DNA of 64,000 nt from Chloroflexus aggregans DSM 9485. Lineage in GTDB: Bacteria; Chloroflexota; Chloroflexia; Chloroflexales; Chloroflexaceae. Under the pieces are notes generated by a model. It was not told where the DNA came from. It did no database searches and worked only from the letters and a program-made list of their open reading frames with translations. A program made the translations under genes and the position numbers. The DNA lies in assembly GCF_000021945.1 (NCBI RefSeq), contig NC_011831.1, forward strand, positions 4,167,353 through 4,231,352. The letters are read 5' to 3'. Positions 1-64,000 of this stretch are shown piece by piece (position 1 is the first letter of the stretch; each line of letters opens with the position of its first letter).

Positions 1-1053
1 CCCGCCGAAACAGGGATCACCGCCTTCGCCGTTCAAAATAATGCGCAACCCGTCACCCGCCGCTGCGCGCGCCAACAGCAAGTTCGGTGTGGTGAGCGGA
101 TCGCCGACCGGACAATCCAGTGCTGCCACCGTCTCAGGCAGATGATCGGCGATCTGCTGGCCGCTCACCGTGAGCACCTGATGGCGGGTGCTACAGTGAG
201 TGGCGACCAGTCCCGAATAGGCCAATTCATTGGGCAGCTCGTCGCCGAAACTGATGCTGTACGTTTGGATCGGCGCATCGTGCAGACGCGCGGCGAGCGC
301 CGTTACCAAGCTCGAATCAACGCCGCCGGAGAGCAACACTCCTACCGGCTCACCAGCCGGCAGCATTGCGCGTGTCACATGTTCAAGCGTCTGCCGCAAC
401 TGATGGGCATGGGTAGCAGCCGGCGCAAGCGCAGTTTCTTCGCGTGGCATCCAGTAGAAACCGCTCGACCACGAACCGTCGGGAGCGAGGCGGACGTACT
501 GGCCGGGCAAGAGTTCATACACGCCGGCGAGCAACGTCTCTGCGCCGGGCAGGTAGGCAAAGGTGAGAAAACTCGCGACGGCGGTAAGGTTGAGGCGTGG
601 TTGCAGCGCCGGCCAGCGGCGCAAGATATGCAAGGTCGAAGCGGCGGCCCAAGCCGTGCCGGCGCGGGTGTAGAACAGCGTACGCGCGCCAACCGGATCG
701 CGAATCAGGGTTAGATGGCGGCCATCCCACACCGCGAAGGCAAACATTCCTTCGACCTGCGCCAGTGCAGCAAGACCGCCGCGATCGATCAAGGCCAGCA
801 ACAGTTCGCCATCACTCAACGTGGCGCTAGATGGATCGGCCAACCACGCCAGTAAATCGACGCGATTGAACAGGGTGACTTCGCCGGCGCCAACCAGCCG
901 GTGATAACGATATGGCCCGGCAGATAGCCATGGCCGCTGATCGGGAATGCCGGCGAGCAGACAATCATCAGTCTGCTCGCAATCGGCAGCAGCAAGACGG
1001 TGCGCAGTCGTTTGGCCTGCAGGATCGTTGATGAGAGCAAAGAACCGGCTCAT
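1..1053 (-). CDS. Asparagine-synthetase-like (AsnB/lasso-cyclase type) protein, partial at window edge
   Basis: The gene runs off the left edge; 351 codons are visible. The C-terminal half has the ATP-pyrophosphatase P-loop SGGVDSS at about residues 242-248, typical of AsnB-type synthetases that adenylate a carboxylate. The N-terminal half resembles a class II glutamine amidotransferase fold (LIRDPVGARTLFY-like stretch), but the protein starts Met-Ser-Arg-Phe-Phe. It therefore lacks the Cys2 nucleophile needed to release ammonia from glutamine. No better in-frame start exists, because the upstream gene stops 15 bp before this ATG. Family members without Cys2 include beta-lactam synthetases and lasso-peptide cyclases, so this could be an amide- or ring-forming enzyme rather than asparagine synthetase. 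It is the last visible gene of a coupled five-gene operon. Confidence 0.8.
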   Translation of the reverse strand, partial: MSRFFALINDPAGQTTAHRLAAADCEQTDDCLLAGIPDQRPWLSAGPYRYHRLVGAGEVTLFNRVDLLAWLADPSSATLSDGELLLALIDRGGLAALAQVEGMFAFAVWDGRHLTLIRDPVGARTLFYTRAGTAWAAASTLHILRRWPALQPRLNLTAVASFLTFAYLPGAETLLAGVYELLPGQYVRLAPDGSWSSGFYWMPREETALAPAATHAHQLRQTLEHVTRAMLPAGEPVGVLLSGGVDSSLVTALAARLHDAPIQTYSISFGDELPNELAYSGLVATHCSTRHQVLTVSGQQIADHLPETVAALDCPVGDPLTTPNLLLARAAAGDGLRIILNGEGGDPCFGG

Positions 1054-1067
1054 AGCATTGCCCCGTC

Positions 1068-1598
1068 CTATCCAAAATCGCTATCGGCATTGCCTCCGTC
1101 TCCGCTATCACTGCTCCATGTAGATGTAGAGGAGGTGCTGCCCGTATCGCTGCCAACCGAGCCGATGCTGCTCTGTTGCTGCGCCGCAGCGCGCAGTTGT
1201 TGTTCTTCTTCAGGACTGAGCATTAGCGGTGGCCAGACAATCGCCCCCATCATGCCGGTCAGCCCAACCATCGTTAGCATCTCACCCAACCGGCCCCCGA
1301 ACGAGGTCTCGTTCACCGTAACCGTTGGCCGACCATCGATCATCCACGCGGTGCGGCCATAGCCTTGCTCTTTGCCGTAGAACACGCGACCATTGGCCAC
1401 CCGCTTCACAATCCCTTCGCCGAGCAATTCATCGGTGCCGTGCTGGCCGCGTGAGTCTTGCCAAGCTACTGTGCCGTCGGGCAAACGCCGGCGCCACTCG
1501 GTCACGCCGTTACTGTAGATGCGGCGCACACTTTGGTCGGGCAAGAGTTCGTCACGGTAGCGCACGACCTCATACTGCCGGTTGGGGTCATAGCTCAT
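1068..1598 (-). CDS. Hypothetical protein with a hydrophobic segment and Ser/Gly/Asp-rich tail
   Basis: A 176-residue protein of unknown function. The start is set by GGAGG just upstream and by an ATGA overlap with the preceding gene's stop. The first ~80 residues are rich in Tyr, Arg, Trp and Gly-Arg-Val-type turns. A hydrophobic stretch at about residues 108-132 could span a membrane. The last ~35 residues are a low-complexity Ser/Thr/Gly/Asp tail ending in Asp-Phe-Gly. It sits directly upstream of the AsnB-like gene. It could be a membrane-anchored partner or even a substrate of that enzyme, but nothing in the sequence proves this. Confidence 0.7.
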   Translation of the reverse strand: MSYDPNRQYEVVRYRDELLPDQSVRRIYSNGVTEWRRRLPDGTVAWQDSRGQHGTDELLGEGIVKRVANGRVFYGKEQGYGRTAWMIDGRPTVTVNETSFGGRLGEMLTMVGLTGMMGAIVWPPLMLSPEEEQQLRAAAQQQSSIGSVGSDTGSTSSTSTWSSDSGDGGNADSDFG

Positions 1599-2425
1599 AC
1601 GGCCTCCTTCCACGCCGGCCAACTCATAAAACCGCTGTGAACGAAATATCGCCAGCGTTCTCGCCACGAAATCGGTTGCGGGGTAGCATACACGATCGCG
1701 CGCAGCGAGCGCAACAGTTGGATCGGATACACAGCAGCCACGTCCGCTTGCCAGCCGCGTCGCAGCCAACGGGCCTCATCGTCGACCATCGCCAGCGCGC
1801 TAAGGGTTGACGGCGGCAACCGGCGGTGGGCGCAGAGCCGCAGTGCCTTCGCGTGGCGCGGGCGTAGGCCGATGGGTTGCACGGGGATGGCGGACGGAGC
1901 CGTGGCCGTCAACTGGCCGGCAAGGGCAAGACCATCGGCACTGGCGTTGTGCAACACCAAAATCCGGGGCCGGTTGGCGCGGTGCAGCGCAGCGATGATT
2001 GCCTCCAACAGCGGCCAATCGTGTACCGTGAAGACCGGGCAGGCCAGTTCGAGGTCAAAGGCATTGGCACGCAACATCGCGGCAATAGCAGCGTCTTGGC
2101 AGACCAACACCTGCGGTAATCCATAGTGGTCAAGCTCGGTCGTAGTATGAGGCGCAGCGGCGCTAACGAGTGAGGGATTAGCCGGCAATAACCCTACCGG
2201 CACGCCGTGCCGATCGATCCAGTGCCGCAACCCGCCCGCCACGGCCGTTGGCGATAACGGCGGCGGCAGTGTCAGCGCCACTCGTAGCTTGCCAAGCGCT
2301 GCACGCAAAGGCGCTAACACGGTGTAGCAGACAGCGTAAAAAAGCTGCGCCTCAGTGTAGTGTGCGCCAGCTTGTTCAAGCTGCGCGATCGAACGTTGCA
2401 AGGCTAGGGTGGTGATCGCGTGCAT
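1595..2425 (-). CDS. Hypothetical protein, paralogue of the next upstream gene
   Basis: A 276-residue soluble protein of no family I recognise. Its C-terminal ~170 residues align by eye with the 342-residue product of the adjacent gene (2430-3458). Shared features are a VLVCxxAAI.A segment, an LHNAS.DG motif (LHEAS.HG in the neighbour), a W-L-[RK]-[RK]-G segment and a terminal GF-x-SWP motif. The neighbour's zinc ribbon and membrane segments are missing here. It follows that gene by 4 bp and overlaps the next gene by ATGA, so translation is probably coupled. Confidence 0.75.
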   Translation of the reverse strand: MHAITTLALQRSIAQLEQAGAHYTEAQLFYAVCYTVLAPLRAALGKLRVALTLPPPLSPTAVAGGLRHWIDRHGVPVGLLPANPSLVSAAAPHTTTELDHYGLPQVLVCQDAAIAAMLRANAFDLELACPVFTVHDWPLLEAIIAALHRANRPRILVLHNASADGLALAGQLTATAPSAIPVQPIGLRPRHAKALRLCAHRRLPPSTLSALAMVDDEARWLRRGWQADVAAVYPIQLLRSLRAIVYATPQPISWRERWRYFVHSGFMSWPAWKEAV

Positions 2426-2429
2426 AGAT

Positions 2430-3458
2430 TTACGCTGCTTTCGGCCAGCTGGTGAAGCCCAACTGCCCGGCCTTCCCGCCGGCTATCAGCATCGCCAGCA
2501 AGCGTGCTGGCGGCAGACCGTATAGCGGGGCTACGTTGCCTTTCTTCAGCCAATCGACTTCAATCGGTTTGAGCCGGGTAAAGGTCATTACTTTATTGAC
2601 TAATTCCGCATCCGGTTTCACCTTCAGCAGCAACGACTCCTTTTTCTTTACTTCCAAGATGTCATGCGGATTAATTCCCAGATCAATCACCGGATGATCA
2701 ACCGGCAATTGCCAGAGTTGGTAGACATCATGCACCAGCAAACAGCCATGCAAACTCGCTTCGTGCAACACATATACCGGCACGCGCCGTTCGCGCACAG
2801 CGCGCAACCACGGTTCTTGAGCGGCGTTGATCACGGGTGGCAGCGCAATCATACCGAACCGTCGCGGCAATTCGTTGGCGACAATGAACGCGCGCACCGC
2901 AGCCGATGGGCAGAGAATCGCCACGTTGACCGCATTGGGATGGATCAGTGGTTGCATCATAGAGAGCGCGATTGTTTCGTCATTCATAATCAACCATGGT
3001 GGGCGGCCATATTTGAGACTCCACGGGCGGAGGATGGTTTCTTCAAAATTGCTCAACGAAGGTAATCGTGGAGAATAACTGATACGAGTAGCGAGATACC
3101 CGGTGATAATCCATGCGAACATAACCGGTATGATGATAAAAAAAGCTGGAAGATCTAACGTGACATTTATGATTCCAAACAAAAAAGCTGTCACAATGGT
3201 CGCTAGAATATACAATCCACAAGGAAACCCGTTCGTTTTGGCCTGCTGCCGGCGCAGCAATGCGCCAAGCACTTGTTCACTCGTCAACCGGATTGTGCCG
3301 TTCTGGCTGAGTCGGTTGAGCAACTCACGCAAACCGAGATCGTGCAGCTTAAATGTATTCGCTTTTGGTTCGAGCACAAACTGTTGCCGGCATTTGCTGC
3401 ATGTGCGGTTCGAACGTTCGCGGTAGCGCAATTCAGCATAACAATGTGGGCACTTCAT
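2430..3458 (-). CDS. Zinc-ribbon membrane protein of unknown function
   Basis: 342 residues. The start is the ATG overlapping the upstream stop (ATGA at 3455-3458), preceded by GGAG. Residues 3-6 (CPHC) and a CSKC pair near residue 19 form a rubredoxin-like zinc ribbon. Two hydrophobic segments at roughly residues 80-125 look membrane spanning. The C-terminal ~200 residues are homologous to the neighbouring protein at 1595-2425. No catalytic motif is evident. It belongs to the five-gene operon ending in the AsnB-like enzyme. Confidence 0.75.
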   Translation of the reverse strand: MKCPHCYAELRYRERSNRTCSKCRQQFVLEPKANTFKLHDLGLRELLNRLSQNGTIRLTSEQVLGALLRRQQAKTNGFPCGLYILATIVTAFLFGIINVTLDLPAFFIIIPVMFAWIITGYLATRISYSPRLPSLSNFEETILRPWSLKYGRPPWLIMNDETIALSMMQPLIHPNAVNVAILCPSAAVRAFIVANELPRRFGMIALPPVINAAQEPWLRAVRERRVPVYVLHEASLHGCLLVHDVYQLWQLPVDHPVIDLGINPHDILEVKKKESLLLKVKPDAELVNKVMTFTRLKPIEVDWLKKGNVAPLYGLPPARLLAMLIAGGKAGQLGFTSWPKAA

Positions 3459-4178
3459 TCGGTCGCTCCTCGCTCTAGCTGGGTTGCCAGCCAGCGTAGG
3501 CGCATTGCTAACCGCTCGCGCCATTTGAGGCGGTGATGCGCCTGCATCTGCGGCAAGGTCTGTTCCATCCGCCGCAATACCGCTGCCAATTGCGCAAAAT
3601 CAACTGATTGCTCATGCTCGTGATGGTTATGATGATGATGGTGATGGTCATGAGCGTGATGAGCGCGCGCTTCGGCTTGCGCAGCAGTGATTGCGTAGTC
3701 TTCGTGGTCAAGGCCCATCCCGGTGTTGGCAATCAACAGCAGCAGAGGCTTGCCGGCCCGATTGTTGAACGTATGCGGTATCATCGCCGGAATATTGCAG
3801 CATCATCCCCGGTGTGAGCGGTACGGTCACAATATCGTCACGTTCGGCATCGTACAAGCCGCAGGCTGCATAACCAGTGCTAAACACAAAATGCTCGGCG
3901 CCATACGCATGCGGCGTAAACCCGCGATGCGCCGCGACGACTCCGAGCTTGTAGGTGGCATTGGTTGGGTTGTGGTCAGAAGTAGCAGCGCTGCCGATCA
4001 AGTAGCGGGCAACATGTCCTTGGTCGATGAATGGCAAGAGATCGTTGTCGCGCTCAGGGTCAAGTGGTTGCACACAATGCCGGCGAATGGTCAACAAACT
4101 GCCATCGCTGTCAGTAACCAAAATACTTGCCCCAACCGGTAGGATGCGTTGCAGGTTATCAATGAGCTGATGTGACAT
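3455..4178 (-). pseudogene. Cupin-like protein with His-rich tail, interrupted by a frameshift
   Basis: Two overlapping reading frames make one protein. The first (from 4178) has a cupin-like core ending in GMMLQ. The second continues with IPAMIPHTFNNRAGKP, a typical second cupin motif, then a His-rich stretch (HAHDHHHHHHNHHEHE, about 16 residues) likely to bind metal. The frame changes near 3793-3796, where one extra T separates CAA from ATT-CCG. In the annotated frame the protein would lose its second cupin motif and the His-rich region. It is either a real frameshift or a sequencing error. It is the first gene of the operon running to the left edge; the enzymatic role is unknown. Confidence 0.7.
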
Positions 4179-4303
4179 TGCTGATCTTGTGGTGAAGCAG
4201 ACGATTGAGCAAACAACTTCATTGTAAAAATGGGATATTGTCTTAGTTTGAAGATCATGTTAAATAAATATTAAGTTTTTGGCATGATCGGCAGATGATT
4301 GCG

Positions 4304-4774
4304 CTACTCTGCCACCTCACCTACTGCTCGCCGTACTAGCGCCGCGATTTGCGCTTCAGCAGCCGGAGTAAGCTCGGTGATAGCAAAAGCGGTTGGCCAC
4401 ATTGCACCATCATCAAGCAACGCGCCATCGGAAAAGCCTAGCGTGGTGTAGCGCGTGTTGAATTTTTGCGCACTTTGGATAAAACAGATCACTTTGTCGT
4501 CTTTGGCATAGGCCGGCATGCCGTACCAGAGCCGTGGCGCGAGGGTGGGTGCGTTAGCGGTGATGATGGTGTGCAGACGAGTGAAGATCGTGCGTTCCGG
4601 CTCCGGCAGTTCGGCAATCTTAGCCAGCACCGCCCTAGCTTCCTCTTCCTGTTTAGCGGGCCTGCGTCGGCGGGCAGTAGCTTTAAGTTCTTGCGCGCGT
4701 TCGTGCATTGCGGCCCGTTCTTCAGCCGAGAATCCATCTTGTTCGCCGTCACCGGCGCGTTTGCTGCGTGCCAT
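4304..4774 (-). CDS. DUF1801 / YdhG-like domain protein
   Basis: 156 residues. After a charged, Lys/Arg/Glu-rich N-terminus (about residues 1-50) comes a DUF1801-type domain. It has the characteristic [LW][15 protein letters not shown] segment and a following [16 protein letters not shown] region. The fold is found in small bacterial proteins, some annotated as iron chaperones, but the biochemical function is not established. The gene is monocistronic, with AT-rich spacers on both sides. Confidence 0.75.
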
Positions 4775-4795
4775 ACGCGCATCTCCTTTGTTTCA

Positions 4796-5080
4796 CTAAT
4801 CGTCGTGCTGATGATAATCTACCAACGAAACTGGTTCGTTCGTTGCCGGCAAGGCAGTGCATCCGCCACAGCAGGAGCTTGCTTCGGGCGCTGCGCGTCC
4901 TCGCAATGACAAACGGGTACCTGTCATTACGAGTCGCCGATCATTGTGGAACGTCACAATCATGCCGCCTATGCGGGGGAAGGTGCTCTTGACAAAGCGG
5001 GGTGGCAATAAATCAGGATTGCGCGGTACACCGATTTGTTGCCAGAGCTGATCAATTGTAGTTGTCTTGGTTCGGATCAA
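4796..5080 (-). CDS. Doubtful small ORF, repeat-contaminated at its 3' half
   Basis: A 94-residue ORF. The first ~50 residues look protein-like (IDQLWQQIGVPRNPDLLPP). The second half is read through a dispersed repeat containing CCTCGCAATGAC, the same core found in the tandem field at 56.3-57.05 kb. It could be a truncated gene whose 3' end was replaced by the repeat, or no gene at all. Confidence 0.25.
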   Translation of the reverse strand: MIRTKTTTIDQLWQQIGVPRNPDLLPPRFVKSTFPRIGGMIVTFHNDRRLVMTGTRLSLRGRAAPEASSCCGGCTALPATNEPVSLVDYHQHDD

Positions 5081-5115
5081 GATAGTGAGCGGTGAGATAG
5101 ATAGACATACAACTA

Positions 5116-5144
5116 TTGCATCTGTAAAATTGATTTGCTATGAT
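5116..5144 (+). promoter_or_regulatory. Sigma70-like promoter of the GH9 gene
   Basis: TTGCAT at 5116-5121 and TATGAT at 5139-5144 are separated by 17 bp, 42 bp upstream of the cellulase start codon. Confidence 0.5.
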
Positions 5145-5183
5145 AGCATACTGTAAAGTGTATCTCAGTAGCATTCATTTTAG

Positions 5184-7571
<2,388 letters not shown>

Positions 7572-7706
7572 ACGCAGCGATAAGGCCAGTTCGGTTGAGG
7601 CATAAGTTGCATCGGTAGCAACGGTTGCATTCTGTACAAAATATGTTGTCACTTCTTTCTGTTTAACGGGAGGTATAGATGCTATAGTTGTCACGAGGAA
7701 TCATAT

Positions 7707-7722
7707 CGGTCAACGTTGACCG
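7707..7722. promoter_or_regulatory. Perfect 16-bp palindrome upstream of tusA
   Basis: CGGTCAACGTTGACCG is fully self-complementary. It lies 12 bp before the tusA start and abuts its TAGGAGG ribosome-binding site. It could be a repressor operator or an RNA hairpin sequestering the start region. Confidence 0.45.
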
Positions 7723-7734
7723 TAGGAGGCATCA

Positions 7735-7980
7735 ATGACAACCCCCAACATCACCATCGACAAAGAGATCGACGCGCGCGGGAGCCATTGTCCCGGTCCG
7801 ATGATGGAACTGATCCGTGGGATCAAAAGTGTACCGGTTGGCTCGGTCGTGGCAGTCCTCTCCAGTGACCCCGGCTCAGCCAAAGATATTCCGATTTGGG
7901 TGCAGAAGGCTGGCCACGAGTTTATCGGGGCGTTTCCCGAACAAGGCTATACCCGCTTTGTGGTGCGCAAGATGCGCTAA
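7735..7980 (+). CDS. tusA: TusA/SirA-family sulfur carrier protein
   Basis: 81 residues, the normal family length. It has the CPGP form of the Cys-Pro-x-Pro motif, with Cys19 as the persulfide-carrying residue, after the usual DARGSHCP strand. TusA proteins relay sulfane sulfur between enzymes in tRNA thiolation or dissimilatory sulfur oxidation. Lying 184 bp upstream of an SQR-like gene on the same strand, this copy probably serves sulfide/polysulfide handling. The start is fixed by TAGGAGG 5 bp upstream of the ATG. Confidence 0.85.
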   Translation: MTTPNITIDKEIDARGSHCPGPMMELIRGIKSVPVGSVVAVLSSDPGSAKDIPIWVQKAGHEFIGAFPEQGYTRFVVRKMR

Positions 7981-8164
7981 CTTAGGCCGCCAAGATGCGC
8001 AGAGGTCAACGCGACGACGCCATGGGGGCGATGCGTAACGACTCCGAATCATGACAGCCTGTTACCCTGTCCGTCGTTGCGTTTGAGTTTCGTTCTGGGT
8101 GCGCCGCCGTGTGGACGGCGCAAGGTTCGTGTTGGGTTTGCCCAGTACGCAGAAGGTAAAGACT

Positions 8165-9304
8165 ATGGCAGTCAAACAGATTGTGGTGTTGGGCGGTGGG
8201 GTAGGCGGCACGTTGGTCGCTAACTTGCTCGCTGGTCAATTGACGCGCAAGCAGGCGCAAATTACATTGATTGATCGCACCGGTAAGCATGTCTATCAGC
8301 CCGGTTGGTTATATGTACCGTTTGGCGGTGCGCCGCCGGAGCGTTGGGAGCGGAACGAACGTTCGCTGTTGCGTCGCTCGGTCGATTTGCTGATTGGTGA
8401 TGCGGTGAAGATCGATCCGCACGAGCGTTTCGTTGAGATGGTCGATGGTGCGCAGTTGCCGTTCGACTACCTGATTATCTCGACCGGTGCCCGGCTTGAT
8501 CCCGATGCGGTGCCCGGTTATCGCGAAGGTGCCCATCATTTCTATAGCGCTGAGGCAGCGTTGCGTCTGCACGCCGCGTTGCGTGAGTTTACCGGCGGCA
8601 AGGTGGTGATCGGCGTGGCTGATATTCCCTACAAGTGCCCGCCTGCTCCACTTGAGTTCACCTTTATGTTAGAGGATGAGCTGCGCAAACGTGGGTTGCG
8701 TGAGAAGACCGAGATTACGTACCTCTCGCCAATCGGGCGCGTCTTTACCATTGAGAGTGTTGCGACCTTTGTCACGCCGATGTTAGAAGAGCGCGGGATT
8801 AACTACGAGCTCTTCTTTAATACCGAATCGATTGACCCTGTTGAGCGGACAGTCTCGTCATTGGAGGGTACGACGCTGCCTTACGATCTGTTGGTGCTGG
8901 TGCCGCCGCATCGTGGCGCTAAGATCATCGTCGATTCGGGGCTTGGTGATGGGCAGGGTTGGTTGCCAACCGACCGCGAAACATTGCAGCACAAGCAGTT
9001 TCCGTATATCTACGGGCTGGGTGATGCGACCGATTTGCCGGTGAGTAAGAGTGGTGCTGCGGCCCACTTTGAAGCGAAGGTGATCGCCCACCGCATTGCC
9101 GGTGAGATTAAGGGCAAGCCGAGTGATGAGCGTTATCACGGGCAGGTGATGTGTTTTCTCGAGACCGGTTATGGTCAAGCAACGCAGTTGGTGTTCGATT
9201 ATCACCATCCGCCGCAGCCGCCTAAGCCGAGTGCCTATTACCACTACGAGAAGGCATTGCTGAACCGGGCCTACTGGCATTTGGTGCCGACGGGGATTGT
9301 GTAA
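8165..9304 (+). CDS. sqr: Sulfide:quinone oxidoreductase-like FAD flavoprotein
   Basis: 379 residues. The N-terminus has the dinucleotide-binding signature VVLGGGVGGTLVANLL. YQPGWLYVPFG follows near residue 45, and YKCPPAP places a conserved Cys at residue 158. A GLGDATDLPVSK segment near residue 285 contacts FAD, and the C-terminus is aromatic and Pro-rich as in SQR-like proteins. These enzymes oxidise sulfide to polysulfide or S0 and reduce membrane quinone. The pairing with tusA supports a sulfur role. The start at 8165 was chosen because the Rossmann strand begins immediately afterwards. A related NADH-quinone or unspecified FAD oxidoreductase cannot be excluded. Confidence 0.82.
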   Translation: MAVKQIVVLGGGVGGTLVANLLAGQLTRKQAQITLIDRTGKHVYQPGWLYVPFGGAPPERWERNERSLLRRSVDLLIGDAVKIDPHERFVEMVDGAQLPFDYLIISTGARLDPDAVPGYREGAHHFYSAEAALRLHAALREFTGGKVVIGVADIPYKCPPAPLEFTFMLEDELRKRGLREKTEITYLSPIGRVFTIESVATFVTPMLEERGINYELFFNTESIDPVERTVSSLEGTTLPYDLLVLVPPHRGAKIIVDSGLGDGQGWLPTDRETLQHKQFPYIYGLGDATDLPVSKSGAAAHFEAKVIAHRIAGEIKGKPSDERYHGQVMCFLETGYGQATQLVFDYHHPPQPPKPSAYYHYEKALLNRAYWHLVPTGIV

Positions 9305-9354
9305 GGCGTTAAGCACAAAGGTGCAAAGGTGTTTAACGCAACGCAACGGACGCC

Positions 9355-9690
9355 ACCGGTAGGGGCACGGCATGCCGTGCTCTCACAAAGGGCAACGGGA
9401 TCCCCCTCGCCCGCCGCGCGGGAGAGGGGCCGGGGGGTGAGGGAACCTGATGCAAAGGCCGCTCACGCAAAGGACGCAGAGGGAGCAAAGGTCGCAAAGG
9501 GTGCTCACGCAAAGGACGCAGAGGGAGCAAAGGTCGCAAAGGGTGCTCACGCACAGACGCCACCCGTAGGAGCACGGCGATGCCGTGCCCCCACCAAGGG
9601 TAAAAAACCGTGGAGGCGGCAAAGAACTCACGCAAAGGACGCAAAGGCTGATTCCCCTCGTCCGCGGTGGGGAGTGGGCGAGGAGGGTGA
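9355..9690. repeat. Mosaic intergenic repeat patch (palindrome plus AAAGGACGCA repeats)
   Basis: The gap between sqr and tpl (9305-9771) holds no gene. Copies of a palindromic CACGGCATGCCGTG-type module occur near 9366 and 9577. Between and after them is a short repeat built on CACGCAAAGGACGCAGAGG and GCAAAGGTCGCAAAGGGTG (9465-9650). The same two modules occur in opposite orientation at 50.28-50.70 kb. Confidence 0.8.
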
Positions 9691-11196
<1,506 letters not shown>

Positions 11197-11313
11197 TGCA
11201 TAACGCAGAGGTACCACGGCGTGTAGGTTGGTAGGTTCTGTCCACGTTCGGTTATGCCGTACACCGAGTTTGGCACAACTTGCGAACTCGGTGTAAAAAT
11301 GGGTTTGAATATC

Positions 11314-11343
11314 CACATTTGTGAACAGAATCTATGCTATACT
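11314..11343 (+). promoter_or_regulatory. Promoter with CACATTTGTGA box, upstream of the lipoprotein gene
   Basis: The palindromic box CACATTTGTGA (11314-11324) is followed after exactly 13 bp by a -10-like TATACT (11338-11343). The cas operon has the same box and spacing at 15883-15912. No normal -35 hexamer is present at 16-18 bp, so an activator may bind the box. Confidence 0.45.
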
Positions 11344-11461
11344 AAGTTCTAGCGGAACGACCGGTATCGTAGGAGGTGTGGTACTGACCCAAACACGCGC
11401 ACCGTCTCTCGCTGTAGGAACCATCTACGTGTTGTTATCGCAGTTGCCAAGGGAGGTTTCA

Positions 11462-12538
11462 ATGTATCGTATTCGTTTCATGCTGGTTTTGTTCCTCGTC
11501 GCCATAACCATAACCGCTTGCACCCGCACTCTCTCGCCGGAGGAACAACAGCAAGTCGCCGATCTGCAAGCGGAACTCGAACGGGTGCGTGCGGAGCTTG
11601 CTTCAGCCGAAGCGAAGAGCGCCGGTGGCACCCGCGCCCTTTCGCCGGAGGAACAACAGCAAGTCGCCGATCTGCAAGCGGAACTCGAACGGGTGCGTGC
11701 GGATATTACCTCGGCTGAAACGGCGAACGCCAAACTCGCCGGTGGTCTGGTGAAGGCATTGATCGAAGCCAGGCTAGAGATTTTGAAAACGACCGAGGCA
11801 CTGATTCAACAGCGGATCCACGCCATCGAGGCCGGGGTACCGATAGAGATGACCCTGACCGGAACCAATCCCGATCCTGAACTTGCCGCGCGATTGGCAG
11901 AAGAAATGACGAAACTGGAAGCTGATCTTGCGGCAGCGCGGGCGGAAGCCGCCAAGTATAGTGGTGGTCTGATCGCGGCAGTTACAAATGCAACGGTTGC
12001 TACCCACGAGCAAACGCTGGCGATGCTGCGCCAGCAATACGTAGCGGCCAAATATGGGTTTGCCGTTCCCACCATTTCGCTCCAGAACACCGGTGCTACT
12101 ACCCCGGCGACCGTGCCAACGTCGGTAGATCCCGCTTCGATCCCGTCCGATATGCTCCCAAGTGATGTTCGTAAGGAGATCATATCGGTTCGACTGTTGG
12201 ATAAGCGGTTTGATGATACCGATATCCAAGAGTATATCTGGTTTGATATTGAGTTTACGGCTGCTGGGTTAGATAAACCGGCGCGTGCGATCAAAGGGAC
12301 GCTTATTTTGCAAGATCTGTTCGGCGAACCCCAGATGTCCATCGGCTGGACTATCGATGAGCCACTCCAACCCGGTCAAGTGTTTGTCGAAAAAGGATCG
12401 GGTTTTCGCTTTAATCGGTTTATGGAGGAACATCAGTGGGTATTGGCGACAAGCCTGGACAATATGACGGCCAGCTTCGCCGTGGAAAGTATTCTGTATA
12501 CCGACGGTACGCGGCGGGATTTTGATCCGCTGCCGTAG
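11462..12538 (+). CDS. Coiled-coil lipoprotein with an internal 36-residue duplication
   Basis: 358 residues. A signal peptide ends in a lipobox-like ITAC with the lipidated Cys near residue 20. Two nearly identical 36-residue heptad-rich blocks follow (SPEEQQQVADLQAELERVRA core), encoded by a 108-bp tandem duplication. More coiled coil extends to about residue 210. The C-terminal ~120 residues form a beta-rich domain of unknown family (FDIEFTAAGLDKPARAIKG). It is probably anchored on the outer face of the membrane. The start at 11462 was chosen over an upstream in-frame ATG at 11321 because it follows GGGAGG and begins the signal peptide. Function unknown. Confidence 0.75.
   Translation: MYRIRFMLVLFLVAITITACTRTLSPEEQQQVADLQAELERVRAELASAEAKSAGGTRALSPEEQQQVADLQAELERVRADITSAETANAKLAGGLVKALIEARLEILKTTEALIQQRIHAIEAGVPIEMTLTGTNPDPELAARLAEEMTKLEADLAAARAEAAKYSGGLIAAVTNATVATHEQTLAMLRQQYVAAKYGFAVPTISLQNTGATTPATVPTSVDPASIPSDMLPSDVRKEIISVRLLDKRFDDTDIQEYIWFDIEFTAAGLDKPARAIKGTLILQDLFGEPQMSIGWTIDEPLQPGQVFVEKGSGFRFNRFMEEHQWVLATSLDNMTASFAVESILYTDGTRRDFDPLP
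11523..11738 (+). repeat. 108-bp tandem duplication within the lipoprotein gene
   Basis: Copy 1 is at 11523-11630 and copy 2 at 11631-11738. The central ~70 bp are identical; divergence is confined to the ends. The length is a multiple of three and preserves the heptad phase, so the coiled coil is lengthened without a frame change. Confidence 0.85.
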
Positions 12539-12553
12539 GCCGGCTGTGCAGGG

Positions 12554-12589
12554 GAAGGCGAGTGTGTGGCAGAGCCGGCGCTCGCCTTC
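12554..12589 (+). terminator. Hairpin downstream of the lipoprotein gene
   Basis: GAAGGCGAG (12554-12562) pairs with CTCGCCTTC (12581-12589) across an 18-nt loop. No clear T tract follows. Confidence 0.4.
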
Positions 12590-12633
12590 TGCTGTTGGAT
12601 GGGAGGCATTGCCCGACGCAATCGGTGCAGTGA

Positions 12634-12662
12634 TTGACGCCAATTGCAGCTCAGCCTATAAT
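12634..12662 (+). promoter_or_regulatory. Sigma70-type promoter of tctCBA
   Basis: TTGACG at 12634-12639 and TATAAT at 12657-12662 with a 17-bp spacer, 39 bp before the tctC start codon. Confidence 0.7.
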
Positions 12663-12701
12663 ACCGGCCAAATCTCGTGAACGTAGAAGAAAGGAACTGC
12701 A

Positions 12702-13676
12702 ATGCGGCGCTTTTTCCCCACTCTCATTCTCATCGCAGTGCTCCTCAGTGCGTGTGCGAATCAGACGAGCACTACCACAGTGCAGTTTCCCACCCAACAG
12801 ATCAACATCATGGCCCCAGCTTCGCCTGGTGGCGGCTGGGATAGCACGGCGCGGGCTATGCAGACCGCGCTCGCTGCGACGACCGGCCAAACGGTGCAGG
12901 TGTATAACGTGAGCGGTGCCGGTGGTACGATCGGGCTGGCGCAGTTTGTCAACGAAGCCAAAGGTAAACCGCACGAACTAATGGTTGGTGGGTTAGTGAT
13001 GGTCGGTGCGATCCAGACGAACAAAGCACCGGTCAATCTCTCACAGGTGACGCCCCTCGCCCTGCTGACGGCGGAGGCGGAGGCGATTGTGGTTCCCGCC
13101 GACTCAAAGTATCAGACGCTGCAAGAGCTGATCGCCGATTTTAAGGCGAATCCGACGGCAATTTCGTGGGGTGATGGTTCGGCTGGTGGCACCGATCATA
13201 TTCTGGTTGGTCTGATTGCAAAGGCGGTCGGTGTGGCACCCAATCAGATTAACTACATTGCCTATTCGGGAGGTGGCGAAGCGACCGCTGCAATCCTCTC
13301 TGGTGCCGTCACCGCCGGTGTGTCTGGTGTCTCCGAGTTTGCCGAGCAAGTCGCTGCCGGAACGATGCGGATGCTGGCGGTTTCAAGCGAACAGCGCATC
13401 GCCGGTCTCGATGTACCGACTCTCAAAGAAGCGGGGGTTGATGTAGCGCTGATGAATTGGCGAGCTGTGTTTGGTGCGCCTGAGTTGACTCCCGCGCAAC
13501 GTGCGGCGATTATTGCTGCGCTTGAAAAGATGCATGCCAGTAAAGAGTGGCAAGATGGGCTGAAGAACAACGGTTGGACCGACTTCTTCCGTACCGGTGA
13601 TGAGTTTAGTGCCTTTTTGAACAACGAAATTACTCGTATCGGTACGGTTCTCCGTGATCTCGGTCTTGTCCAATGA
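12702..13676 (+). CDS. tctC: Tripartite tricarboxylate transporter substrate-binding protein
   Basis: 324 residues. The signal peptide ends in a lipobox (LLSAC, Cys near residue 19), so the protein is probably an extracytoplasmic lipoprotein. It has the TctC/Bug family fold: IMAPASPGGGWDSTARAM at the start of the ligand site, GAGGTIGL near residue 72, and WGDGSAGGTDH in the middle. It captures a carboxylate and delivers it to TctB/TctA. Bug proteins are diverse in ligand, so citrate is not assured. The stop overlaps the tctB start by ATGA. Confidence 0.9.
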   Translation: MRRFFPTLILIAVLLSACANQTSTTTVQFPTQQINIMAPASPGGGWDSTARAMQTALAATTGQTVQVYNVSGAGGTIGLAQFVNEAKGKPHELMVGGLVMVGAIQTNKAPVNLSQVTPLALLTAEAEAIVVPADSKYQTLQELIADFKANPTAISWGDGSAGGTDHILVGLIAKAVGVAPNQINYIAYSGGGEATAAILSGAVTAGVSGVSEFAEQVAAGTMRMLAVSSEQRIAGLDVPTLKEAGVDVALMNWRAVFGAPELTPAQRAAIIAALEKMHASKEWQDGLKNNGWTDFFRTGDEFSAFLNNEITRIGTVLRDLGLVQ

Positions 13677-14164
13677 ATCACCAACAACGCGCGTTGCTCT
13701 GGTTGCGGCTGGCCGCAGTTGCTGTAATGGGCCTGGGCGGGGTTGTCCTCGCTCAGACCCCGCAGATTGGTGAGAGTGCCGGTTTTACGGTGGTCGGCCC
13801 GCGGGTGTTTCCGACGATCATCGGGATCGGATGTTTGTTGTTTGGCGCATTGTTCTTCATACGGGTAATGATTGCGCCAGACCACGACTTGATCGCCGAA
13901 GTGACTGCCGAGGAGGCTAGCACCGATTGGCCGACTACCTTGGTATTGCTCGGCGTTCTTATCGGATATGCTGCTGTGCTGTGGCCACTTGGCTATGTGG
14001 TGGCGACTGCCCTCTTCTTCCCTCTGAGCAGTCGAGTCTTGGGGAGTACGCATTGGCGACGTGATGTGCTGGTCGGTTTGGCTATCGGTCTCATCGTCTA
14101 CCTCGCGTTTACTCGCCTTCTCGGTATTCGCCTGCCCGCCGGAATCCTCAGCGGCTTGTTGTAG
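13673..14164 (+). CDS. tctB: Tripartite tricarboxylate transporter small membrane subunit
   Basis: 163 residues with four hydrophobic segments, the normal TctB layout; VVGPRVFPTIIG is a typical family motif. It overlaps tctC by 4 bp and precedes tctA by 9 bp, so the three subunits are coupled in one operon. Confidence 0.88.
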   Translation: MNHQQRALLWLRLAAVAVMGLGGVVLAQTPQIGESAGFTVVGPRVFPTIIGIGCLLFGALFFIRVMIAPDHDLIAEVTAEEASTDWPTTLVLLGVLIGYAAVLWPLGYVVATALFFPLSSRVLGSTHWRRDVLVGLAIGLIVYLAFTRLLGIRLPAGILSGLL

Positions 14165-14173
14165 GACACAACT

Positions 14174-15709
14174 GTGGATGTCATTAGCCATCTTTTGACC
14201 GGCTTTGCCAATGCCCTGACGCCGCAATATCTGGTATTGGCTGCAATTGGCGTCACCATCGGGACGGCAGTCGGTGTGTTACCGGGGATCGGGCCAGCGC
14301 TGACGGTGGCGTTGCTGTTGCCGGTTACCTACAATTTTGATCCAACCGGTGCGTTGATCATGTTTGCCGGGATTTACTACGGTGGCATGTATGGAGGTTC
14401 AACTACGTCGATCCTGCTCAATACACCGGGTGAATCGGCGTCGGTGGCGACGACCTTCGAGGGTTTTGCGATGGCAAAGGCCGGACGAGCAGGTGCCGCG
14501 TTGGCGACGGCGGCAATCGGTTCGTTCGTGGCCGGTACCCTCTCTACCATCCTCCTAACCTTTACGGCTCCGGCGTTGGCCCGGGTTGCGCTGCTCTTCC
14601 AGCCGGCCGATTATTTTGCACTGACCGTTTTGGCTTTCGTGAGTGTGACGGCGCTGGTCGGTTCGTCGATTATTCGCGGCATGATTAGCCTCTTCATCGG
14701 TCTCTTTTTCGGGCTGATCGGGATTGATGTCCTCTCCGGGCAGGTTCGGTTTACGTTTGGGATCGTCGAGCTGCTCGATGGCATTGATGTTGTGGTGGTG
14801 GCGGTTGGCCTGTTTGCCGTCGGTGAGGCGCTGTACGTCGCTTCCCAACTGCGTCAAACGCAAGCTGAAGTGCTGGGCGTGCGTTCGTCGGTGGGTATGA
14901 CCCGGGAAGAGTGGCGGCGGTCGTGGCCGGCATGGTTGCGCGGTGCGCTGATCGGCTTTCCGCTCGGTGCCTTGCCGGCCGGTGGGGCCGAGATTCCGAC
15001 CTTTCTCAGCTACACGGTGGAGAAACGGCTCTCGAAGTATAAAGATGAGTGGGGGCGGGGTGCTATCGAGGGAGTAGCCGGCCCGGAAGCGGCGAACAAT
15101 GCCGCATTTTCCGGTGTGCTGGTGCCGTTGTTGACCCTCGGCTTACCTACCTCGGCCACTGCCGCCATCCTGCTGGCTGCGTTTCAAATCTATAACCTCC
15201 AGCCTGGGCCGCTCTTGTTTCAAAAAGCGCCTGATCTGGTGTGGACGCTGATCGCCAGTCTGTACATCGGCAATGTCATGCTGCTCATCCTCAATCTGCC
15301 GCTGATCCGTATTTGGGTCAAGATTTTGACCATTCCACGCCCTCTTTTGTACAGCGGTATTCTCGTCTTCGGCACGCTAGGCGTCTACAGTATGGCCAAC
15401 AGCTTTGTTGATGTCGTCATTATGTACGTGATCGGTGTTATCGGCTTTTGGATGCGCCGGTTTCGGATTCCGGTCGGGCCGGCGATCTTAGGTCTGATTT
15501 TACTACCGTTGGCCGAAGCACAGTTCCGCCGCGCCCTCGCGATTAGTCAGGGTGACGTGAGTGTGTTTGTGACCCGACCGCTGTCGTTTGGTTTGCTGTT
15601 GGCAGCGATGGTTGCGCTCGTTTTGCCCTACGTACCGGCGTTGATGAACCGTCTGACCGGTCGCCAATCGGCAGATCGCTTGGTTTTTGGGCAAGGTGAT
15701 GAGGATTGA
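14174..15709 (+). CDS. tctA: Tripartite tricarboxylate transporter large membrane subunit
   Basis: 511 residues, about 11-12 membrane segments, GTG start. Family signatures are [17 protein letters not shown] near residue 40 and the Gly-rich [16 protein letters not shown] segment near residue 80. A second conserved loop, [15 protein letters not shown], lies near residue 300. It forms the ion-driven channel of the TctABC carboxylate uptake system. No two-component regulator (tctDE) is visible nearby. Confidence 0.93.
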
Positions 15710-15772
15710 GCACCTGTCGAAAAGCTGGATATACCGGTACGTATATTCCTGCATACGCTGATCTTCCCCCGA

Positions 15773-15808
15773 TTGTCCGATCTGCCTGGAGCAACACAGA
15801 TCGGACAA
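15773..15808. other. Long hairpin between tctA and the cas operon
   Basis: A perfect 12-bp inverted repeat TTGTCCGATCTG / CAGATCGGACAA with a 12-nt loop and no T tract. It may end tctA transcription or bind a protein; it separates two unrelated operons. Confidence 0.45.
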
Positions 15809-15881
15809 CTCGATTGACTCTCCTGCGCTGTCGTTCCCATCACATCTCATCGAAAATTCCTTTACAAATGGCGAGGTAAGT

Positions 15882-15912
15882 TCACATTTGTGATATGCCT
15901 ATCTGCTACAAT
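15882..15912 (+). promoter_or_regulatory. Promoter/operator region of the type III-A cas operon
   Basis: The 12-bp inverted repeat TCACATTTGTGA (15882-15893) is followed after 13 bp by a -10-like TACAAT (15907-15912), 57 bp before the cas10 start. The box and spacing match those of the lipoprotein gene at 11314-11343. Confidence 0.5.
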
Positions 15913-15969
15913 ATACGTGATCGTTTTGTTGTTGGTCGCGGCGTAGATCTGAAAATGGAGCACGAGCCT

Positions 15970-18129
15970 ATGACCACTTCCCACCCAACCGATCCGGTTG
16001 CCACGGCCACGCACGTGTTGCAGGCGTGGGTGGCGGCTGCCGTGGGCGCAACCATAACCGCCTCACCCGATCTGGTAGCAACTGCGTGGCAGATCGCCGG
16101 CCGGTCGCCACAAGCGCAGTGGCCGCCGTTGCCGGATCACCTGGCGACCGTCTTCACCCGATTGGTCGGTCAAGCACCGCCGTCGGCCTGGCAACCACCG
16201 ACGGTCTTGCAGTGTGACCCTGACGCGCTTTTTCCGAGGGCGCAACCGGCTACGCCTACGGATGAGTTGCGCAATGGCTTACGTACTGGGCTCGCTACAG
16301 CAGCACAGGCCACCGATCCGGCCAACCGCCTTGAACTGCTTCTGAACGCGCTGCAACGCTACGGATCGGCCTGGCCATCACCACTAGCGGCAGTGTCACT
16401 CTACGATCTTGCGCGGTTGCATGCAGCCGTCGCGGCGGCGTTGACCGGTGATGCACAACAGCAGATCTGTCTGCTCGGCGGTGATCTGTCTGGCTTGCAA
16501 GAGTTTCTCTACAGTATTCCGGCGGAAGGCGCGGCACGTCAGTTGCGTGGACGTTCCCTGTACTTGCAGTTGCTTACCGATGCATGTGCGCAATGGGTCT
16601 TGCGGAAGAGCGGGATGCCGCTCTGTAATCTGCTGTATGCCGGTGGTGGTCGGTTCTACGCTGTGCTGCCGGGACGTTTCGCCAATGAGGTGTCGGCTTG
16701 GCGGCGTGAATTGGGGCAGGTGCTGCTCGAATACCATCGTGGTGCGCTCTATGTGGCACTCGGTGCAACCGCGCCGTTTGCCCCCGATCAGTACAACGAG
16801 CAAACATGGCACGAGTTGACGCGCGCGATTGACACCGACAAGCGACGACGGTTCGCAGCGTTGGACGATGAATCGTTTGCCCGTATCTTCCAACCGCGCC
16901 CACCACGTCCGCCGCGCAGTGATGGTAAGGAAGCTCCCGATCCGCTTGGCGAGTCGTTAGCCGATTTGGGGCGGCAACTGACCCGTGCTGCTGTGCTGTT
17001 GGTCGATTCCCAGGCGTCGGCGGTGTCCGGTACGACGTGGCGCAGTGTGGTGAGCAAATTGGGAGTGAATTACGAACTGACAGAACAAGTTCGCTTGCCG
17101 GTCGCCAAGCGGCGTGCATTGGCATTGACCGACGAGGTGGTGCCGTCCGAACCGGCGCAAGCGATTTTGATCGGTCAGCGTTATCTGGTGGCCGAAGCCT
17201 ACCGTTTGCGCGACACCGATCTGTCGCGTTACCGTGCGCTTGATCCGAGTCAAGCCGAAGAACTACGTCCCGGCGATGTTGCTCCGTTCAACTTGTTGGC
17301 CGACCAGAGCGAAGGGATTAGCCGGATTGCCGTCTTGCGGATGGACGTAGATAACCTCGGTGATTTGTTTGGGCGCGGGTTACAGCGCCCCGCCGGTTTG
17401 GCCGGTTTAGCGGTGACTGCGGCGCTCAGTAGTGCGCTGAGTCGCTTTTTTGAAGGTTGGGTTGGCGAACTCTGTCGCCAGGTTAACGAACGCAGCCAAG
17501 GTCAGGGTGGAATCTATGCAGTCTACAGCGGTGGCGACGATCTGTTTCTGGTCGGGTCGTGGCATCTGTTGCCCGAACTGGCCCGCACCATTCGCGCCGA
17601 CTTTATCCGCTACGCCGGCGGTGCGGTGACGGTCTCGGCCGGAATTACCTTGCATCAGGCCGGCTACCCGCTCTATCAGGCGGCAGAAGATGCCGGCAAC
17701 GCATTGGACGCGGCCAAATCCTACGAACATCCTGATGGGCGGAGCAAGGATGCGATTACGTTTTTGGGACAGACGTTGAGCTGGGTGGAGTTTGAACAGG
17801 CTGCCACCCTGAAAGATGAGCTGATCGATTTGATTGCAAATGGTGCGCCGCGCAGCTTGCTCATGACGATCCAAGCGTTGGCCGTCCGTGCCCGCCAGCG
17901 GTTTAATCGGAGCGGTCAGGTGCAGCTTCTCGTCGGGCCGTGGGTGTGGCAGGGTGCGTACCAACTGACCCGCCTCGCCGAACGGTCGGGTGATCTGCGT
18001 CGGCGGATTGAAGCCCTGCGCGAGCAGCTACTCAGCAGCGAAGGGATTGCGTCCCGCACCATTATTCCCGCCGGGTTAGCGGCGCGGTGGGCACAGTTGC
18101 TACTCCGCGGGCGTGATACGCGGCGGTGA
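15970..18129 (+). CDS. cas10: Cas10/Csm1, type III-A signature subunit with intact GGDD but no recognisable HD domain
   Basis: 719 residues. The large subunit of the Csm complex makes cyclic oligoadenylates on target-RNA binding. Visible features are the first palm/RAMP-like strand GDLSGLQEFLYSI near residue 175, the second palm entry VLRMDVDNLGDLF near 455, and the cyclase motif GGDD at 521-524. The N-terminal ~150 residues hold no His-Asp dyad, and the usual SLYDHS motif reads SLYDLA. No Cys-x-x-Cys zinc finger is found between the palms, where a Pro/Arg-rich stretch sits instead. The start at 15970 is preceded by GGAG; an upstream in-frame ATG at 15955 lacks a Shine-Dalgarno sequence. DNase activity is probably lost. 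Confidence 0.93.
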   Translation: MTTSHPTDPVATATHVLQAWVAAAVGATITASPDLVATAWQIAGRSPQAQWPPLPDHLATVFTRLVGQAPPSAWQPPTVLQCDPDALFPRAQPATPTDELRNGLRTGLATAAQATDPANRLELLLNALQRYGSAWPSPLAAVSLYDLARLHAAVAAALTGDAQQQICLLGGDLSGLQEFLYSIPAEGAARQLRGRSLYLQLLTDACAQWVLRKSGMPLCNLLYAGGGRFYAVLPGRFANEVSAWRRELGQVLLEYHRGALYVALGATAPFAPDQYNEQTWHELTRAIDTDKRRRFAALDDESFARIFQPRPPRPPRSDGKEAPDPLGESLADLGRQLTRAAVLLVDSQASAVSGTTWRSVVSKLGVNYELTEQVRLPVAKRRALALTDEVVPSEPAQAILIGQRYLVAEAYRLRDTDLSRYRALDPSQAEELRPGDVAPFNLLADQSEGISRIAVLRMDVDNLGDLFGRGLQRPAGLAGLAVTAALSSALSRFFEGWVGELCRQVNERSQGQGGIYAVYSGGDDLFLVGSWHLLPELARTIRADFIRYAGGAVTVSAGITLHQAGYPLYQAAEDAGNALDAAKSYEHPDGRSKDAITFLGQTLSWVEFEQAATLKDELIDLIANGAPRSLLMTIQALAVRARQRFNRSGQVQLLVGPWVWQGAYQLTRLAERSGDLRRRIEALREQLLSSEGIASRTIIPAGLAARWAQLLLRGRDTRR

Positions 18130-18181
18130 GACCGGGAAGTTATAGTTGGTGTGTCGTTAGGAACAGCAAAGGAGGTCGTTC

Positions 18182-18640
18182 ATGATGAATCGTCCGTCGT
18201 CGGGTGAGCAACGCGAGTCGGTGTCAATCAGCGCGATCAGTTCGGAAAATCTGCAAAAGATCCTTGGTGGCAATACTCCCGAGGCAATCAATTTGCTGAT
18301 CGAAGAAGCTGATCGGCTAGGCAGAGCATTGAAGGAGAAGAATTTGACCACCTCGCAGATCCGCAACATTTTTGGTGAGGTCCGCTCGATTGAGCAAGAG
18401 GTGCGGGTTGGTACCGAGAAGTTACCGCTTTCCGTTCAGCGCCGTTTACTCATGCTCAAACCAAAGATGGCGTATCAGGTCGGACGCTTCGGTAACAATC
18501 AAGCGTTGAGGGCCTTGGTCGAGACGCTCTCAGCAGCCATTGACCGGGTTGGTGATGATGTCGGACGGTTTCACACGTTTGTCGATCTGTTCGAGGCTAT
18601 TCTCGCTTACCACCGTTTCTACGGCGGTCGCGCCAATTAG
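18182..18640 (+). CDS. csm2: Csm2, small subunit of the Csm effector complex
   Basis: 152 residues, alpha-helical, matching Csm2: LTTSQIRNIFGEVRSIEQ in the middle, LLMLKPKMAYQVGR, and a C-terminal FVDLFEAILAYHRFYGG. Csm2 lines the inside of the complex along the crRNA-target duplex. AAAGGAGG precedes tandem ATGs at 18182 and 18185; either may start. It lies 52 bp after cas10. Confidence 0.92.
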   Translation: MMNRPSSGEQRESVSISAISSENLQKILGGNTPEAINLLIEEADRLGRALKEKNLTTSQIRNIFGEVRSIEQEVRVGTEKLPLSVQRRLLMLKPKMAYQVGRFGNNQALRALVETLSAAIDRVGDDVGRFHTFVDLFEAILAYHRFYGGRAN

Positions 18641-18659
18641 TGATGAGGAGGTTTCAGTC

Positions 18660-19472
18660 ATGACGCGCTCGGTTACGCTACACGGTCGCATCATCTTTCG
18701 CGCCAACATCGAACTCCTGACCGGTCTCCATATCGGTGGCGCTGCCGGTGGACTTGAGATTGGGGGCTTGGATAAGCCCGTGATCCGCAACCCACGCACC
18801 AATCAGCCCTACATTCCCGGTTCATCGCTGAAGGGCAAGTTACGTTCGTTGTTGGAAAAGGTCTACGGCGCACCGCAAACCTTCCGCGTCAACGAGGGGG
18901 TCTTCGTGCATGTGCCAACCAACGAAGAAGAGTATACGCGCTATCGCCCAATTGCCGGCGTGTTTGGAACTTTGCCCAGTCACCAAAAATTGACCATCAG
19001 TGTACCAACCCGCCTGGCGATGCGCGATGTACCGTTGACCGAAGAATCGGAACAGGAGTTGCGTCAGTTACGCACCGATCTGCCCTACACCGAAGTGAAA
19101 TGGGAGGCAGCCATCGATCGGGTGACATCGGCGGCAGCACCGCGCCAAATTGAGCGTGTCCCGGCGGGCGCGGTCTTTGGCCCGGCAGAGGCAGTCTATA
19201 GTGTCTATGTCGGTAACGGTGAGCAGGTGAGCGAGGTGGTGGCGCTATTCGGTACGTTACTCGAAGCCTTTACCTATCTGGAAGACGATTATCTGGGCGG
19301 AATGGGGTCGCGGGGCAATGGCCAAATTCGCCTGTGCGACGTAACGATCATGGCGCGTCGGTTGCAGGCCGGTAGTATCAGCGAGCCGCAAGCTGTGGCG
19401 CAGGCATCCTCGCTGCGTGAGCTGAATCGTGAACAGGTGATCAAGCACTTACAGCAGATCTTTGCGGAGTAA
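18660..19472 (+). CDS. csm3: Csm3 (Cas7-group RAMP), target-RNA nuclease and backbone
   Basis: 270 residues. LTGLHIGG near residue 20, YIPGSSLKGKLRSLLEKVYG near 55, TEVKWEAAIDRVTSAAAPRQIERVP in the middle and the Gly-rich GGMGSRGNGQI loop are all classic Csm3 motifs. Asp38 in GLDKPVI corresponds to the catalytic Asp33 of the Streptococcus thermophilus protein, so periodic target-RNA cleavage should be intact. A strong GAGGAGG precedes the ATG. Confidence 0.95.
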   Translation: MTRSVTLHGRIIFRANIELLTGLHIGGAAGGLEIGGLDKPVIRNPRTNQPYIPGSSLKGKLRSLLEKVYGAPQTFRVNEGVFVHVPTNEEEYTRYRPIAGVFGTLPSHQKLTISVPTRLAMRDVPLTEESEQELRQLRTDLPYTEVKWEAAIDRVTSAAAPRQIERVPAGAVFGPAEAVYSVYVGNGEQVSEVVALFGTLLEAFTYLEDDYLGGMGSRGNGQIRLCDVTIMARRLQAGSISEPQAVAQASSLRELNREQVIKHLQQIFAE

Positions 19473-19476
19473 GCGT

Positions 19477-20568
19477 ATGCCAACCTTTACCGTCTATCGG
19501 CTTGTCCCTCCGCACAACACCGCAACGCTCGCCTTCCACTTCGGGCGGCAGGGGATTGGGCTGGAAGAGACGAGCGAGACGCTCGCTTCCGATTCGCTGT
19601 TCGCCGCGCTGGTGGTGCAAGCGGCGCTAAGTACAGCCGAGGTTGGCGATGACGGCGCACCGGCGTGGGTGCGACCGTTTATGCACGGTGAGCCACCATT
19701 GCGTCATAGTTCACTGCTGCCGGCCATCGGTGAGCTACCATTGCTACCGCGACCGCTGTTGCCGTTGCGTCTTGCCGAGACGGCTACGGTGCAGGCGAAG
19801 CAGTTGAAGAAACTGCGCTATCTTTCACCGGCCTTGTTTGCCGCCGCTTGCCGTGGTGAGGCGTTGCCGGCGACAATTATCGCGCTCCAACAAGGTAAAG
19901 TCTGGCTGACCGAAGCCGAAGCGCGCTGCTTACCGACGCCGTGGCGTCCGGCTGCCAATGAGAGTGACGAGGCGTGGCGCAAACGACTGAAAGTCACCCC
20001 GCTCTGGCAGATCGAAGCAACCCCGCACGTGGCGCTCGACCGGCTTAGTGCAGCGTCGGCGTATTACGAAGTGGGTCGGGTCGTTTTTGCAGCGGCGGTG
20101 GGACTGCACGTGCTGGTCGCGTTTCACGATCTCGCCGCTCAACCCGTCTTTGAACGATTGTTGACTCTGCTCGGCGAGAGTGGGTTAGGTGGGAAGCGAA
20201 CGTATGGCTACGGTGTGTTTGCGTGGCAGCGTAGCACGCTCACCATTGACTTCCCCACACCGCATCGCCACGCCGTCTTGCTCTCGCGTTACCTGCCGAC
20301 GCCCGCCGAGCTGGCGTTGGTTCGCGATCCGCGCTCGACCTATCAGTTGGTCTCCAGCAGCGGTTGGTTTCTGGCGGCCAACGGCGTGACCTACCGACGC
20401 CAAACGGTCATGATGGTGAGCGAAGGATCGGTGTTGGCGATCAACGACGGCCAACTCCCCCGCGGGCACATCATTGATGTACGGCCCAACGATACGGTAG
20501 CGCACCCGATTTATCGGAGCGGTATGGCGTTGGCCGTACCGGCGCCGGAAGTGGCATTCGAGAGCTAA
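19477..20568 (+). CDS. csm4: Csm4 (Cas5-group RAMP), crRNA 5'-tag cap
   Basis: 363 residues. The N-terminal ferredoxin-like strand YRLVPPHNTATLAFHFG and GLEETSETLASDSLFAALV are typical of Csm4. A Gly-rich GLGGKRTYGYGVF loop lies near residue 240. Csm4 holds the 5' repeat tag of the crRNA and contacts Cas10. It starts 4 bp after csm3. Confidence 0.93.
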   Translation: MPTFTVYRLVPPHNTATLAFHFGRQGIGLEETSETLASDSLFAALVVQAALSTAEVGDDGAPAWVRPFMHGEPPLRHSSLLPAIGELPLLPRPLLPLRLAETATVQAKQLKKLRYLSPALFAAACRGEALPATIIALQQGKVWLTEAEARCLPTPWRPAANESDEAWRKRLKVTPLWQIEATPHVALDRLSAASAYYEVGRVVFAAAVGLHVLVAFHDLAAQPVFERLLTLLGESGLGGKRTYGYGVFAWQRSTLTIDFPTPHRHAVLLSRYLPTPAELALVRDPRSTYQLVSSSGWFLAANGVTYRRQTVMMVSEGSVLAINDGQLPRGHIIDVRPNDTVAHPIYRSGMALAVPAPEVAFES

Positions 20569-20629
20569 GGCGGGCGTCTGCCCATGACAACTATCGTTGT
20601 CGGTTGTCGGTGTGCTAGAGAGGAACCCT

Positions 20630-22045
20630 ATGCCTGCACCTAATCGTGTGTATCGCTTGCAGATCGAAACGCTCAGCCCACTCTGCATCTTGAGTGGCGG
20701 GCGCTTGTATGAGGAGGTCGATTTTTACATCGATCAGAACAACAAGACCACCTACGTCATCAACAGCAATGCCGCGCTTGAGCTGGCGTTGCAGCGGTGG
20801 GTCGGTCGGCAGCCTTCGCCTGAACAGCAGCGCGCCAGGTTGATGGAGCGTAAGGAACGGTTGGAACGGCGCAAACAGCAAAATAAGAACGAAATCAAGC
20901 GGTTTGATCAATCGCCGCCGCGTGATCCGGTCAAAGCCGAGCGTGAAAAACAGCGGCTAGAGACCGAAGCGGAGAAGATCAAACAGGAATTTGCCAAATT
21001 ACGCGCCGAATGGGAGGAGTTTGAAGCTACCGGCGGCCAAGGGCCGGCGGTACCACCGGAATTGTTGGCTAACAGCGGTGTGAGCGATCTTCTGACGAGC
21101 AAATTGCTGACCACTGCCGATTTCACCGCCGACTCACCGATTGTCCGCTATAGCTACACCGGTACGCCCGAAGTCAAAACCGGACAGAGCGAGATACTGG
21201 CGTGTGTAAAAGACGTATACGACCGCCTCTATGTGCCCGGTTCTTCGCTCAAAGGAGCGTTGCGCACCGTCTTGGCGTGGGCTTTGGCACCGACTCGTGC
21301 AGCACAGCAACCGCTAAGCTTCACCGCTGCGAACGACAACCGTAAAGCTGCCGCTCAGATCGAGCAGGCAATCTTCCACGGACTCAAACAGCAAGACGGG
21401 AAACGGGTGAGCCACGCACTTCTGCTCGACGTACTGCGCACCGTGCATATTGGCGATAGCCGACCGCTTGCGCAAGCCCCGGTGCTCTTACAGGTGCGGG
21501 TCTTTCCCAAAGGATCACCGATCACGGTCGAGGCGATCCCCGCCGGTGTTACCTTGACGGCAGTGTTGCAGATCGAGCAATACCCGTTCCAAAGTCCTAT
21601 CGCTCGCCAGATCATCGATTTTGGTGATTGGGCGACATACCTGCAACCGGCGCAGATCGCCGCGTGGGGACGGCAGCGGGCGAAAGTCTTGATTGAGTCC
21701 GAGCAACGCTACTTCAATGGCCGCGCTGACGCTGCCAACCTGAGCAAGTTCTACGCCGACCTCAGATCACGCCTCGATCAGCTCGACGGTACGAATGCCT
21801 TTCTCGCCCCAATCGGCTGGGGGGCCGGATGGCAATCGAAGACCCTCGCCGACCGGCTACGCGATACCCCTCAACGTGAAGAACAGTTCGTGCAGGCGGT
21901 AAAAAAATACAACATGAAACTCAACCACCAGCGTTCGGAGCGCTTCCGCGCCCATGATGTCTTTCCGGCTACCCGCAAAGTGATCGTGCGTAACAAACAG
22001 GCTTTGTTGCCGTTGGGATGGGTGTGTATCACCATTGGTGACTGA
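20630..22045 (+). CDS. csm5: Csm5 (Cas7-group RAMP) with a coiled-coil insertion
   Basis: 471 residues. The N-terminal RAMP strand YRLQIETLSPLCILSGGR and the Gly-rich LYVPGSSLKGALRTVLAWAL near residue 205 identify Csm5, which sits at the 3' end of the crRNA and helps its maturation. A highly charged Lys/Arg/Glu segment at about residues 65-125 is predicted coiled coil and inserted between the two. A GAGAGGAA site precedes the ATG after a 61-bp gap from csm4. Confidence 0.9.
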   Translation: MPAPNRVYRLQIETLSPLCILSGGRLYEEVDFYIDQNNKTTYVINSNAALELALQRWVGRQPSPEQQRARLMERKERLERRKQQNKNEIKRFDQSPPRDPVKAEREKQRLETEAEKIKQEFAKLRAEWEEFEATGGQGPAVPPELLANSGVSDLLTSKLLTTADFTADSPIVRYSYTGTPEVKTGQSEILACVKDVYDRLYVPGSSLKGALRTVLAWALAPTRAAQQPLSFTAANDNRKAAAQIEQAIFHGLKQQDGKRVSHALLLDVLRTVHIGDSRPLAQAPVLLQVRVFPKGSPITVEAIPAGVTLTAVLQIEQYPFQSPIARQIIDFGDWATYLQPAQIAAWGRQRAKVLIESEQRYFNGRADAANLSKFYADLRSRLDQLDGTNAFLAPIGWGAGWQSKTLADRLRDTPQREEQFVQAVKKYNMKLNHQRSERFRAHDVFPATRKVIVRNKQALLPLGWVCITIGD

Positions 22046-22058
22046 GAGGAGCAGCGCA

Positions 22059-23534
22059 ATGACCATCTTGATCCTGTGCAATATCGGGAACAGTGACCTG
22101 ATTGCCGACGGTCAACGACCTTCCCGTCCGCGACCCGAAGGGCAGCAGCTCTGGGATGAGTTCACCGCGCATCGGTTTGAGTTGCCGATCATTACGCCGT
22201 GCTTGGAGTACATCCGCAATCGGTATTCCAATGAACCGGCGCGCCTGATCTGCTTTTACACCGACCAACCCGAACGCCCGGGAACGACCCGACCGGATCG
22301 CTTTGGCGTGAGTCTGCGTGACAAAGACACGATCTGGTTTGCCCATATTGCCGCTCGCCTGGTGCGTGAGCAGTTTACCGACTGGATCGTCGAGGCGCGC
22401 CCAGAGCGGATTGAAGGCTCGCAGGGGGCCGATCTCAACCCAAGCATTTACGACGAGGTATTTGAAGCCTACGCCGGTCTGGTAGCGCGGCATAACAAGC
22501 CGGAAGTAAGTACCTGTTACGTGCTCACCGCCGGTGGGATCCCCGCCTGCAACTTTGCCCTCCAACTGCAAGCTAGCATCGCCTTCGCCGAGCGTTGTCG
22601 GTTCGTCTACCCACCGGAAGGGGGGCGTGTTACCGAGCTACGTATCGGTGAGAAGCTACAAGAATCGTTCCAGCGCGTCAATGCAATGGAGGCGCTCAAA
22701 CACCGCAATTTTCCGGCGGCCTTACTCAGTGTGCGCAGCGCGAAGATGTCGGAAGCGATCATCCACCTGCTGGAGTATGCCGTTTATCGCGAAGCCTTCG
22801 ATTTTCACCGTGCGCAGCATACGATTGCATTGGCAGAACGGTGGGCGAGTGGTGAGTTGCGCGATCTCTGCGCTACGTTACACGATGATCTGCTGCCCTT
22901 GATCAACAATAAAGATGCAGCGGCGCTCCTCCGTGAGGTGGCCTACAGCGCCGAAATTGCTGCTCGCAACGGGCGCTACGCCGATATGCTGGGCCGCATC
23001 TTCCGGTTTCAAGAGGGAGTACTGCGGTTTGTGGTCGAACGCTATCTCGGTTTGCCAACCGATATGAGCAAAGCGGTACGTGAGGCGAACCTGGCCTCCT
23101 ACCTCGCTCAGATCGACGGCAATCCACATCTTCACCAATACCTTGAACAGAAAACGATTGATAATCAGCCGTTGCGCTATCGTGATGGGCCAAACCGTCC
23201 GGTGATGCAGGCGATGCTCGAGTTCGTCAGCAACGGTGGCTTACGCGCCGATGGGCCACCGTTTGCTCACAAAAAAGAGCGTGAGCGCCTCGCCGGCGTG
23301 AAAGCACTTCTTGACCGGCTCGACCGCCTCGCCGAGTTGCGCAATCAGAGCGTGATTGCCCACGGCTTTGCCGGCGTTTCGCAAGATACGATCAACGAAG
23401 TGTACGAAGGTGGTGTAGACAAGATTATTGACGATCTCCGCCGTGTCCTCTATCTGTTAGACATTCAACAGCTCCAATCGCCGTTTGAGCTGATTGCCGA
23501 TAACGTCAGTAAAGTGTTGCAGCGCGGGGTGTAA
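22059..23534 (+). CDS. csm6: Csm6-like CARF-HEPN ribonuclease, copy 1
   Basis: 491 residues. The N-terminal CARF-type Rossmann domain (LILCNIGNSDL at the start, YVLTAGGIPACNFAL near residue 158) should sense cyclic oligoadenylate made by Cas10. The C-terminal HEPN domain has RNQSVIAH near residues 427-434, fitting the R-x4-6-H RNase motif. Csm6 is an auxiliary effector that degrades RNA non-specifically once activated. GAGAGGAG precedes the ATG; it follows csm5 by 13 bp. Confidence 0.9.
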   Translation: MTILILCNIGNSDLIADGQRPSRPRPEGQQLWDEFTAHRFELPIITPCLEYIRNRYSNEPARLICFYTDQPERPGTTRPDRFGVSLRDKDTIWFAHIAARLVREQFTDWIVEARPERIEGSQGADLNPSIYDEVFEAYAGLVARHNKPEVSTCYVLTAGGIPACNFALQLQASIAFAERCRFVYPPEGGRVTELRIGEKLQESFQRVNAMEALKHRNFPAALLSVRSAKMSEAIIHLLEYAVYREAFDFHRAQHTIALAERWASGELRDLCATLHDDLLPLINNKDAAALLREVAYSAEIAARNGRYADMLGRIFRFQEGVLRFVVERYLGLPTDMSKAVREANLASYLAQIDGNPHLHQYLEQKTIDNQPLRYRDGPNRPVMQAMLEFVSNGGLRADGPPFAHKKERERLAGVKALLDRLDRLAELRNQSVIAHGFAGVSQDTINEVYEGGVDKIIDDLRRVLYLLDIQQLQSPFELIADNVSKVLQRGV

Positions 23535-23538
23535 TACG

Positions 23539-24975
23539 ATGGAAGCGCTTTTAGTCTGCAACGTAGGGAATCGTGATCTCGATTGCACGGCCTTGCCGAA
23601 ACGAACAAGCGAACGGCAATGGGCGCAAGCTGCGTTGGCACAATACGATAAGCTGCGGACAACGTTTCAGTTACGCATTATCGCCAAGGCCTTGCGCTAT
23701 CTGGCCGAACGCGACGTGACGCTGGAGCGGGTAGTGTTGATCGCCTCCGATCAACCTGTTTCCGTCGGTGAGCAGTTTTACCAAAGTGATACCGTGTATA
23801 CTGCCCAGATCATCGCCCGCTTGCTCGCCGATGGCTTGACCCCCTACCCGCCGGTTGATCCGACGCGCATCGAGACGTGGATCATCCAAGATGAGCACGG
23901 GACTGGCTGTGACCCGTCGGACTACGACCTAACCCTGCGCTTTCTCGAGCGGCGGTTGCTGAAATTGGCCGCCGAATATCCGAAGCACACCGCATTTCTC
24001 GAAGTTACCGGAGGGACGCCGGCAATGACGACCGGTCTGCTGATTGCCGGGACGGAAGCGTTCGGTGGGCGGACCGAAGTGCTATCCATCCACCCCACCC
24101 AATCGACACCCATCGCCCTCAACACCGGTCGGCGTCTCTTGGCTACCCCGCTCCGCGCTACGCTCCTTTCCAACGCTGCGACCTACGCCTATGCCGCTGC
24201 CGTCAGAACCTTGCTCGAACAAGAGGCGATCATCACCGACCGGCTCGATCCGGTGGCGGCCAAACTGCTCGCACCACTGCTGGCGTATGCTCACCACCGC
24301 TTCAACTTCGATTTCGCCAGCGCGCGCCGAGTGCTCGATAAAGCCGAGCCAGCCGGGCCGTGGCAAGCCGAATTCACCAAGCTGCGCGCGCAGGTGACTG
24401 AACCCGACCGCCGCATGCGGTTGGCGGAAGTGGTTCACGCAGCGGCGGCCCGCTACGATATTGGTCTCTATGCCGATTTCTTGACGCAGCTCGTCCGCTT
24501 CGAAGAGAATCTGCTCCGCTACCTCTGCTTACAGCACGGAGTACGGTTCCGCAGTCGCCAATACACCATTGATGAAGATGGCCCCTACCTTGACCGTGAA
24601 TGGCTGCAACGCCAGTCGTTTACGCTCAGCCGAGATCGCGATCCGAGCCGCGATCTGCTTGTTGACCGTTCGGTACTCCGCGAACTTATCGGTCGTTTAT
24701 CCGACCTGACCGATCCCCGTCAGCAGCAACTGCTCAAAGACATCGATCGGCTTGGGGAGTTGGTCAAACGGCGCAACGAATTGACCCATAACCTTGCCGG
24801 GGTGCAAAAAGTCGGGCTGGCCCGCGCCTTTGCCGGCCCAGACGCCGCCTCTACCGCTGCCGACGAGATTGTGCCGCATCTAAAACGGCTCTATGAGCAG
24901 GCGTGCAAACAGTCGCTCCCGCCATCGCCCTACCGGCATATCAACCACCTCTTGGCGCAACTGCTGCGGCAGTGA
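23539..24975 (+). CDS. Csm6-like CARF-HEPN ribonuclease, copy 2
   Basis: 478 residues, the same architecture as the preceding gene but strongly diverged. The CARF motifs are LLVCNVGNRDL at the N-terminus and LEVTGGTPAMTTGLLIAG near residue 158. The HEPN motif RRNELTH lies at about 411-417. It begins 4 bp after copy 1 and is probably translationally coupled. The divergent CARF pocket could prefer a different cyclic oligoadenylate, or the two could form a heterodimer. Confidence 0.9.
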   Translation: MEALLVCNVGNRDLDCTALPKRTSERQWAQAALAQYDKLRTTFQLRIIAKALRYLAERDVTLERVVLIASDQPVSVGEQFYQSDTVYTAQIIARLLADGLTPYPPVDPTRIETWIIQDEHGTGCDPSDYDLTLRFLERRLLKLAAEYPKHTAFLEVTGGTPAMTTGLLIAGTEAFGGRTEVLSIHPTQSTPIALNTGRRLLATPLRATLLSNAATYAYAAAVRTLLEQEAIITDRLDPVAAKLLAPLLAYAHHRFNFDFASARRVLDKAEPAGPWQAEFTKLRAQVTEPDRRMRLAEVVHAAAARYDIGLYADFLTQLVRFEENLLRYLCLQHGVRFRSRQYTIDEDGPYLDREWLQRQSFTLSRDRDPSRDLLVDRSVLRELIGRLSDLTDPRQQQLLKDIDRLGELVKRRNELTHNLAGVQKVGLARAFAGPDAASTAADEIVPHLKRLYEQACKQSLPPSPYRHINHLLAQLLRQ

Positions 24976-25010
24976 CTATGCATACAAAGAACATACGCTA
25001 CCAAGCCATA

Positions 25011-25016
25011 TATAAT
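25011..25016 (+). promoter_or_regulatory. Possible promoter for cas6-cas1-cas2
   Basis: TATAAT lies 61 bp upstream of cas6 in the 102-bp AT-rich gap after the second csm6-like gene. No clear -35 hexamer is seen. Confidence 0.35.
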
Positions 25017-25077
25017 AGTTACAGGAATATGGTACCTTTACAACCGAATCAATGCGTTACAGCTCACGAGGTACAGT

Positions 25078-25938
25078 ATGCCGCAAGCCATCGTCTTCAC
25101 CCTACGGCCGGCCGGAGCAGGACGAGCGCCCGGTAATCTCAGCCGGGCTGCCCATGCCGCCGTACTTCGTCTCATTCAGCGCGCCGATCCCCAGCTTGCT
25201 GCGCGCATCCACGACGATGACGGACGCAAACCCTTGACCGTCTCGAACGTCTGGGGGTTAGGTGGTGGTCCTTCAGTGCTTGTCGATCCTGAACGTGACT
25301 ATCACTTGCGCGTCACGCTCCTGAGCACCGAACTCGAACAGATCGCTGTCGAATGGACACCAGAACGGATCGGCGCGCTCGAACTTGATGGCCTGCCGTG
25401 GCGGGTGATTGCCCGCGCCGATACGGTTGCCGAGCATCCGTGGGCCAATCGGGCCGACTATCAGGAACTCGCCGCACCGCTGCTCCGGCGGCCCGACCGC
25501 TTACCCAACACGTGGACGCTCGAATTCGCCGCACCGGTCACCTTTCGGCAGCGCGGCATGACGATGCCACTACCGCTGCCCGATCTCGTATTCGGCAGCC
25601 TCCTCGAACAGTGGAACGCCTCGGCAGAGCTGGCCCTACCCGATGAAGTCCGCCGTTACGCTACCGAATGTCTGGCGATTAGTCGTTTCGACCTGCGTAG
25701 CGTAGCCGTACCGACAAGCGGTGGTGCCATCCAAATCGGCGCATTGGGGCGGTGTACCTATCGGGCAATGACCGGTGATCGATACTGGCGCGCCTGCATT
25801 GATGTACTCGCGGCTTTCGCTTTCTACAGTGGGGTTGGAGCCGGCACCGCACGAGGGTTTGGGCAAACACGACTGGTACCGGCTCCTCACCCTGAACCAA
25901 ACCGATCAACCACCAATGGCGACACTCTACGTGATTGA
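25078..25938 (+). CDS. cas6: Cas6, CRISPR repeat-processing endoribonuclease
   Basis: 286 residues. The C-terminal Gly-rich loop GVGAGTARGFGQTR is the Cas6 hallmark, and His26 in the N-terminal ferredoxin-like domain (LSRAAHAAVL) is a candidate catalytic residue. It should cut within each repeat after the GTGA-loop hairpin and leave an 8-nt 5' tag ATTGAAA(C/G) on crRNAs. Its 3' end overlaps cas1 by 23 bp. Confidence 0.9.
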   Translation: MPQAIVFTLRPAGAGRAPGNLSRAAHAAVLRLIQRADPQLAARIHDDDGRKPLTVSNVWGLGGGPSVLVDPERDYHLRVTLLSTELEQIAVEWTPERIGALELDGLPWRVIARADTVAEHPWANRADYQELAAPLLRRPDRLPNTWTLEFAAPVTFRQRGMTMPLPLPDLVFGSLLEQWNASAELALPDEVRRYATECLAISRFDLRSVAVPTSGGAIQIGALGRCTYRAMTGDRYWRACIDVLAAFAFYSGVGAGTARGFGQTRLVPAPHPEPNRSTTNGDTLRD

Positions 25939-26935
25939 ACAAGGCGCTGAAATCGGTTGCGATGGCGAACGGATCGAAGTGCGCCGGGGGGCCGACATTA
26001 TCGGCAGCGTACCGTTGGTCAAACTCGACGACATCGTCATCTTTGGCAACGTCGGCATCAGTACGCCGGCGATGAAACGACTGCTCGACCGCGGCATTGA
26101 AGTTACCTTCATGACGGTTGATGGGCGTTATCAGGGTCGCCTCATTGGGCAGGTCACGGCGCATGTCGCCCTTCGCCATGCGCAATACGCCTGTGCCGCC
26201 GATCCGGCGCGGGCGCTTGCCCTTGCCCAACGGTTCGTCGAGGGCAAACTACGCAACCAACGCGCACTACTACAACGGTTCAGCCGCAACCGGGCCGAAC
26301 CACCACCGGAAGCGCAGGCGGCGGCAGACGATCTTGAGGCCTATATCAAGCGGGTAAAACGCACAACGCAACTCAGCTCACTACTGGGGGTAGAAGGCAG
26401 TGCAACCGCACGCTACTTTGCCGGTCTACGCAGCCTGATCGGGCCGGAATGGTCATTCAGCGGACGCCAACGACGCCCACCACCCGACCCGGTCAATCTG
26501 CTCCTCTCGCTCGGCTACACCCTCTTGGCGCACAAAGTGCTAGGGGCGGTACAGGCAGCCGGGTTCGACCCATATCTCGGCTTCTTACACAGCCTTGACT
26601 ATGGGCGGCCTTCGCTTGCGCTCGACATAATGGAAGAGTTTCGTCCAATACTCATCGACTCGCTGGTCGTGCGCATCTGCAACGACGGGCGCATCCGACC
26701 CGAACACTTCCGGCCGGGTGAAGGTGAGCGACCGATCATCATCACCGACGAGGGCAAACGGGCATTTCTCACCGCGTTTGAAGAACGCATGCGAACCGAA
26801 GCCACCCATCCCGAAGGCGCGGACAGTGGGCCGGGCAAAGTACCGTACACGCGCTGCATCGCGTTACAGGCCAGACGACTAGCGCGGGTGGTGCGTCAAC
26901 GCACCGACGACTACGAGCCATTTGCCGTTCGATAA
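25916..26935 (+). CDS. cas1: Cas1 integrase
   Basis: 339 residues. The metal-binding residues are all present: Glu160 (GVEGSATARYF), His225 (YLGFLHS) and Asp237/Glu240 (ALDIMEEFRP). With Cas2 it inserts new spacers at the leader end. It is not fused to a reverse transcriptase. The start at 25916 begins the canonical MATLYVIEQGAEI strand and lies inside the cas6 end. Confidence 0.95.
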   Translation: MATLYVIEQGAEIGCDGERIEVRRGADIIGSVPLVKLDDIVIFGNVGISTPAMKRLLDRGIEVTFMTVDGRYQGRLIGQVTAHVALRHAQYACAADPARALALAQRFVEGKLRNQRALLQRFSRNRAEPPPEAQAAADDLEAYIKRVKRTTQLSSLLGVEGSATARYFAGLRSLIGPEWSFSGRQRRPPPDPVNLLLSLGYTLLAHKVLGAVQAAGFDPYLGFLHSLDYGRPSLALDIMEEFRPILIDSLVVRICNDGRIRPEHFRPGEGERPIIITDEGKRAFLTAFEERMRTEATHPEGADSGPGKVPYTRCIALQARRLARVVRQRTDDYEPFAVR

Positions 26936-26950
26936 TAAAGGAGCGGTTCC

Positions 26951-27232
26951 ATGCTCTACCTTATCAGCTACGATATCAGTGTTGATCGGCGTCGGCTCAA
27001 GCTAGCCAAACTCCTCGAAGGGTACGGCCAGCGGGTCTTAGAGAGTGTCTTTGAATGCGATCTGGAGGCAAGTGCCTACCGACAGCTCAAACAGAAACTC
27101 AGCCGTCTCATCAACGTCGCCGAAGGCGACCGGCTACGCATCTACCAACTCTGCGGCATATGCCGACACAACGTCGAGATCATCGGCGAAGGACCACCGC
27201 TCGAAACGAGTCACGACGTCTACATCTTCTAA
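26951..27232 (+). CDS. cas2: Cas2, adaptation complex subunit
   Basis: 93 residues with the usual ferredoxin-like fold. It begins LYLISYDIS, has VLESVFECDL in the middle and DRLRIYQLC near residue 60. Preceded by AAGGAG and 15 bp after cas1. It is the last cas gene before the leader. Confidence 0.95.
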   Translation: MLYLISYDISVDRRRLKLAKLLEGYGQRVLESVFECDLEASAYRQLKQKLSRLINVAEGDRLRIYQLCGICRHNVEIIGEGPPLETSHDVYIF

Positions 27233-27380
27233 GTGGCGCGCAATCGCACCAGAAAAGGAAAAACCTCAACAAAAATCGGCAACAACCGTGCAAAACGCTT
27301 AACAATTATTGCGGCACAGCCGGTCACCGCGCAAAACGGGTTATGGAGGGCCTTGCAAAGCGGTAGACGATGTGGTACCC
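27233..27380 (+). promoter_or_regulatory. CRISPR leader
   Basis: A 148-bp non-coding stretch between cas2 and the first repeat, containing an A/T-rich first half. By position and repeat orientation it is the leader carrying the array promoter and the integration anchor. I could not assign promoter hexamers with confidence. Confidence 0.7.
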
Positions 27381-30300
27381 CTTCAAAACACCAAAATCCC
27401 CGTGAGGGGATTGAAACTGATACCGTACGATATACGGTGTACAAGATAATGTACAAGATCCTTCAAAACACCAAAATCCCCGTGAGGGGATTGAAACCCA
27501 GATACCGGGGGCACTGTTGACCTCGAACACAAGTACCCTTCAAAACACCAAAATCCCCGTGAGGGGATTGAAACCGCGGTAGCCGTCCATTGCAAAAATG
27601 CCGTAGTGCGTCTTTCTTCAAAACACCAAAATCCCCGTGAGGGGATTGAAACTCTAGAACTCCACCAGAGCTTGCTCCGCCATGCGGATAAGCCTTCAAA
27701 ACACCAAAATCCCCGTGAGGGGATTGAAACTGTACAGTATGTACACTGTACGTACACCAACAAATACTTGCTTCAAAACACCAAAATCCCCGTGAGGGGA
27801 TTGAAACGAAAGAGCTACGGAACAAGCTATACTCCTTTGATATTGGTGACTTCAAAACACCAAAATCCCCGTGAGGGGATTGAAACCCAGACTGGAAGCT
27901 GCCATCCCAAAAGCGGCAACGTTTCTTCAAAACACCAAAATCCCCGTGAGGGGATTGAAACCAATATCAAACGAGACACTGCCGACCTCCTCGTTATCTT
28001 CAAAACACCAAAATCCCCGTGAGGGGATTGAAACCGGTTTGTACGCGACCACTCATCGAGTACTCGTTGGATACCTTCAAAACACCAAAATCCCCGTGAG
28101 GGGATTGAAACATGGGAGGATCGATCGCAGTCTTACTAAAACGACCCCATCCCTTCAAAACACCAAAATCCCCGTGAGGGGATTGAAACTTAAAGAAGCC
28201 GTTCTGCAGGGTACCGACCTCTATAAAGCTTCAAAACACCAAAATCCCCGTGAGGGGATTGAAACGGCAGGAACGCCGTTTACGACCGTGTACACCGACA
28301 CTTCCTTCAAAACACCAAAATCCCCGTGAGGGGATTGAAACCGGTATGATCCGGCAACGAATGTATCCGTTACTGGATCGTCCTTCAAAACACCAAAATC
28401 CCCGTGAGGGGATTGAAACCGGTATTATCCATACCGTTGACAAACAGGGCATATGCCTGCCTTCAAAACACCAAAATCCCCGTGAGGGGATTGAAACTGG
28501 AGATGGCCGCACCATACAAGTGCGGCCATCTCCAGCTTCAAAACACCAAAATCCCCGTGAGGGGATTGAAACTCATATGTCCCTGCTTGCAACAAACTGC
28601 CTGACTCCGACTTCAAAACACCAAAATCCCCGTGAGGGGATTGAAACCTGAGAGCCAGCCCTGACGTCCTTTCTCCCTCAGTGAGGCAACTTCAAAACAC
28701 CAAAATCCCCGTGAGGGGATTGAAACCACCATTCCGTCTCGCCCCCGCAACCGACGGAGCATCCCACTTCAAAACACCAAAATCCCCGTGAGGGGATTGA
28801 AACCGACGGTTATGTCGTGGATATTAAAACGGGAAAGCGAGTAGCTTCAAAACACCAAAATCCCCGTGAGGGGATTGAAACGTAGCGCAAACGGTGGTTG
28901 GATGGGCTGCACCCATACGTCGAGCTTCAAAACACCAAAATCCCCGTGAGGGGATTGAAACTTGTGCTGGAGCGCGAGTTGGAGCAAATGTACATTCCCT
29001 TCAAAACACCAAAATCCCCGTGAGGGGATTGAAACTGATGATGTCGTCGAAGTAATCGAGTTATAAAAAAAGAAGGAGGACTTCAAAACACCAAAATCCC
29101 CGTGAGGGGATTGAAACTCGTTTGTTAGCGATACCGTTGTCGACCAAGCAGACCAACTCTTCAAAACACCAAAATCCCCGTGAGGGGATTGAAACCGATG
29201 GTCAAGGCTCTATGTAAGGAAGTCCCTAGCGCCTTACCTTCAAAACACCAAAATCCCCGTGAGGGGATTGAAACGTACCGCGATGCGTGGTGGTGGTTAT
29301 TGCTGCTTTTTGCCTTCAAAACACCAAAATCCCCGTGAGGGGATTGAAACGCTATCATTCTTTGGAGATCACCGGCGAGCAACTCCTGCTTTTCTTCAAA
29401 ACACCAAAATCCCCGTGAGGGGATTGAAAGGTATTTGTAATTGTTTTCGCTAAGCCGGAAATTGATTTACCTTCAAAACACCAAAATCCCCGTGAGGGGA
29501 TTGAAAGTTGACGAGGGCTGCACGGCTGGAAGCCGGAGTCTCTCCCTTCAAAACACCAAAATCCCCGTGAGGGGATTGAAAGCGGTTGAGGAAGTACCTC
29601 CTCATACTGTGCTCGCGTTCCCTTCAAAACACCAAAATCCCCGTGAGGGGATTGAAAGACAGAATACCGACACACCGGTTCGACCGCTGGTGAAACCGCT
29701 TCAAAACACCAAAATCCCCGTGAGGGGATTGAAAGCGATCAGATAACAGTGTTCGGAGAGCCGGATTACCTTTGCCCTTCAAAACACCAAAATCCCCGTG
29801 AGGGGATTGAAAGTCGAAAACAGAGACCGCGTTGCTAAACGCGGTCAAGGCACTCACTTCAAAACACCAAAATCCCCGTGAGGGGATTGAAAGAGGCGAG
29901 AGACATCGAGGTGAGGGGAACGAGTATCTGTATACCTTCAAAACACCAAAATCCCCGTGAGGGGATTGAAAGTCATCATCAACCGCATTGCTGATTCGGA
30001 TCATTGTTTGCATCTTCAAAACACCAAAATCCCCGTGAGGGGATTGAAAGACACACATCGCCCTTTTATACCCGCCGACACTCATTCCTTCAAAACACCA
30101 AAATCCCCGTGAGGGGATTGAAAGTTGAACACCGTCCGGTTGTTGGCGGTAGCCGTCACCGTGTCCTTCAAAACACCAAAATCCCCGTGAGGGGATTGAA
30201 AGACTCTTCGGTTGTCAGATATGACCACGGCGGCATCATACCTTCAAAACACCAAAATCCCCGTGAGGGGATTGAAAGCAACGTCTCTGCCACGCAGTGC

Positions 30301-33300
30301 GGAGATACGTCGATGTTAACACTTCAAAACACCAAAATCCCCGTGAGGGGATTGAAAGCGCCTGCACACTAAACCCGACACCACATCCCAACATGAGCTT
30401 CAAAACACCAAAATCCCCGTGAGGGGATTGAAAGCCTTGTCAGCCGTCCATGGGTGGCTGGCCGTGGTGAGCCCTTCAAAACACCAAAATCCCCGTGAGG
30501 GGATTGAAACATATTATCCCACTCAAGGTCAAGCAACGCCTTGTTCCACTTCAAAACACCAAAATCCCCGTGAGGGGATTGAAACGATCAGATGAATCAA
30601 CTTAAGATACTGGTGTATGCTCCCTTCAAAACACCAAAATCCCCGTGAGGGGATTGAAACGAACAAAGTCACGATTGCAGCAGACCAGAAACCTGCTGCA
30701 ACTTCAAAACACCAAAATCCCCGTGAGGGGATTGAAACACATGCTGCTGCTCAACCGCGCAGCGGAGTATGCTGCCTTCAAAACACCAAAATCCCCGTGA
30801 GGGGATTGAAACACACCGGCACAGCGGGTCGCACAGAACCGTCATGGGTACCTTCAAAACACCAAAATCCCCGTGAGGGGATTGAAAGCTTCATTGCTAC
30901 TGGCCACGACGTGGACGGCCTTGTCAGCCGCTTCAAAACACCAAAATCCCCGTGAGGGGATTGAAAGGTGTTACTGATCATGATTGCCGTTTGCATCGTT
31001 TTTTCCTTCAAAACACCAAAATCCCCGTGAGGGGATTGAAAGCGGCAGGACGTACCGGCAGAACGTACCGACAATACAAGAACCTTCAAAACACCAAAAT
31101 CCCCGTGAGGGGATTGAAAGTTCAACGGTGCTCGTTCTGCCCACCGTATTGCCCCTTTCGCTTCAAAACACCAAAATCCCCGTGAGGGGATTGAAAGGGA
31201 AGTACTCGGCGCGCGCCTCCATGATGGCTTCCAACGGGTCTTCAAAACACCAAAATCCCCGTGAGGGGATTGAAAGTGCAGACGCACGTCGGTGGTTGGT
31301 ACGGCTTACCGTTTCTGCTTCAAAACACCAAAATCCCCGTGAGGGGATTGAAAGTACTGCACTATCCTATGCTCCTCGTGTAGACGAGAAGCACAGGCTT
31401 CAAAACACCAAAATCCCCGTGAGGGGATTGAAAGAACACCGGTGAAAAAACCCGCATGTGCGCGGTATACGTTGCTTCAAAACACCAAAATCCCCGTGAG
31501 GGGATTGAAACAATAACTTGATGAGCGTCTGGCGACGCTCATCATTGCGCTTCAAAACACCAAAATCCCCGTGAGGGGATTGAAACTGACTAATGCTGTC
31601 ACGCTCGTTATCGATCACGCCGCTGTGCCTTCAAAACACCAAAATCCCCGTGAGGGGATTGAAACGAAAAATTATTGTTATCGTCGCATCCATATTATTA
31701 TCGCTTCAAAACACCAAAATCCCCGTGAGGGGATTGAAAGTTAGTTGAGAGATTGGCTGCCCCGGAAGGGCGTAGTCGCTTCAAAACACCAAAATCCCCG
31801 TGAGGGGATTGAAACCCAATAAAAAAACGGTATTTACTGCTTCCATACCGGTATCCTCTTCAAAACACCAAAATCCCCGTGAGGGGATTGAAACTTATTG
31901 CCAGCCGGTCAAATTCGGCAAGCACATCTTCAATCTTCAAAACACCAAAATCCCCGTGAGGGGATTGAAACCCGTACTTCACGGGGCGACCGACCACAAG
32001 GTCGGTTTTTGCTTCAAAACACCAAAATCCCCGTGAGGGGATTGAAACCGGCTTCTTTGTAATCGACCGATACCGATCCATCACAACATGAACTTCAAAA
32101 CACCAAAATCCCCGTGAGGGGATTGAAACACGACACAATGTCGACGCATCCCCCACCATTACCCCGCGTGCTTCAAAACACCAAAATCCCCGTGAGGGGA
32201 TTGAAACGTACGTTATCGCGTGGTTGACGGTAGGACTGTTGGTGTACCTTCAAAACACCAAAATCCCCGTGAGGGGATTGAAACGTTTGAATAAGGGGCA
32301 TCTGTAAAAAGTCCCCCAGCGCCGCTTCAAAACACCAAAATCCCCGTGAGGGGATTGAAACGAGGCATGGCAGATACTCGATAGACGGACGTTTATGACC
32401 TTCAAAACACCAAAATCCCCGTGAGGGGATTGAAACTGAAAACAATTGACTTGACAAGTAATTTGACAAAAAAGACCTTCAAAACACCAAAATCCCCGTG
32501 AGGGGATTGAAACCTGATCCGTTACCAGTGTCCAACCGTTGACACTGGTATTTGTCACTTCAAAACACCAAAATCCCCGTGAGGGGATTGAAACACCGCG
32601 ATGGCGGCACTCATCGCGGTTACGATCGGTTTTTACTCTTCAAAACACCAAAATCCCCGTGAGGGGATTGAAACTTATTACGGAACAAACCATGCGTCGA
32701 AAAACCGATGTCCTGTAGACCTTCAAAACACCAAAATCCCCGTGAGGGGATTGAAACCCCGGTCTGGGTACGCTAAGACCACAAACATTGAGACATTATC
32801 TTCAAAACACCAAAATCCCCGTGAGGGGATTGAAACTTTATTTCTTATAGTCCTTTAGCGTCTCCCTCCAGTTTGGCTTCAAAACACCAAAATCCCCGTG
32901 AGGGGATTGAAAGATCATAAATTGTTGTAGCGACCGGAAATATCCGGTCTAACTTCAAAACACCAAAATCCCCGTGAGGGGATTGAAACCCGAACGTATG
33001 TTGTTGCAAGCACCTCGCTTGCCTTTGTCTTCAAAACACCAAAATCCCCGTGAGGGGATTGAAACTGTATACGCTATCGTTGCGGGTGTACCGATCACGC
33101 CTTTCGCTTCAAAACACCAAAATCCCCGTGAGGGGATTGAAACGCAAACACCCGCATATTCGCGGTATACGTTGTCATATCGCTTCAAAACACCAAAATC
33201 CCCGTGAGGGGATTGAAACTATCATGTCTCGTAATAAAAGTGATACCTGCCACCTCAAACTTCAAAACACCAAAATCCCCGTGAGGGGATTGAAACGCTG

Positions 33301-34441
33301 CGTAATTATGTTGAAGTACTCGGCGCAAGCGGTATCCGCTTCAAAACACCAAAATCCCCGTGAGGGGATTGAAACCCCTGCGTTTTTTGTCACTATGTAT
33401 ACATCGGAGTCGGTCTTCAAAACACCAAAATCCCCGTGAGGGGATTGAAACGACTCATCAACACATAAAGATCGGGGTCTGGTGAGCGGGCTTCAAAACA
33501 CCAAAATCCCCGTGAGGGGATTGAAACGCATCTTTGAGCGCCTTGACGGCGCCCAAAAGTGCCTTTTCTTCAAAACACCAAAATCCCCGTGAGGGGATTG
33601 AAACTTCCTATTCTTATCGGGTTCTACGACTTTGACCGTTTCTCCCTTCAAAACACCAAAATCCCCGTGAGGGGATTGAAACAAGAAGGCACTGGATACA
33701 TTTTTACTCCAGCCGGTTAAGTTTGGCTTCAAAACACCAAAATCCCCGTGAGGGGATTGAAACCTTCTCGGTGCTCCGGTAGAGTACTTGTTACCAATGC
33801 CTCGGCTTCAAAACACCAAAATCCCCGTGAGGGGATTGAAACCTTTCTCATCGCTGGCCACAACGTGGACGGCTTTACTTCAAAACACCAAAATCCCCGT
33901 GAGGGGATTGAAACAGATATGGCATTCGCCGTCTTGTATTGGTAACATACTTAGCCCTTCAAAACACCAAAATCCCCGTGAGGGGATTGAAACGGACGTT
34001 CTCCAAACGCGCATGAGACACAACCCATCAACCTTCAAAACACCAAAATCCCCGTGAGGGGATTGAAACCTTGCACAATCGACTGCTCCAATGTGGCGTC
34101 TGGGTACCTTCAAAACACCAAAATCCCCGTGAGGGGATTGAAACTAAGCTTTCGTTGACGTTGGAATATCGGTATAAGATAACCTTCAAAACACCAAAAT
34201 CCCCGTGAGGGGATTGAAACCTGCCGTCTCCGGCTCCTGCGCCGCTGCCTGTGCTAAGGCACCTTCAAAACACCAAAATCCCCGTGAGGGGATTGAAAAT
34301 GCCGATATTGTTGCCTCCTATACACCTGGGTCGTTTGTCTTCAAAACACCAAAATCCCCGTGAGGGGATTGAAACCAAACGGCAGGAACACCGTTTGCAA
34401 TTGTTTGTACCGTTGCCTTCAAAACACCAAAATCCCCGTGA
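27381..34441 (+). CRISPR. CRISPR array, 91 full repeats plus one truncated repeat, 91 spacers
   Basis: 37-bp repeats start CTTCAAAACACC and end GAGGGGATTGAAA plus one variable base. The core ATCCCCGTGAGGGGAT forms a 6-bp stem with a GTGA loop. Counting every unit gives 91 complete repeats, from 27381-27417 to 34339-34375, and a 25-bp truncated repeat at 34417-34441. Spacers are 35-46 bp. Almost all sequence variation is in the last base: C in repeats 1-26, 41-45, 54-56, 58-71, 73-89 and 91; G in 27-40, 46-53, 57 and 72; A in 90. Orientation follows from the leader side, the cas genes and the ATTGAAAC-type crRNA tag. Confidence 0.98.
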
Positions 34442-37150
34442 TTAATTTGTCGGAACACGGCATGCCGTGTCCCGACAACCCAATGTGCCGTCTCCCGACG
34501 TGCCGTGCTGCCCACCACCACGACCCTCGTGACGTTGTACGGGCGACCTGGTGGGGGCAGGCCCCACCGATTGCACCGGTCACCCAATCGTCGGGGCAAC
34601 CCGGTGGGTCGCCCCTACCTAATCCCCACACGTCGGAACACGGCATGCTGTGTCCTGACAACCCAACGTGCCGTCTCCCGACGTGCCGTGCTGCCCACCA
34701 CCACGACCCTCGTGACGTTGTACGGGCGACCTGGTGGGGTAGGCTCTGACGATCGCACCAGCCCCTACCTGATCCCCACACGTCGGGGCACGGCATGCTG
34801 TGTCCCGACCACCCAACGTGCCGTCTTCCGCCGGGCCGTGTCTGATGATCGCACCCGTCACCTACCCGGTACGGGCGACCCGTCGGGTCGCCCCACCCTG
34901 ATCCCCACACGTCGGGGCACGGCATGCTGTGTCCTGACCACCCAATGTGCCGTCTCCTGACGTGTCGTGCTGCCCATCACCACAACCTTTGTGACGTTGT
35001 ACGTTGTACGGTATGTTGTACGGGCGACCCGACGGGTCGCCCCTACCTGATCCCCACACGTCGGGGCACGGCATGCTGTGTCCTGACCACCCAATGTGCC
35101 GTCTCCTGACGTGTCGTGCTGCCCACCACCACAACCTTTGTGACGTTGTACAGGCGACCTGGTGGGGTAGGCTCTGACGATCGCACCAGCCACCCAATTG
35201 TAGGGGCGACCCGGCGGGTCGCCCCTACCTGATCCCCACACGTCGGGGCACGGCATGCTGTGTCCCGACCACCCAACGTGCCGTCTTCCGCCGGGCCGTG
35301 TCCTGTCGATCGCACCGGTCACCCAATAGTACGGCAGACCCCAGGCCTCGCCCCTACCCTTGTCCCCACACGTCGGGGCACGGCATGCTCATGCTGTGTC
35401 CTGACAACCCAACGTGCCGTCTTCCGCCGGGCCGTGTCCTGTCGATTGCACCGGTCACCCAATCGTTGGGGCAACCCGGTGGGTCGCCCCTACCTGATCC
35501 CCACACGTCGGGGCACGGCATGCTGTGTCCCGACCACCCAACGTGCCGTCTTCCGCCGGGCCGTGTCCTGTCGATCGCACCGGTCACCCAATTGTACGGG
35601 CGACCCACCGGGTCGCCCCTACCCTTGTCCCCACACGTCGGGGCACGGCATGCTCATGCTGTGTCCTGACAACCCAACGTGCCGTCTTCCGCCGGGCCGT
35701 GTCCTGTCGATTGCACCGGTCACCCAATCGTTGGGGCAACCCGGTGGGTCGCCCCACCCTGATCCCCACACGTCGGGGCACGGCATGCTGTGTCCTGGCA
35801 ACCCAACGTGCCGTCTTCCGACGTGCCGTGTCCTGTCGATCGCACCGGTCACCCAATTGTAGGGGCGACCCGGTGGGTCGCCCCTACCTGATCCCCACAC
35901 GTCGGGGCACGGCATGCTGTGTCCTGACCACCCAACGTGCCGTCTCCTGACGTGTCGTGCTGCCCATCACCACAACCCTCGTGACGTTGTACGTTGTACG
36001 GTATGTTGTACGGGCGACCCGACGGGTCGCCCCTACCTGATCCCCACACGTCGGGGCACGGCATGCTGTGTCCTGACCACCCAACGTGCCGTCTCCTGAC
36101 GTGTCGTGCTGCCCACCACCACAACCTTTGTGACGTTGTACAGGCGACCTGGTGGGGGCAGGCCCTGACGATCGCACTAGGCACCCAATTGTAGGGGCGA
36201 CCCGGTGGGTCGCCCCTACCTGATCCCCACACGTCGGGGCACGGCATGCTGTGTCCTGACCACCCAACGTGCCGTCTCCTGACGTGTCGTGCTGCCCATC
36301 ACCACAACCCTCGTGACGTTGTACGTTGTACGGTATGATGTACGGGCGACCCGGTGGGTCGCCCCACCCTGATCCCCACACGTCGGGGCACGGCATGCTG
36401 TGTCCTGACCACCCAACGTGCCGTCTCCTGACGTGTCGTGCTGCCCACCACCACAACCTTTGTGACGTTGTACGTTGTACGGTATGTTGTACGGGCGACC
36501 CGACGGGTCGCCCCTACCTGATCCCCACACGTCGGGGCACGGCATGCTGTGTCCTGGCAACCCAACGTGCCGTCTTCCGACGTGCCGTGCTGCCCACCAC
36601 CACAACCTTTGTGACGTTGTACAGGCGACCTGGTGGGGGCAGGCCCTGACGATCGCACTAGGCACCCAATTGTAGGGGCGACCCGGTGGGGCGCCCCTAC
36701 CTGATCCCCACACGTCGGGGCACGGCATGCTGTGTCCTGACCACCCAACGTGCCGTCTCCTGACGTGTCGTGCTGCCCACCACCACAACCTTTGTGACGT
36801 TGTACAGGCGACCTGGTGGGGGCAGGCCCCACCGATTGCACCGGTCACCCAATCGTCGGGGCAACCCGGTGGGTCGCCCCACCCTGATCCCCACACGTCG
36901 GGGCACGGCATGCTGTGTCCCGACAACCCAACGTGCTGTTTACCGGCGTGCCGTGCTGTCCATCACCACAACCCTTGTGACGTTGTACGTTGTACGGTAT
37001 GATGTACGGGCGACCCACCGGGTCGCCCCACCCTGATCCCCACACGTCGGGGCACGGCATGCCGTGTCTCGACAACCCAACATGCCGTTTCCCGACGTGC
37101 CATGCTGCCCACTATCACGACCTTCGTGACGTTGCACGGGCAACTCGTCG
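34442..37150. repeat. GC-rich tandem repeat field abutting the CRISPR array
   Basis: About 2.7 kb with no credible gene. About 17 copies of a composite unit recur at 127-183-bp spacing, marked by CACACGTCGGGGCACGGCAT. Modules are a near-palindrome around GCACGGCATGC, a block CCCAACGTGCCGTCTCC, a GTGACGTTGTAC block and a palindrome GGGCGACCCGGTGGGTCGCC. Open frames across it are by-products of GC-rich repetition and change with each unit. The field starts inside the last CRISPR repeat and ends shortly before phoU. Confidence 0.9.
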
Positions 37151-37195
37151 GTTGTCTCCGGGGGATTATCAGGGGTAAGGCCCCAATTATATTCA

Positions 37196-37224
37196 TTGAC
37201 ACCGCTCTCGCAGCCGTGTATCCT
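37196..37224 (+). promoter_or_regulatory. Sigma70-type promoter of phoU
   Basis: TTGACA (37196-37201) and TATCCT (37219-37224) with a 17-bp spacer, directly after the repeat field and 40 bp before the start codon. Confidence 0.65.
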
Positions 37225-37264
37225 AGATTCGCCGGATGCAGTATACCTATTAAGGAGATACCTC

Positions 37265-37915
37265 ATGCGACCGCGTGAGCATTTTGATCAAGAATTGGAC
37301 GCCCTGCGTAATCAGGTGTTAGCGTTGGGTCAGACGGTGAGCAGTGCGCTTGATCGGGCAATCACCGCGCTGGAACGGGGTGATCGCGAATTGGCACAGG
37401 CAGTCGTTGACGGTGATGAGGCGGTGAATAAAGCACAGACTGCTATCGAGCAACACGCCGTTCATCTGATTGCGACCCAGCAGCCAGTAGCACGCGATCT
37501 GCGCCGCATCATCGCCGCCATCGCGATTGGTTATGAGCTTGAGCGGATCGCCGATTATGCGAAGAGTACGGCGAAAATGGTCGTTGGTAGCCCCAATGCG
37601 AATCGTGGTCCTCTCTCACCGCCGGCTGAGTTAGTCGAGTTGGGTAAGATAGCACGCATTAATCTGGATCGGACGTTGTTGGCGTTTGGTGATGGTAGTT
37701 CCGAGGCGATTAAGGGGATCATTGAGCAGGAGGATGAGATCGATCACAAGTATAAACGCCTGAAACAAGCGTTGGTTGCACAGTTGACTCCGCCGGAGAC
37801 GGCTGATCTGCTGTTTATTGCTCATAACTTCGAGCGCGTTTCGGATCGGGCGTTGAATATGGCTGAGAAGATGATCTTTATCAACAGCGGTGACCAGGTT
37901 GAGTTGAACGATTAA
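37265..37915 (+). CDS. phoU: PhoU phosphate-signalling protein
   Basis: 216 residues, the normal PhoU length, with two three-helix-bundle repeats. Conserved motifs recur in each half: ELERIADYAKSTAKM near residue 96 and NFERVSDRALNMAEKM near 190. PhoU damps Pho regulon signalling through the Pst transporter and PhoR; no pst or pho genes are adjacent. AAGGAGATA precedes the chosen ATG. Confidence 0.92.
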   Translation: MRPREHFDQELDALRNQVLALGQTVSSALDRAITALERGDRELAQAVVDGDEAVNKAQTAIEQHAVHLIATQQPVARDLRRIIAAIAIGYELERIADYAKSTAKMVVGSPNANRGPLSPPAELVELGKIARINLDRTLLAFGDGSSEAIKGIIEQEDEIDHKYKRLKQALVAQLTPPETADLLFIAHNFERVSDRALNMAEKMIFINSGDQVELND

Positions 37916-37926
37916 CGGGAGAGGCT

Positions 37927-37967
37927 TACCGTAGGGGTATACGGCTCCACGCCCTTCTCCTACGGTA
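37927..37967. terminator. Possible bidirectional terminator between phoU and the antiporter gene
   Basis: TACCGTAGG (37927-37935) and CCTACGGTA (37959-37967) form a perfect 9-bp inverted repeat with a 23-nt loop between convergent genes. Confidence 0.45.
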
Positions 37968-37973
37968 CGCTTC

Positions 37974-39503
37974 TTAATTTGTCTTTACTTCAGTTGCCTG
38001 TGCCTCTACTTGTCCTTGGGCGCCGATTTTGATCGGCCCGATCGGATTGAGACTGCAACTCGCGCAAAGCTCTGTGATCGCCGATAGTGCTGTTGGTGCT
38101 ACCAGCAGCACCAGCCGATCGTTGGGTGCAAAGACGGTGCTGCCGTTAGGAATGAGGTAGCCATCGGTCCGCTGAATCTGGACGATTAACACTCCGCGTG
38201 GTAAGTCGGCTTCGATTATGGATTTGCCCACTAATGCCGAGTCAGGTGGGATATGCGCTTCGAGAATCTGACTCGCACCGCTGACGTCGGGCACAAAGAG
38301 ATGGCTGTCAATGAGTTCGGGTTGATCGGCCATCACACCAAGTTTGCGTGCTACCCAACTGATTGAAATGCCTTGGACGAGTACCGATACCAGCACGATG
38401 AAAAAGACAAGGTTAAACAGGAGTGGTGCATCGGGTACACCGGCTAGCAAGGGAAAGGTGGCGAGAACAATCGGTACTGCTCCACGAAGGCCTGCCCACG
38501 AAACCATAAGCAGTTGCGACAACGAGCGCTTTGTCCAGCCGAGTGCGATAAGTACCGAGAGCGGACGAGCGACAAATACCAGCCAAAACGCCATTGCAAG
38601 CCCTTGCCCCGCAACCGCCGGTAGTTGTGACGGTACGACGAGCAATCCTAACACAAGGAACATAACAATCTGGCTCAGCCACGCAATGCCATCGTGAAAA
38701 CGCAAGATCGATCGCTTGTGAACGATGTTGGCGTTGCCGAGCATAATCCCGGCCAAATACACCGCTAAAAATCCATTACCGCCGATAATTGCCGTGAACC
38801 CGTAGGTCAGCAGCGTGAGCGCCATCGTTAACACGATGTACAGCCCTTCTTGTTGGAGGCGGATCCGGTTCACCACCCAGATCATCAGCCGCCCAAACGC
38901 ATACCCGCCAGCAGCGCCAAGCAACATCTGCAAGATGAAAGCCGGAATCAGTGTATAGAGCGATGAGTCGGGATTGATCAGCAGTTGGGTGAGGCCGACG
39001 GTGAGAAAGACGGCTATCGGGTCGTTACTCCCCGACTCGAGTTCGATCAGCGGTTCAAGCCGGTGCCTGAGATAAATACCACGGGTTCGCATTACGTTAA
39101 AGACGGCTGCTGCGTCGGTTGATGAGACGATTGCGCCGAGCAGAAGGGCGAGCAGCCAATCGAAACCAAGGATGAGGTGCGCCCCAACCGCCGCGATCAT
39201 CGTACTGGCAAGTACACCGATATTCGCGAGGATCAGACCCTCGGCAAGAACCGGTTTGATAATCGACCAATCAGTATCTAAGCCTCCAGAAAAAAGGATA
39301 TAGATCAAGGCGACGACACCGATCAGTTGCGCCAACCCTGCATCGGTAAAGGCGATCCTACCCGGCCCATCAGAACCGGCCAGCATGCCTATCGTTATGA
39401 AGAGGATCAGGGCCGGTATGCCGAAACGGTTGGATGCGCGCGTAGCCGCGACACTGATTGCTAATAGTAAGCCGGTGATGAGTAATAGCGGTTCGGTAGC
39501 CAT
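37974..39503 (-). CDS. K+(Na+)/H+ antiporter, CPA1/NhaP2 type with a C-terminal regulatory domain
   Basis: 509 residues. About 12 membrane segments (residues 1-380) carry the CPA1 motifs SSTDAAAVFNVM near residue 129 and LESGSNDPIAVFL near 155, with ion-binding acidic residues. The C-terminal ~110 residues resemble a TrkA-C domain (ALVGKSIIEADLPRGVLIVQIQR), as in NhaP2/CvrA-type potassium/proton antiporters. It probably controls cytoplasmic pH or K+. The gene faces phoU and is flanked upstream by the second repeat field. Confidence 0.88.
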   Translation of the reverse strand: MATEPLLLITGLLLAISVAATRASNRFGIPALILFITIGMLAGSDGPGRIAFTDAGLAQLIGVVALIYILFSGGLDTDWSIIKPVLAEGLILANIGVLASTMIAAVGAHLILGFDWLLALLLGAIVSSTDAAAVFNVMRTRGIYLRHRLEPLIELESGSNDPIAVFLTVGLTQLLINPDSSLYTLIPAFILQMLLGAAGGYAFGRLMIWVVNRIRLQQEGLYIVLTMALTLLTYGFTAIIGGNGFLAVYLAGIMLGNANIVHKRSILRFHDGIAWLSQIVMFLVLGLLVVPSQLPAVAGQGLAMAFWLVFVARPLSVLIALGWTKRSLSQLLMVSWAGLRGAVPIVLATFPLLAGVPDAPLLFNLVFFIVLVSVLVQGISISWVARKLGVMADQPELIDSHLFVPDVSGASQILEAHIPPDSALVGKSIIEADLPRGVLIVQIQRTDGYLIPNGSTVFAPNDRLVLLVAPTALSAITELCASCSLNPIGPIKIGAQGQVEAQATEVKTN

Positions 39504-39559
39504 ACGTTGATTTCCTCAATTCATAGGTAGCATACCATAAGAAATCCAAACTATTTGTG

Positions 39560-41545
39560 ATTGCATGACACCCAATCGTCGGGGTGCCCTGTCGGGTATC
39601 ACATCCATCACCCAATTGTCGGGGCGACCCGGTGGGTCGCCCGTACCGGGTGGGTGGGTGCCCCGACACGGGGATTGGGTTGGGGCCACGCCACGACGGG
39701 GTTGCGGCACGTTGGGTCGGGGCACGGCATGCCGTGCCCTTCTGCTGACGGACATCGCACCGATCACCCAATTGTCGGGGCGCCCTGTCGGGTATCACAT
39801 CGATCACCCAATCGTCGGGGCGACCCGGCGGGTCGCCCGTACCGGGTGGGTGGGTGCCCCGACACGGGGATTGGGTTGGGGCCACGCCACGACGGGGTTG
39901 CGGCACGTTGGGTCGGGGCACGGCATGCCGTGCCCTTCTACTGACGGACATCGCACCGATCACCCAATCGTCGGGGCGACCCGGCGGGTCGCCCGTACCG
40001 GGTGGGTGCCCCGACACGGGGATTGGGTTGGGGGCATCCACGGCGGGGTTGCGGTACGTTGGGTAGGGCATCCGTGCCCTTCTGCTGACGGACATCGCAC
40101 CGATCACCCAATCGTCGGGGCGCCCTGTCGGGTATCACATCGATCACCCAATCGTCGGGGCGACCCGGCGGGTCGCCCGTACCGGGTGGGTGGGTGCCCC
40201 GACACGGGGATTGGGTTGGGGCCACGCCACGACGGGGTTGCGGCACGTTGGGTCGGGGCACGGCATGCCGTGCCCTTCTGCTAACGGACATCGCACCGAT
40301 CACCCAATTGTCGGGGCGACCCGGTGGGTCGCCCGTACCGGGTGGGTGCCCCGACACGGGGATGGGGTGGGGCACGCCACGGCGGGTCGCGGTACGTTGG
40401 GTAGGGCATCCGTGCCCTTCTGCTGACGGACATCGCACCGATCACCCAATCGTCGGGGCGCCCTGTCGGGTATCACATCGATCACCCAATTGTACGGGCG
40501 ACCCGGTGGGTCGCCCGTACCGGGTGGGTGGGTGCCCCGACACGGGGATGGGGTGGGGCACGCCACGGCGGGTCGCGGTACGTTGGGGTGTAGGGGCACG
40601 GCATGCCGTGCCCTTCTGCTGACGGACATCGCACCGATCACCCAATCGTCGGGGCGCCCTGTCGGGTATCACATCCATCACCCAATCGTCGGGGCGACCC
40701 GGCGGGTCGCCCGTACCGGGTGGGTGGGTGCCCCGACACGGGGATGGGGTGGGGCACGCCACGGCGGGTCGCGGTACGTTGGGGTGTAGGGGCACGGCAT
40801 GCCGTGCCCTTCTGCTGACGGACATCGCACCGATCACCCAATCGTCGGGGCGACCCGGTGGGTCGCCCGTACCGGGTGGGTGGGTGCCCCGACACGGGGA
40901 TGGGGTGGGGCACGCCACGGCGGGTCGCGGTACGTTGGGGTGTAGGGGCACGGCATGCCGTGCCCTTCTGCTGACGGACATCGCACCGATCACCCAATCG
41001 TCGGGGCGCCCTGTCGGGTATCACATCCATCACCCAATCGTCGGGGCGACCCGGCGGGTCGCCCGTACCGGGTGGGTGGGTGCCCCGACACGGGGATGGG
41101 GTGGGGCACGCCACGGCGGGTCGCGGTACGTTGGGGTGTAGGGGCACGGCATGCCGTGCCCTTCTGCTGACGGACATCGCACCGATCACCCAATTGTCGG
41201 GGCGACCCGGCGGGTCGCCCGTACCGGGTGGGTGCCCCGACACGGGGATTGGGTTGGGGGCATCCACGGCGGGGTTGCGGTACGTTGGGTAGGGCATCCG
41301 TGCCCTTCTGCTGACGGACATCGCACCGATCACCCAATCGTCGGGGCGACCCGGTGGGTCGCCCGTACCGGGTGGGTGCCCCGACACGGGGATTGGGTTG
41401 GGGCCACGCCACGAGGGGTCGCGGTACGTTGGGTAGGGCATGCCGTGCCCTTCTGCTGACGGACATCGCACCGATCACCCAATCGTCGGGGCGACCCGGT
41501 GGGTCGCCCGTACCGGTCGGGGTTTGGAACACGGTACGCCGTGCC
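39560..41545. repeat. Second GC-rich tandem repeat field
   Basis: About 2 kb without genes between the antiporter gene and gcl. Eleven copies of GACGGACATCGCACCGAT mark a composite unit of about 140-200 bp. Each unit carries GGGGCGACCCGG(C/T)GGGTCGCC (palindrome), GGTGGGTGCCCCGACACGGG and CACGGCATGCCGTG modules. The CACCCAAT(C/T)GT and GGGTCGCC palindrome modules are shared with the field at 34.4-37.15 kb. Confidence 0.9.
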
Positions 41546-41556
41546 CCAACCTTTCG

Positions 41557-43290
41557 CTAAATGGTGGTGCTCGTCATCTCTGGCAGTGGGTGCCATTCGC
41601 GAATCTGATCAATGCGCGTACCCATAGCTGCATTTTCTTCGGCTTCCGTCATCACTTCCACGAGCACCGGTAACCGGCGATGGTTGCTCTCGCGCACTGC
41701 CCAATCGAGCGCCGGTCGAATCTGATCGGGTGTGGTCACACGCACGGCAAGCGCTCCCATCGCTTCCATCACTTTGCAGTGATCAATTCCAAATGTTTGA
41801 CCGGTATCAGTCTCGTATCCCAGCTTTACTTCGTAGTTCATTTGGTAGGGCAGTTCGGCCATACGAATCAGGCCCATGTAGGTGTTGTTAATCATCACCA
41901 ACACGAACGGGATACGATATTGTACTGCTACTGCCACCTCTTCCATCAAAAATTGGAAAGAGTAGTCTCCCACAACACCAACCACTTGTTGGTCGGGCCG
42001 GGCCAGTTTGACACCGGTGCAGGCACTCACTTCCCAACCGAGTGGCCCTGCCTGACCGCACACCATATAGTGGCGCGGTTTGTAGGTCTTTTGGAATTGA
42101 CCCGACCAGATCTGATACAGCCCGATTGCAGTGACGAAGATGGTGTCACGATCAAAATACTCGTTCAGCTCGCGGAACACTCGCGGTGCTTTAATCGGAA
42201 CGTCGTCGAAATCGTCGCGACGGGTCAGGGTCTGTTTTAGATACTGCACCCGCTCGAACCATGCACCGGGTGTACGTGGTGGTGTGCAGTCGTGTGCCTC
42301 GGCCAATAGCCCTTGGAGGGCTAGTTTGGCATCGCCAACAATACCGAGATCGGGATGGAAGACCTTCCCAATTTGTGTTGGCTCAATGTCGATGTGGATA
42401 AAGGTGCGATTACCGCGATAGATATCGAGTTGGCCGGTATGGCGGTCGGCGAAACGTGCCCCGATTGCGAGGATACAATCACTTTCGAGAAAAATTGCGT
42501 TCGCAAAGCGCTGTTGGGTCTGAATACCGACAATGCCGGCGTAGAGAGGGTGGTCTTCGGGAATTGCCCCTTTACCCATGAGCGTCGGTGAAACAGGGAT
42601 TTGCAAATATTCCGCTAAGGCGACCAATTCCGGTGCGGCATTGGCAATGATCACCCCGCCGCCGGACATCAGTAGCGGTCGCTCAGCGGTCAGGAGCAGC
42701 TCGATCGCCCGCCGCAGGGCTGATTGTAACGGCGCCGGGCGATATATCGGTAAGGGGGCATCCAGGCTCGCATCGTAATCGATCGCTTGTTTTTGTACAT
42801 CGATCGGGAGGTCGATCAGAACCGGTCCGGGACGCCCTTCACGGGCAATCTGAAAGGCGCGTCGAAAGACCCACGGCATCTGTGCTGCCTCCTTTACCTG
42901 CACGGCCCATTTGGTCACCGGTTTGGCGATCTCGACAATATCAACAGCCTGAAACGCTTCTTTGTGCAAAGCATCCGTGCGTGCTTGACCGGTGATGCAG
43001 ATGATCGGGATCGAGTCGGCCATTGCGGTGTAGAGACCGGTAATCATATTGGTACCGGCTGGCCCACTGGTGCCGACACAGATTCCGACCTCGCCGGACG
43101 CACGTGCATAGCCGTCGGCAGCGTGCGTGCCACCCTCTTCGTGGCGCACGATGAGGTGCCGAATCTGCTTGCTTTTGCGCAGAGCGTCGTAGAACGGTAA
43201 GATGGCTGCTCCCGGCACACCGAAGATGTAACGCACACCTTCGCTCTCTAACACGTTGATCACCGCATCCATCACGTTCATGCGTGGCAT
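41557..43290 (-). CDS. gcl: Glyoxylate carboligase (tartronate-semialdehyde synthase) with Glu51
   Basis: 577 residues. This ThDP/FAD enzyme joins two glyoxylates to tartronate semialdehyde and CO2. It aligns throughout with E. coli Gcl: FGVPGAAILPFY, LGTSGPAGT-like VGTSGPAGTNMITGLY, LHKEAFQAVDIVEIAKPV, CGQAGPLGWEVSA and the ThDP motif GDYSFQFLMEE to NNTYMGLIR. In E. coli Gcl the catalytic Glu of the ThDP family is replaced by Val51; here position 51 is Glu (RHEEGGTH). The garR and hyi neighbours support Gcl, but an acetolactate-synthase-like activity is possible. Last gene of the hyi-garR-gcl operon. Confidence 0.85.
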   Translation of the reverse strand: MPRMNVMDAVINVLESEGVRYIFGVPGAAILPFYDALRKSKQIRHLIVRHEEGGTHAADGYARASGEVGICVGTSGPAGTNMITGLYTAMADSIPIICITGQARTDALHKEAFQAVDIVEIAKPVTKWAVQVKEAAQMPWVFRRAFQIAREGRPGPVLIDLPIDVQKQAIDYDASLDAPLPIYRPAPLQSALRRAIELLLTAERPLLMSGGGVIIANAAPELVALAEYLQIPVSPTLMGKGAIPEDHPLYAGIVGIQTQQRFANAIFLESDCILAIGARFADRHTGQLDIYRGNRTFIHIDIEPTQIGKVFHPDLGIVGDAKLALQGLLAEAHDCTPPRTPGAWFERVQYLKQTLTRRDDFDDVPIKAPRVFRELNEYFDRDTIFVTAIGLYQIWSGQFQKTYKPRHYMVCGQAGPLGWEVSACTGVKLARPDQQVVGVVGDYSFQFLMEEVAVAVQYRIPFVLVMINNTYMGLIRMAELPYQMNYEVKLGYETDTGQTFGIDHCKVMEAMGALAVRVTTPDQIRPALDWAVRESNHRRLPVLVEVMTEAEENAAMGTRIDQIREWHPLPEMTSTTI

Positions 43291-43300
43291 GGGGTTTTCC

Positions 43301-43325
43301 TTTCACATTGTGAAAACATTTTTCA
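43301..43325. promoter_or_regulatory. Inverted-repeat operator candidate upstream of gcl
   Basis: Overlapping palindromes TTTCACATTGTGAAA (43301-43315) and TGAAAACATTTTTCA (43311-43325) fill the gap between garR and gcl, 11-35 bp before the gcl start. Related TGAAA...TTTTC elements lie at the hyi and glcDE promoters. Confidence 0.45.
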
Positions 43326-43342
43326 TTGATAGGACACAAAAA

Positions 43343-44218
43343 TTACACGCCGGGATAACCGACAGTGAGGGCCAGCGCCGAATGGTCCAGATCGCCGTTA
43401 CCACTGTCGATCAGGCGTTGGAAGTGAGTACGCACGAGATCGCTGAATGGGAGTGAGAGACCAAGTGCAGTGGCGGTCGTGTGGATAATCTCCATATCCT
43501 TCTGATGAAGCCGTACCCGAAAGCCAGGACGAAATTCGTTGCGCGCCATTGTCGGCCCGCGGATGTCGAGCACCCGACTCTGAGCCAGCCCACCACCGAG
43601 CACGCGCAGGATGATCTCAGGAGCGATACCGGCAGCTTTACCGAATGCTAACGCTTCGGCGGCGGCGGCCATCGTAATGGCAACGGCGATTTGGTTACAA
43701 GCTTTGACCGTCTGCCCGGCTCCAATGAGGCCGCAGTAGGTGATCGTTTTACCCAGCGTTTGGAAGATGGGTAGCGCCCGCTCGAAATCCTCCGGCTGAC
43801 CACCGACCATAATCGAGAGGGTTGCGGTGGCGGCCCCCTTGTCGCCCCCGCTGACCGGTGCATCGAGCATTGCAATCCCATAGTCGGCGGCTGCCGCCGC
43901 TAGTTGACGGACCGTTTCAGGGGCAATCGTGCTCATATCGATGAATAGGCTTCCCCGGCCCATGTGGGCGAATAGGCCGTCCGCTCCCTGAGCGACTCTG
44001 GCAACGTCGGGACCATTGGGTAACATCGTGATCACCACGTCACTTGTCCGGGCTAGTTCAGCAGGAGAACTGGCCGGGATCAAGCCTTCGGCGGCCAGTT
44101 CGTTCATTGGCTGGGGCGAGCGATTCCACACGGTGACGGTAAACCCGGCGCGGTGCAGGTTGCGTGCCATTGGTTTGCCCATCACTCCGAGACCGATAAA
44201 GCCGATCCGTTGCGTCAT
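43343..44218 (-). CDS. garR: Tartronate semialdehyde reductase (2-hydroxy-3-oxopropionate reductase)
   Basis: 291 residues of the beta-hydroxyacid dehydrogenase family. The NAD(P) motif GFIGLGVMGKPMARNL is at residues 6-21, the substrate motif DAPVSGGDKGA near 118, and the catalytic Lys is in GQTVKACNQ near 168. It reduces tartronate semialdehyde to D-glycerate, following Gcl in the pathway. The 3-hydroxyisobutyrate dehydrogenase alternative is less likely given the neighbours. Confidence 0.88.
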   Translation of the reverse strand: MTQRIGFIGLGVMGKPMARNLHRAGFTVTVWNRSPQPMNELAAEGLIPASSPAELARTSDVVITMLPNGPDVARVAQGADGLFAHMGRGSLFIDMSTIAPETVRQLAAAAADYGIAMLDAPVSGGDKGAATATLSIMVGGQPEDFERALPIFQTLGKTITYCGLIGAGQTVKACNQIAVAITMAAAAEALAFGKAAGIAPEIILRVLGGGLAQSRVLDIRGPTMARNEFRPGFRVRLHQKDMEIIHTTATALGLSLPFSDLVRTHFQRLIDSGNGDLDHSALALTVGYPGV

Positions 44219-44255
44219 TGTTCGTTCCTTTCACTGCGTTTGGGGAGATGGTGTT

Positions 44256-45077
44256 TCACAGCGAGTCGTTCCACCGAAGCTCCGCCGGATCGATAGGACG
44301 GCGCCGGTCGGCGGGGAGCCACGCCAGACTGTCGGCAAGCGTACCGGCGGGAATGAACTCCAGGCCGATGAAACCGGTGTAGTTACTCGCCGCGATAGTA
44401 CGGAAGATAAAGGGGAAATGCAGCTCGCCGGTGCCGGGTTGATGACGATCGGGGGCGTCGGCAACTTGAATGTGGCCGATCTGGCCGATGTGCTCGCGAA
44501 TGGTACGGGTGATATTCCCCTCCATCAATTGCATGTGATAACAATCGTACTGGTAACGAAGGTTAGGCGCACCAACACTCGCCAGGAACGTGAGTGTCTC
44601 GGCAGTCGTGGTTAACAAGTAACCGTCGTTCTCCCAGGCGTTAAGTGATTCGACCACGATCTCGATCCCGACGGCTGCCGCTTGCTCGCACAGCCAGGCC
44701 AGATTCTCGCGTACCCGTGCGAGTTGTACCTCGCGAGGCTCGGTTGGAACCGGTTTCCCGACCAACGCATTCATGCGCGGGCAGCCGATCTGGCATGCGA
44801 ATTCCAAAGCGCGTGGCACGAGGGCGCGCCATTCCGCTTGACGTGTCGGGTGATTGAGCAGGCCACGCTCGCCTTGGGCGAGATTACCGGCGGGTAAATT
44901 GACCAATACCGGTTGTAAGCCGGTATCACGCAGGCGATGGTGGATGGCGGTGAGATCAACGCCGTCCGGCCACCAAAACTCGACTGCATCGAACCCGAGA
45001 CGGGCCGCCGTATCGAAGCGGTCACGCCACGGGGTATCGCGCATTGTGAGCGAAACATTCAGGGCAAAGCGGATCAT
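44256..45077 (-). CDS. hyi: Hydroxypyruvate isomerase
   Basis: 273 residues, a TIM-barrel of the xylose-isomerase-like/Hyi family. Motifs are GFDAVEFWWPDG near residue 28, VVESLNAWENDGYLL with a likely catalytic Glu near 140, and a QYDCYHMQLMEG metal-binding segment near 175. GLEFIPAG near 240 supplies a second Glu. It interconverts hydroxypyruvate and tartronate semialdehyde. First gene of the operon, 37 bp before garR, divergent from glcDE. Confidence 0.88.
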   Translation of the reverse strand: MIRFALNVSLTMRDTPWRDRFDTAARLGFDAVEFWWPDGVDLTAIHHRLRDTGLQPVLVNLPAGNLAQGERGLLNHPTRQAEWRALVPRALEFACQIGCPRMNALVGKPVPTEPREVQLARVRENLAWLCEQAAAVGIEIVVESLNAWENDGYLLTTTAETLTFLASVGAPNLRYQYDCYHMQLMEGNITRTIREHIGQIGHIQVADAPDRHQPGTGELHFPFIFRTIAASNYTGFIGLEFIPAGTLADSLAWLPADRRRPIDPAELRWNDSL

Positions 45078-45097
45078 TGTCGTTTCTTTCCGTTTTA

Positions 45098-45111
45098 TGA
45101 AATTATTTTCC
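45098..45111. promoter_or_regulatory. TGAAA...TTTTC element upstream of hyi
   Basis: TGAAATTATTTTCC lies 20 bp before the hyi start codon and resembles elements at 43311 and 45350. The 45078-45384 gap otherwise contains only the divergent promoters. Confidence 0.35.
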
Positions 45112-45315
45112 GTTTAGTGGTATATAGCATACCGAGATGAATGTCGGCTGTCAAGCCCTTTTATGCACTTTCGCGAACGAAGGGGTGATGAAAGCGGTGG
45201 AGAGTGTCGGACAGGAGTGGTGAGACGCAAGGCTGTATGCCCCCACCGGGCCGGTTACCGCATGCGAGATGATTCGCTGGTTGTGCCGTTCACTTCTCGT
45301 AGATGGCTTTCTGCC

Positions 45316-45369
45316 TTGACAAGCTGTCAGTGCTCGGTATATCATTCCATGAAAAGGAATAACTTTTCA
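45316..45369 (+). promoter_or_regulatory. Promoter and operator candidate of glcDE
   Basis: TTGACA (45316-45321) with a TATATC/TATCAT -10 (45338-45345) is followed by the inverted repeat TGAAAAGGAATAACTTTTCA (45350-45369), placed where a repressor would block the transcription start. Confidence 0.5.
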
Positions 45370-45384
45370 CTAGTCGGAAAAGGT

Positions 45385-48226
45385 ATGATGCCAATGCACG
45401 AATTTCTCACTGCGTTGCGTGATCTCCTCGGTACTGAGCACGTGATCACCGACCCTATGAACCTTGCTCCGTACCGTCACGATTGGTTACCCGGCGATTA
45501 CCCCTTGCCGGATGTGGTGGTCAGGCCAACCGACCCGGCGCATCTGCCGGCTATCGTTCGTTTGGCGCAGGCCGTCGGCTTACCGGTGGTGACACGTGGC
45601 GCCGGCACCGGTCTTACCGGCGGTGCTCGTCCACTGTATGGTGGTGTCGTGATCGATATGACGCGCTTGAACGCAATCGAGGAGATCGATTTACCCAACC
45701 GGTGGGCACTCGTGCAAGCCGGCATGATCACGTACCAACTGAGTGCAGCGTTGGCGAAACATGGCTGGTTTTACGCCCCTGACCCGGCCTCGTGGCAGAT
45801 GTGTACTATTGGCGGTAATATTGCCAATAATAGTGGCGGGCCGCGTTGCTTGAAGTATGGGGTGACAACGAACCACGTGTTGGCCCTAGAGGTGACGCTG
45901 GCCGATGGTCGGCAGGGATGGATAGGTGATGGCACCGAGACGTTTACGTGGCATGGGTACGATCTTATCGGGTTGTTGGTCGGTTCGGAAGGAACGTTGG
46001 CGGTGATCGGGCGGGCTTGGTTGCGGTTGACCCGTAAGCCCGAGGCGAATCGGGTGGCATTGGCGCTTTTTCCCGATGTTGTATCTGCGTGTGCTGCTGT
46101 CAGTGCGATTCTGGCTGCCGGCTATGTGCCTACAGCGCTCGAAGTGATGGATGCGACAACGATGCTGGCGGTTAATCGGGCGCAGCAAGCCGATCTGCCT
46201 GCCGAAGCCGGCGCGGCGCTGATTATCGAGATTGATGGTGTAACCGAAGGCCTTGATGAGACAATGGCTGAAATCGAGGTGATGTGCCGTCGGTATGGTG
46301 CGTTCCAGATCAGGACAGCGGTCACCATTGCTGAGCAAGAACGGTTGTGGGCAGCACGGCGTAGTGCGTTTGCCTCATTCCATACTTTAGCCCCCTCATT
46401 TTTATTAGTTGATACCGTTGTACCACGTACCCGTTTGCCGGCGATGATGGCCCATACGCAACGGCTCAGTACTCAGTATGGCTTGCCAATCGCGAATGTA
46501 TTCCACGCCGGCGATGGTAATCTCCATCCTCTGGTCTTGTACGACCCGTCCGATCCGGTTCAGGTGGCAAAGGCGCACGCCATTACTGCCGATGTGTTGG
46601 CGCTGAGTATTGCCGAAGGTGGGGCGGTGAGTGGTGAACATGGGATTGGTGTTGAGAAGCGTGATTTTTTGGCTCGGCTGTACCGACAGGCCGATTTAGC
46701 GGTACACGCGACCGTCTATGCGGTCTTTAATTCAGAACATCGGCTTAACCCGGGTAAAGTCTTTCCGGTGGGGCTTGATCCGCTCACTTTAGCAGCGGAG
46801 CGTACTGCCGGTCTTGTCACACCGCAATCGTTGGCGCGTGAGCACTTGCCTGCTGCCCTGGCCGAGGTGGTAGGTGCAGCGTATGTGTTAACCGGTACAG
46901 ACATGGCTGCTTATGCTGTGCAAGGTCGGTTGCCGGCATTGGTGGTGTTGCCGGCGACAACAACCGAGCTTGCCGGAGTAATGTCGCTCTGTTATCAGGC
47001 CGGCGTACACGTGGTGCCGTGGGGTGGTGGTTCACAACAGGCTATCGGGCAGCTTGCCACCGAGCCTGATGTGGTCGTTGTTACCCGCCGGTTGCAGCGA
47101 GTTGTCGCCTACGAGCCAGACGATTTGACGATTAGGGTTGAGGCAGGGATGACCCTGGCCGAGTTGAAGCGTGCTCTTGCCGCTCATCAGCAACAATTCC
47201 CGCTTGAGATCGCCGATGAAGCGCAGGCAACCCTGGGTGGCTTGCTTGCAACTGATACCAATGGCTCTCGCAGACTAGGGTATGGTGCGTTACGGGATCT
47301 GGTATTGGGGCTAACAGTGGTACAGGTTGATGGTACGGTGGTTCAGCTCGGCGGCCAGGTGGTCAAGAATGTGAGTGGGTACGACGTGGTAAAGCTGTTT
47401 ATCGGGAGCCATGGTACGCTAGGCATCATCAGTGAGGTGTCGTTACGAACCTTCCCCTGCCCACCGGCGACGGTAAGTATTGTGACCGGGTTTGCCGATC
47501 ATAACACTGCAGTTCGCTTTCTCAATGAGCTAACTACGACGCAGCTACAGCCGGTATCTGCGGTCTATCTCGATTCACGATTATTGCGCACGTTGCGTAT
47601 TCAGGGTGAAGCCGGGATTGCCCTACGCTTTGAAGGTCATCCGGCGGCCTGCCGACGCCAGCTTGATGAGATGGTAAGTATTGCCATATGCGGTTGATGC
47701 CCACACCATCTTGATCGAACGAGGCACCGAGCAAGCACGGATTTGGAATCTCTGTACTCATGGCACAGCGTTGCCGCAGCGGAGCGATACGTGGCCGATC
47801 CAGCTTGCCGTTAAGCCGACCGAGTTTTGGGTTGCGTTGCAAGCGCTTACGCAAACGGTTGCCGATTACGGCGCTGAATTGACGGTAAGCAGGCAGCCGT
47901 ATCATGGGTTGATCACCGGCGAAATTACCGGTGAAGCGACGGCAGTAGAGGCCATTCTCACTGCCTTACTCAAACGGTGGCCGCATGTTCGGATTCCGGC
48001 CGGCGTATTGCCGGATGCGTGTGCTCCTCAGCGTTGGGGCTACGCAGCCGATCCACTTATTCCTGAGCTTACCGCTCGTCTAAAACAGGCCTTCGATCCG
48101 TTGAATCGACTCAATCGCCGGTGGTGGCCGTATAGCTGTGAGCCGGTTATCGGCAACTCAGCGTCAGTGTCGTCGGTTACCGAGCACCTGATCGAGAACC
48201 ATATGATAGACGGAGAAGCGGGCTGA
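45385..48226 (+). pseudogene. GlcD-GlcE fusion (glycolate oxidase FAD subunits), frameshifted in the GlcE part
   Basis: The first frame (45385-47697, 770 residues) has a complete GlcD-like FAD-linked oxidase: VTRGAGTGLTGGARP, GNIANNSGGPRCLKYG, GEHGIGVEKRDFL. A GlcE-like FAD domain follows from about residue 460, with GGLLATDTNGSRRLGYG and VKNVSGYDVVKLFIGSHGTLG. Near 47680-47695 the frame ends early. A +1 frame continues to 48226 with the expected GlcE end (LKQAFDPLNRLNR). As given, one extra base disrupts a roughly 945-residue fusion. Glycolate to glyoxylate fits the divergent gcl operon; no glcF was seen. The start follows GGAAAAGG. Confidence 0.8.
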
Positions 48227-49044
48227 GTCGACATGCAAACCGCCTTCGAGTCGGTAAAAAGACAACGGTGCGGTTACGGCGGCGGCCAGTCGTTCGCTAT
48301 CACTGTATGGGATAACCGGATCATGCGTACCGTGAAATATAATCACCGGACACTGTACCTGCCCAATCCATGGATGCGCGCGAAGTGGGTACTTGAGCAG
48401 AAAGCTCGGTACCCACGGAAACAGCCGGCGCGCGATCGCTTCAACGCTGTACAGCGGGCTTTCGAGGATGAGCAGCCGAGGACGATGATGGGCCGCGAGC
48501 CACGAGGCAAGGCTGGTTCCGAGTGAGCTACCGTAGAGTACGATCTGATGTTCGGGGTATCGCGCTTGCACCCAAGTGTAGATTACTTCAACGTCGGCGA
48601 GTAATTGTGCTTCGCTGCTGATGGAGCCGGTGCTCTGACCATACCCGCGATAATCGGCCATGACAACATCGTAACCACGATCGGGAAATGCAGAACCTCT
48701 CGTCCCCAAAAGCGAAGACTATGTCCATTGCCATGAAGGTAAACAACTACGCCCTTAGGATTGATGGTGCGAAACCATAGCATATGGATTTTAGCACCGT
48801 CGACTGATAACCAAAGCTCTTCAAATGGTTGGTCAAAATGGTAATGGGTATCGGGCGGATCGACATCAGACTGAAAGATTAATCTCTCTTGATCTAGATA
48901 GATGGTAATACAAGCGATACTGTACAAGACAGCACTCATAAGTAGTGCGAGGAGAAAACGGCGGATAATGACTTTGGGCCGATGGTCGACGCACGCACAG
49001 AACGATTTTTCTTCGGTAACGGTGTTGGTAGTATTTTGTATCAT
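48164..49044 (-). pseudogene. Alpha/beta hydrolase with N-terminal membrane anchor, frameshifted
   Basis: The 5' frame (from 49044) has a membrane segment near residue 30 and the oxyanion motif VVVYLHGNG. The 3' frame (to 48164) has DYRGYGQSTG, the nucleophile elbow YGSSLGTS, FHGTHDPVIP and GLHVD, a complete Ser-Asp-His triad. The frames join at HF/PDRGYD near 48690-48696, in a run of three C where four would keep frame. It resembles YqkD/Bem46-like serine hydrolases. Its 3' end overlaps the convergent glcDE tail by 63 bp. Confidence 0.75.
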
Positions 49045-49102
49045 CAGTTCAGTATTGATAAACGACGGACATACCGATTCCGAATAGTTATAGTTCTACT
49101 CC

Positions 49103-49139
49103 CCTCGGTGGGGCACAGTGACACTGTACCCCACCGAGG
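49103..49139. other. 18-bp hairpin between the hydrolase and deoxyhypusine synthase-like genes
   Basis: Arms at 49103-49120 and 49122-49139 pair with one mismatch around a single-base centre, just after the end of the minus-strand gene at 49166. There is no T tract; it may still end that transcript. Confidence 0.5.
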
Positions 49140-49165
49140 TGCCTAGATCATTACAAGAAACCGTC

Positions 49166-50140
49166 TTACCACCCTAGCACCATTGCAAAGATTAACGGTG
49201 CTACAATCGTCGCATCCGATTCAATAATAAACTTCGGTGTGTTGACGGCCAACTTGCCCCAAGTAATCTTCTCGTTGGGAACGGCGCCGGAATACGAACC
49301 ATAGCTAGTCGTCGAATCGCTGATTTGGCAGAAATAGCCCCACACCGGTACCCCTTCACGACCGAGGTCTTGATGCAGCATTGGCACGACGCAGATCGGA
49401 AAATCGCCGGCGATACCGCCACCGATCTGGAAAAAGCCGATGGAGGCCTCGGCTGAGGTGCGGATGTACCAATCGGCCAGATCGATCATGTATTCGATCC
49501 CGGTGCGGACGGTATGGACATTCTTAATCTCACCGGTGATACAGTGGGCCGCGTACATATTACCGGTGGTTGAGTCTTCCCATCCCGGTACGTATATCGG
49601 TAAATTGCGCTCCATCGCAGCATAGACCCACGAATCGCGCGGATCGATCTGATAATACTGTGCCAACTGACCCGACCGCAGGATACGGTAAATAAACTCG
49701 TGCGGGAAGTAGCGCTCACCGGTCCGGTCAGCGTTCATCCACTCAGCGAGAAGAGCCTTCTCAAGTCGGCGCATCGCCTCTTCTTCAGGGATGCAGGTAT
49801 CGGTCACTCGATTCATATGACGTTCGAGCAGAGCTTGCTCATCGTGTGGGCTGAGGTCACGGTAGTGTGGCACTCGCTCGTAAAAGTTATGGGCAATCAG
49901 GTTAAAAATATCTTCTTCAAGGTTGGCACCGGTACACGAAATGGCGTGAACCTTGTCTTGTCGGATCATCTCGGCCAACGAGAGGCCAAGTTCGGCGGTA
50001 CTCATTGCACCGGCGAGGGTGATCATCATTTTGCCGCCGTTAGCCAGATGGGCGTTGTAGGCATCAGCCGCATCGACCAACGCAGCCGCGTTGAAGTGAC
50101 GAAAATGGTGTCGAATAAATTGAGTCACCGCTCCATTCAT
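49166..50140 (-). CDS. Deoxyhypusine synthase-like protein
   Basis: 324 residues, matching the DHS family along its length. Motifs are NGGKMMITLAGAMSTAELG near residue 34, ISCTGANLEEDIFNL near 69, GGGIAGDFPICVVPML near 226 and NEKITWGKL with the catalytic Lys296. DHS moves the aminobutyl group of spermidine to eIF5A in archaea and eukaryotes. Bacteria lack eIF5A, and many bacterial homologues act on free polyamines, for example making homospermidine. Substrate here is therefore unknown. It stands alone, preceded by a repeat patch. Confidence 0.85.
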   Translation of the reverse strand: MNGAVTQFIRHHFRHFNAAALVDAADAYNAHLANGGKMMITLAGAMSTAELGLSLAEMIRQDKVHAISCTGANLEEDIFNLIAHNFYERVPHYRDLSPHDEQALLERHMNRVTDTCIPEEEAMRRLEKALLAEWMNADRTGERYFPHEFIYRILRSGQLAQYYQIDPRDSWVYAAMERNLPIYVPGWEDSTTGNMYAAHCITGEIKNVHTVRTGIEYMIDLADWYIRTSAEASIGFFQIGGGIAGDFPICVVPMLHQDLGREGVPVWGYFCQISDSTTSYGSYSGAVPNEKITWGKLAVNTPKFIIESDATIVAPLIFAMVLGW

Positions 50141-50279
50141 ACGAGATCATCCTTTCACACGTAGAATACGGCAAGATACTGTATTCCATCAGGACGGAAC
50201 AAAACAGTCCGTCCGGAGCTATCGCAAGACGTAGCGATTATAGCATGCCCTCGGTAAACCTTCCCACCTCGTGAAAGGG

Positions 50280-50700
50280 GTGCAGGGCACGGCGATGCCG
50301 TGCCCCTATGGGTGGCGCGCTTTGCGTTAACGTCCTTTGCGTCCTTTGCCTCCTCTGCGGTCTTTGCGTGACGGTGGTGGGGTGCAAGGCACGGCGATGG
50401 CGTGTCCCTACGGGTGGCGCGCTTTGCGTCAGCGTCTTTGCGCCCTTTGCCTCCTCTGCGGTCTTTGCGTGACGGTGGTGGGGTGCAGGGCACGGCGATG
50501 GCGTGTCCCTACGGGTGGCGTTCTGGGTGTGAGGGTCCTTCGCGACTTTTGCCTTTTTGTGGGCACGGCGACGCCGTGCCCCTACGGGTGGCGCACCTGT
50601 GCGTGCGCAACCTTTGCGTCCTTTGCCCCCTTTGCGTTCTTTGCGTCAGCGTCTTTGCCTCCTCTGCGGTCTTTGCGTGAGCAGCGATTGACACCTCGTG
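50280..50700. repeat. Mosaic intergenic repeat patch (CCTTTGCGTC repeats plus palindromes)
   Basis: The gap 50141-50962 holds no gene. Four palindromic CACGGCGATGCCGTG-type modules (50289, 50392, 50495, 50565) alternate with stretches of CTTTGCGTCCTTTGCCTCCT-like repeats. These are the reverse complement of the repeat at 9465-9650. The rest of the gap (50700-50962) shows nothing beyond the RBS of the next gene. Confidence 0.85.
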
Positions 50701-50962
50701 AAAGATTCCACCCACAACGAGGGGGGAATTTACCAAAACTTTACACAAAACTTAACCTGAGCTGAAAAAGTCCTGTTACTATCATCTCACCGCGATAGAA
50801 GATGCATAACCGGCATACGCCGTCGGCTTGTCGTAATTGCTGATACCGACCTCGTCTGCGGCGCATCTCACCCCGTTCGTGAGCACCGGCAAGCAAAGAA
50901 TGACGGTTGTCGCATGCATCGCGCAAAGGTGTCGGCAGTGTAGCGTACATGAAGGAGGTCCT

Positions 50963-51244
50963 ATGTCGGATCTATCCAAGCTCCCGGTAGCGGAGCGGAA
51001 TCGACGGTACTGGCAAGAGAACTTACGCCTGATCACGATTTTACTCGTGATCTGGTTTGTCGTCTCGTATGTGCCGGTACTGTTCGTGGAAGCACTCAAC
51101 AACATCGTCATTGCCGGTTTTCCCCTTGGTTACTACATGGGCAGTCAGGGGTCATTGATCGTTTTCGTCGTTGAAATTTTCTACTATGCCTACGCGATGA
51201 ACAAGTTGGACGCCAAGTACGGTTTGAGTGATCGTGACCGCTAG
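50963..51244 (+). CDS. DUF4212 small subunit of a sodium/solute symporter
   Basis: 93 residues with two membrane segments (about 20-45 and 55-80), starting YWQENLRLI. DUF4212 proteins are found next to ActP/SSS symporters and are thought to be accessory subunits. AAGGAGG lies just before the chosen ATG, and the symporter gene follows after 33 bp. Confidence 0.85.
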   Translation: MSDLSKLPVAERNRRYWQENLRLITILLVIWFVVSYVPVLFVEALNNIVIAGFPLGYYMGSQGSLIVFVVEIFYYAYAMNKLDAKYGLSDRDR

Positions 51245-51277
51245 TCTGTCAGTTAATGAATCAGAGGAGAGATACGA

Positions 51278-53437
51278 ATGGCGACTTCAGCTCAGAGCCA
51301 GAGCGTCTTCCGCAACCGGATGGCGCGCTACTACGGCTACTTCACCATTGGCTTTATTGGCATAAGCCTGTTGATGCTCCTGCTAGAGGTATTTGCCGGT
51401 CTGCCGACCCAGATTATTGGCTGGGTCTTCCTGTTGTTAACGATGGCGCTCTACGCGACGATCGGCATTCTGTCGCGCACGAAGTTGCTGGATGAGTATT
51501 ATGTGGCCGGGCGCAACGTGCCGGCGGTCTTTAACGGTATGGCTACCGGTGCCGACTGGATGAGCGCGGCGTCGTTCATCTCGATGGCCGGTACGCTCTG
51601 GCTGCTTGGCTACGATGGTCTGGCCTATATTATGGGTTGGACGGGTGGTTACGTGTTGCTGGCGCTGCTCTTTGCGCCGTACCTGCGCAAGTTCGGCCAG
51701 TACACGATTCCCGACTTCGTCGGCGCGCGCTTCGGTGGCAATACTGCCCGCGTGGTGGCGGCGATCTGCGCGATTATCGTTTCGCTCACCTACGTGACCG
51801 CGCAGGTGGTCGGCGTCGGTCTGATTATGCAGCGCTTCGTCGGCGTTGATTACACCATCGGTGTTATCCTCGGTCTGTCGGGGGTACTGGTCTGTTCGTT
51901 CCTTGGTGGTATGAAGGCCGTGACATGGACGCAGGTAGCACAATACATCATTCTGATTATTGCTTACCTGATCCCGGTTACGGCTCTGTCGATCCAACTG
52001 ACCGGCTTCCCCATCCCACAGTTGAGCTATGGGCAGGCATTGCAGCGGATTCAGGTGCTTGAGCAGGAGCAAGGTCTGGCGAAGACCGCCGAATCACCGG
52101 TAGTGCCAGGAAAGTTCGTTACCAGTGGCTACATTCCACCGTTCAATGAAGGTTTGAGCAATGCTGCTGCCGTTGATGCGGTGAAACAGCTTAATACGCA
52201 GTTTGGTTTGAATGTTACTCCACCGGCGTTGCAGACCATCCCTGATGCTAAGAAGCCGGAATTGGGTGACTGGCGTGGCACACCGTGGAACTTCCTCGCG
52301 CTGATGGCATGTCTGATGCTGGGGACTGCCGGTCTGCCGCACATTCTCATCCGCTTCTACACTGTGCCGAGTGTGCGTGAGAGCCGGATGAGCGTCGGTT
52401 GGTCGCTCTTCTTCATCTTCTTGCTCTACTTCACTGCGCCGGCTTACGCTGCCTTCTCGCGTTGGCAGATCCTTGAGAATGTGGTGGGCAAGCCGATCAG
52501 CGAACTGCCGAACTGGACAAAGACATGGGCGAGCAATGGTCTGATCGTGATCCGCGATCTTAAGGCGATTGATGGCGTTGAGATCGGCAAGGAGCCGGGC
52601 TGGGTCAAGAATCTGATCAATGCGAAGTCGTTGGTGGTGGAAGACGCCAATGGCAACGGCAAGATCGATCTGGGACCGTGGGAGGATATTGGTGAAGGAA
52701 AGGGTCGGGCCGGTGAGATTTCGGGTACGGTTGTCACAAAGGCACGCACCGACGGTATCTTGCAGCTCAATGAGTTGGGTCGTACCACTGCCGATGGTAT
52801 TGACGGCGACCTCGTGGTGCTCTCGACGCCGGATATTGCCGGTTTGCCCTTCACTATCGGTGCGTTGATCGCGGCGGGTGGTCTGGCGGCGGCGCTCAGC
52901 ACCGCTGACGGTCTGCTGGTGGTGATTGCGTCGGCCATCGCGCACGATATCTACTTCCGCACGATCAATCCCAAGGCCAGCCTCAATACTCGCATCGTCC
53001 TCGGTAAGTCAATGATTGTGGTAGCGGCAGTGGTTGCTGCATTACTGGCAATGCCTCGCCTCGCTCTGATCGCTCAGATGGTGGCGTGGGCGTTCTCGAT
53101 GGCTGCCGCCACCTTTTTCCCAGTGGTGCTGCTCGGCATCTTCTGGAAGCGGGCCAATGGGCCCGGCGCGATTGCCGGTATGATTGGTGGTTTGGCCGTG
53201 ACCCTCTTCTACATGTTCAATAACTATACGAACCCGGCGTTTAATGTGCTGGGTATCTCGCACCTCGGTTCGGGTATCTTCGGTCTGCCGGTGGCGATCA
53301 TCTTGATCGTAGTTGTCAGCCTCCTGACGAAGGAACCATCAAAGGAAATCCAAGATCTGGTTGATAACTTGCGCAACCCGATCACCGACGACGAAGGGAT
53401 GTCCAAGATGCTCGATAAGGTGGCGACGGCGAAGTAG
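51278..53437 (+). CDS. Cation/acetate symporter-like SSS-family transporter with a large soluble insert
   Basis: 719 residues, longer than usual ActP (about 550). SSS features are YYVAGRNVPAVFNGMATGADWMSA near residue 75, GTAGLPHILIRFYTVP near 350, and LAAALSTADGLLVVIASAIAHD near 540. Two soluble inserts lie between membrane segments (about 255-335 and 415-520). The second has DANGNGKIDLGPWED, an EF-hand/dockerin-like calcium loop. Pairing with DUF4212 fits acetate or another short carboxylate as substrate. A terminator follows. Confidence 0.87.
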   Translation: MATSAQSQSVFRNRMARYYGYFTIGFIGISLLMLLLEVFAGLPTQIIGWVFLLLTMALYATIGILSRTKLLDEYYVAGRNVPAVFNGMATGADWMSAASFISMAGTLWLLGYDGLAYIMGWTGGYVLLALLFAPYLRKFGQYTIPDFVGARFGGNTARVVAAICAIIVSLTYVTAQVVGVGLIMQRFVGVDYTIGVILGLSGVLVCSFLGGMKAVTWTQVAQYIILIIAYLIPVTALSIQLTGFPIPQLSYGQALQRIQVLEQEQGLAKTAESPVVPGKFVTSGYIPPFNEGLSNAAAVDAVKQLNTQFGLNVTPPALQTIPDAKKPELGDWRGTPWNFLALMACLMLGTAGLPHILIRFYTVPSVRESRMSVGWSLFFIFLLYFTAPAYAAFSRWQILENVVGKPISELPNWTKTWASNGLIVIRDLKAIDGVEIGKEPGWVKNLINAKSLVVEDANGNGKIDLGPWEDIGEGKGRAGEISGTVVTKARTDGILQLNELGRTTADGIDGDLVVLSTPDIAGLPFTIGALIAAGGLAAALSTADGLLVVIASAIAHDIYFRTINPKASLNTRIVLGKSMIVVAAVVAALLAMPRLALIAQMVAWAFSMAAATFFPVVLLGIFWKRANGPGAIAGMIGGLAVTLFYMFNNYTNPAFNVLGISHLGSGIFGLPVAIILIVVVSLLTKEPSKEIQDLVDNLRNPITDDEGMSKMLDKVATAK

Positions 53438-53454
53438 TCGTGAGCGCGTTGGCT

Positions 53455-53491
53455 ATACGGCGCGGGAAGGAATCCCGCGCCGTATTGTTTT
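53455..53491 (+). terminator. Rho-independent terminator of the symporter operon
   Basis: A 13-bp perfect stem ATACGGCGCGGGA / TCCCGCGCCGTAT with a 5-nt loop, then TGTTTT. Confidence 0.85.
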
Positions 53492-53695
53492 GAGGTTGAG
53501 CGAGCAGGCTGAAGCCTGATCGCCAACGAGTAATAGGCTCAGGATCGCCGGTGGCGCCGGATGATGGTCGGTAGGTTTTGGTCACAGTGCCATCTGGCCC
53601 CGACACCGTCGGTGTGATCGTGCTATACTGCAAGAGAGAAGGTAAAACGATGGTGCCTTAGGTGTTGGCATGCTCTGCTCTAGATTTCGGTTGTT

Positions 53696-54994
53696 ATGCG
53701 TTATCGCTGGTTGATCATCGCATTGAGCCTGATCCTTGCTGCGTGTAGTACGGAGCGTATCGTTGATCTCTCGCCAACGAGTGGTGCAATACCGGCTCTC
53801 GCTGTGCCGTCGCCGACTATCACCGCAACACCGATGACCGGCTTGCCTACCGTGACCCCGACAATGGTCGTACCATCACCGACCGTTCCCACAACACAGG
53901 TCTTCGTCCCTAACATCACATCGACTCGTCGTGTACCGCTACTCGGCACATTCTTCTTCTACTGGTACAACTGCCCACAGCAAGAATGCGACCCTGGCTT
54001 ATTACGGGCCGTACCACCCGGTTGGCTGACACCGTTGCCCAACGATCCCGACCCGCGTGATGGTGTGAGCTACTCTTCGTATAACTACGACTGGTACGAA
54101 CAGGAGCTGCGCACGATGGCAGCCACCGGGATCGATATCGTTTTTCCGGTGAGTTGGGGGGACCACCCGCACCCGTGGTTTCGGCAAGACCGGATCGATT
54201 TACTGGTGCAGGCTAACGGCGTGTTGGAACATCCGTTACGCATCGGTATGTTCGTTGATACAACGGCGCAACAGGGTATGTACCAAGAGTTTCTCGGTAA
54301 TGGGTATCGGGTAGGACCGCAGGTGCCACGGTTGCCGCTGAGCGATCCGCGGAGCGGATACTTCTTCTACAACCTTCACATCCGTGATTTCTTTACCCGC
54401 GTACCACGTGACATGTGGGCAACGATTGAAGGCAGACCAATTATTATTACCTATACGGCACTCTGCTGTGACGATCTCGAATTGAACGGTACGCTGTGGC
54501 GGGCCGTGAAAGAGGCGTTCTCCACCGATTTCGGTGTTGAGCCGTGGTTGATCTTGGAAGAGACGTGGTTGAATTCGCAGGCGCTGGCACCACCTGACGG
54601 TTTACCGAGTAGTGCAGAGGTGGCCGATGGGGTGTATCGGTGGGGAACGGCGCTGCTTGGGCCGTATACCGCCGAGCTGCGCGGTTTTCGCGTGAGCAGT
54701 GTTGGGCCGGGGTTTGATAATTCGCGGATTCCAGGGGTTGCTGAGCCGCGCATACAGCCTCGTGATGAGCCGCCCGGTGGTGGTCCAATTGCGCCCGGCG
54801 CCTTCTTGCGGGCCAGTCTGGCGGCCATTCCACCGGATACCGATCTCGTGTTGATCGAGACGTGGAACGAATGGCCGGAAAATACGGCAGTGGCGCCGGC
54901 AGCGTATACCGACCGTGCGGGTCGTCCATTACCGCCCGACTTTTATCTGAATATTATTCGTGAGTGGCGCAAACAGTTTGGGTTACAACCGTGA
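53696..54994 (+). CDS. Lipoprotein with a GH99-like (endo-mannanase-type) domain
   Basis: 432 residues. The signal peptide ends in LILAACS (lipid-Cys near residue 17), followed by a Pro/Thr-rich linker to about residue 75. The remainder looks like a TIM-barrel of the GH99/GH71-like clan. LGTFFFYWYNC begins the first strand, GIDIVFPVSWGDHPHPW lies near 145, and LVLIETWNEWPENTAV near 390 has the Glu-rich motif common to such glycan-acting proteins. Substrate unknown; it is probably surface bound. Confidence 0.65.
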   Translation: MRYRWLIIALSLILAACSTERIVDLSPTSGAIPALAVPSPTITATPMTGLPTVTPTMVVPSPTVPTTQVFVPNITSTRRVPLLGTFFFYWYNCPQQECDPGLLRAVPPGWLTPLPNDPDPRDGVSYSSYNYDWYEQELRTMAATGIDIVFPVSWGDHPHPWFRQDRIDLLVQANGVLEHPLRIGMFVDTTAQQGMYQEFLGNGYRVGPQVPRLPLSDPRSGYFFYNLHIRDFFTRVPRDMWATIEGRPIIITYTALCCDDLELNGTLWRAVKEAFSTDFGVEPWLILEETWLNSQALAPPDGLPSSAEVADGVYRWGTALLGPYTAELRGFRVSSVGPGFDNSRIPGVAEPRIQPRDEPPGGGPIAPGAFLRASLAAIPPDTDLVLIETWNEWPENTAVAPAAYTDRAGRPLPPDFYLNIIREWRKQFGLQP

Positions 54995-55099
54995 TAATAC
55001 CCATTGTTCGATAGTTGTCTTTTCCCTCGTTTTGCAGCAGAAATACTGGTACAATAGTAAAAGATATTTGTTGGTGATGACGTCTAGAAAGACGGTGGT

Positions 55100-55411
55100 A
55101 TGAGTTGGAGCTTTCTGACCAACCACGCGCAAGTGTTACTATGTATTGCGCGTAACCCGCGTGTTACTGCCCACGAAATTGCGCAGATGGTTGGAATTAC
55201 CGAGCGAGCAGTTCAGCGTATTTTACATGATCTCCACACCGACGGTTATATTTCTCATGTTCGGGAAGGACGATACAACCGTTATACGATCTACGCTGAT
55301 CGATCAATGCGGCATCCGGCGCAACAGGGATTGACGGTAGGTGAGTTTTTGGCAATGCTGCTCTCACGCACGTCGGAGCTGGACGCTAATCTGTACAAAG
55401 GCACGTTTTAG
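55100..55411 (+). CDS. Winged-helix DNA-binding protein
   Basis: 103 residues with a MarR/ArsR-like winged helix: VTAHEIAQMVGITERAVQRILHDL is the helix-turn-helix (about 22-46) and GYISHVREGRYNRYTIY the wing. The C-terminal ~35 residues may dimerise. No ligand motif is obvious. It probably regulates nearby or its own genes. Confidence 0.75.
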   Translation: MSWSFLTNHAQVLLCIARNPRVTAHEIAQMVGITERAVQRILHDLHTDGYISHVREGRYNRYTIYADRSMRHPAQQGLTVGEFLAMLLSRTSELDANLYKGTF

Positions 55412-55463
55412 TGAACTATTCGAGCGCGCAATCACGACGGTTGGCAGCCATTATAATAACAAA

Positions 55464-55484
55464 GGAGGTAGCACTGCTGCCTCC
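55464..55484 (-). terminator. Terminator downstream of the trxA-csoR operon
   Basis: Stem GGAGGTAGC / GCTGCCTCC (55464-55472, 55476-55484) with one mismatch. On the minus strand it is followed by TTTGTTATT, 13 bp after the regulator's stop. Confidence 0.6.
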
Positions 55485-55496
55485 CTTATATTGCTA

Positions 55497-55820
55497 TCAG
55501 CTTACGTCCTTAAAGAGATCGATCAGTTCGTGAATGGTTTCGGTGCGACAGCGATCGGTATCGCTTAAGCATTGTTGGGCGTAGCACTCTAACACAATAC
55601 TGCCGGCACTAGCCAACGCTTGTCGGATGGCGACAATCTGATGAACAATGTCACGGCAATCACGACCAGATTCCACCATTCGCTGAACACCACGTACTTG
55701 CCCCTCGATTCGCCGGAGCCGACGGAGAATTTCCTCGTGTCGTTCCGGCGATAGTGGGTGGGTACCGATATGCTTCGGTGAGCTGTCTCCCGGTTCAACC
55801 TCAGGTGATTGTGCGTTCAC
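55497..55820 (-). CDS. CsoR/CstR-family thiol- or metal-responsive repressor
   Basis: 107 residues, all helical. The family core RLRRIEGQVRGVQRMVE runs from about residue 34. By alignment to CsoR (Cys36-His61-Cys65) the positions are Cys55, Tyr80 and Cys84. The copper-binding His is therefore missing while both Cys are kept, the pattern of persulfide-sensing CstR. Additional Cys79 and Cys91 are present. The GTG start overlaps the trxA stop (GTGA), so the two are translated together. Confidence 0.82.
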   Translation of the reverse strand: MNAQSPEVEPGDSSPKHIGTHPLSPERHEEILRRLRRIEGQVRGVQRMVESGRDCRDIVHQIVAIRQALASAGSIVLECYAQQCLSDTDRCRTETIHELIDLFKDVS

Positions 55821-56149
55821 GCCATCGCCAACACTTTATCAAAGACTTCGCGGTACATCGCTTCAGGACGAGCGCCGATTAGTCGGCCAACTTCCTTGCC
55901 ATTCTTGAAAATAACCAAGGTCGGAATACCTTGAATGCCGAGCTGTGAAGCGTACCGGATGTTGTCATCGGTGTTGACCTTGGCAATCGTCAACCGGCCT
56001 TCGTATTCACCGGCGAGCTTGTCAAGGATAGGGGCAATGACGCGGCACGGCCCGCACCACGGCGCCCAAAAGTCGACCACGACCGGCGTGCTCGATTTCA
56101 AGACCTTCTCTTCAAAGTCAGCATCGTTTACTACAATTGGTTTGGCCAT
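55817..56149 (-). CDS. trxA: Thioredoxin
   Basis: 110 residues, canonical thioredoxin with the active site WCGPC at 31-35, the cis-Pro in GIPTLVIF near 75, and Asp26 in VVVDFWAP. It reduces protein disulfides and possibly persulfides. The downstream regulator overlaps by 4 bp. Confidence 0.95.
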   Translation of the reverse strand: MAKPIVVNDADFEEKVLKSSTPVVVDFWAPWCGPCRVIAPILDKLAGEYEGRLTIAKVNTDDNIRYASQLGIQGIPTLVIFKNGKEVGRLIGARPEAMYREVFDKVLAMA

Positions 56150-56284
56150 TGCTCAAATTCCTCCTCAATCCGATAGGTGGATGTTCAAAGGGGCCGCAAA
56201 TTGTGCGGGCCGGTGTATACCCTCCACCGGTATACTTTACCGACTTACCGAGTGTTTGTCAAGAAAGACCGCGCAATTTCCCCA

Positions 56285-57050
56285 CGCAAGGATTGCTCAG
56301 GCGCTAACGCGCCCTCGCAATGACAAAGAGCGCGGTTCGCCGGTCAGTGCGAGCGCAGCGAGCACTCTGCAAGATTGCTCAGGCGCTAACGCGCCCTCGC
56401 AATGACAAAGAGCGCGGTTCGCCGGTCAGTGCGAGCGCAGCGAGCACTCTGCAAGATTGCTCAGGCGCTGAGGCGCCCTCGCAATGACAAAGAGCGCGGT
56501 TCGCCGGTCAGTGCGAGCGCAGCGAGCACTCTGCAAGATTGCTCAGGCGCTGAGGCGCCCTCGCAATGACAAAGAGCGCGGTTCGCCGGTCAGTGCGAGC
56601 GCAGCGAGCACTCTGCAAGATTGCTCAGGCGCTGAGGCGCCCTCGCAATGACAAAGAGCGCGGTTCGCCGGTCAGTGCGAGCGCAGCGAGCACTCTGCAA
56701 GATTGCTCAGGCGCTGAGGCGCCCTCGCAATGACAAAGAGCGCGGTTCGCCGGTCAGTGCGAGCGCAGCGAGCACTCTGCAAGCGTCCTCAGGTGCCCTC
56801 GCAATGACAAAGAGCGCGGTTCGCCGGTCAGTGCGAGCGCAGCGAGCACTCTGCAAGCGTCCTCAGGCGCCCTCGCAATGACAAAGAGCGCGGTTCGCCG
56901 GTCAGTGCGAGCGCGCGAGCACTCTGCAAGCGTCCTCAGGCGCTGAGGCGCTCTCGCAATGACAAAGAGCGCGGTTCGCCGGTCAGTGCGAGCGCAGCGA
57001 GCACTCTGCAAGATTGCTCAGGCGCTAACGCGCCCTCGCAATGACACGAT
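56285..57050. repeat. 82-bp tandem repeat field
   Basis: Ten copies, marked by CTCGCAATGAC, fill most of 56150-57234. The typical unit is 82 bp (GATTGCTCAGGCGCTAACGC start, GAGCGCAGCGAGCACTCTGC end). Copies 7-9 are shortened at the GATTGCTCAGGCGCT part, and the third-from-last unit lost AG in GCGCAGCG. Open frames through it are repeat artefacts. A single diverged copy is near 4880-4930. Confidence 0.9.
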
Positions 57051-57234
57051 GGACGATCACCGGTGATGCGTTGGTGGCCTGTGCGGCACGAGTTTTTGTT
57101 CCTGATCGAACTTATATTCGAAATCTGAATGGGATGCTCTGTGTTATACTGAAGACGCAAGCAACGCCATACCGTTCCATCAAACAATCTTCGTTACCTG
57201 GTTGTAGTGTTTTGTGACCGGAAGGAGGCAACCC

Positions 57235-57966
57235 TTGGTAACTTTAGGGCGAAATGTCACGATTACCCTCATCGGTCATGGTACGTTTCATCTGACCACA
57301 CCGGAAGGTCGTAATATTATGATCGATGCGTGGGTAGATGGCAATCCGGCCTGCCCCGAACCGTGGAAAGCGCGGGTGCGTGAGAAGCTAGCGGCAATCT
57401 TTGTGACGCACGGCCATTTCGATCATATCGGCGATCTCGTCGACATAGCTCGTGAGACCGGAGCGACGGTTGTTTGTCAATATGATCTGGTCTCCTACCT
57501 TGAGGGCGAGGGTATTCCGGCAGCGCAAATGGTTGGGTTTAATAAAGGGGGGACGGTGACGGTCGCCGATGTGCGGGCTACGATGACGACGGCTCACCAT
57601 TCGAGTACGATCTACGAGAATGGTCAGATTATCCCGCTCGGCACGGCAGCCGGCTATGTGTTACGGTTTAGCAATGGCTTTACGATTTACCATACCGGCG
57701 ACACCTGTGTGACTATGGATATGCAAATCATCGGTGAACTGTACCGGCCCGATCTGGTCATTCTGCCGATCGGTGATCACTTTACAATGGATCCACGGCA
57801 GGCGGCATACGCGCTGAAGCTGATCGGGGCGAAGTATGCGATCCCCGAACACTACGGTACGTTCCCGATCCTCACCGGCACGCCTGAGGCGTTGGTTGAG
57901 TATTGTCGTGAGTTTGGCGTGACGACTGAGGTGATCACGCTCAAACCGGGCGAATCGGTGAGCTAA
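57235..57966 (+). CDS. UPF0173-family metal-dependent hydrolase (metallo-beta-lactamase fold)
   Basis: 243 residues. The metal ligands are THGHFDH near residue 62, AHHSS near 122 and YHTGDT near 150, with a final IPEHYGTFP motif typical of UPF0173. The TTG start at 57235 follows GGAAGGAGG by 5 bp and places the first strand ITLIGHGTF correctly; a GTG at 57214 would lie upstream of this site. Substrate unknown. Confidence 0.8.
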   Translation: MVTLGRNVTITLIGHGTFHLTTPEGRNIMIDAWVDGNPACPEPWKARVREKLAAIFVTHGHFDHIGDLVDIARETGATVVCQYDLVSYLEGEGIPAAQMVGFNKGGTVTVADVRATMTTAHHSSTIYENGQIIPLGTAAGYVLRFSNGFTIYHTGDTCVTMDMQIIGELYRPDLVILPIGDHFTMDPRQAAYALKLIGAKYAIPEHYGTFPILTGTPEALVEYCREFGVTTEVITLKPGESVS

Positions 57967-57992
57967 GGAGGGAAGGCGCGAAAGACGCTCTC

Positions 57993-58031
57993 GTTCTGTC
58001 TGTCGCATCAACGACAGGCAGAACGTATTTT
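57993..58031 (+). terminator. Terminator between the UPF0173 gene and glyA
   Basis: Stem GTTCTGTCTGTCG / CGACAGGCAGAAC (one G-U pair) with a 6-nt loop, then GTATTTT. Confidence 0.65.
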
Positions 58032-58066
58032 CTCTGGACAATACGTGAGCTACGGGGAGAACAACC

Positions 58067-59323
<1,257 letters not shown>

Positions 59324-59396
59324 GGCGTTCCTGCGGTGGAGCGTGACGTGAAGTAGGCAGATATTCAGATCGTACCATCACCGACCACCGGACAGA

Positions 59397-60797
59397 TTAC
59401 CAGGGTTCGGTGGTTGGCCACAGTTGGCGACTAATCTGCCTGATCGCAAGCCCGGCTGCGCCGAGGAAGAGCAAAGCAGCCGCCAGCGTGCGCTGCTGTT
59501 CATTGAGGGTACGGCGGAGAGCGAGAGCGTTATCGCGCCGTACCTCATCGCCAAGGGCGGCAAACTCTTGGGCGGCGGCGTCGGCGCTGGTCTGAGCGCC
59601 AATCCAGTCAAAGCGCCGTGCTTGCTCGTTGGCTTGGCGTAACGTTTCACTCGCGTGCAACCCGCGTGCGACCCTTCGACGGTATTCGGCTAATACCGTT
59701 TCTTGCCGGCGGTCGCCGATCTCGGCATAGGCCTGCTCGGCTTGTCCGATGAGGCGATCGGCTTGATCGTATTCCCCTTTCAAGAGCGCAGTACGCGCCG
59801 CCTCGGCGAGCCGGTTGGCCCGTTGTCCGGCTTCTGCTTTAGTTTGCAGTTCGGTGAGTTTAGACTGAGCCGCCGGGTCGGCAATGGCGCTCAATTGCTC
59901 GATCTCACGAAGCGCTCCCTCGTAGTCTCCGGCCGTCAACAACTGTTGGACCGAAGACAGATCGAGTGCAGCGATGGATGCGGACGGAGCTTCAATTTGT
60001 AAAAAGCCCGGTAGCCATGCTCGCCATTCTGCTTCGAGCGTGGTGGCCGAGACACCGTACACCGTTGCCATCGCTGATCGATAGCCACTACTTCGCCCGA
60101 TTGTCACCAACAGTTGTCGGAATTGGTCGAACCCGTCGCGTTCGATGAGGAATGTAACAATCGACCAGGTTTGTGGGTAGCTCAGATCGGGTTGCCCATA
60201 GATCGCGTTCCGATCATCGAGGGTTGACCATGGCCACAGTCCCCCTTGTTGGGTCAACGCACGTAAGATCGCGAACTTGTCGTCACGATCTGGAAGTTCC
60301 ATATACTGCGCAATGCCCTCTTGCAAACCGACGTTCAAGCGGCCATCACTCAGCTCGGCGGCGAAGATATGGGTCAACTCGTGACGTAAGTTGTTGATCT
60401 GAGCTGTTTCACTCTGTAACCGTGCGCGTTCGACAATAACCACCACTTCACGGCGACGAAAATCGGCGTGGGCGATGACGCCCGGTACTTGACGTGCCGT
60501 TGGGTTGGCTGCGAAATAGTCGCTGCTGGTCGGGTAGAGGCGTAACATGAGCGGTGGTGTCGGACGCAATGCAAAGAAAGTGCTCAATTCTTCGTAGATA
60601 CTATCGATGATGGCAGCGTATTGATCGGCTATCAGTGCATCGCTCGGGGTGTAGATGATGTGAAAATAGGTGGTTCGCTGCTCGATCCACTGTGGTTGGG
60701 CGAGCAAGGTATCACGTGTGGCTAACGCTAGCAGGATGCCGAGAAGGATCGGCCAGATTCGTAATCGGATCATCATCTTCATCATTTGGCAATCCAT
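59397..60797 (-). CDS. Membrane-anchored gluzincin (peptidase MA-like) metallopeptidase
   Basis: About 466 residues. A signal/anchor helix (about residues 10-30) precedes an M48/MA-like catalytic domain with LRHELTH (HExxH zinc motif) and the downstream GLQEGIAQY Glu ligand. A tetratricopeptide-like helical region (about 270-430) and a C-terminal membrane helix follow. The active site is likely outside the cytoplasmic membrane. The start is uncertain: ATGs at 60797, 60785, 60776 and 60773 are all possible and none has a strong Shine-Dalgarno sequence. Confidence 0.75.
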   Translation of the reverse strand: MDCQMMKMMIRLRIWPILLGILLALATRDTLLAQPQWIEQRTTYFHIIYTPSDALIADQYAAIIDSIYEELSTFFALRPTPPLMLRLYPTSSDYFAANPTARQVPGVIAHADFRRREVVVIVERARLQSETAQINNLRHELTHIFAAELSDGRLNVGLQEGIAQYMELPDRDDKFAILRALTQQGGLWPWSTLDDRNAIYGQPDLSYPQTWSIVTFLIERDGFDQFRQLLVTIGRSSGYRSAMATVYGVSATTLEAEWRAWLPGFLQIEAPSASIAALDLSSVQQLLTAGDYEGALREIEQLSAIADPAAQSKLTELQTKAEAGQRANRLAEAARTALLKGEYDQADRLIGQAEQAYAEIGDRRQETVLAEYRRRVARGLHASETLRQANEQARRFDWIGAQTSADAAAQEFAALGDEVRRDNALALRRTLNEQQRTLAAALLFLGAAGLAIRQISRQLWPTTEPW

Positions 60798-60938
60798 GAC
60801 GAGATCAGTGTACCATGCCATTAGTTCGTCCGCTAGTGCTGAAAGTGGCAATGTAGGGAGACATGAGGTACATTACAGATAGGATTGAGCGTGACATGCA
60901 TCGCGGGGTAATGAACGACGCCTAGGAAGAGTACACAC

Positions 60939-62132
60939 ATGACCGCCGATTTCTTTACCCAGCTTCCCTTGATTACTCGCTTTCGCGAGATTACCGATTT
61001 GAACGCCTACCGGCCATTACCCGCAGATTGGACGATTTTTGTTAGTGATGTCCGTGGGTCGACACGTGCCGTCGCCGAGGGTCGTTATAAAGAAGTTAAT
61101 ATGGTTGGTGCAGCGACGATTACCGCAGCGTTGAATGTAGCCGACGAGATAGAAATACCGTTTGTGTTCGGTGGTGATGGGGCGGTTCTGGCAGTGCCGC
61201 CACCATTGGCTGAACCGACGAAACAAGCCTTGAGTGCGGTAAGTGGGCTGGCCCGTGAGGCTTTCAACCTTGAGTTGCGGGTTGGCGCCGTACCGGTGCA
61301 GACGATTTTAGATGGCGGGTATCAGGTGTTTGTCGCACGTTTAGCACTCAATATGCAGGTGGCACAGGCGGTATTTAGCGGTGGCGGCATCCGCTACGCT
61401 GAACAATTGGTCAAAGATGCCGTCACGGGTGCAGACTTCAACATTGCACCGACTGATCCCGCTGCGGCCAATCTGAGCGGCCTCGAATGTCGGTGGGATA
61501 CTATCCAACCTGCGCATGGTACGGCGCTCTGCGTGATCGTGCAGACACCACCACAACCTGATCCAGCGATAACGATGGCGATCTACCGTGACGTGATCGA
61601 TGAGATTGAACAAATCTACGGTGGTGATCAAGCGTACCATCCCCTGCACTACGACTTGATGCAGATAAGCACGAGACCGCAGGCTCTTTGGGCAGAGGCG
61701 CGGTTGCGTGGCGGCGAGAGTCGCTTATCGCAATTGGCCTATTTGATGCAAGTCTACGCGCTCAATCTCGGTGTGTACGGGTATCGGTGGCTGCAACAGT
61801 TACGAGGTGAGAATCCGTGGTGGGATCAGTATCGCAAACATGTGGTCACCGCTGCCGATTATCGCAAGTACGATGATGTGTTGCGTATGATCATTGCCGG
61901 TACCGACGCACAACACGAAGCATTAATCACCCACCTGACAGCCCGTTTTGCTGCGGGTGAGTTGATCTTTGGGGTTCATCGCTCGCCTGAGGTTATGCTG
62001 ACGTGTCTGGTGTTCGAGCGGATGGAGCGGCAAATTCATTTTGTCGATGGTGCTGATGGCGGTTTTACCCTTGCTGCTCAAGATTTGAAACAGCGTCAGC
62101 AGCAGTACACGTTCGTTAACAGCCGGGAATAA
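60939..62132 (+). CDS. DUF3095 family protein (class III cyclase-like fold)
   Basis: 397 residues. The N-terminal half resembles a class III nucleotide cyclase: VSDVRGSTRAVAEGRYKEVN near residue 32 and FVFGGDGAVLAVP near 72 supply metal-binding Asp residues. The C-terminal half is a conserved DUF3095 extension with a LIFGVHRSPEVMLTCLVF motif. Cyclase activity has not been shown for the family as far as I know. Its end overlaps convergent ppk1 by 17 bp. Confidence 0.8.
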   Translation: MTADFFTQLPLITRFREITDLNAYRPLPADWTIFVSDVRGSTRAVAEGRYKEVNMVGAATITAALNVADEIEIPFVFGGDGAVLAVPPPLAEPTKQALSAVSGLAREAFNLELRVGAVPVQTILDGGYQVFVARLALNMQVAQAVFSGGGIRYAEQLVKDAVTGADFNIAPTDPAAANLSGLECRWDTIQPAHGTALCVIVQTPPQPDPAITMAIYRDVIDEIEQIYGGDQAYHPLHYDLMQISTRPQALWAEARLRGGESRLSQLAYLMQVYALNLGVYGYRWLQQLRGENPWWDQYRKHVVTAADYRKYDDVLRMIIAGTDAQHEALITHLTARFAAGELIFGVHRSPEVMLTCLVFERMERQIHFVDGADGGFTLAAQDLKQRQQQYTFVNSRE

Positions 62133-64000
62133 TGCGGGCAGGGTCTTGGCTGTCGATAACCTCGTGACCGTCGGGATGGACGCGCACATAACGACCATCA
62201 GGTTGGAGTTCACGGGCGCGTAAGTTATCGGCCAGATAGGTAGGAAGTAGCCGCTCGGTGACGTATTGGATTGCGATTGGGTCGGAGAGGGGGAAGAGTT
62301 CTTCAACGCGCCGGTCGAGGTTTCGTTCCATCATATCGGCGCTCCCGATATACACTTTAGGCTTACCACCGTGGGAGAAGTAGTAGATCCGGCTATGTTC
62401 GAGATAGCGACCGACAATCGAGCGCACCCGAATATTGTCGGAGAGGCCGGGAACTTGTGGGCGCAATGAACACATCCCTCGCACGATCAGATCGATCTGT
62501 ACCCCGGCTTGTGAGGCAGCGTAGAGCGCATCAATCATCTTGCGGTCGACCAATGCGTTCATTTTGAAGATGAGTCGCCCATTACCGTACAAGCGGTGAA
62601 GTGCGATCTCTTCCTCGATCAACTCGATCATGCGGTGACGCAGATTAACCGGTGCAACCAGTAAGCTGCGATACTCTTTTTGCCGGCTGTACGCGGTGAG
62701 ATAATTGAACAGATCGACCACATCGGCAGCAATCTCGGGTCGGCATGTCAGTAATCCGAGATCGGTATAGACACGTGCAGTCACCGCGTTGTAGTTACCG
62801 GTACCAAGGTGGACATAACACTGAATACCGTCACTCTCTTGCCGAACGACCAGTGCGAGTTTGGCATGCACCTTCAGACCGACCAGGCCATACACCACGT
62901 GGACACCGGCTCGTTCCATTGCGCGGGCCCACGTAATATTGTTTTCTTCATCGAACCGAGCTTTTAACTCGACGACCACCGTCACCTGTTTGCCGTGCTC
63001 GCGGGCATGCATCAATGCCTGTACGATTGGCGAGTTACGCCCGACACGGTAGAGCGTCTGCTTAATTGCCAACACATTCGGATCTTCGGCGGCGGCTTGA
63101 ATAAAATCGATCACCGGGCTAAACGAGTGGTATGGGTGGTGTAATAAGATATCATTTTTCTTAATCGCCTCGAAGATCGTCCCACTATTCTTAAGGATAG
63201 CCGGTACACGCGGCACGTAGGGCGGGTCTTTCAGATCAGGCCGATCAAGATTGGTTAGTTGCATCAGATCGCTGAGGCCGAGCGGGCCACGCACGGTATA
63301 GATGTCATCGGAGCTAACTTTCAGATTGGCGGCTAACAGTTGGCAGATCCGTTCAGGCATGCCGCTATCGATAGCGAGGCGCACCACCTCGCCAAACCGG
63401 CGTTGACGCAATCCTTGTTCGATGGTAGCCAGCAAATCGTCGGCTTCATCCTCTTCGATCTCCACATCGGCATTGCGTGTTACACGGAAGGGGTAAACCT
63501 CAACCACATTCATGCCGGGGAAGAGCTGTTCGAGATGATCGGCGATCACCTGTTCGATCCAGACGAAGCAGTGGCAACGGCTCGGCGGCAATTCACCGAC
63601 CGGCGGGCAAAGTTCTTGCGGGAGTGGAATCAGGCGCGGCAAGACTTCGGGAACTTTAATGCGGGCAAAAAGTTCCCCCTTCGCCTGATCGCGAATGACT
63701 ACGGCGAGGTTGAGACTCAGGTTTGAGATGAAGGGAAACGGTCGGCTCGAATCGAACGCAAGTGGTGTAAGTACCGGAAAGATCTGACGACGAAAATAAT
63801 CGGCGACCCATGCTCGTTGTGCTGCGTTAAGGGCGACTGTATTGAGAATACTAATCCCCTGCTCGCGAAGAGCAGGGAGTAGCTCGTTGAGGAGCAAATC
63901 GCGCTCTTGATCGAGCAATGGAAGCAGGGCACGGCGGATAGCACTTAACTGTTCACTCGGTGTCTGACCGTCAGGTGAACGTTTTTGCACACCGGCTCGG
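62116..64000 (-). CDS. ppk1: Polyphosphate kinase 1, partial at window edge
   Basis: About 628 codons are visible; the N-terminal ~60 residues lie beyond the right edge, since the frame remains open and family sequence (SPDGQTPSEQL) continues. PPK1 makes polyphosphate from ATP. The two active-site His are present: VGLKVHAKLALV (equivalent to E. coli His435) and YLEHSRIYYF (His592). LKARFDEENNI-type nucleotide-site residues are also present. Confidence 0.94.
   Translation of the reverse strand, partial: RAGVQKRSPDGQTPSEQLSAIRRALLPLLDQERDLLLNELLPALREQGISILNTVALNAAQRAWVADYFRRQIFPVLTPLAFDSSRPFPFISNLSLNLAVVIRDQAKGELFARIKVPEVLPRLIPLPQELCPPVGELPPSRCHCFVWIEQVIADHLEQLFPGMNVVEVYPFRVTRNADVEIEEDEADDLLATIEQGLRQRRFGEVVRLAIDSGMPERICQLLAANLKVSSDDIYTVRGPLGLSDLMQLTNLDRPDLKDPPYVPRVPAILKNSGTIFEAIKKNDILLHHPYHSFSPVIDFIQAAAEDPNVLAIKQTLYRVGRNSPIVQALMHAREHGKQVTVVVELKARFDEENNITWARAMERAGVHVVYGLVGLKVHAKLALVVRQESDGIQCYVHLGTGNYNAVTARVYTDLGLLTCRPEIAADVVDLFNYLTAYSRQKEYRSLLVAPVNLRHRMIELIEEEIALHRLYGNGRLIFKMNALVDRKMIDALYAASQAGVQIDLIVRGMCSLRPQVPGLSDNIRVRSIVGRYLEHSRIYYFSHGGKPKVYIGSADMMERNLDRRVEELFPLSDPIAIQYVTERLLPTYLADNLRARELQPDGRYVRVHPDGHEVIDSQDPARIIPGC

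Follow-up and report, generated by a model that had tools for sequence, protein, structure and literature searches.

The window analysed here, a 64,000-nucleotide stretch of the Chloroflexus aggregans DSM 9485 chromosome, carries on its plus strand a cas gene set followed by a CRISPR array. Cas10/csm1 (15895..18129, +; 744 aa) was assigned from NCBIfam TIGR02578 (406 bits), the PADLOC Cas10 model, the Pfam palm2 and Csm1_B domains and sequence motifs. It is followed by csm2 (18182..18640, +; TIGR01870), csm3 (18540..19472, +; TIGR02582), csm4 (19462..20568, +; TIGR01903) and csm5 (20597..22045, +; TIGR01899), each scoring above the NCBIfam cut-off and matched by the PADLOC model of the same name, so that the full type III-A set from cas10/csm1 to csm5 is present. 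Two Csm6/Csx1-like CARF-HEPN effectors (22035..23534, + and 23494..24975, +) match PADLOC CARF1-CARF_HEPN with 833 and 991 bits, respectively, with TIGR02672 below its cut-off in both. The cas6 gene (25078..25938, +; TIGR01877 above cut-off and PADLOC Cas6 models) and the adaptation genes cas1 (25775..26935, +; TIGR00287 above cut-off and Pfam Cas_Cas1) and cas2 (26951..27232, +; 93 aa, PF09827 above cut-off and PADLOC Cas2) adjoin the array, as in type III-A systems. It should be mentioned that the csm3 and cas1 coordinates are those of mechanical ORFs, the real starts probably lying further in. The palm motif GGDD, located at residue 546 of the 744-aa Cas10 ORF, is linked to cyclic oligoadenylate synthesis, and its presence together with the two putative CARF-HEPN effectors is what would be predicted for type III-A. 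No HD dipeptide occurs anywhere in the 744-aa Cas10 ORF, which thus lacks the HD nuclease motif that is common, though not universal, in type III-A Cas10. Pfam matched the Cas1 ORF with Cas_Cas1 only and with no reverse-transcriptase domain; a type III system with an RT-Cas1 fusion and RNA-derived spacers was therefore rejected, as judged on the Cas1 protein itself. In this type III-A CRISPR system the array serves as the memory.

The array (27381..34441, +) holds 91 spacers of 35-46 nt. Its 91 full repeats are all identical over 36 nt, with a variable 37th base, and a 92nd repeat, at 34417, is truncated. The presumed leader (27233..27380, +) is the interval from cas2 to the first repeat, at the far end from the truncated repeat. 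The spacers are enriched in hairpins relative to a background other than their true targets. The original prediction had named six pairs of look-alike spacers (59/82, 46/84, 40/46, 53/75, 12/91 and 50/77), and all of these spacers were found at the positions and with the letters it gave. Spacers 53 (31435..31474, +) and 75 (33144..33182, +) are identical at 27/31 bases. Spacers 46 (30889..30930, +) and 84 (33843..33877, +) agree at 25/35 bases, with a core of 19/20 in identical register, and the final 12 bases of spacer 46 are also the first 12 of spacer 40 (30435..30473, +), a weak resemblance. Spacers 12 (28266..28304, +) and 91 (34376..34416, +) have in common GGCAGGAAC(G/A)CCGTTT, and spacers 59 (31895..31934, +) and 82 (33683..33726, +) have in common CCAGCCGGT(C/T)AA(A/G)TT(C/T)GG, an 18-base core whose 3 differences all fall in one codon phase. 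The 50/77 pair (31198..31239, + and 33297..33338, +) is weak, with exactly 14 bases identical and 2/13 of the other overlapping bases alike. One more pair, 3/36, which was missing from the original list, has 12 bases in common.

The similarity among spacers was compared with that in dinucleotide shuffles under ungapped +1/-2 scoring (n=1000 for the same strand, n=300 for the opposite strand). Six same-strand pairs reach a score of at least 12 against an expectation of 0.27; 4 reach at least 13 (expected 0.057), 3 at least 14 (expected 0.018) and 2 at least 17 (expected 0), and 0/1000 shuffles attained the observed number at any of these thresholds. The shuffling check proposed with the original prediction thus bears out a real excess. 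A single opposite-strand pair reaches 12 (expected 0.31), so the stronger pairs are restricted to one strand. At a score of at least 10, 14 same-strand and 13 opposite-strand pairs were observed against an expectation of 4.4 each; since the excess is about equal on both strands at weak scores, only scores of at least 12 bear on strand. Under a wobble-aware score, in which mismatches restricted to a single codon phase are forgiven, 5 same-strand pairs reach at least 14, compared with 0.15 expected (0/300 block shuffles, run for the same strand only); on the opposite strand 1 pair (32/80) was counted. The 59/82 pair is detected by the wobble-aware score only. Taken singly, 53/75 and 46/84 each exceed chance, 50/77 and 12/91 each probably do, and 59/82 is borderline; 12/91, 50/77 and 59/82 carry weight as a group. 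The 40/46 and 3/36 resemblances are each compatible with chance.

The pattern is stronger in related Chloroflexus arrays than in this one. In a genus pool of 714 unique spacers, this array's 91 included, 20 same-strand and 3 opposite-strand pairs score at least 15, compared with 4 in a reversed and 0 in a complement-only control. Differences confined to one codon phase were observed in several genus pairs: among 17 hand-chosen pairs, all differences fall in one phase in 4/17 and all but one in 3 more. This hand list adds 59/82, 12/91 and 50/77 to the stronger genus pairs and omits one difference-free pair, a low-complexity pair, further pairs of a four-member family and borderline cross-species pairs; the systematic count is the top 19 genus pairs. 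Several genus pairs differ by silent changes only, over at least 30 bases, and amino-acid changes besides silent ones are also found within pairs. Partner offsets range from 0 to 20 bases and the partners' neighbours differ, unlike those of exact duplicates, of which the sister arrays hold 11 spacer sequences present twice (6/11 of them in two three-spacer blocks). A register fixed by a PAM was considered and rejected: the 5' offsets of 18 pairs spread from -20 to 16, with 5/18 within 2 bases, leaving a slight excess of equal starts.

The original prediction had also read peptides from the pairs. These are readable in the frames it chose, but each is just one among several open readings. For 53/75, NVYRAHAG and NVYREYAG can be read on the reverse strand, but among the open frames of that strand TYTA(H/N)MRVF is the best. 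For 46/84, 59/82 and 12/91, frame tests found the reverse strand conserved equally or better. Across the array no orientation stands out: the peptide score of its four best pairs splits 2 vs 2 between strands (single shuffle), a codon model assigns 47/91 spacers to the target strand, and none of the 91 contains a ribosome site. In the genus pool, 395 or 396 of the 714 spacers fit the codon model better on the target strand (p 0.005 or 0.004), and a ribosome site followed by ATG occurs on the target strand in 21 of the 714 spacers vs 7 on the crRNA strand (p 0.013). Among the top 19 genus pairs the better-conserved strand is the target strand in 9 and the crRNA strand in 1, with 8 ties and 1 pair free of differences; four pairs of this set form one family, and after collapse the count is 6 vs 1 (p 0.125). 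The strand result fades as more pairs enter, to 24 vs 12 for pairs of at least 14 (p 0.065; 19 vs 12, p 0.28, for the matched segment alone) and 86 vs 65 for pairs of at least 12 (p 0.10; matched segment alone 57 vs 63, p 0.65). Stop-free frames, as a test of the coding strand, gave no meaningful strand difference. For the genus pairs that are most alike, reading the reverse complement gives equal or better conservation, which would match what type III RNA targeting needs. Across the genus, the data lean toward a crRNA complementary to target transcripts; for this array, they lean neither way.

Searches for the sources found no convincing protospacer in the phages, plasmids, viral contigs, public genomes and class-level genomes covered. 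The array matched 4 of 50,697 phage records, each at E 7, and 7 of 72,556 plasmid records, the best (E 2) being a hot-spring plasmid whose match begins in the repeat. Viral contigs were covered by eight pattern scans. The cores of 46/84 and 53/75, two G009 cores and the degenerate peptide patterns of 53/75 and G009a_24/72 gave 0 matches; the 59/82 core gave 22 stretches (best overall 29/40 to spacer 59 and 28/44 to spacer 82), and the degenerate 46/84 peptide pattern gave 9 (best 25/35 to spacer 84 and 24/42 to spacer 46). When 725 genus spacers were compared with 31 retrieved viral-contig loci, only short matches appeared. In public genomes the 53/75 core gave 0 matches and the 46/84 core 1, in Catellatospora (29/42 and 22/35 alike), which was judged to be chance. 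Among 41 family genomes 17 had a match at E 0.1, with at most 7 candidates scored per genome, and among 158 class genomes at least 23 had one at E 0.01, with 2 candidates scored per genome; none was convincing, closer inspection covering 8 family and 5 class genomes. Among the matches listed, 4 at E ≤0.01 lie inside spacers (23, 8, 36 and 80), and about 1.6 would be expected from 158 E-values of 0.01. The G008 array found no convincing target in 8 genus genomes. A terminase search of the 41 family genomes, as a route to Chloroflexus viruses, matched 7, the two in the genus weakly. When the peptides of spacers 46 and 40 were joined (22-23 residues, three readings) and compared with PHROGs, no match appeared.

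The look-alike pairs are a real pattern, of a kind already known, for which the simplest reading would be that homologous and probably coding sequences were sampled more than once. We give a probability of about 0.7 to the view that independent uptake, at different times, of homologous but diverged and mostly protein-coding fragments of mobile elements left these spacers. Recurring mobile elements, most likely viruses, would supply the diverged sequences, and separate acquisitions at overlapping sites would leave look-alike spacers in the array. Protection during infection may then retain guides that target the same conserved transcripts and share an orientation, the coding strand usually being the strand complementary to the crRNA. 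The original prediction, that the same genes of diverging phages had been sampled repeatedly, holds as far as the excess, its unlikeness to duplication, its recurrence across the genus and the one-phase differences are concerned, but not for the phages. As no convincing protospacer was found, genes of diverging phages, and the viral origin of the sources generally, are what we infer; plasmids could have served instead.

Chance resemblance among 91 short sequences may account for 40/46, 3/36 and 59/82, which singly lie at or near the chance level, but the whole set exceeds all 1000 shuffles and the scores of 53/75 and 46/84 were reached by none; chance is already contradicted for these two pairs and very improbable as a general account. 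Duplication of a spacer within the array followed by mutation has a parallel in the 11 sequences present twice in sister arrays. Those copies are exact, however, whereas 0/91 spacers here copy another exactly, 4/5 of the main pairs in the window show an offset of 5-20 bases, and the ends of partners are unrelated (46/84 being alike at 25/35); offsets and ends already contradict this process, which we find hardly credible.

It is also conceivable that hairpin-forming hot spots were taken up repeatedly, coding being nearly irrelevant. The spacers' hairpin enrichment and the hairpin preference reported for type III-A adaptation (PMC9048733) fit this proposal, and a few recurrent spacers fold strongly, e.g. 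G006b_12/46. Recurrent spacers are, however, no more structured than others (13/91, p 0.69; 36/714, p 0.26, the 36 being hand-chosen), so structural hot spots as the source of the pairs are unsupported and appear quite improbable. An unlikely but more serious alternative is that paralogous or repeated genes within one mobile element gave rise to both members of a pair, which might then reflect one encounter. Such paralogues are compatible with the outcome of the target searches, and the amino-acid differences that accompany silent ones within pairs would suit them. Partners such as 53/75 and 46/84 are nevertheless distant in the array, suggesting different times though not different elements, and the silent-only genus pairs would fit strains of one gene better than old paralogues.

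Four published cases come nearest to the present array. Octopus Spring Synechococcus spacers differ from variant viral lysozyme genes by silent or conservative nucleotide changes (PMC2612747), the same kind of difference in another hot-spring phototroph; that study set spacers against virome reads, whereas here spacers are compared with spacers, without viral sequence. A Mushroom and Octopus Spring mat study compared spacers with the virome for C. aggregans DSM 9485 (NC_011831) itself, C. aurantiacus and Chloroflexus sp. Y-400-fl (PMC5017753); in the parts consulted we found no spacer-to-spacer comparison, and its main text contains neither 'silent' nor 'synonymous'. In Thermus thermophilus under phage infection, type III spacers were acquired from both strands, transcript-complementary ones were then selected, and the selected spacers concentrate in one phage region (PMC7515739). 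This is a laboratory precedent, with known phages, for both recurrence at one region and transcript-complementary selection, whereas here a natural array, for which the searches found no convincing target, holds diverged variants. According to a review, type III-A adaptation in Streptococcus thermophilus prefers hairpins in the laboratory; PAM independence and stem-loop enrichment are likenesses, and the difference is that here the enrichment is statistical, in natural arrays and against a background that is not the true targets (PMC9048733).

Diverged look-alike pairs let an array inform on its invaders without a known virus, on their conserved sites, on repeated meetings and on the divergence between these. 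In type III systems they also bear on natural selection for transcript-complementary guides, on hairpin-preferring adaptation and on reacquisition against changed targets, topics on which most work to date has used laboratory infections. An unlikely extension would be that Chloroflexus type III-A arrays record hairpin-preferring adaptation together with separate, fixed-orientation reacquisition at diverged coding sites sampled earlier. If true, such reacquisition would amount to a footprint, in nature, of primed-like adaptation by a type III system, a matter that the review counts among the open questions (PMC9048733). Within the array, partners show a weak clustering in two stretches (P 0.036 for seven pairs, 0.24 for six pairs).

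The genome carrying the window is a single contig of 4,684,931 bases, in which a search for the repeat of the window's CRISPR array, allowing up to three mismatches, found no further array. This array (27381-34441) is built of 91 identical 36-nt repeats plus a truncated final one at 34417, and it lies next to a type III-A operon at 15895-27232 (cas10/csm1, csm2, csm3, csm4, csm5, two CARF-HEPN genes of Csm6/Csx1-like type, cas6, cas1 and cas2). The truncated repeat identifies the distal end of the array, which would place the leader on the cas2 side and make the crRNA the + strand sequence; Rfam matches to the array are labelled on the opposite strand. Because cas10/csm1 (15895-18129) has the GGDD motif without an HD dipeptide, and a tandem pair of CARF-HEPN genes lies downstream of it, immunity is predicted to rely, probably, on RNA cleavage and signalling.

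The original prediction held that several spacers match homologous coding sequences with wobble differences, through repeated sampling of the genes of diverging phages. The spacer coordinates and letters that it named agree with the window sequence, and the chance-similarity test was run by shuffling. Same-strand pairs clearly exceed 1000 dinucleotide shuffles, with six pairs scoring at least 12 (0.27 expected) and two scoring at least 17, a level attained by no shuffle, compared to one opposite-strand pair scoring at least 12 (0.31 expected from 300 shuffles). At a score of at least 10, there are 14 same-strand and 13 opposite-strand pairs vs 4.4 expected for each; the excess is alike on both strands, and weak matches are therefore uninformative on strand. 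When mismatches in one codon phase are forgiven, five same-strand pairs, including spacers 59/82, score at least 14 vs 0.15 expected, with one opposite-strand pair. Taken singly, 53/75 and 46/84 are secure, unlike 40/46 and 3/36. Members of four pairs fall within two array stretches, spacers 46-59 and 75-84, a clustering with a permutation P of 0.036 for seven pairs and 0.24 for six.

Other Chloroflexus genomes carry arrays with a nearly identical repeat, and Cas10 was matched in seven of the eight genus genomes, the window's genome among them. The neighbours of two of these arrays (G006 and G008) include Csm6-like, Cas6 and Cas1 genes. Pooling 11 array stretches with the window gave 725 spacers and 714 unique sequences; 11 sequences are present in two exact copies, six of them in two three-spacer blocks. 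At a score of at least 15, the pool holds 20 same-strand vs three opposite-strand pairs, with four pairs in the reversed and none in the complement-only control. Counting a four-member family once leaves 17 vs 3 (p 0.0026), and also removing one low-complexity pair leaves 16 vs 3 (p 0.0044). Among 17 hand-chosen pairs, the differences fall in a single codon phase in four, and all but one do so in three more.

The peptides originally read from the spacers are possible but are not the sole readings, as the reverse strand also yields shared peptides: PNLTGW in both 59 and 82, KAVHVVAS in both 46 and 84, NGVPA in both 12 and 91, and TYTA(H/N)MRVF in 53/75. At least nine of the hand-chosen pairs are better conserved on the reverse strand and one, 50/77, on the crRNA strand; the remainder are ties. 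A systematic count of the 19 pairs scoring at least 17 favors the target strand by nine to one (eight ties, one pair without differences); four of these top pairs form one family, and collapsing it leaves 6 vs 1 (p 0.125). The 45 pairs scoring at least 14 divide 24 vs 12 (p 0.065), or 19 vs 12 for the matched segment alone (p 0.28), and the 166 scoring at least 12 divide 86 vs 65 (p 0.10) or 57 vs 63 (p 0.65). Peptide scores of at least 38 were obtained for 28 target-strand, 21 crRNA-strand and five mixed pairs (0, 2 and 7 in a single shuffle); the four pairs of the window array are evenly divided, two for each strand. A codon model with two training sets, which assigns the strand of viral-contig gene fragments correctly in 62 to 68% of cases, favors the target strand for 395 and 396 of the 714 spacers (p 0.005 and 0.004), but for 47 of 91 in the window array alone. 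Of the 714 spacers, 21 carry a ribosome site with an ATG after it on the target strand, compared to seven on the crRNA strand (p 0.013); none of the window's 91 has one. From the strand counts, codon model and ribosome sites, the genus thus appears to lean to antisense guides, reported as a requirement of type III interference (PMC5576922), while the window array alone is indecisive. Judged by eye, spacer 22 resembles, on the crRNA strand, the end of a gene with a ribosome site after it.

The pairs are best read as independent acquisitions, which would have come from homologous, mostly coding sites in recurring mobile elements. Offsets between partners are scattered, which fits the PAM-independence reported for type III adaptation (PMC9048733). 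In Thermus, spacers are reported to be acquired from both strands, with infection then favoring transcript-complementary ones, and, for one of two phages, most lie in an early region (PMC7515739). The same selection here would explain why recurrent spacers are mostly one-stranded and the bulk weakly biased. The partners may derive from different viruses, plasmids or paralogues within one element. No convincing target was found in phages, plasmids, viral contigs, public genomes, or family- or class-level genomes, where the class-level search scored the best two candidates per genome among the matches listed; against the window's own genome at E 0.1, no match was listed outside the array region. 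For Synechococcus, hot-spring spacers were reported in 2009 to differ silently from viral genes (PMC2612747), and a 2016 study compared Chloroflexus arrays to the virome of a mat (PMC5017753). A search by title or abstract opening, with most subscription journals outside its scope, found no paper on these pairs, which are a fresh example of an already known phenomenon.

Two matches of 26/28 bases fall in defence genes of family genomes: spacer 23 at L021:1501-1531 (E 0.003 per genome), antisense in a Csm3/RAMP gene that follows a Cas10 gene, and spacer 8 at L022:1501-1528 (E 0.006 per genome), antisense in a KAP NTPase related to QatA. Though odd, both are at chance level and probably fortuitous. 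Spacers 36 and 80 gave two further weak matches. Terminase matches at five family-genome loci (L061, L062, L063, L068 and L069) have frames interrupted by stop codons, with TGA at three of these loci; the stops could stem from decay, from errors in sequencing or from recoding in a virus.

Perfect stems of 9-15 bp occur in spacers 15 (28498-28535), 32 (29814-29856), 43 (30661-30701), 54 (31512-31549), 67 (32514-32557) and 68 (32595-32637), so that six of 91 have stems of at least 9 bp vs 0.04 in shuffles. Among 8000 random 40-mers, such stems were found in 0.2% from viral contigs, which may not be Chloroflexus viruses, 0.1% from window 1-27000 and 1.2% from window 36500-64000; relative to the last, P is 0.0008. 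A folding z below -2 is seen in 19.8% of window and 11.5% of the 714 genus spacers; in background sets of 700 40-mers each, the share is 6.1% for viral contigs and 5.7% for the window. The enrichment extends to sister arrays, that of G009 least. Recurrent spacers do not drive the enrichment (13 of 91, p 0.69; 36 of 714, p 0.26). The T or A runs flanking the stems point both ways, and therefore no terminator strand is discernible. A hairpin preference has been reported for laboratory type III-A adaptation (PMC9048733).

The 37th base, directly following each 36-nt repeat (27417-34375), varies in blocks, C26 G14 C5 G8 C3 G1 C14 G1 C17 A1 C1, and none of 20000 shuffles gave so few runs. This base is therefore inherited together with the repeat, yet it switches back and forth, perhaps by mutation or by recombination between arrays. 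In a sister array it reads A99 then C44. Immediately past the array (34441-36000 and beyond) lie G+C-rich tandem repeat families that have a spacing of 129-265 nt and contain hairpin-like GGGGCGACCC...GGGTCGCCCC units.
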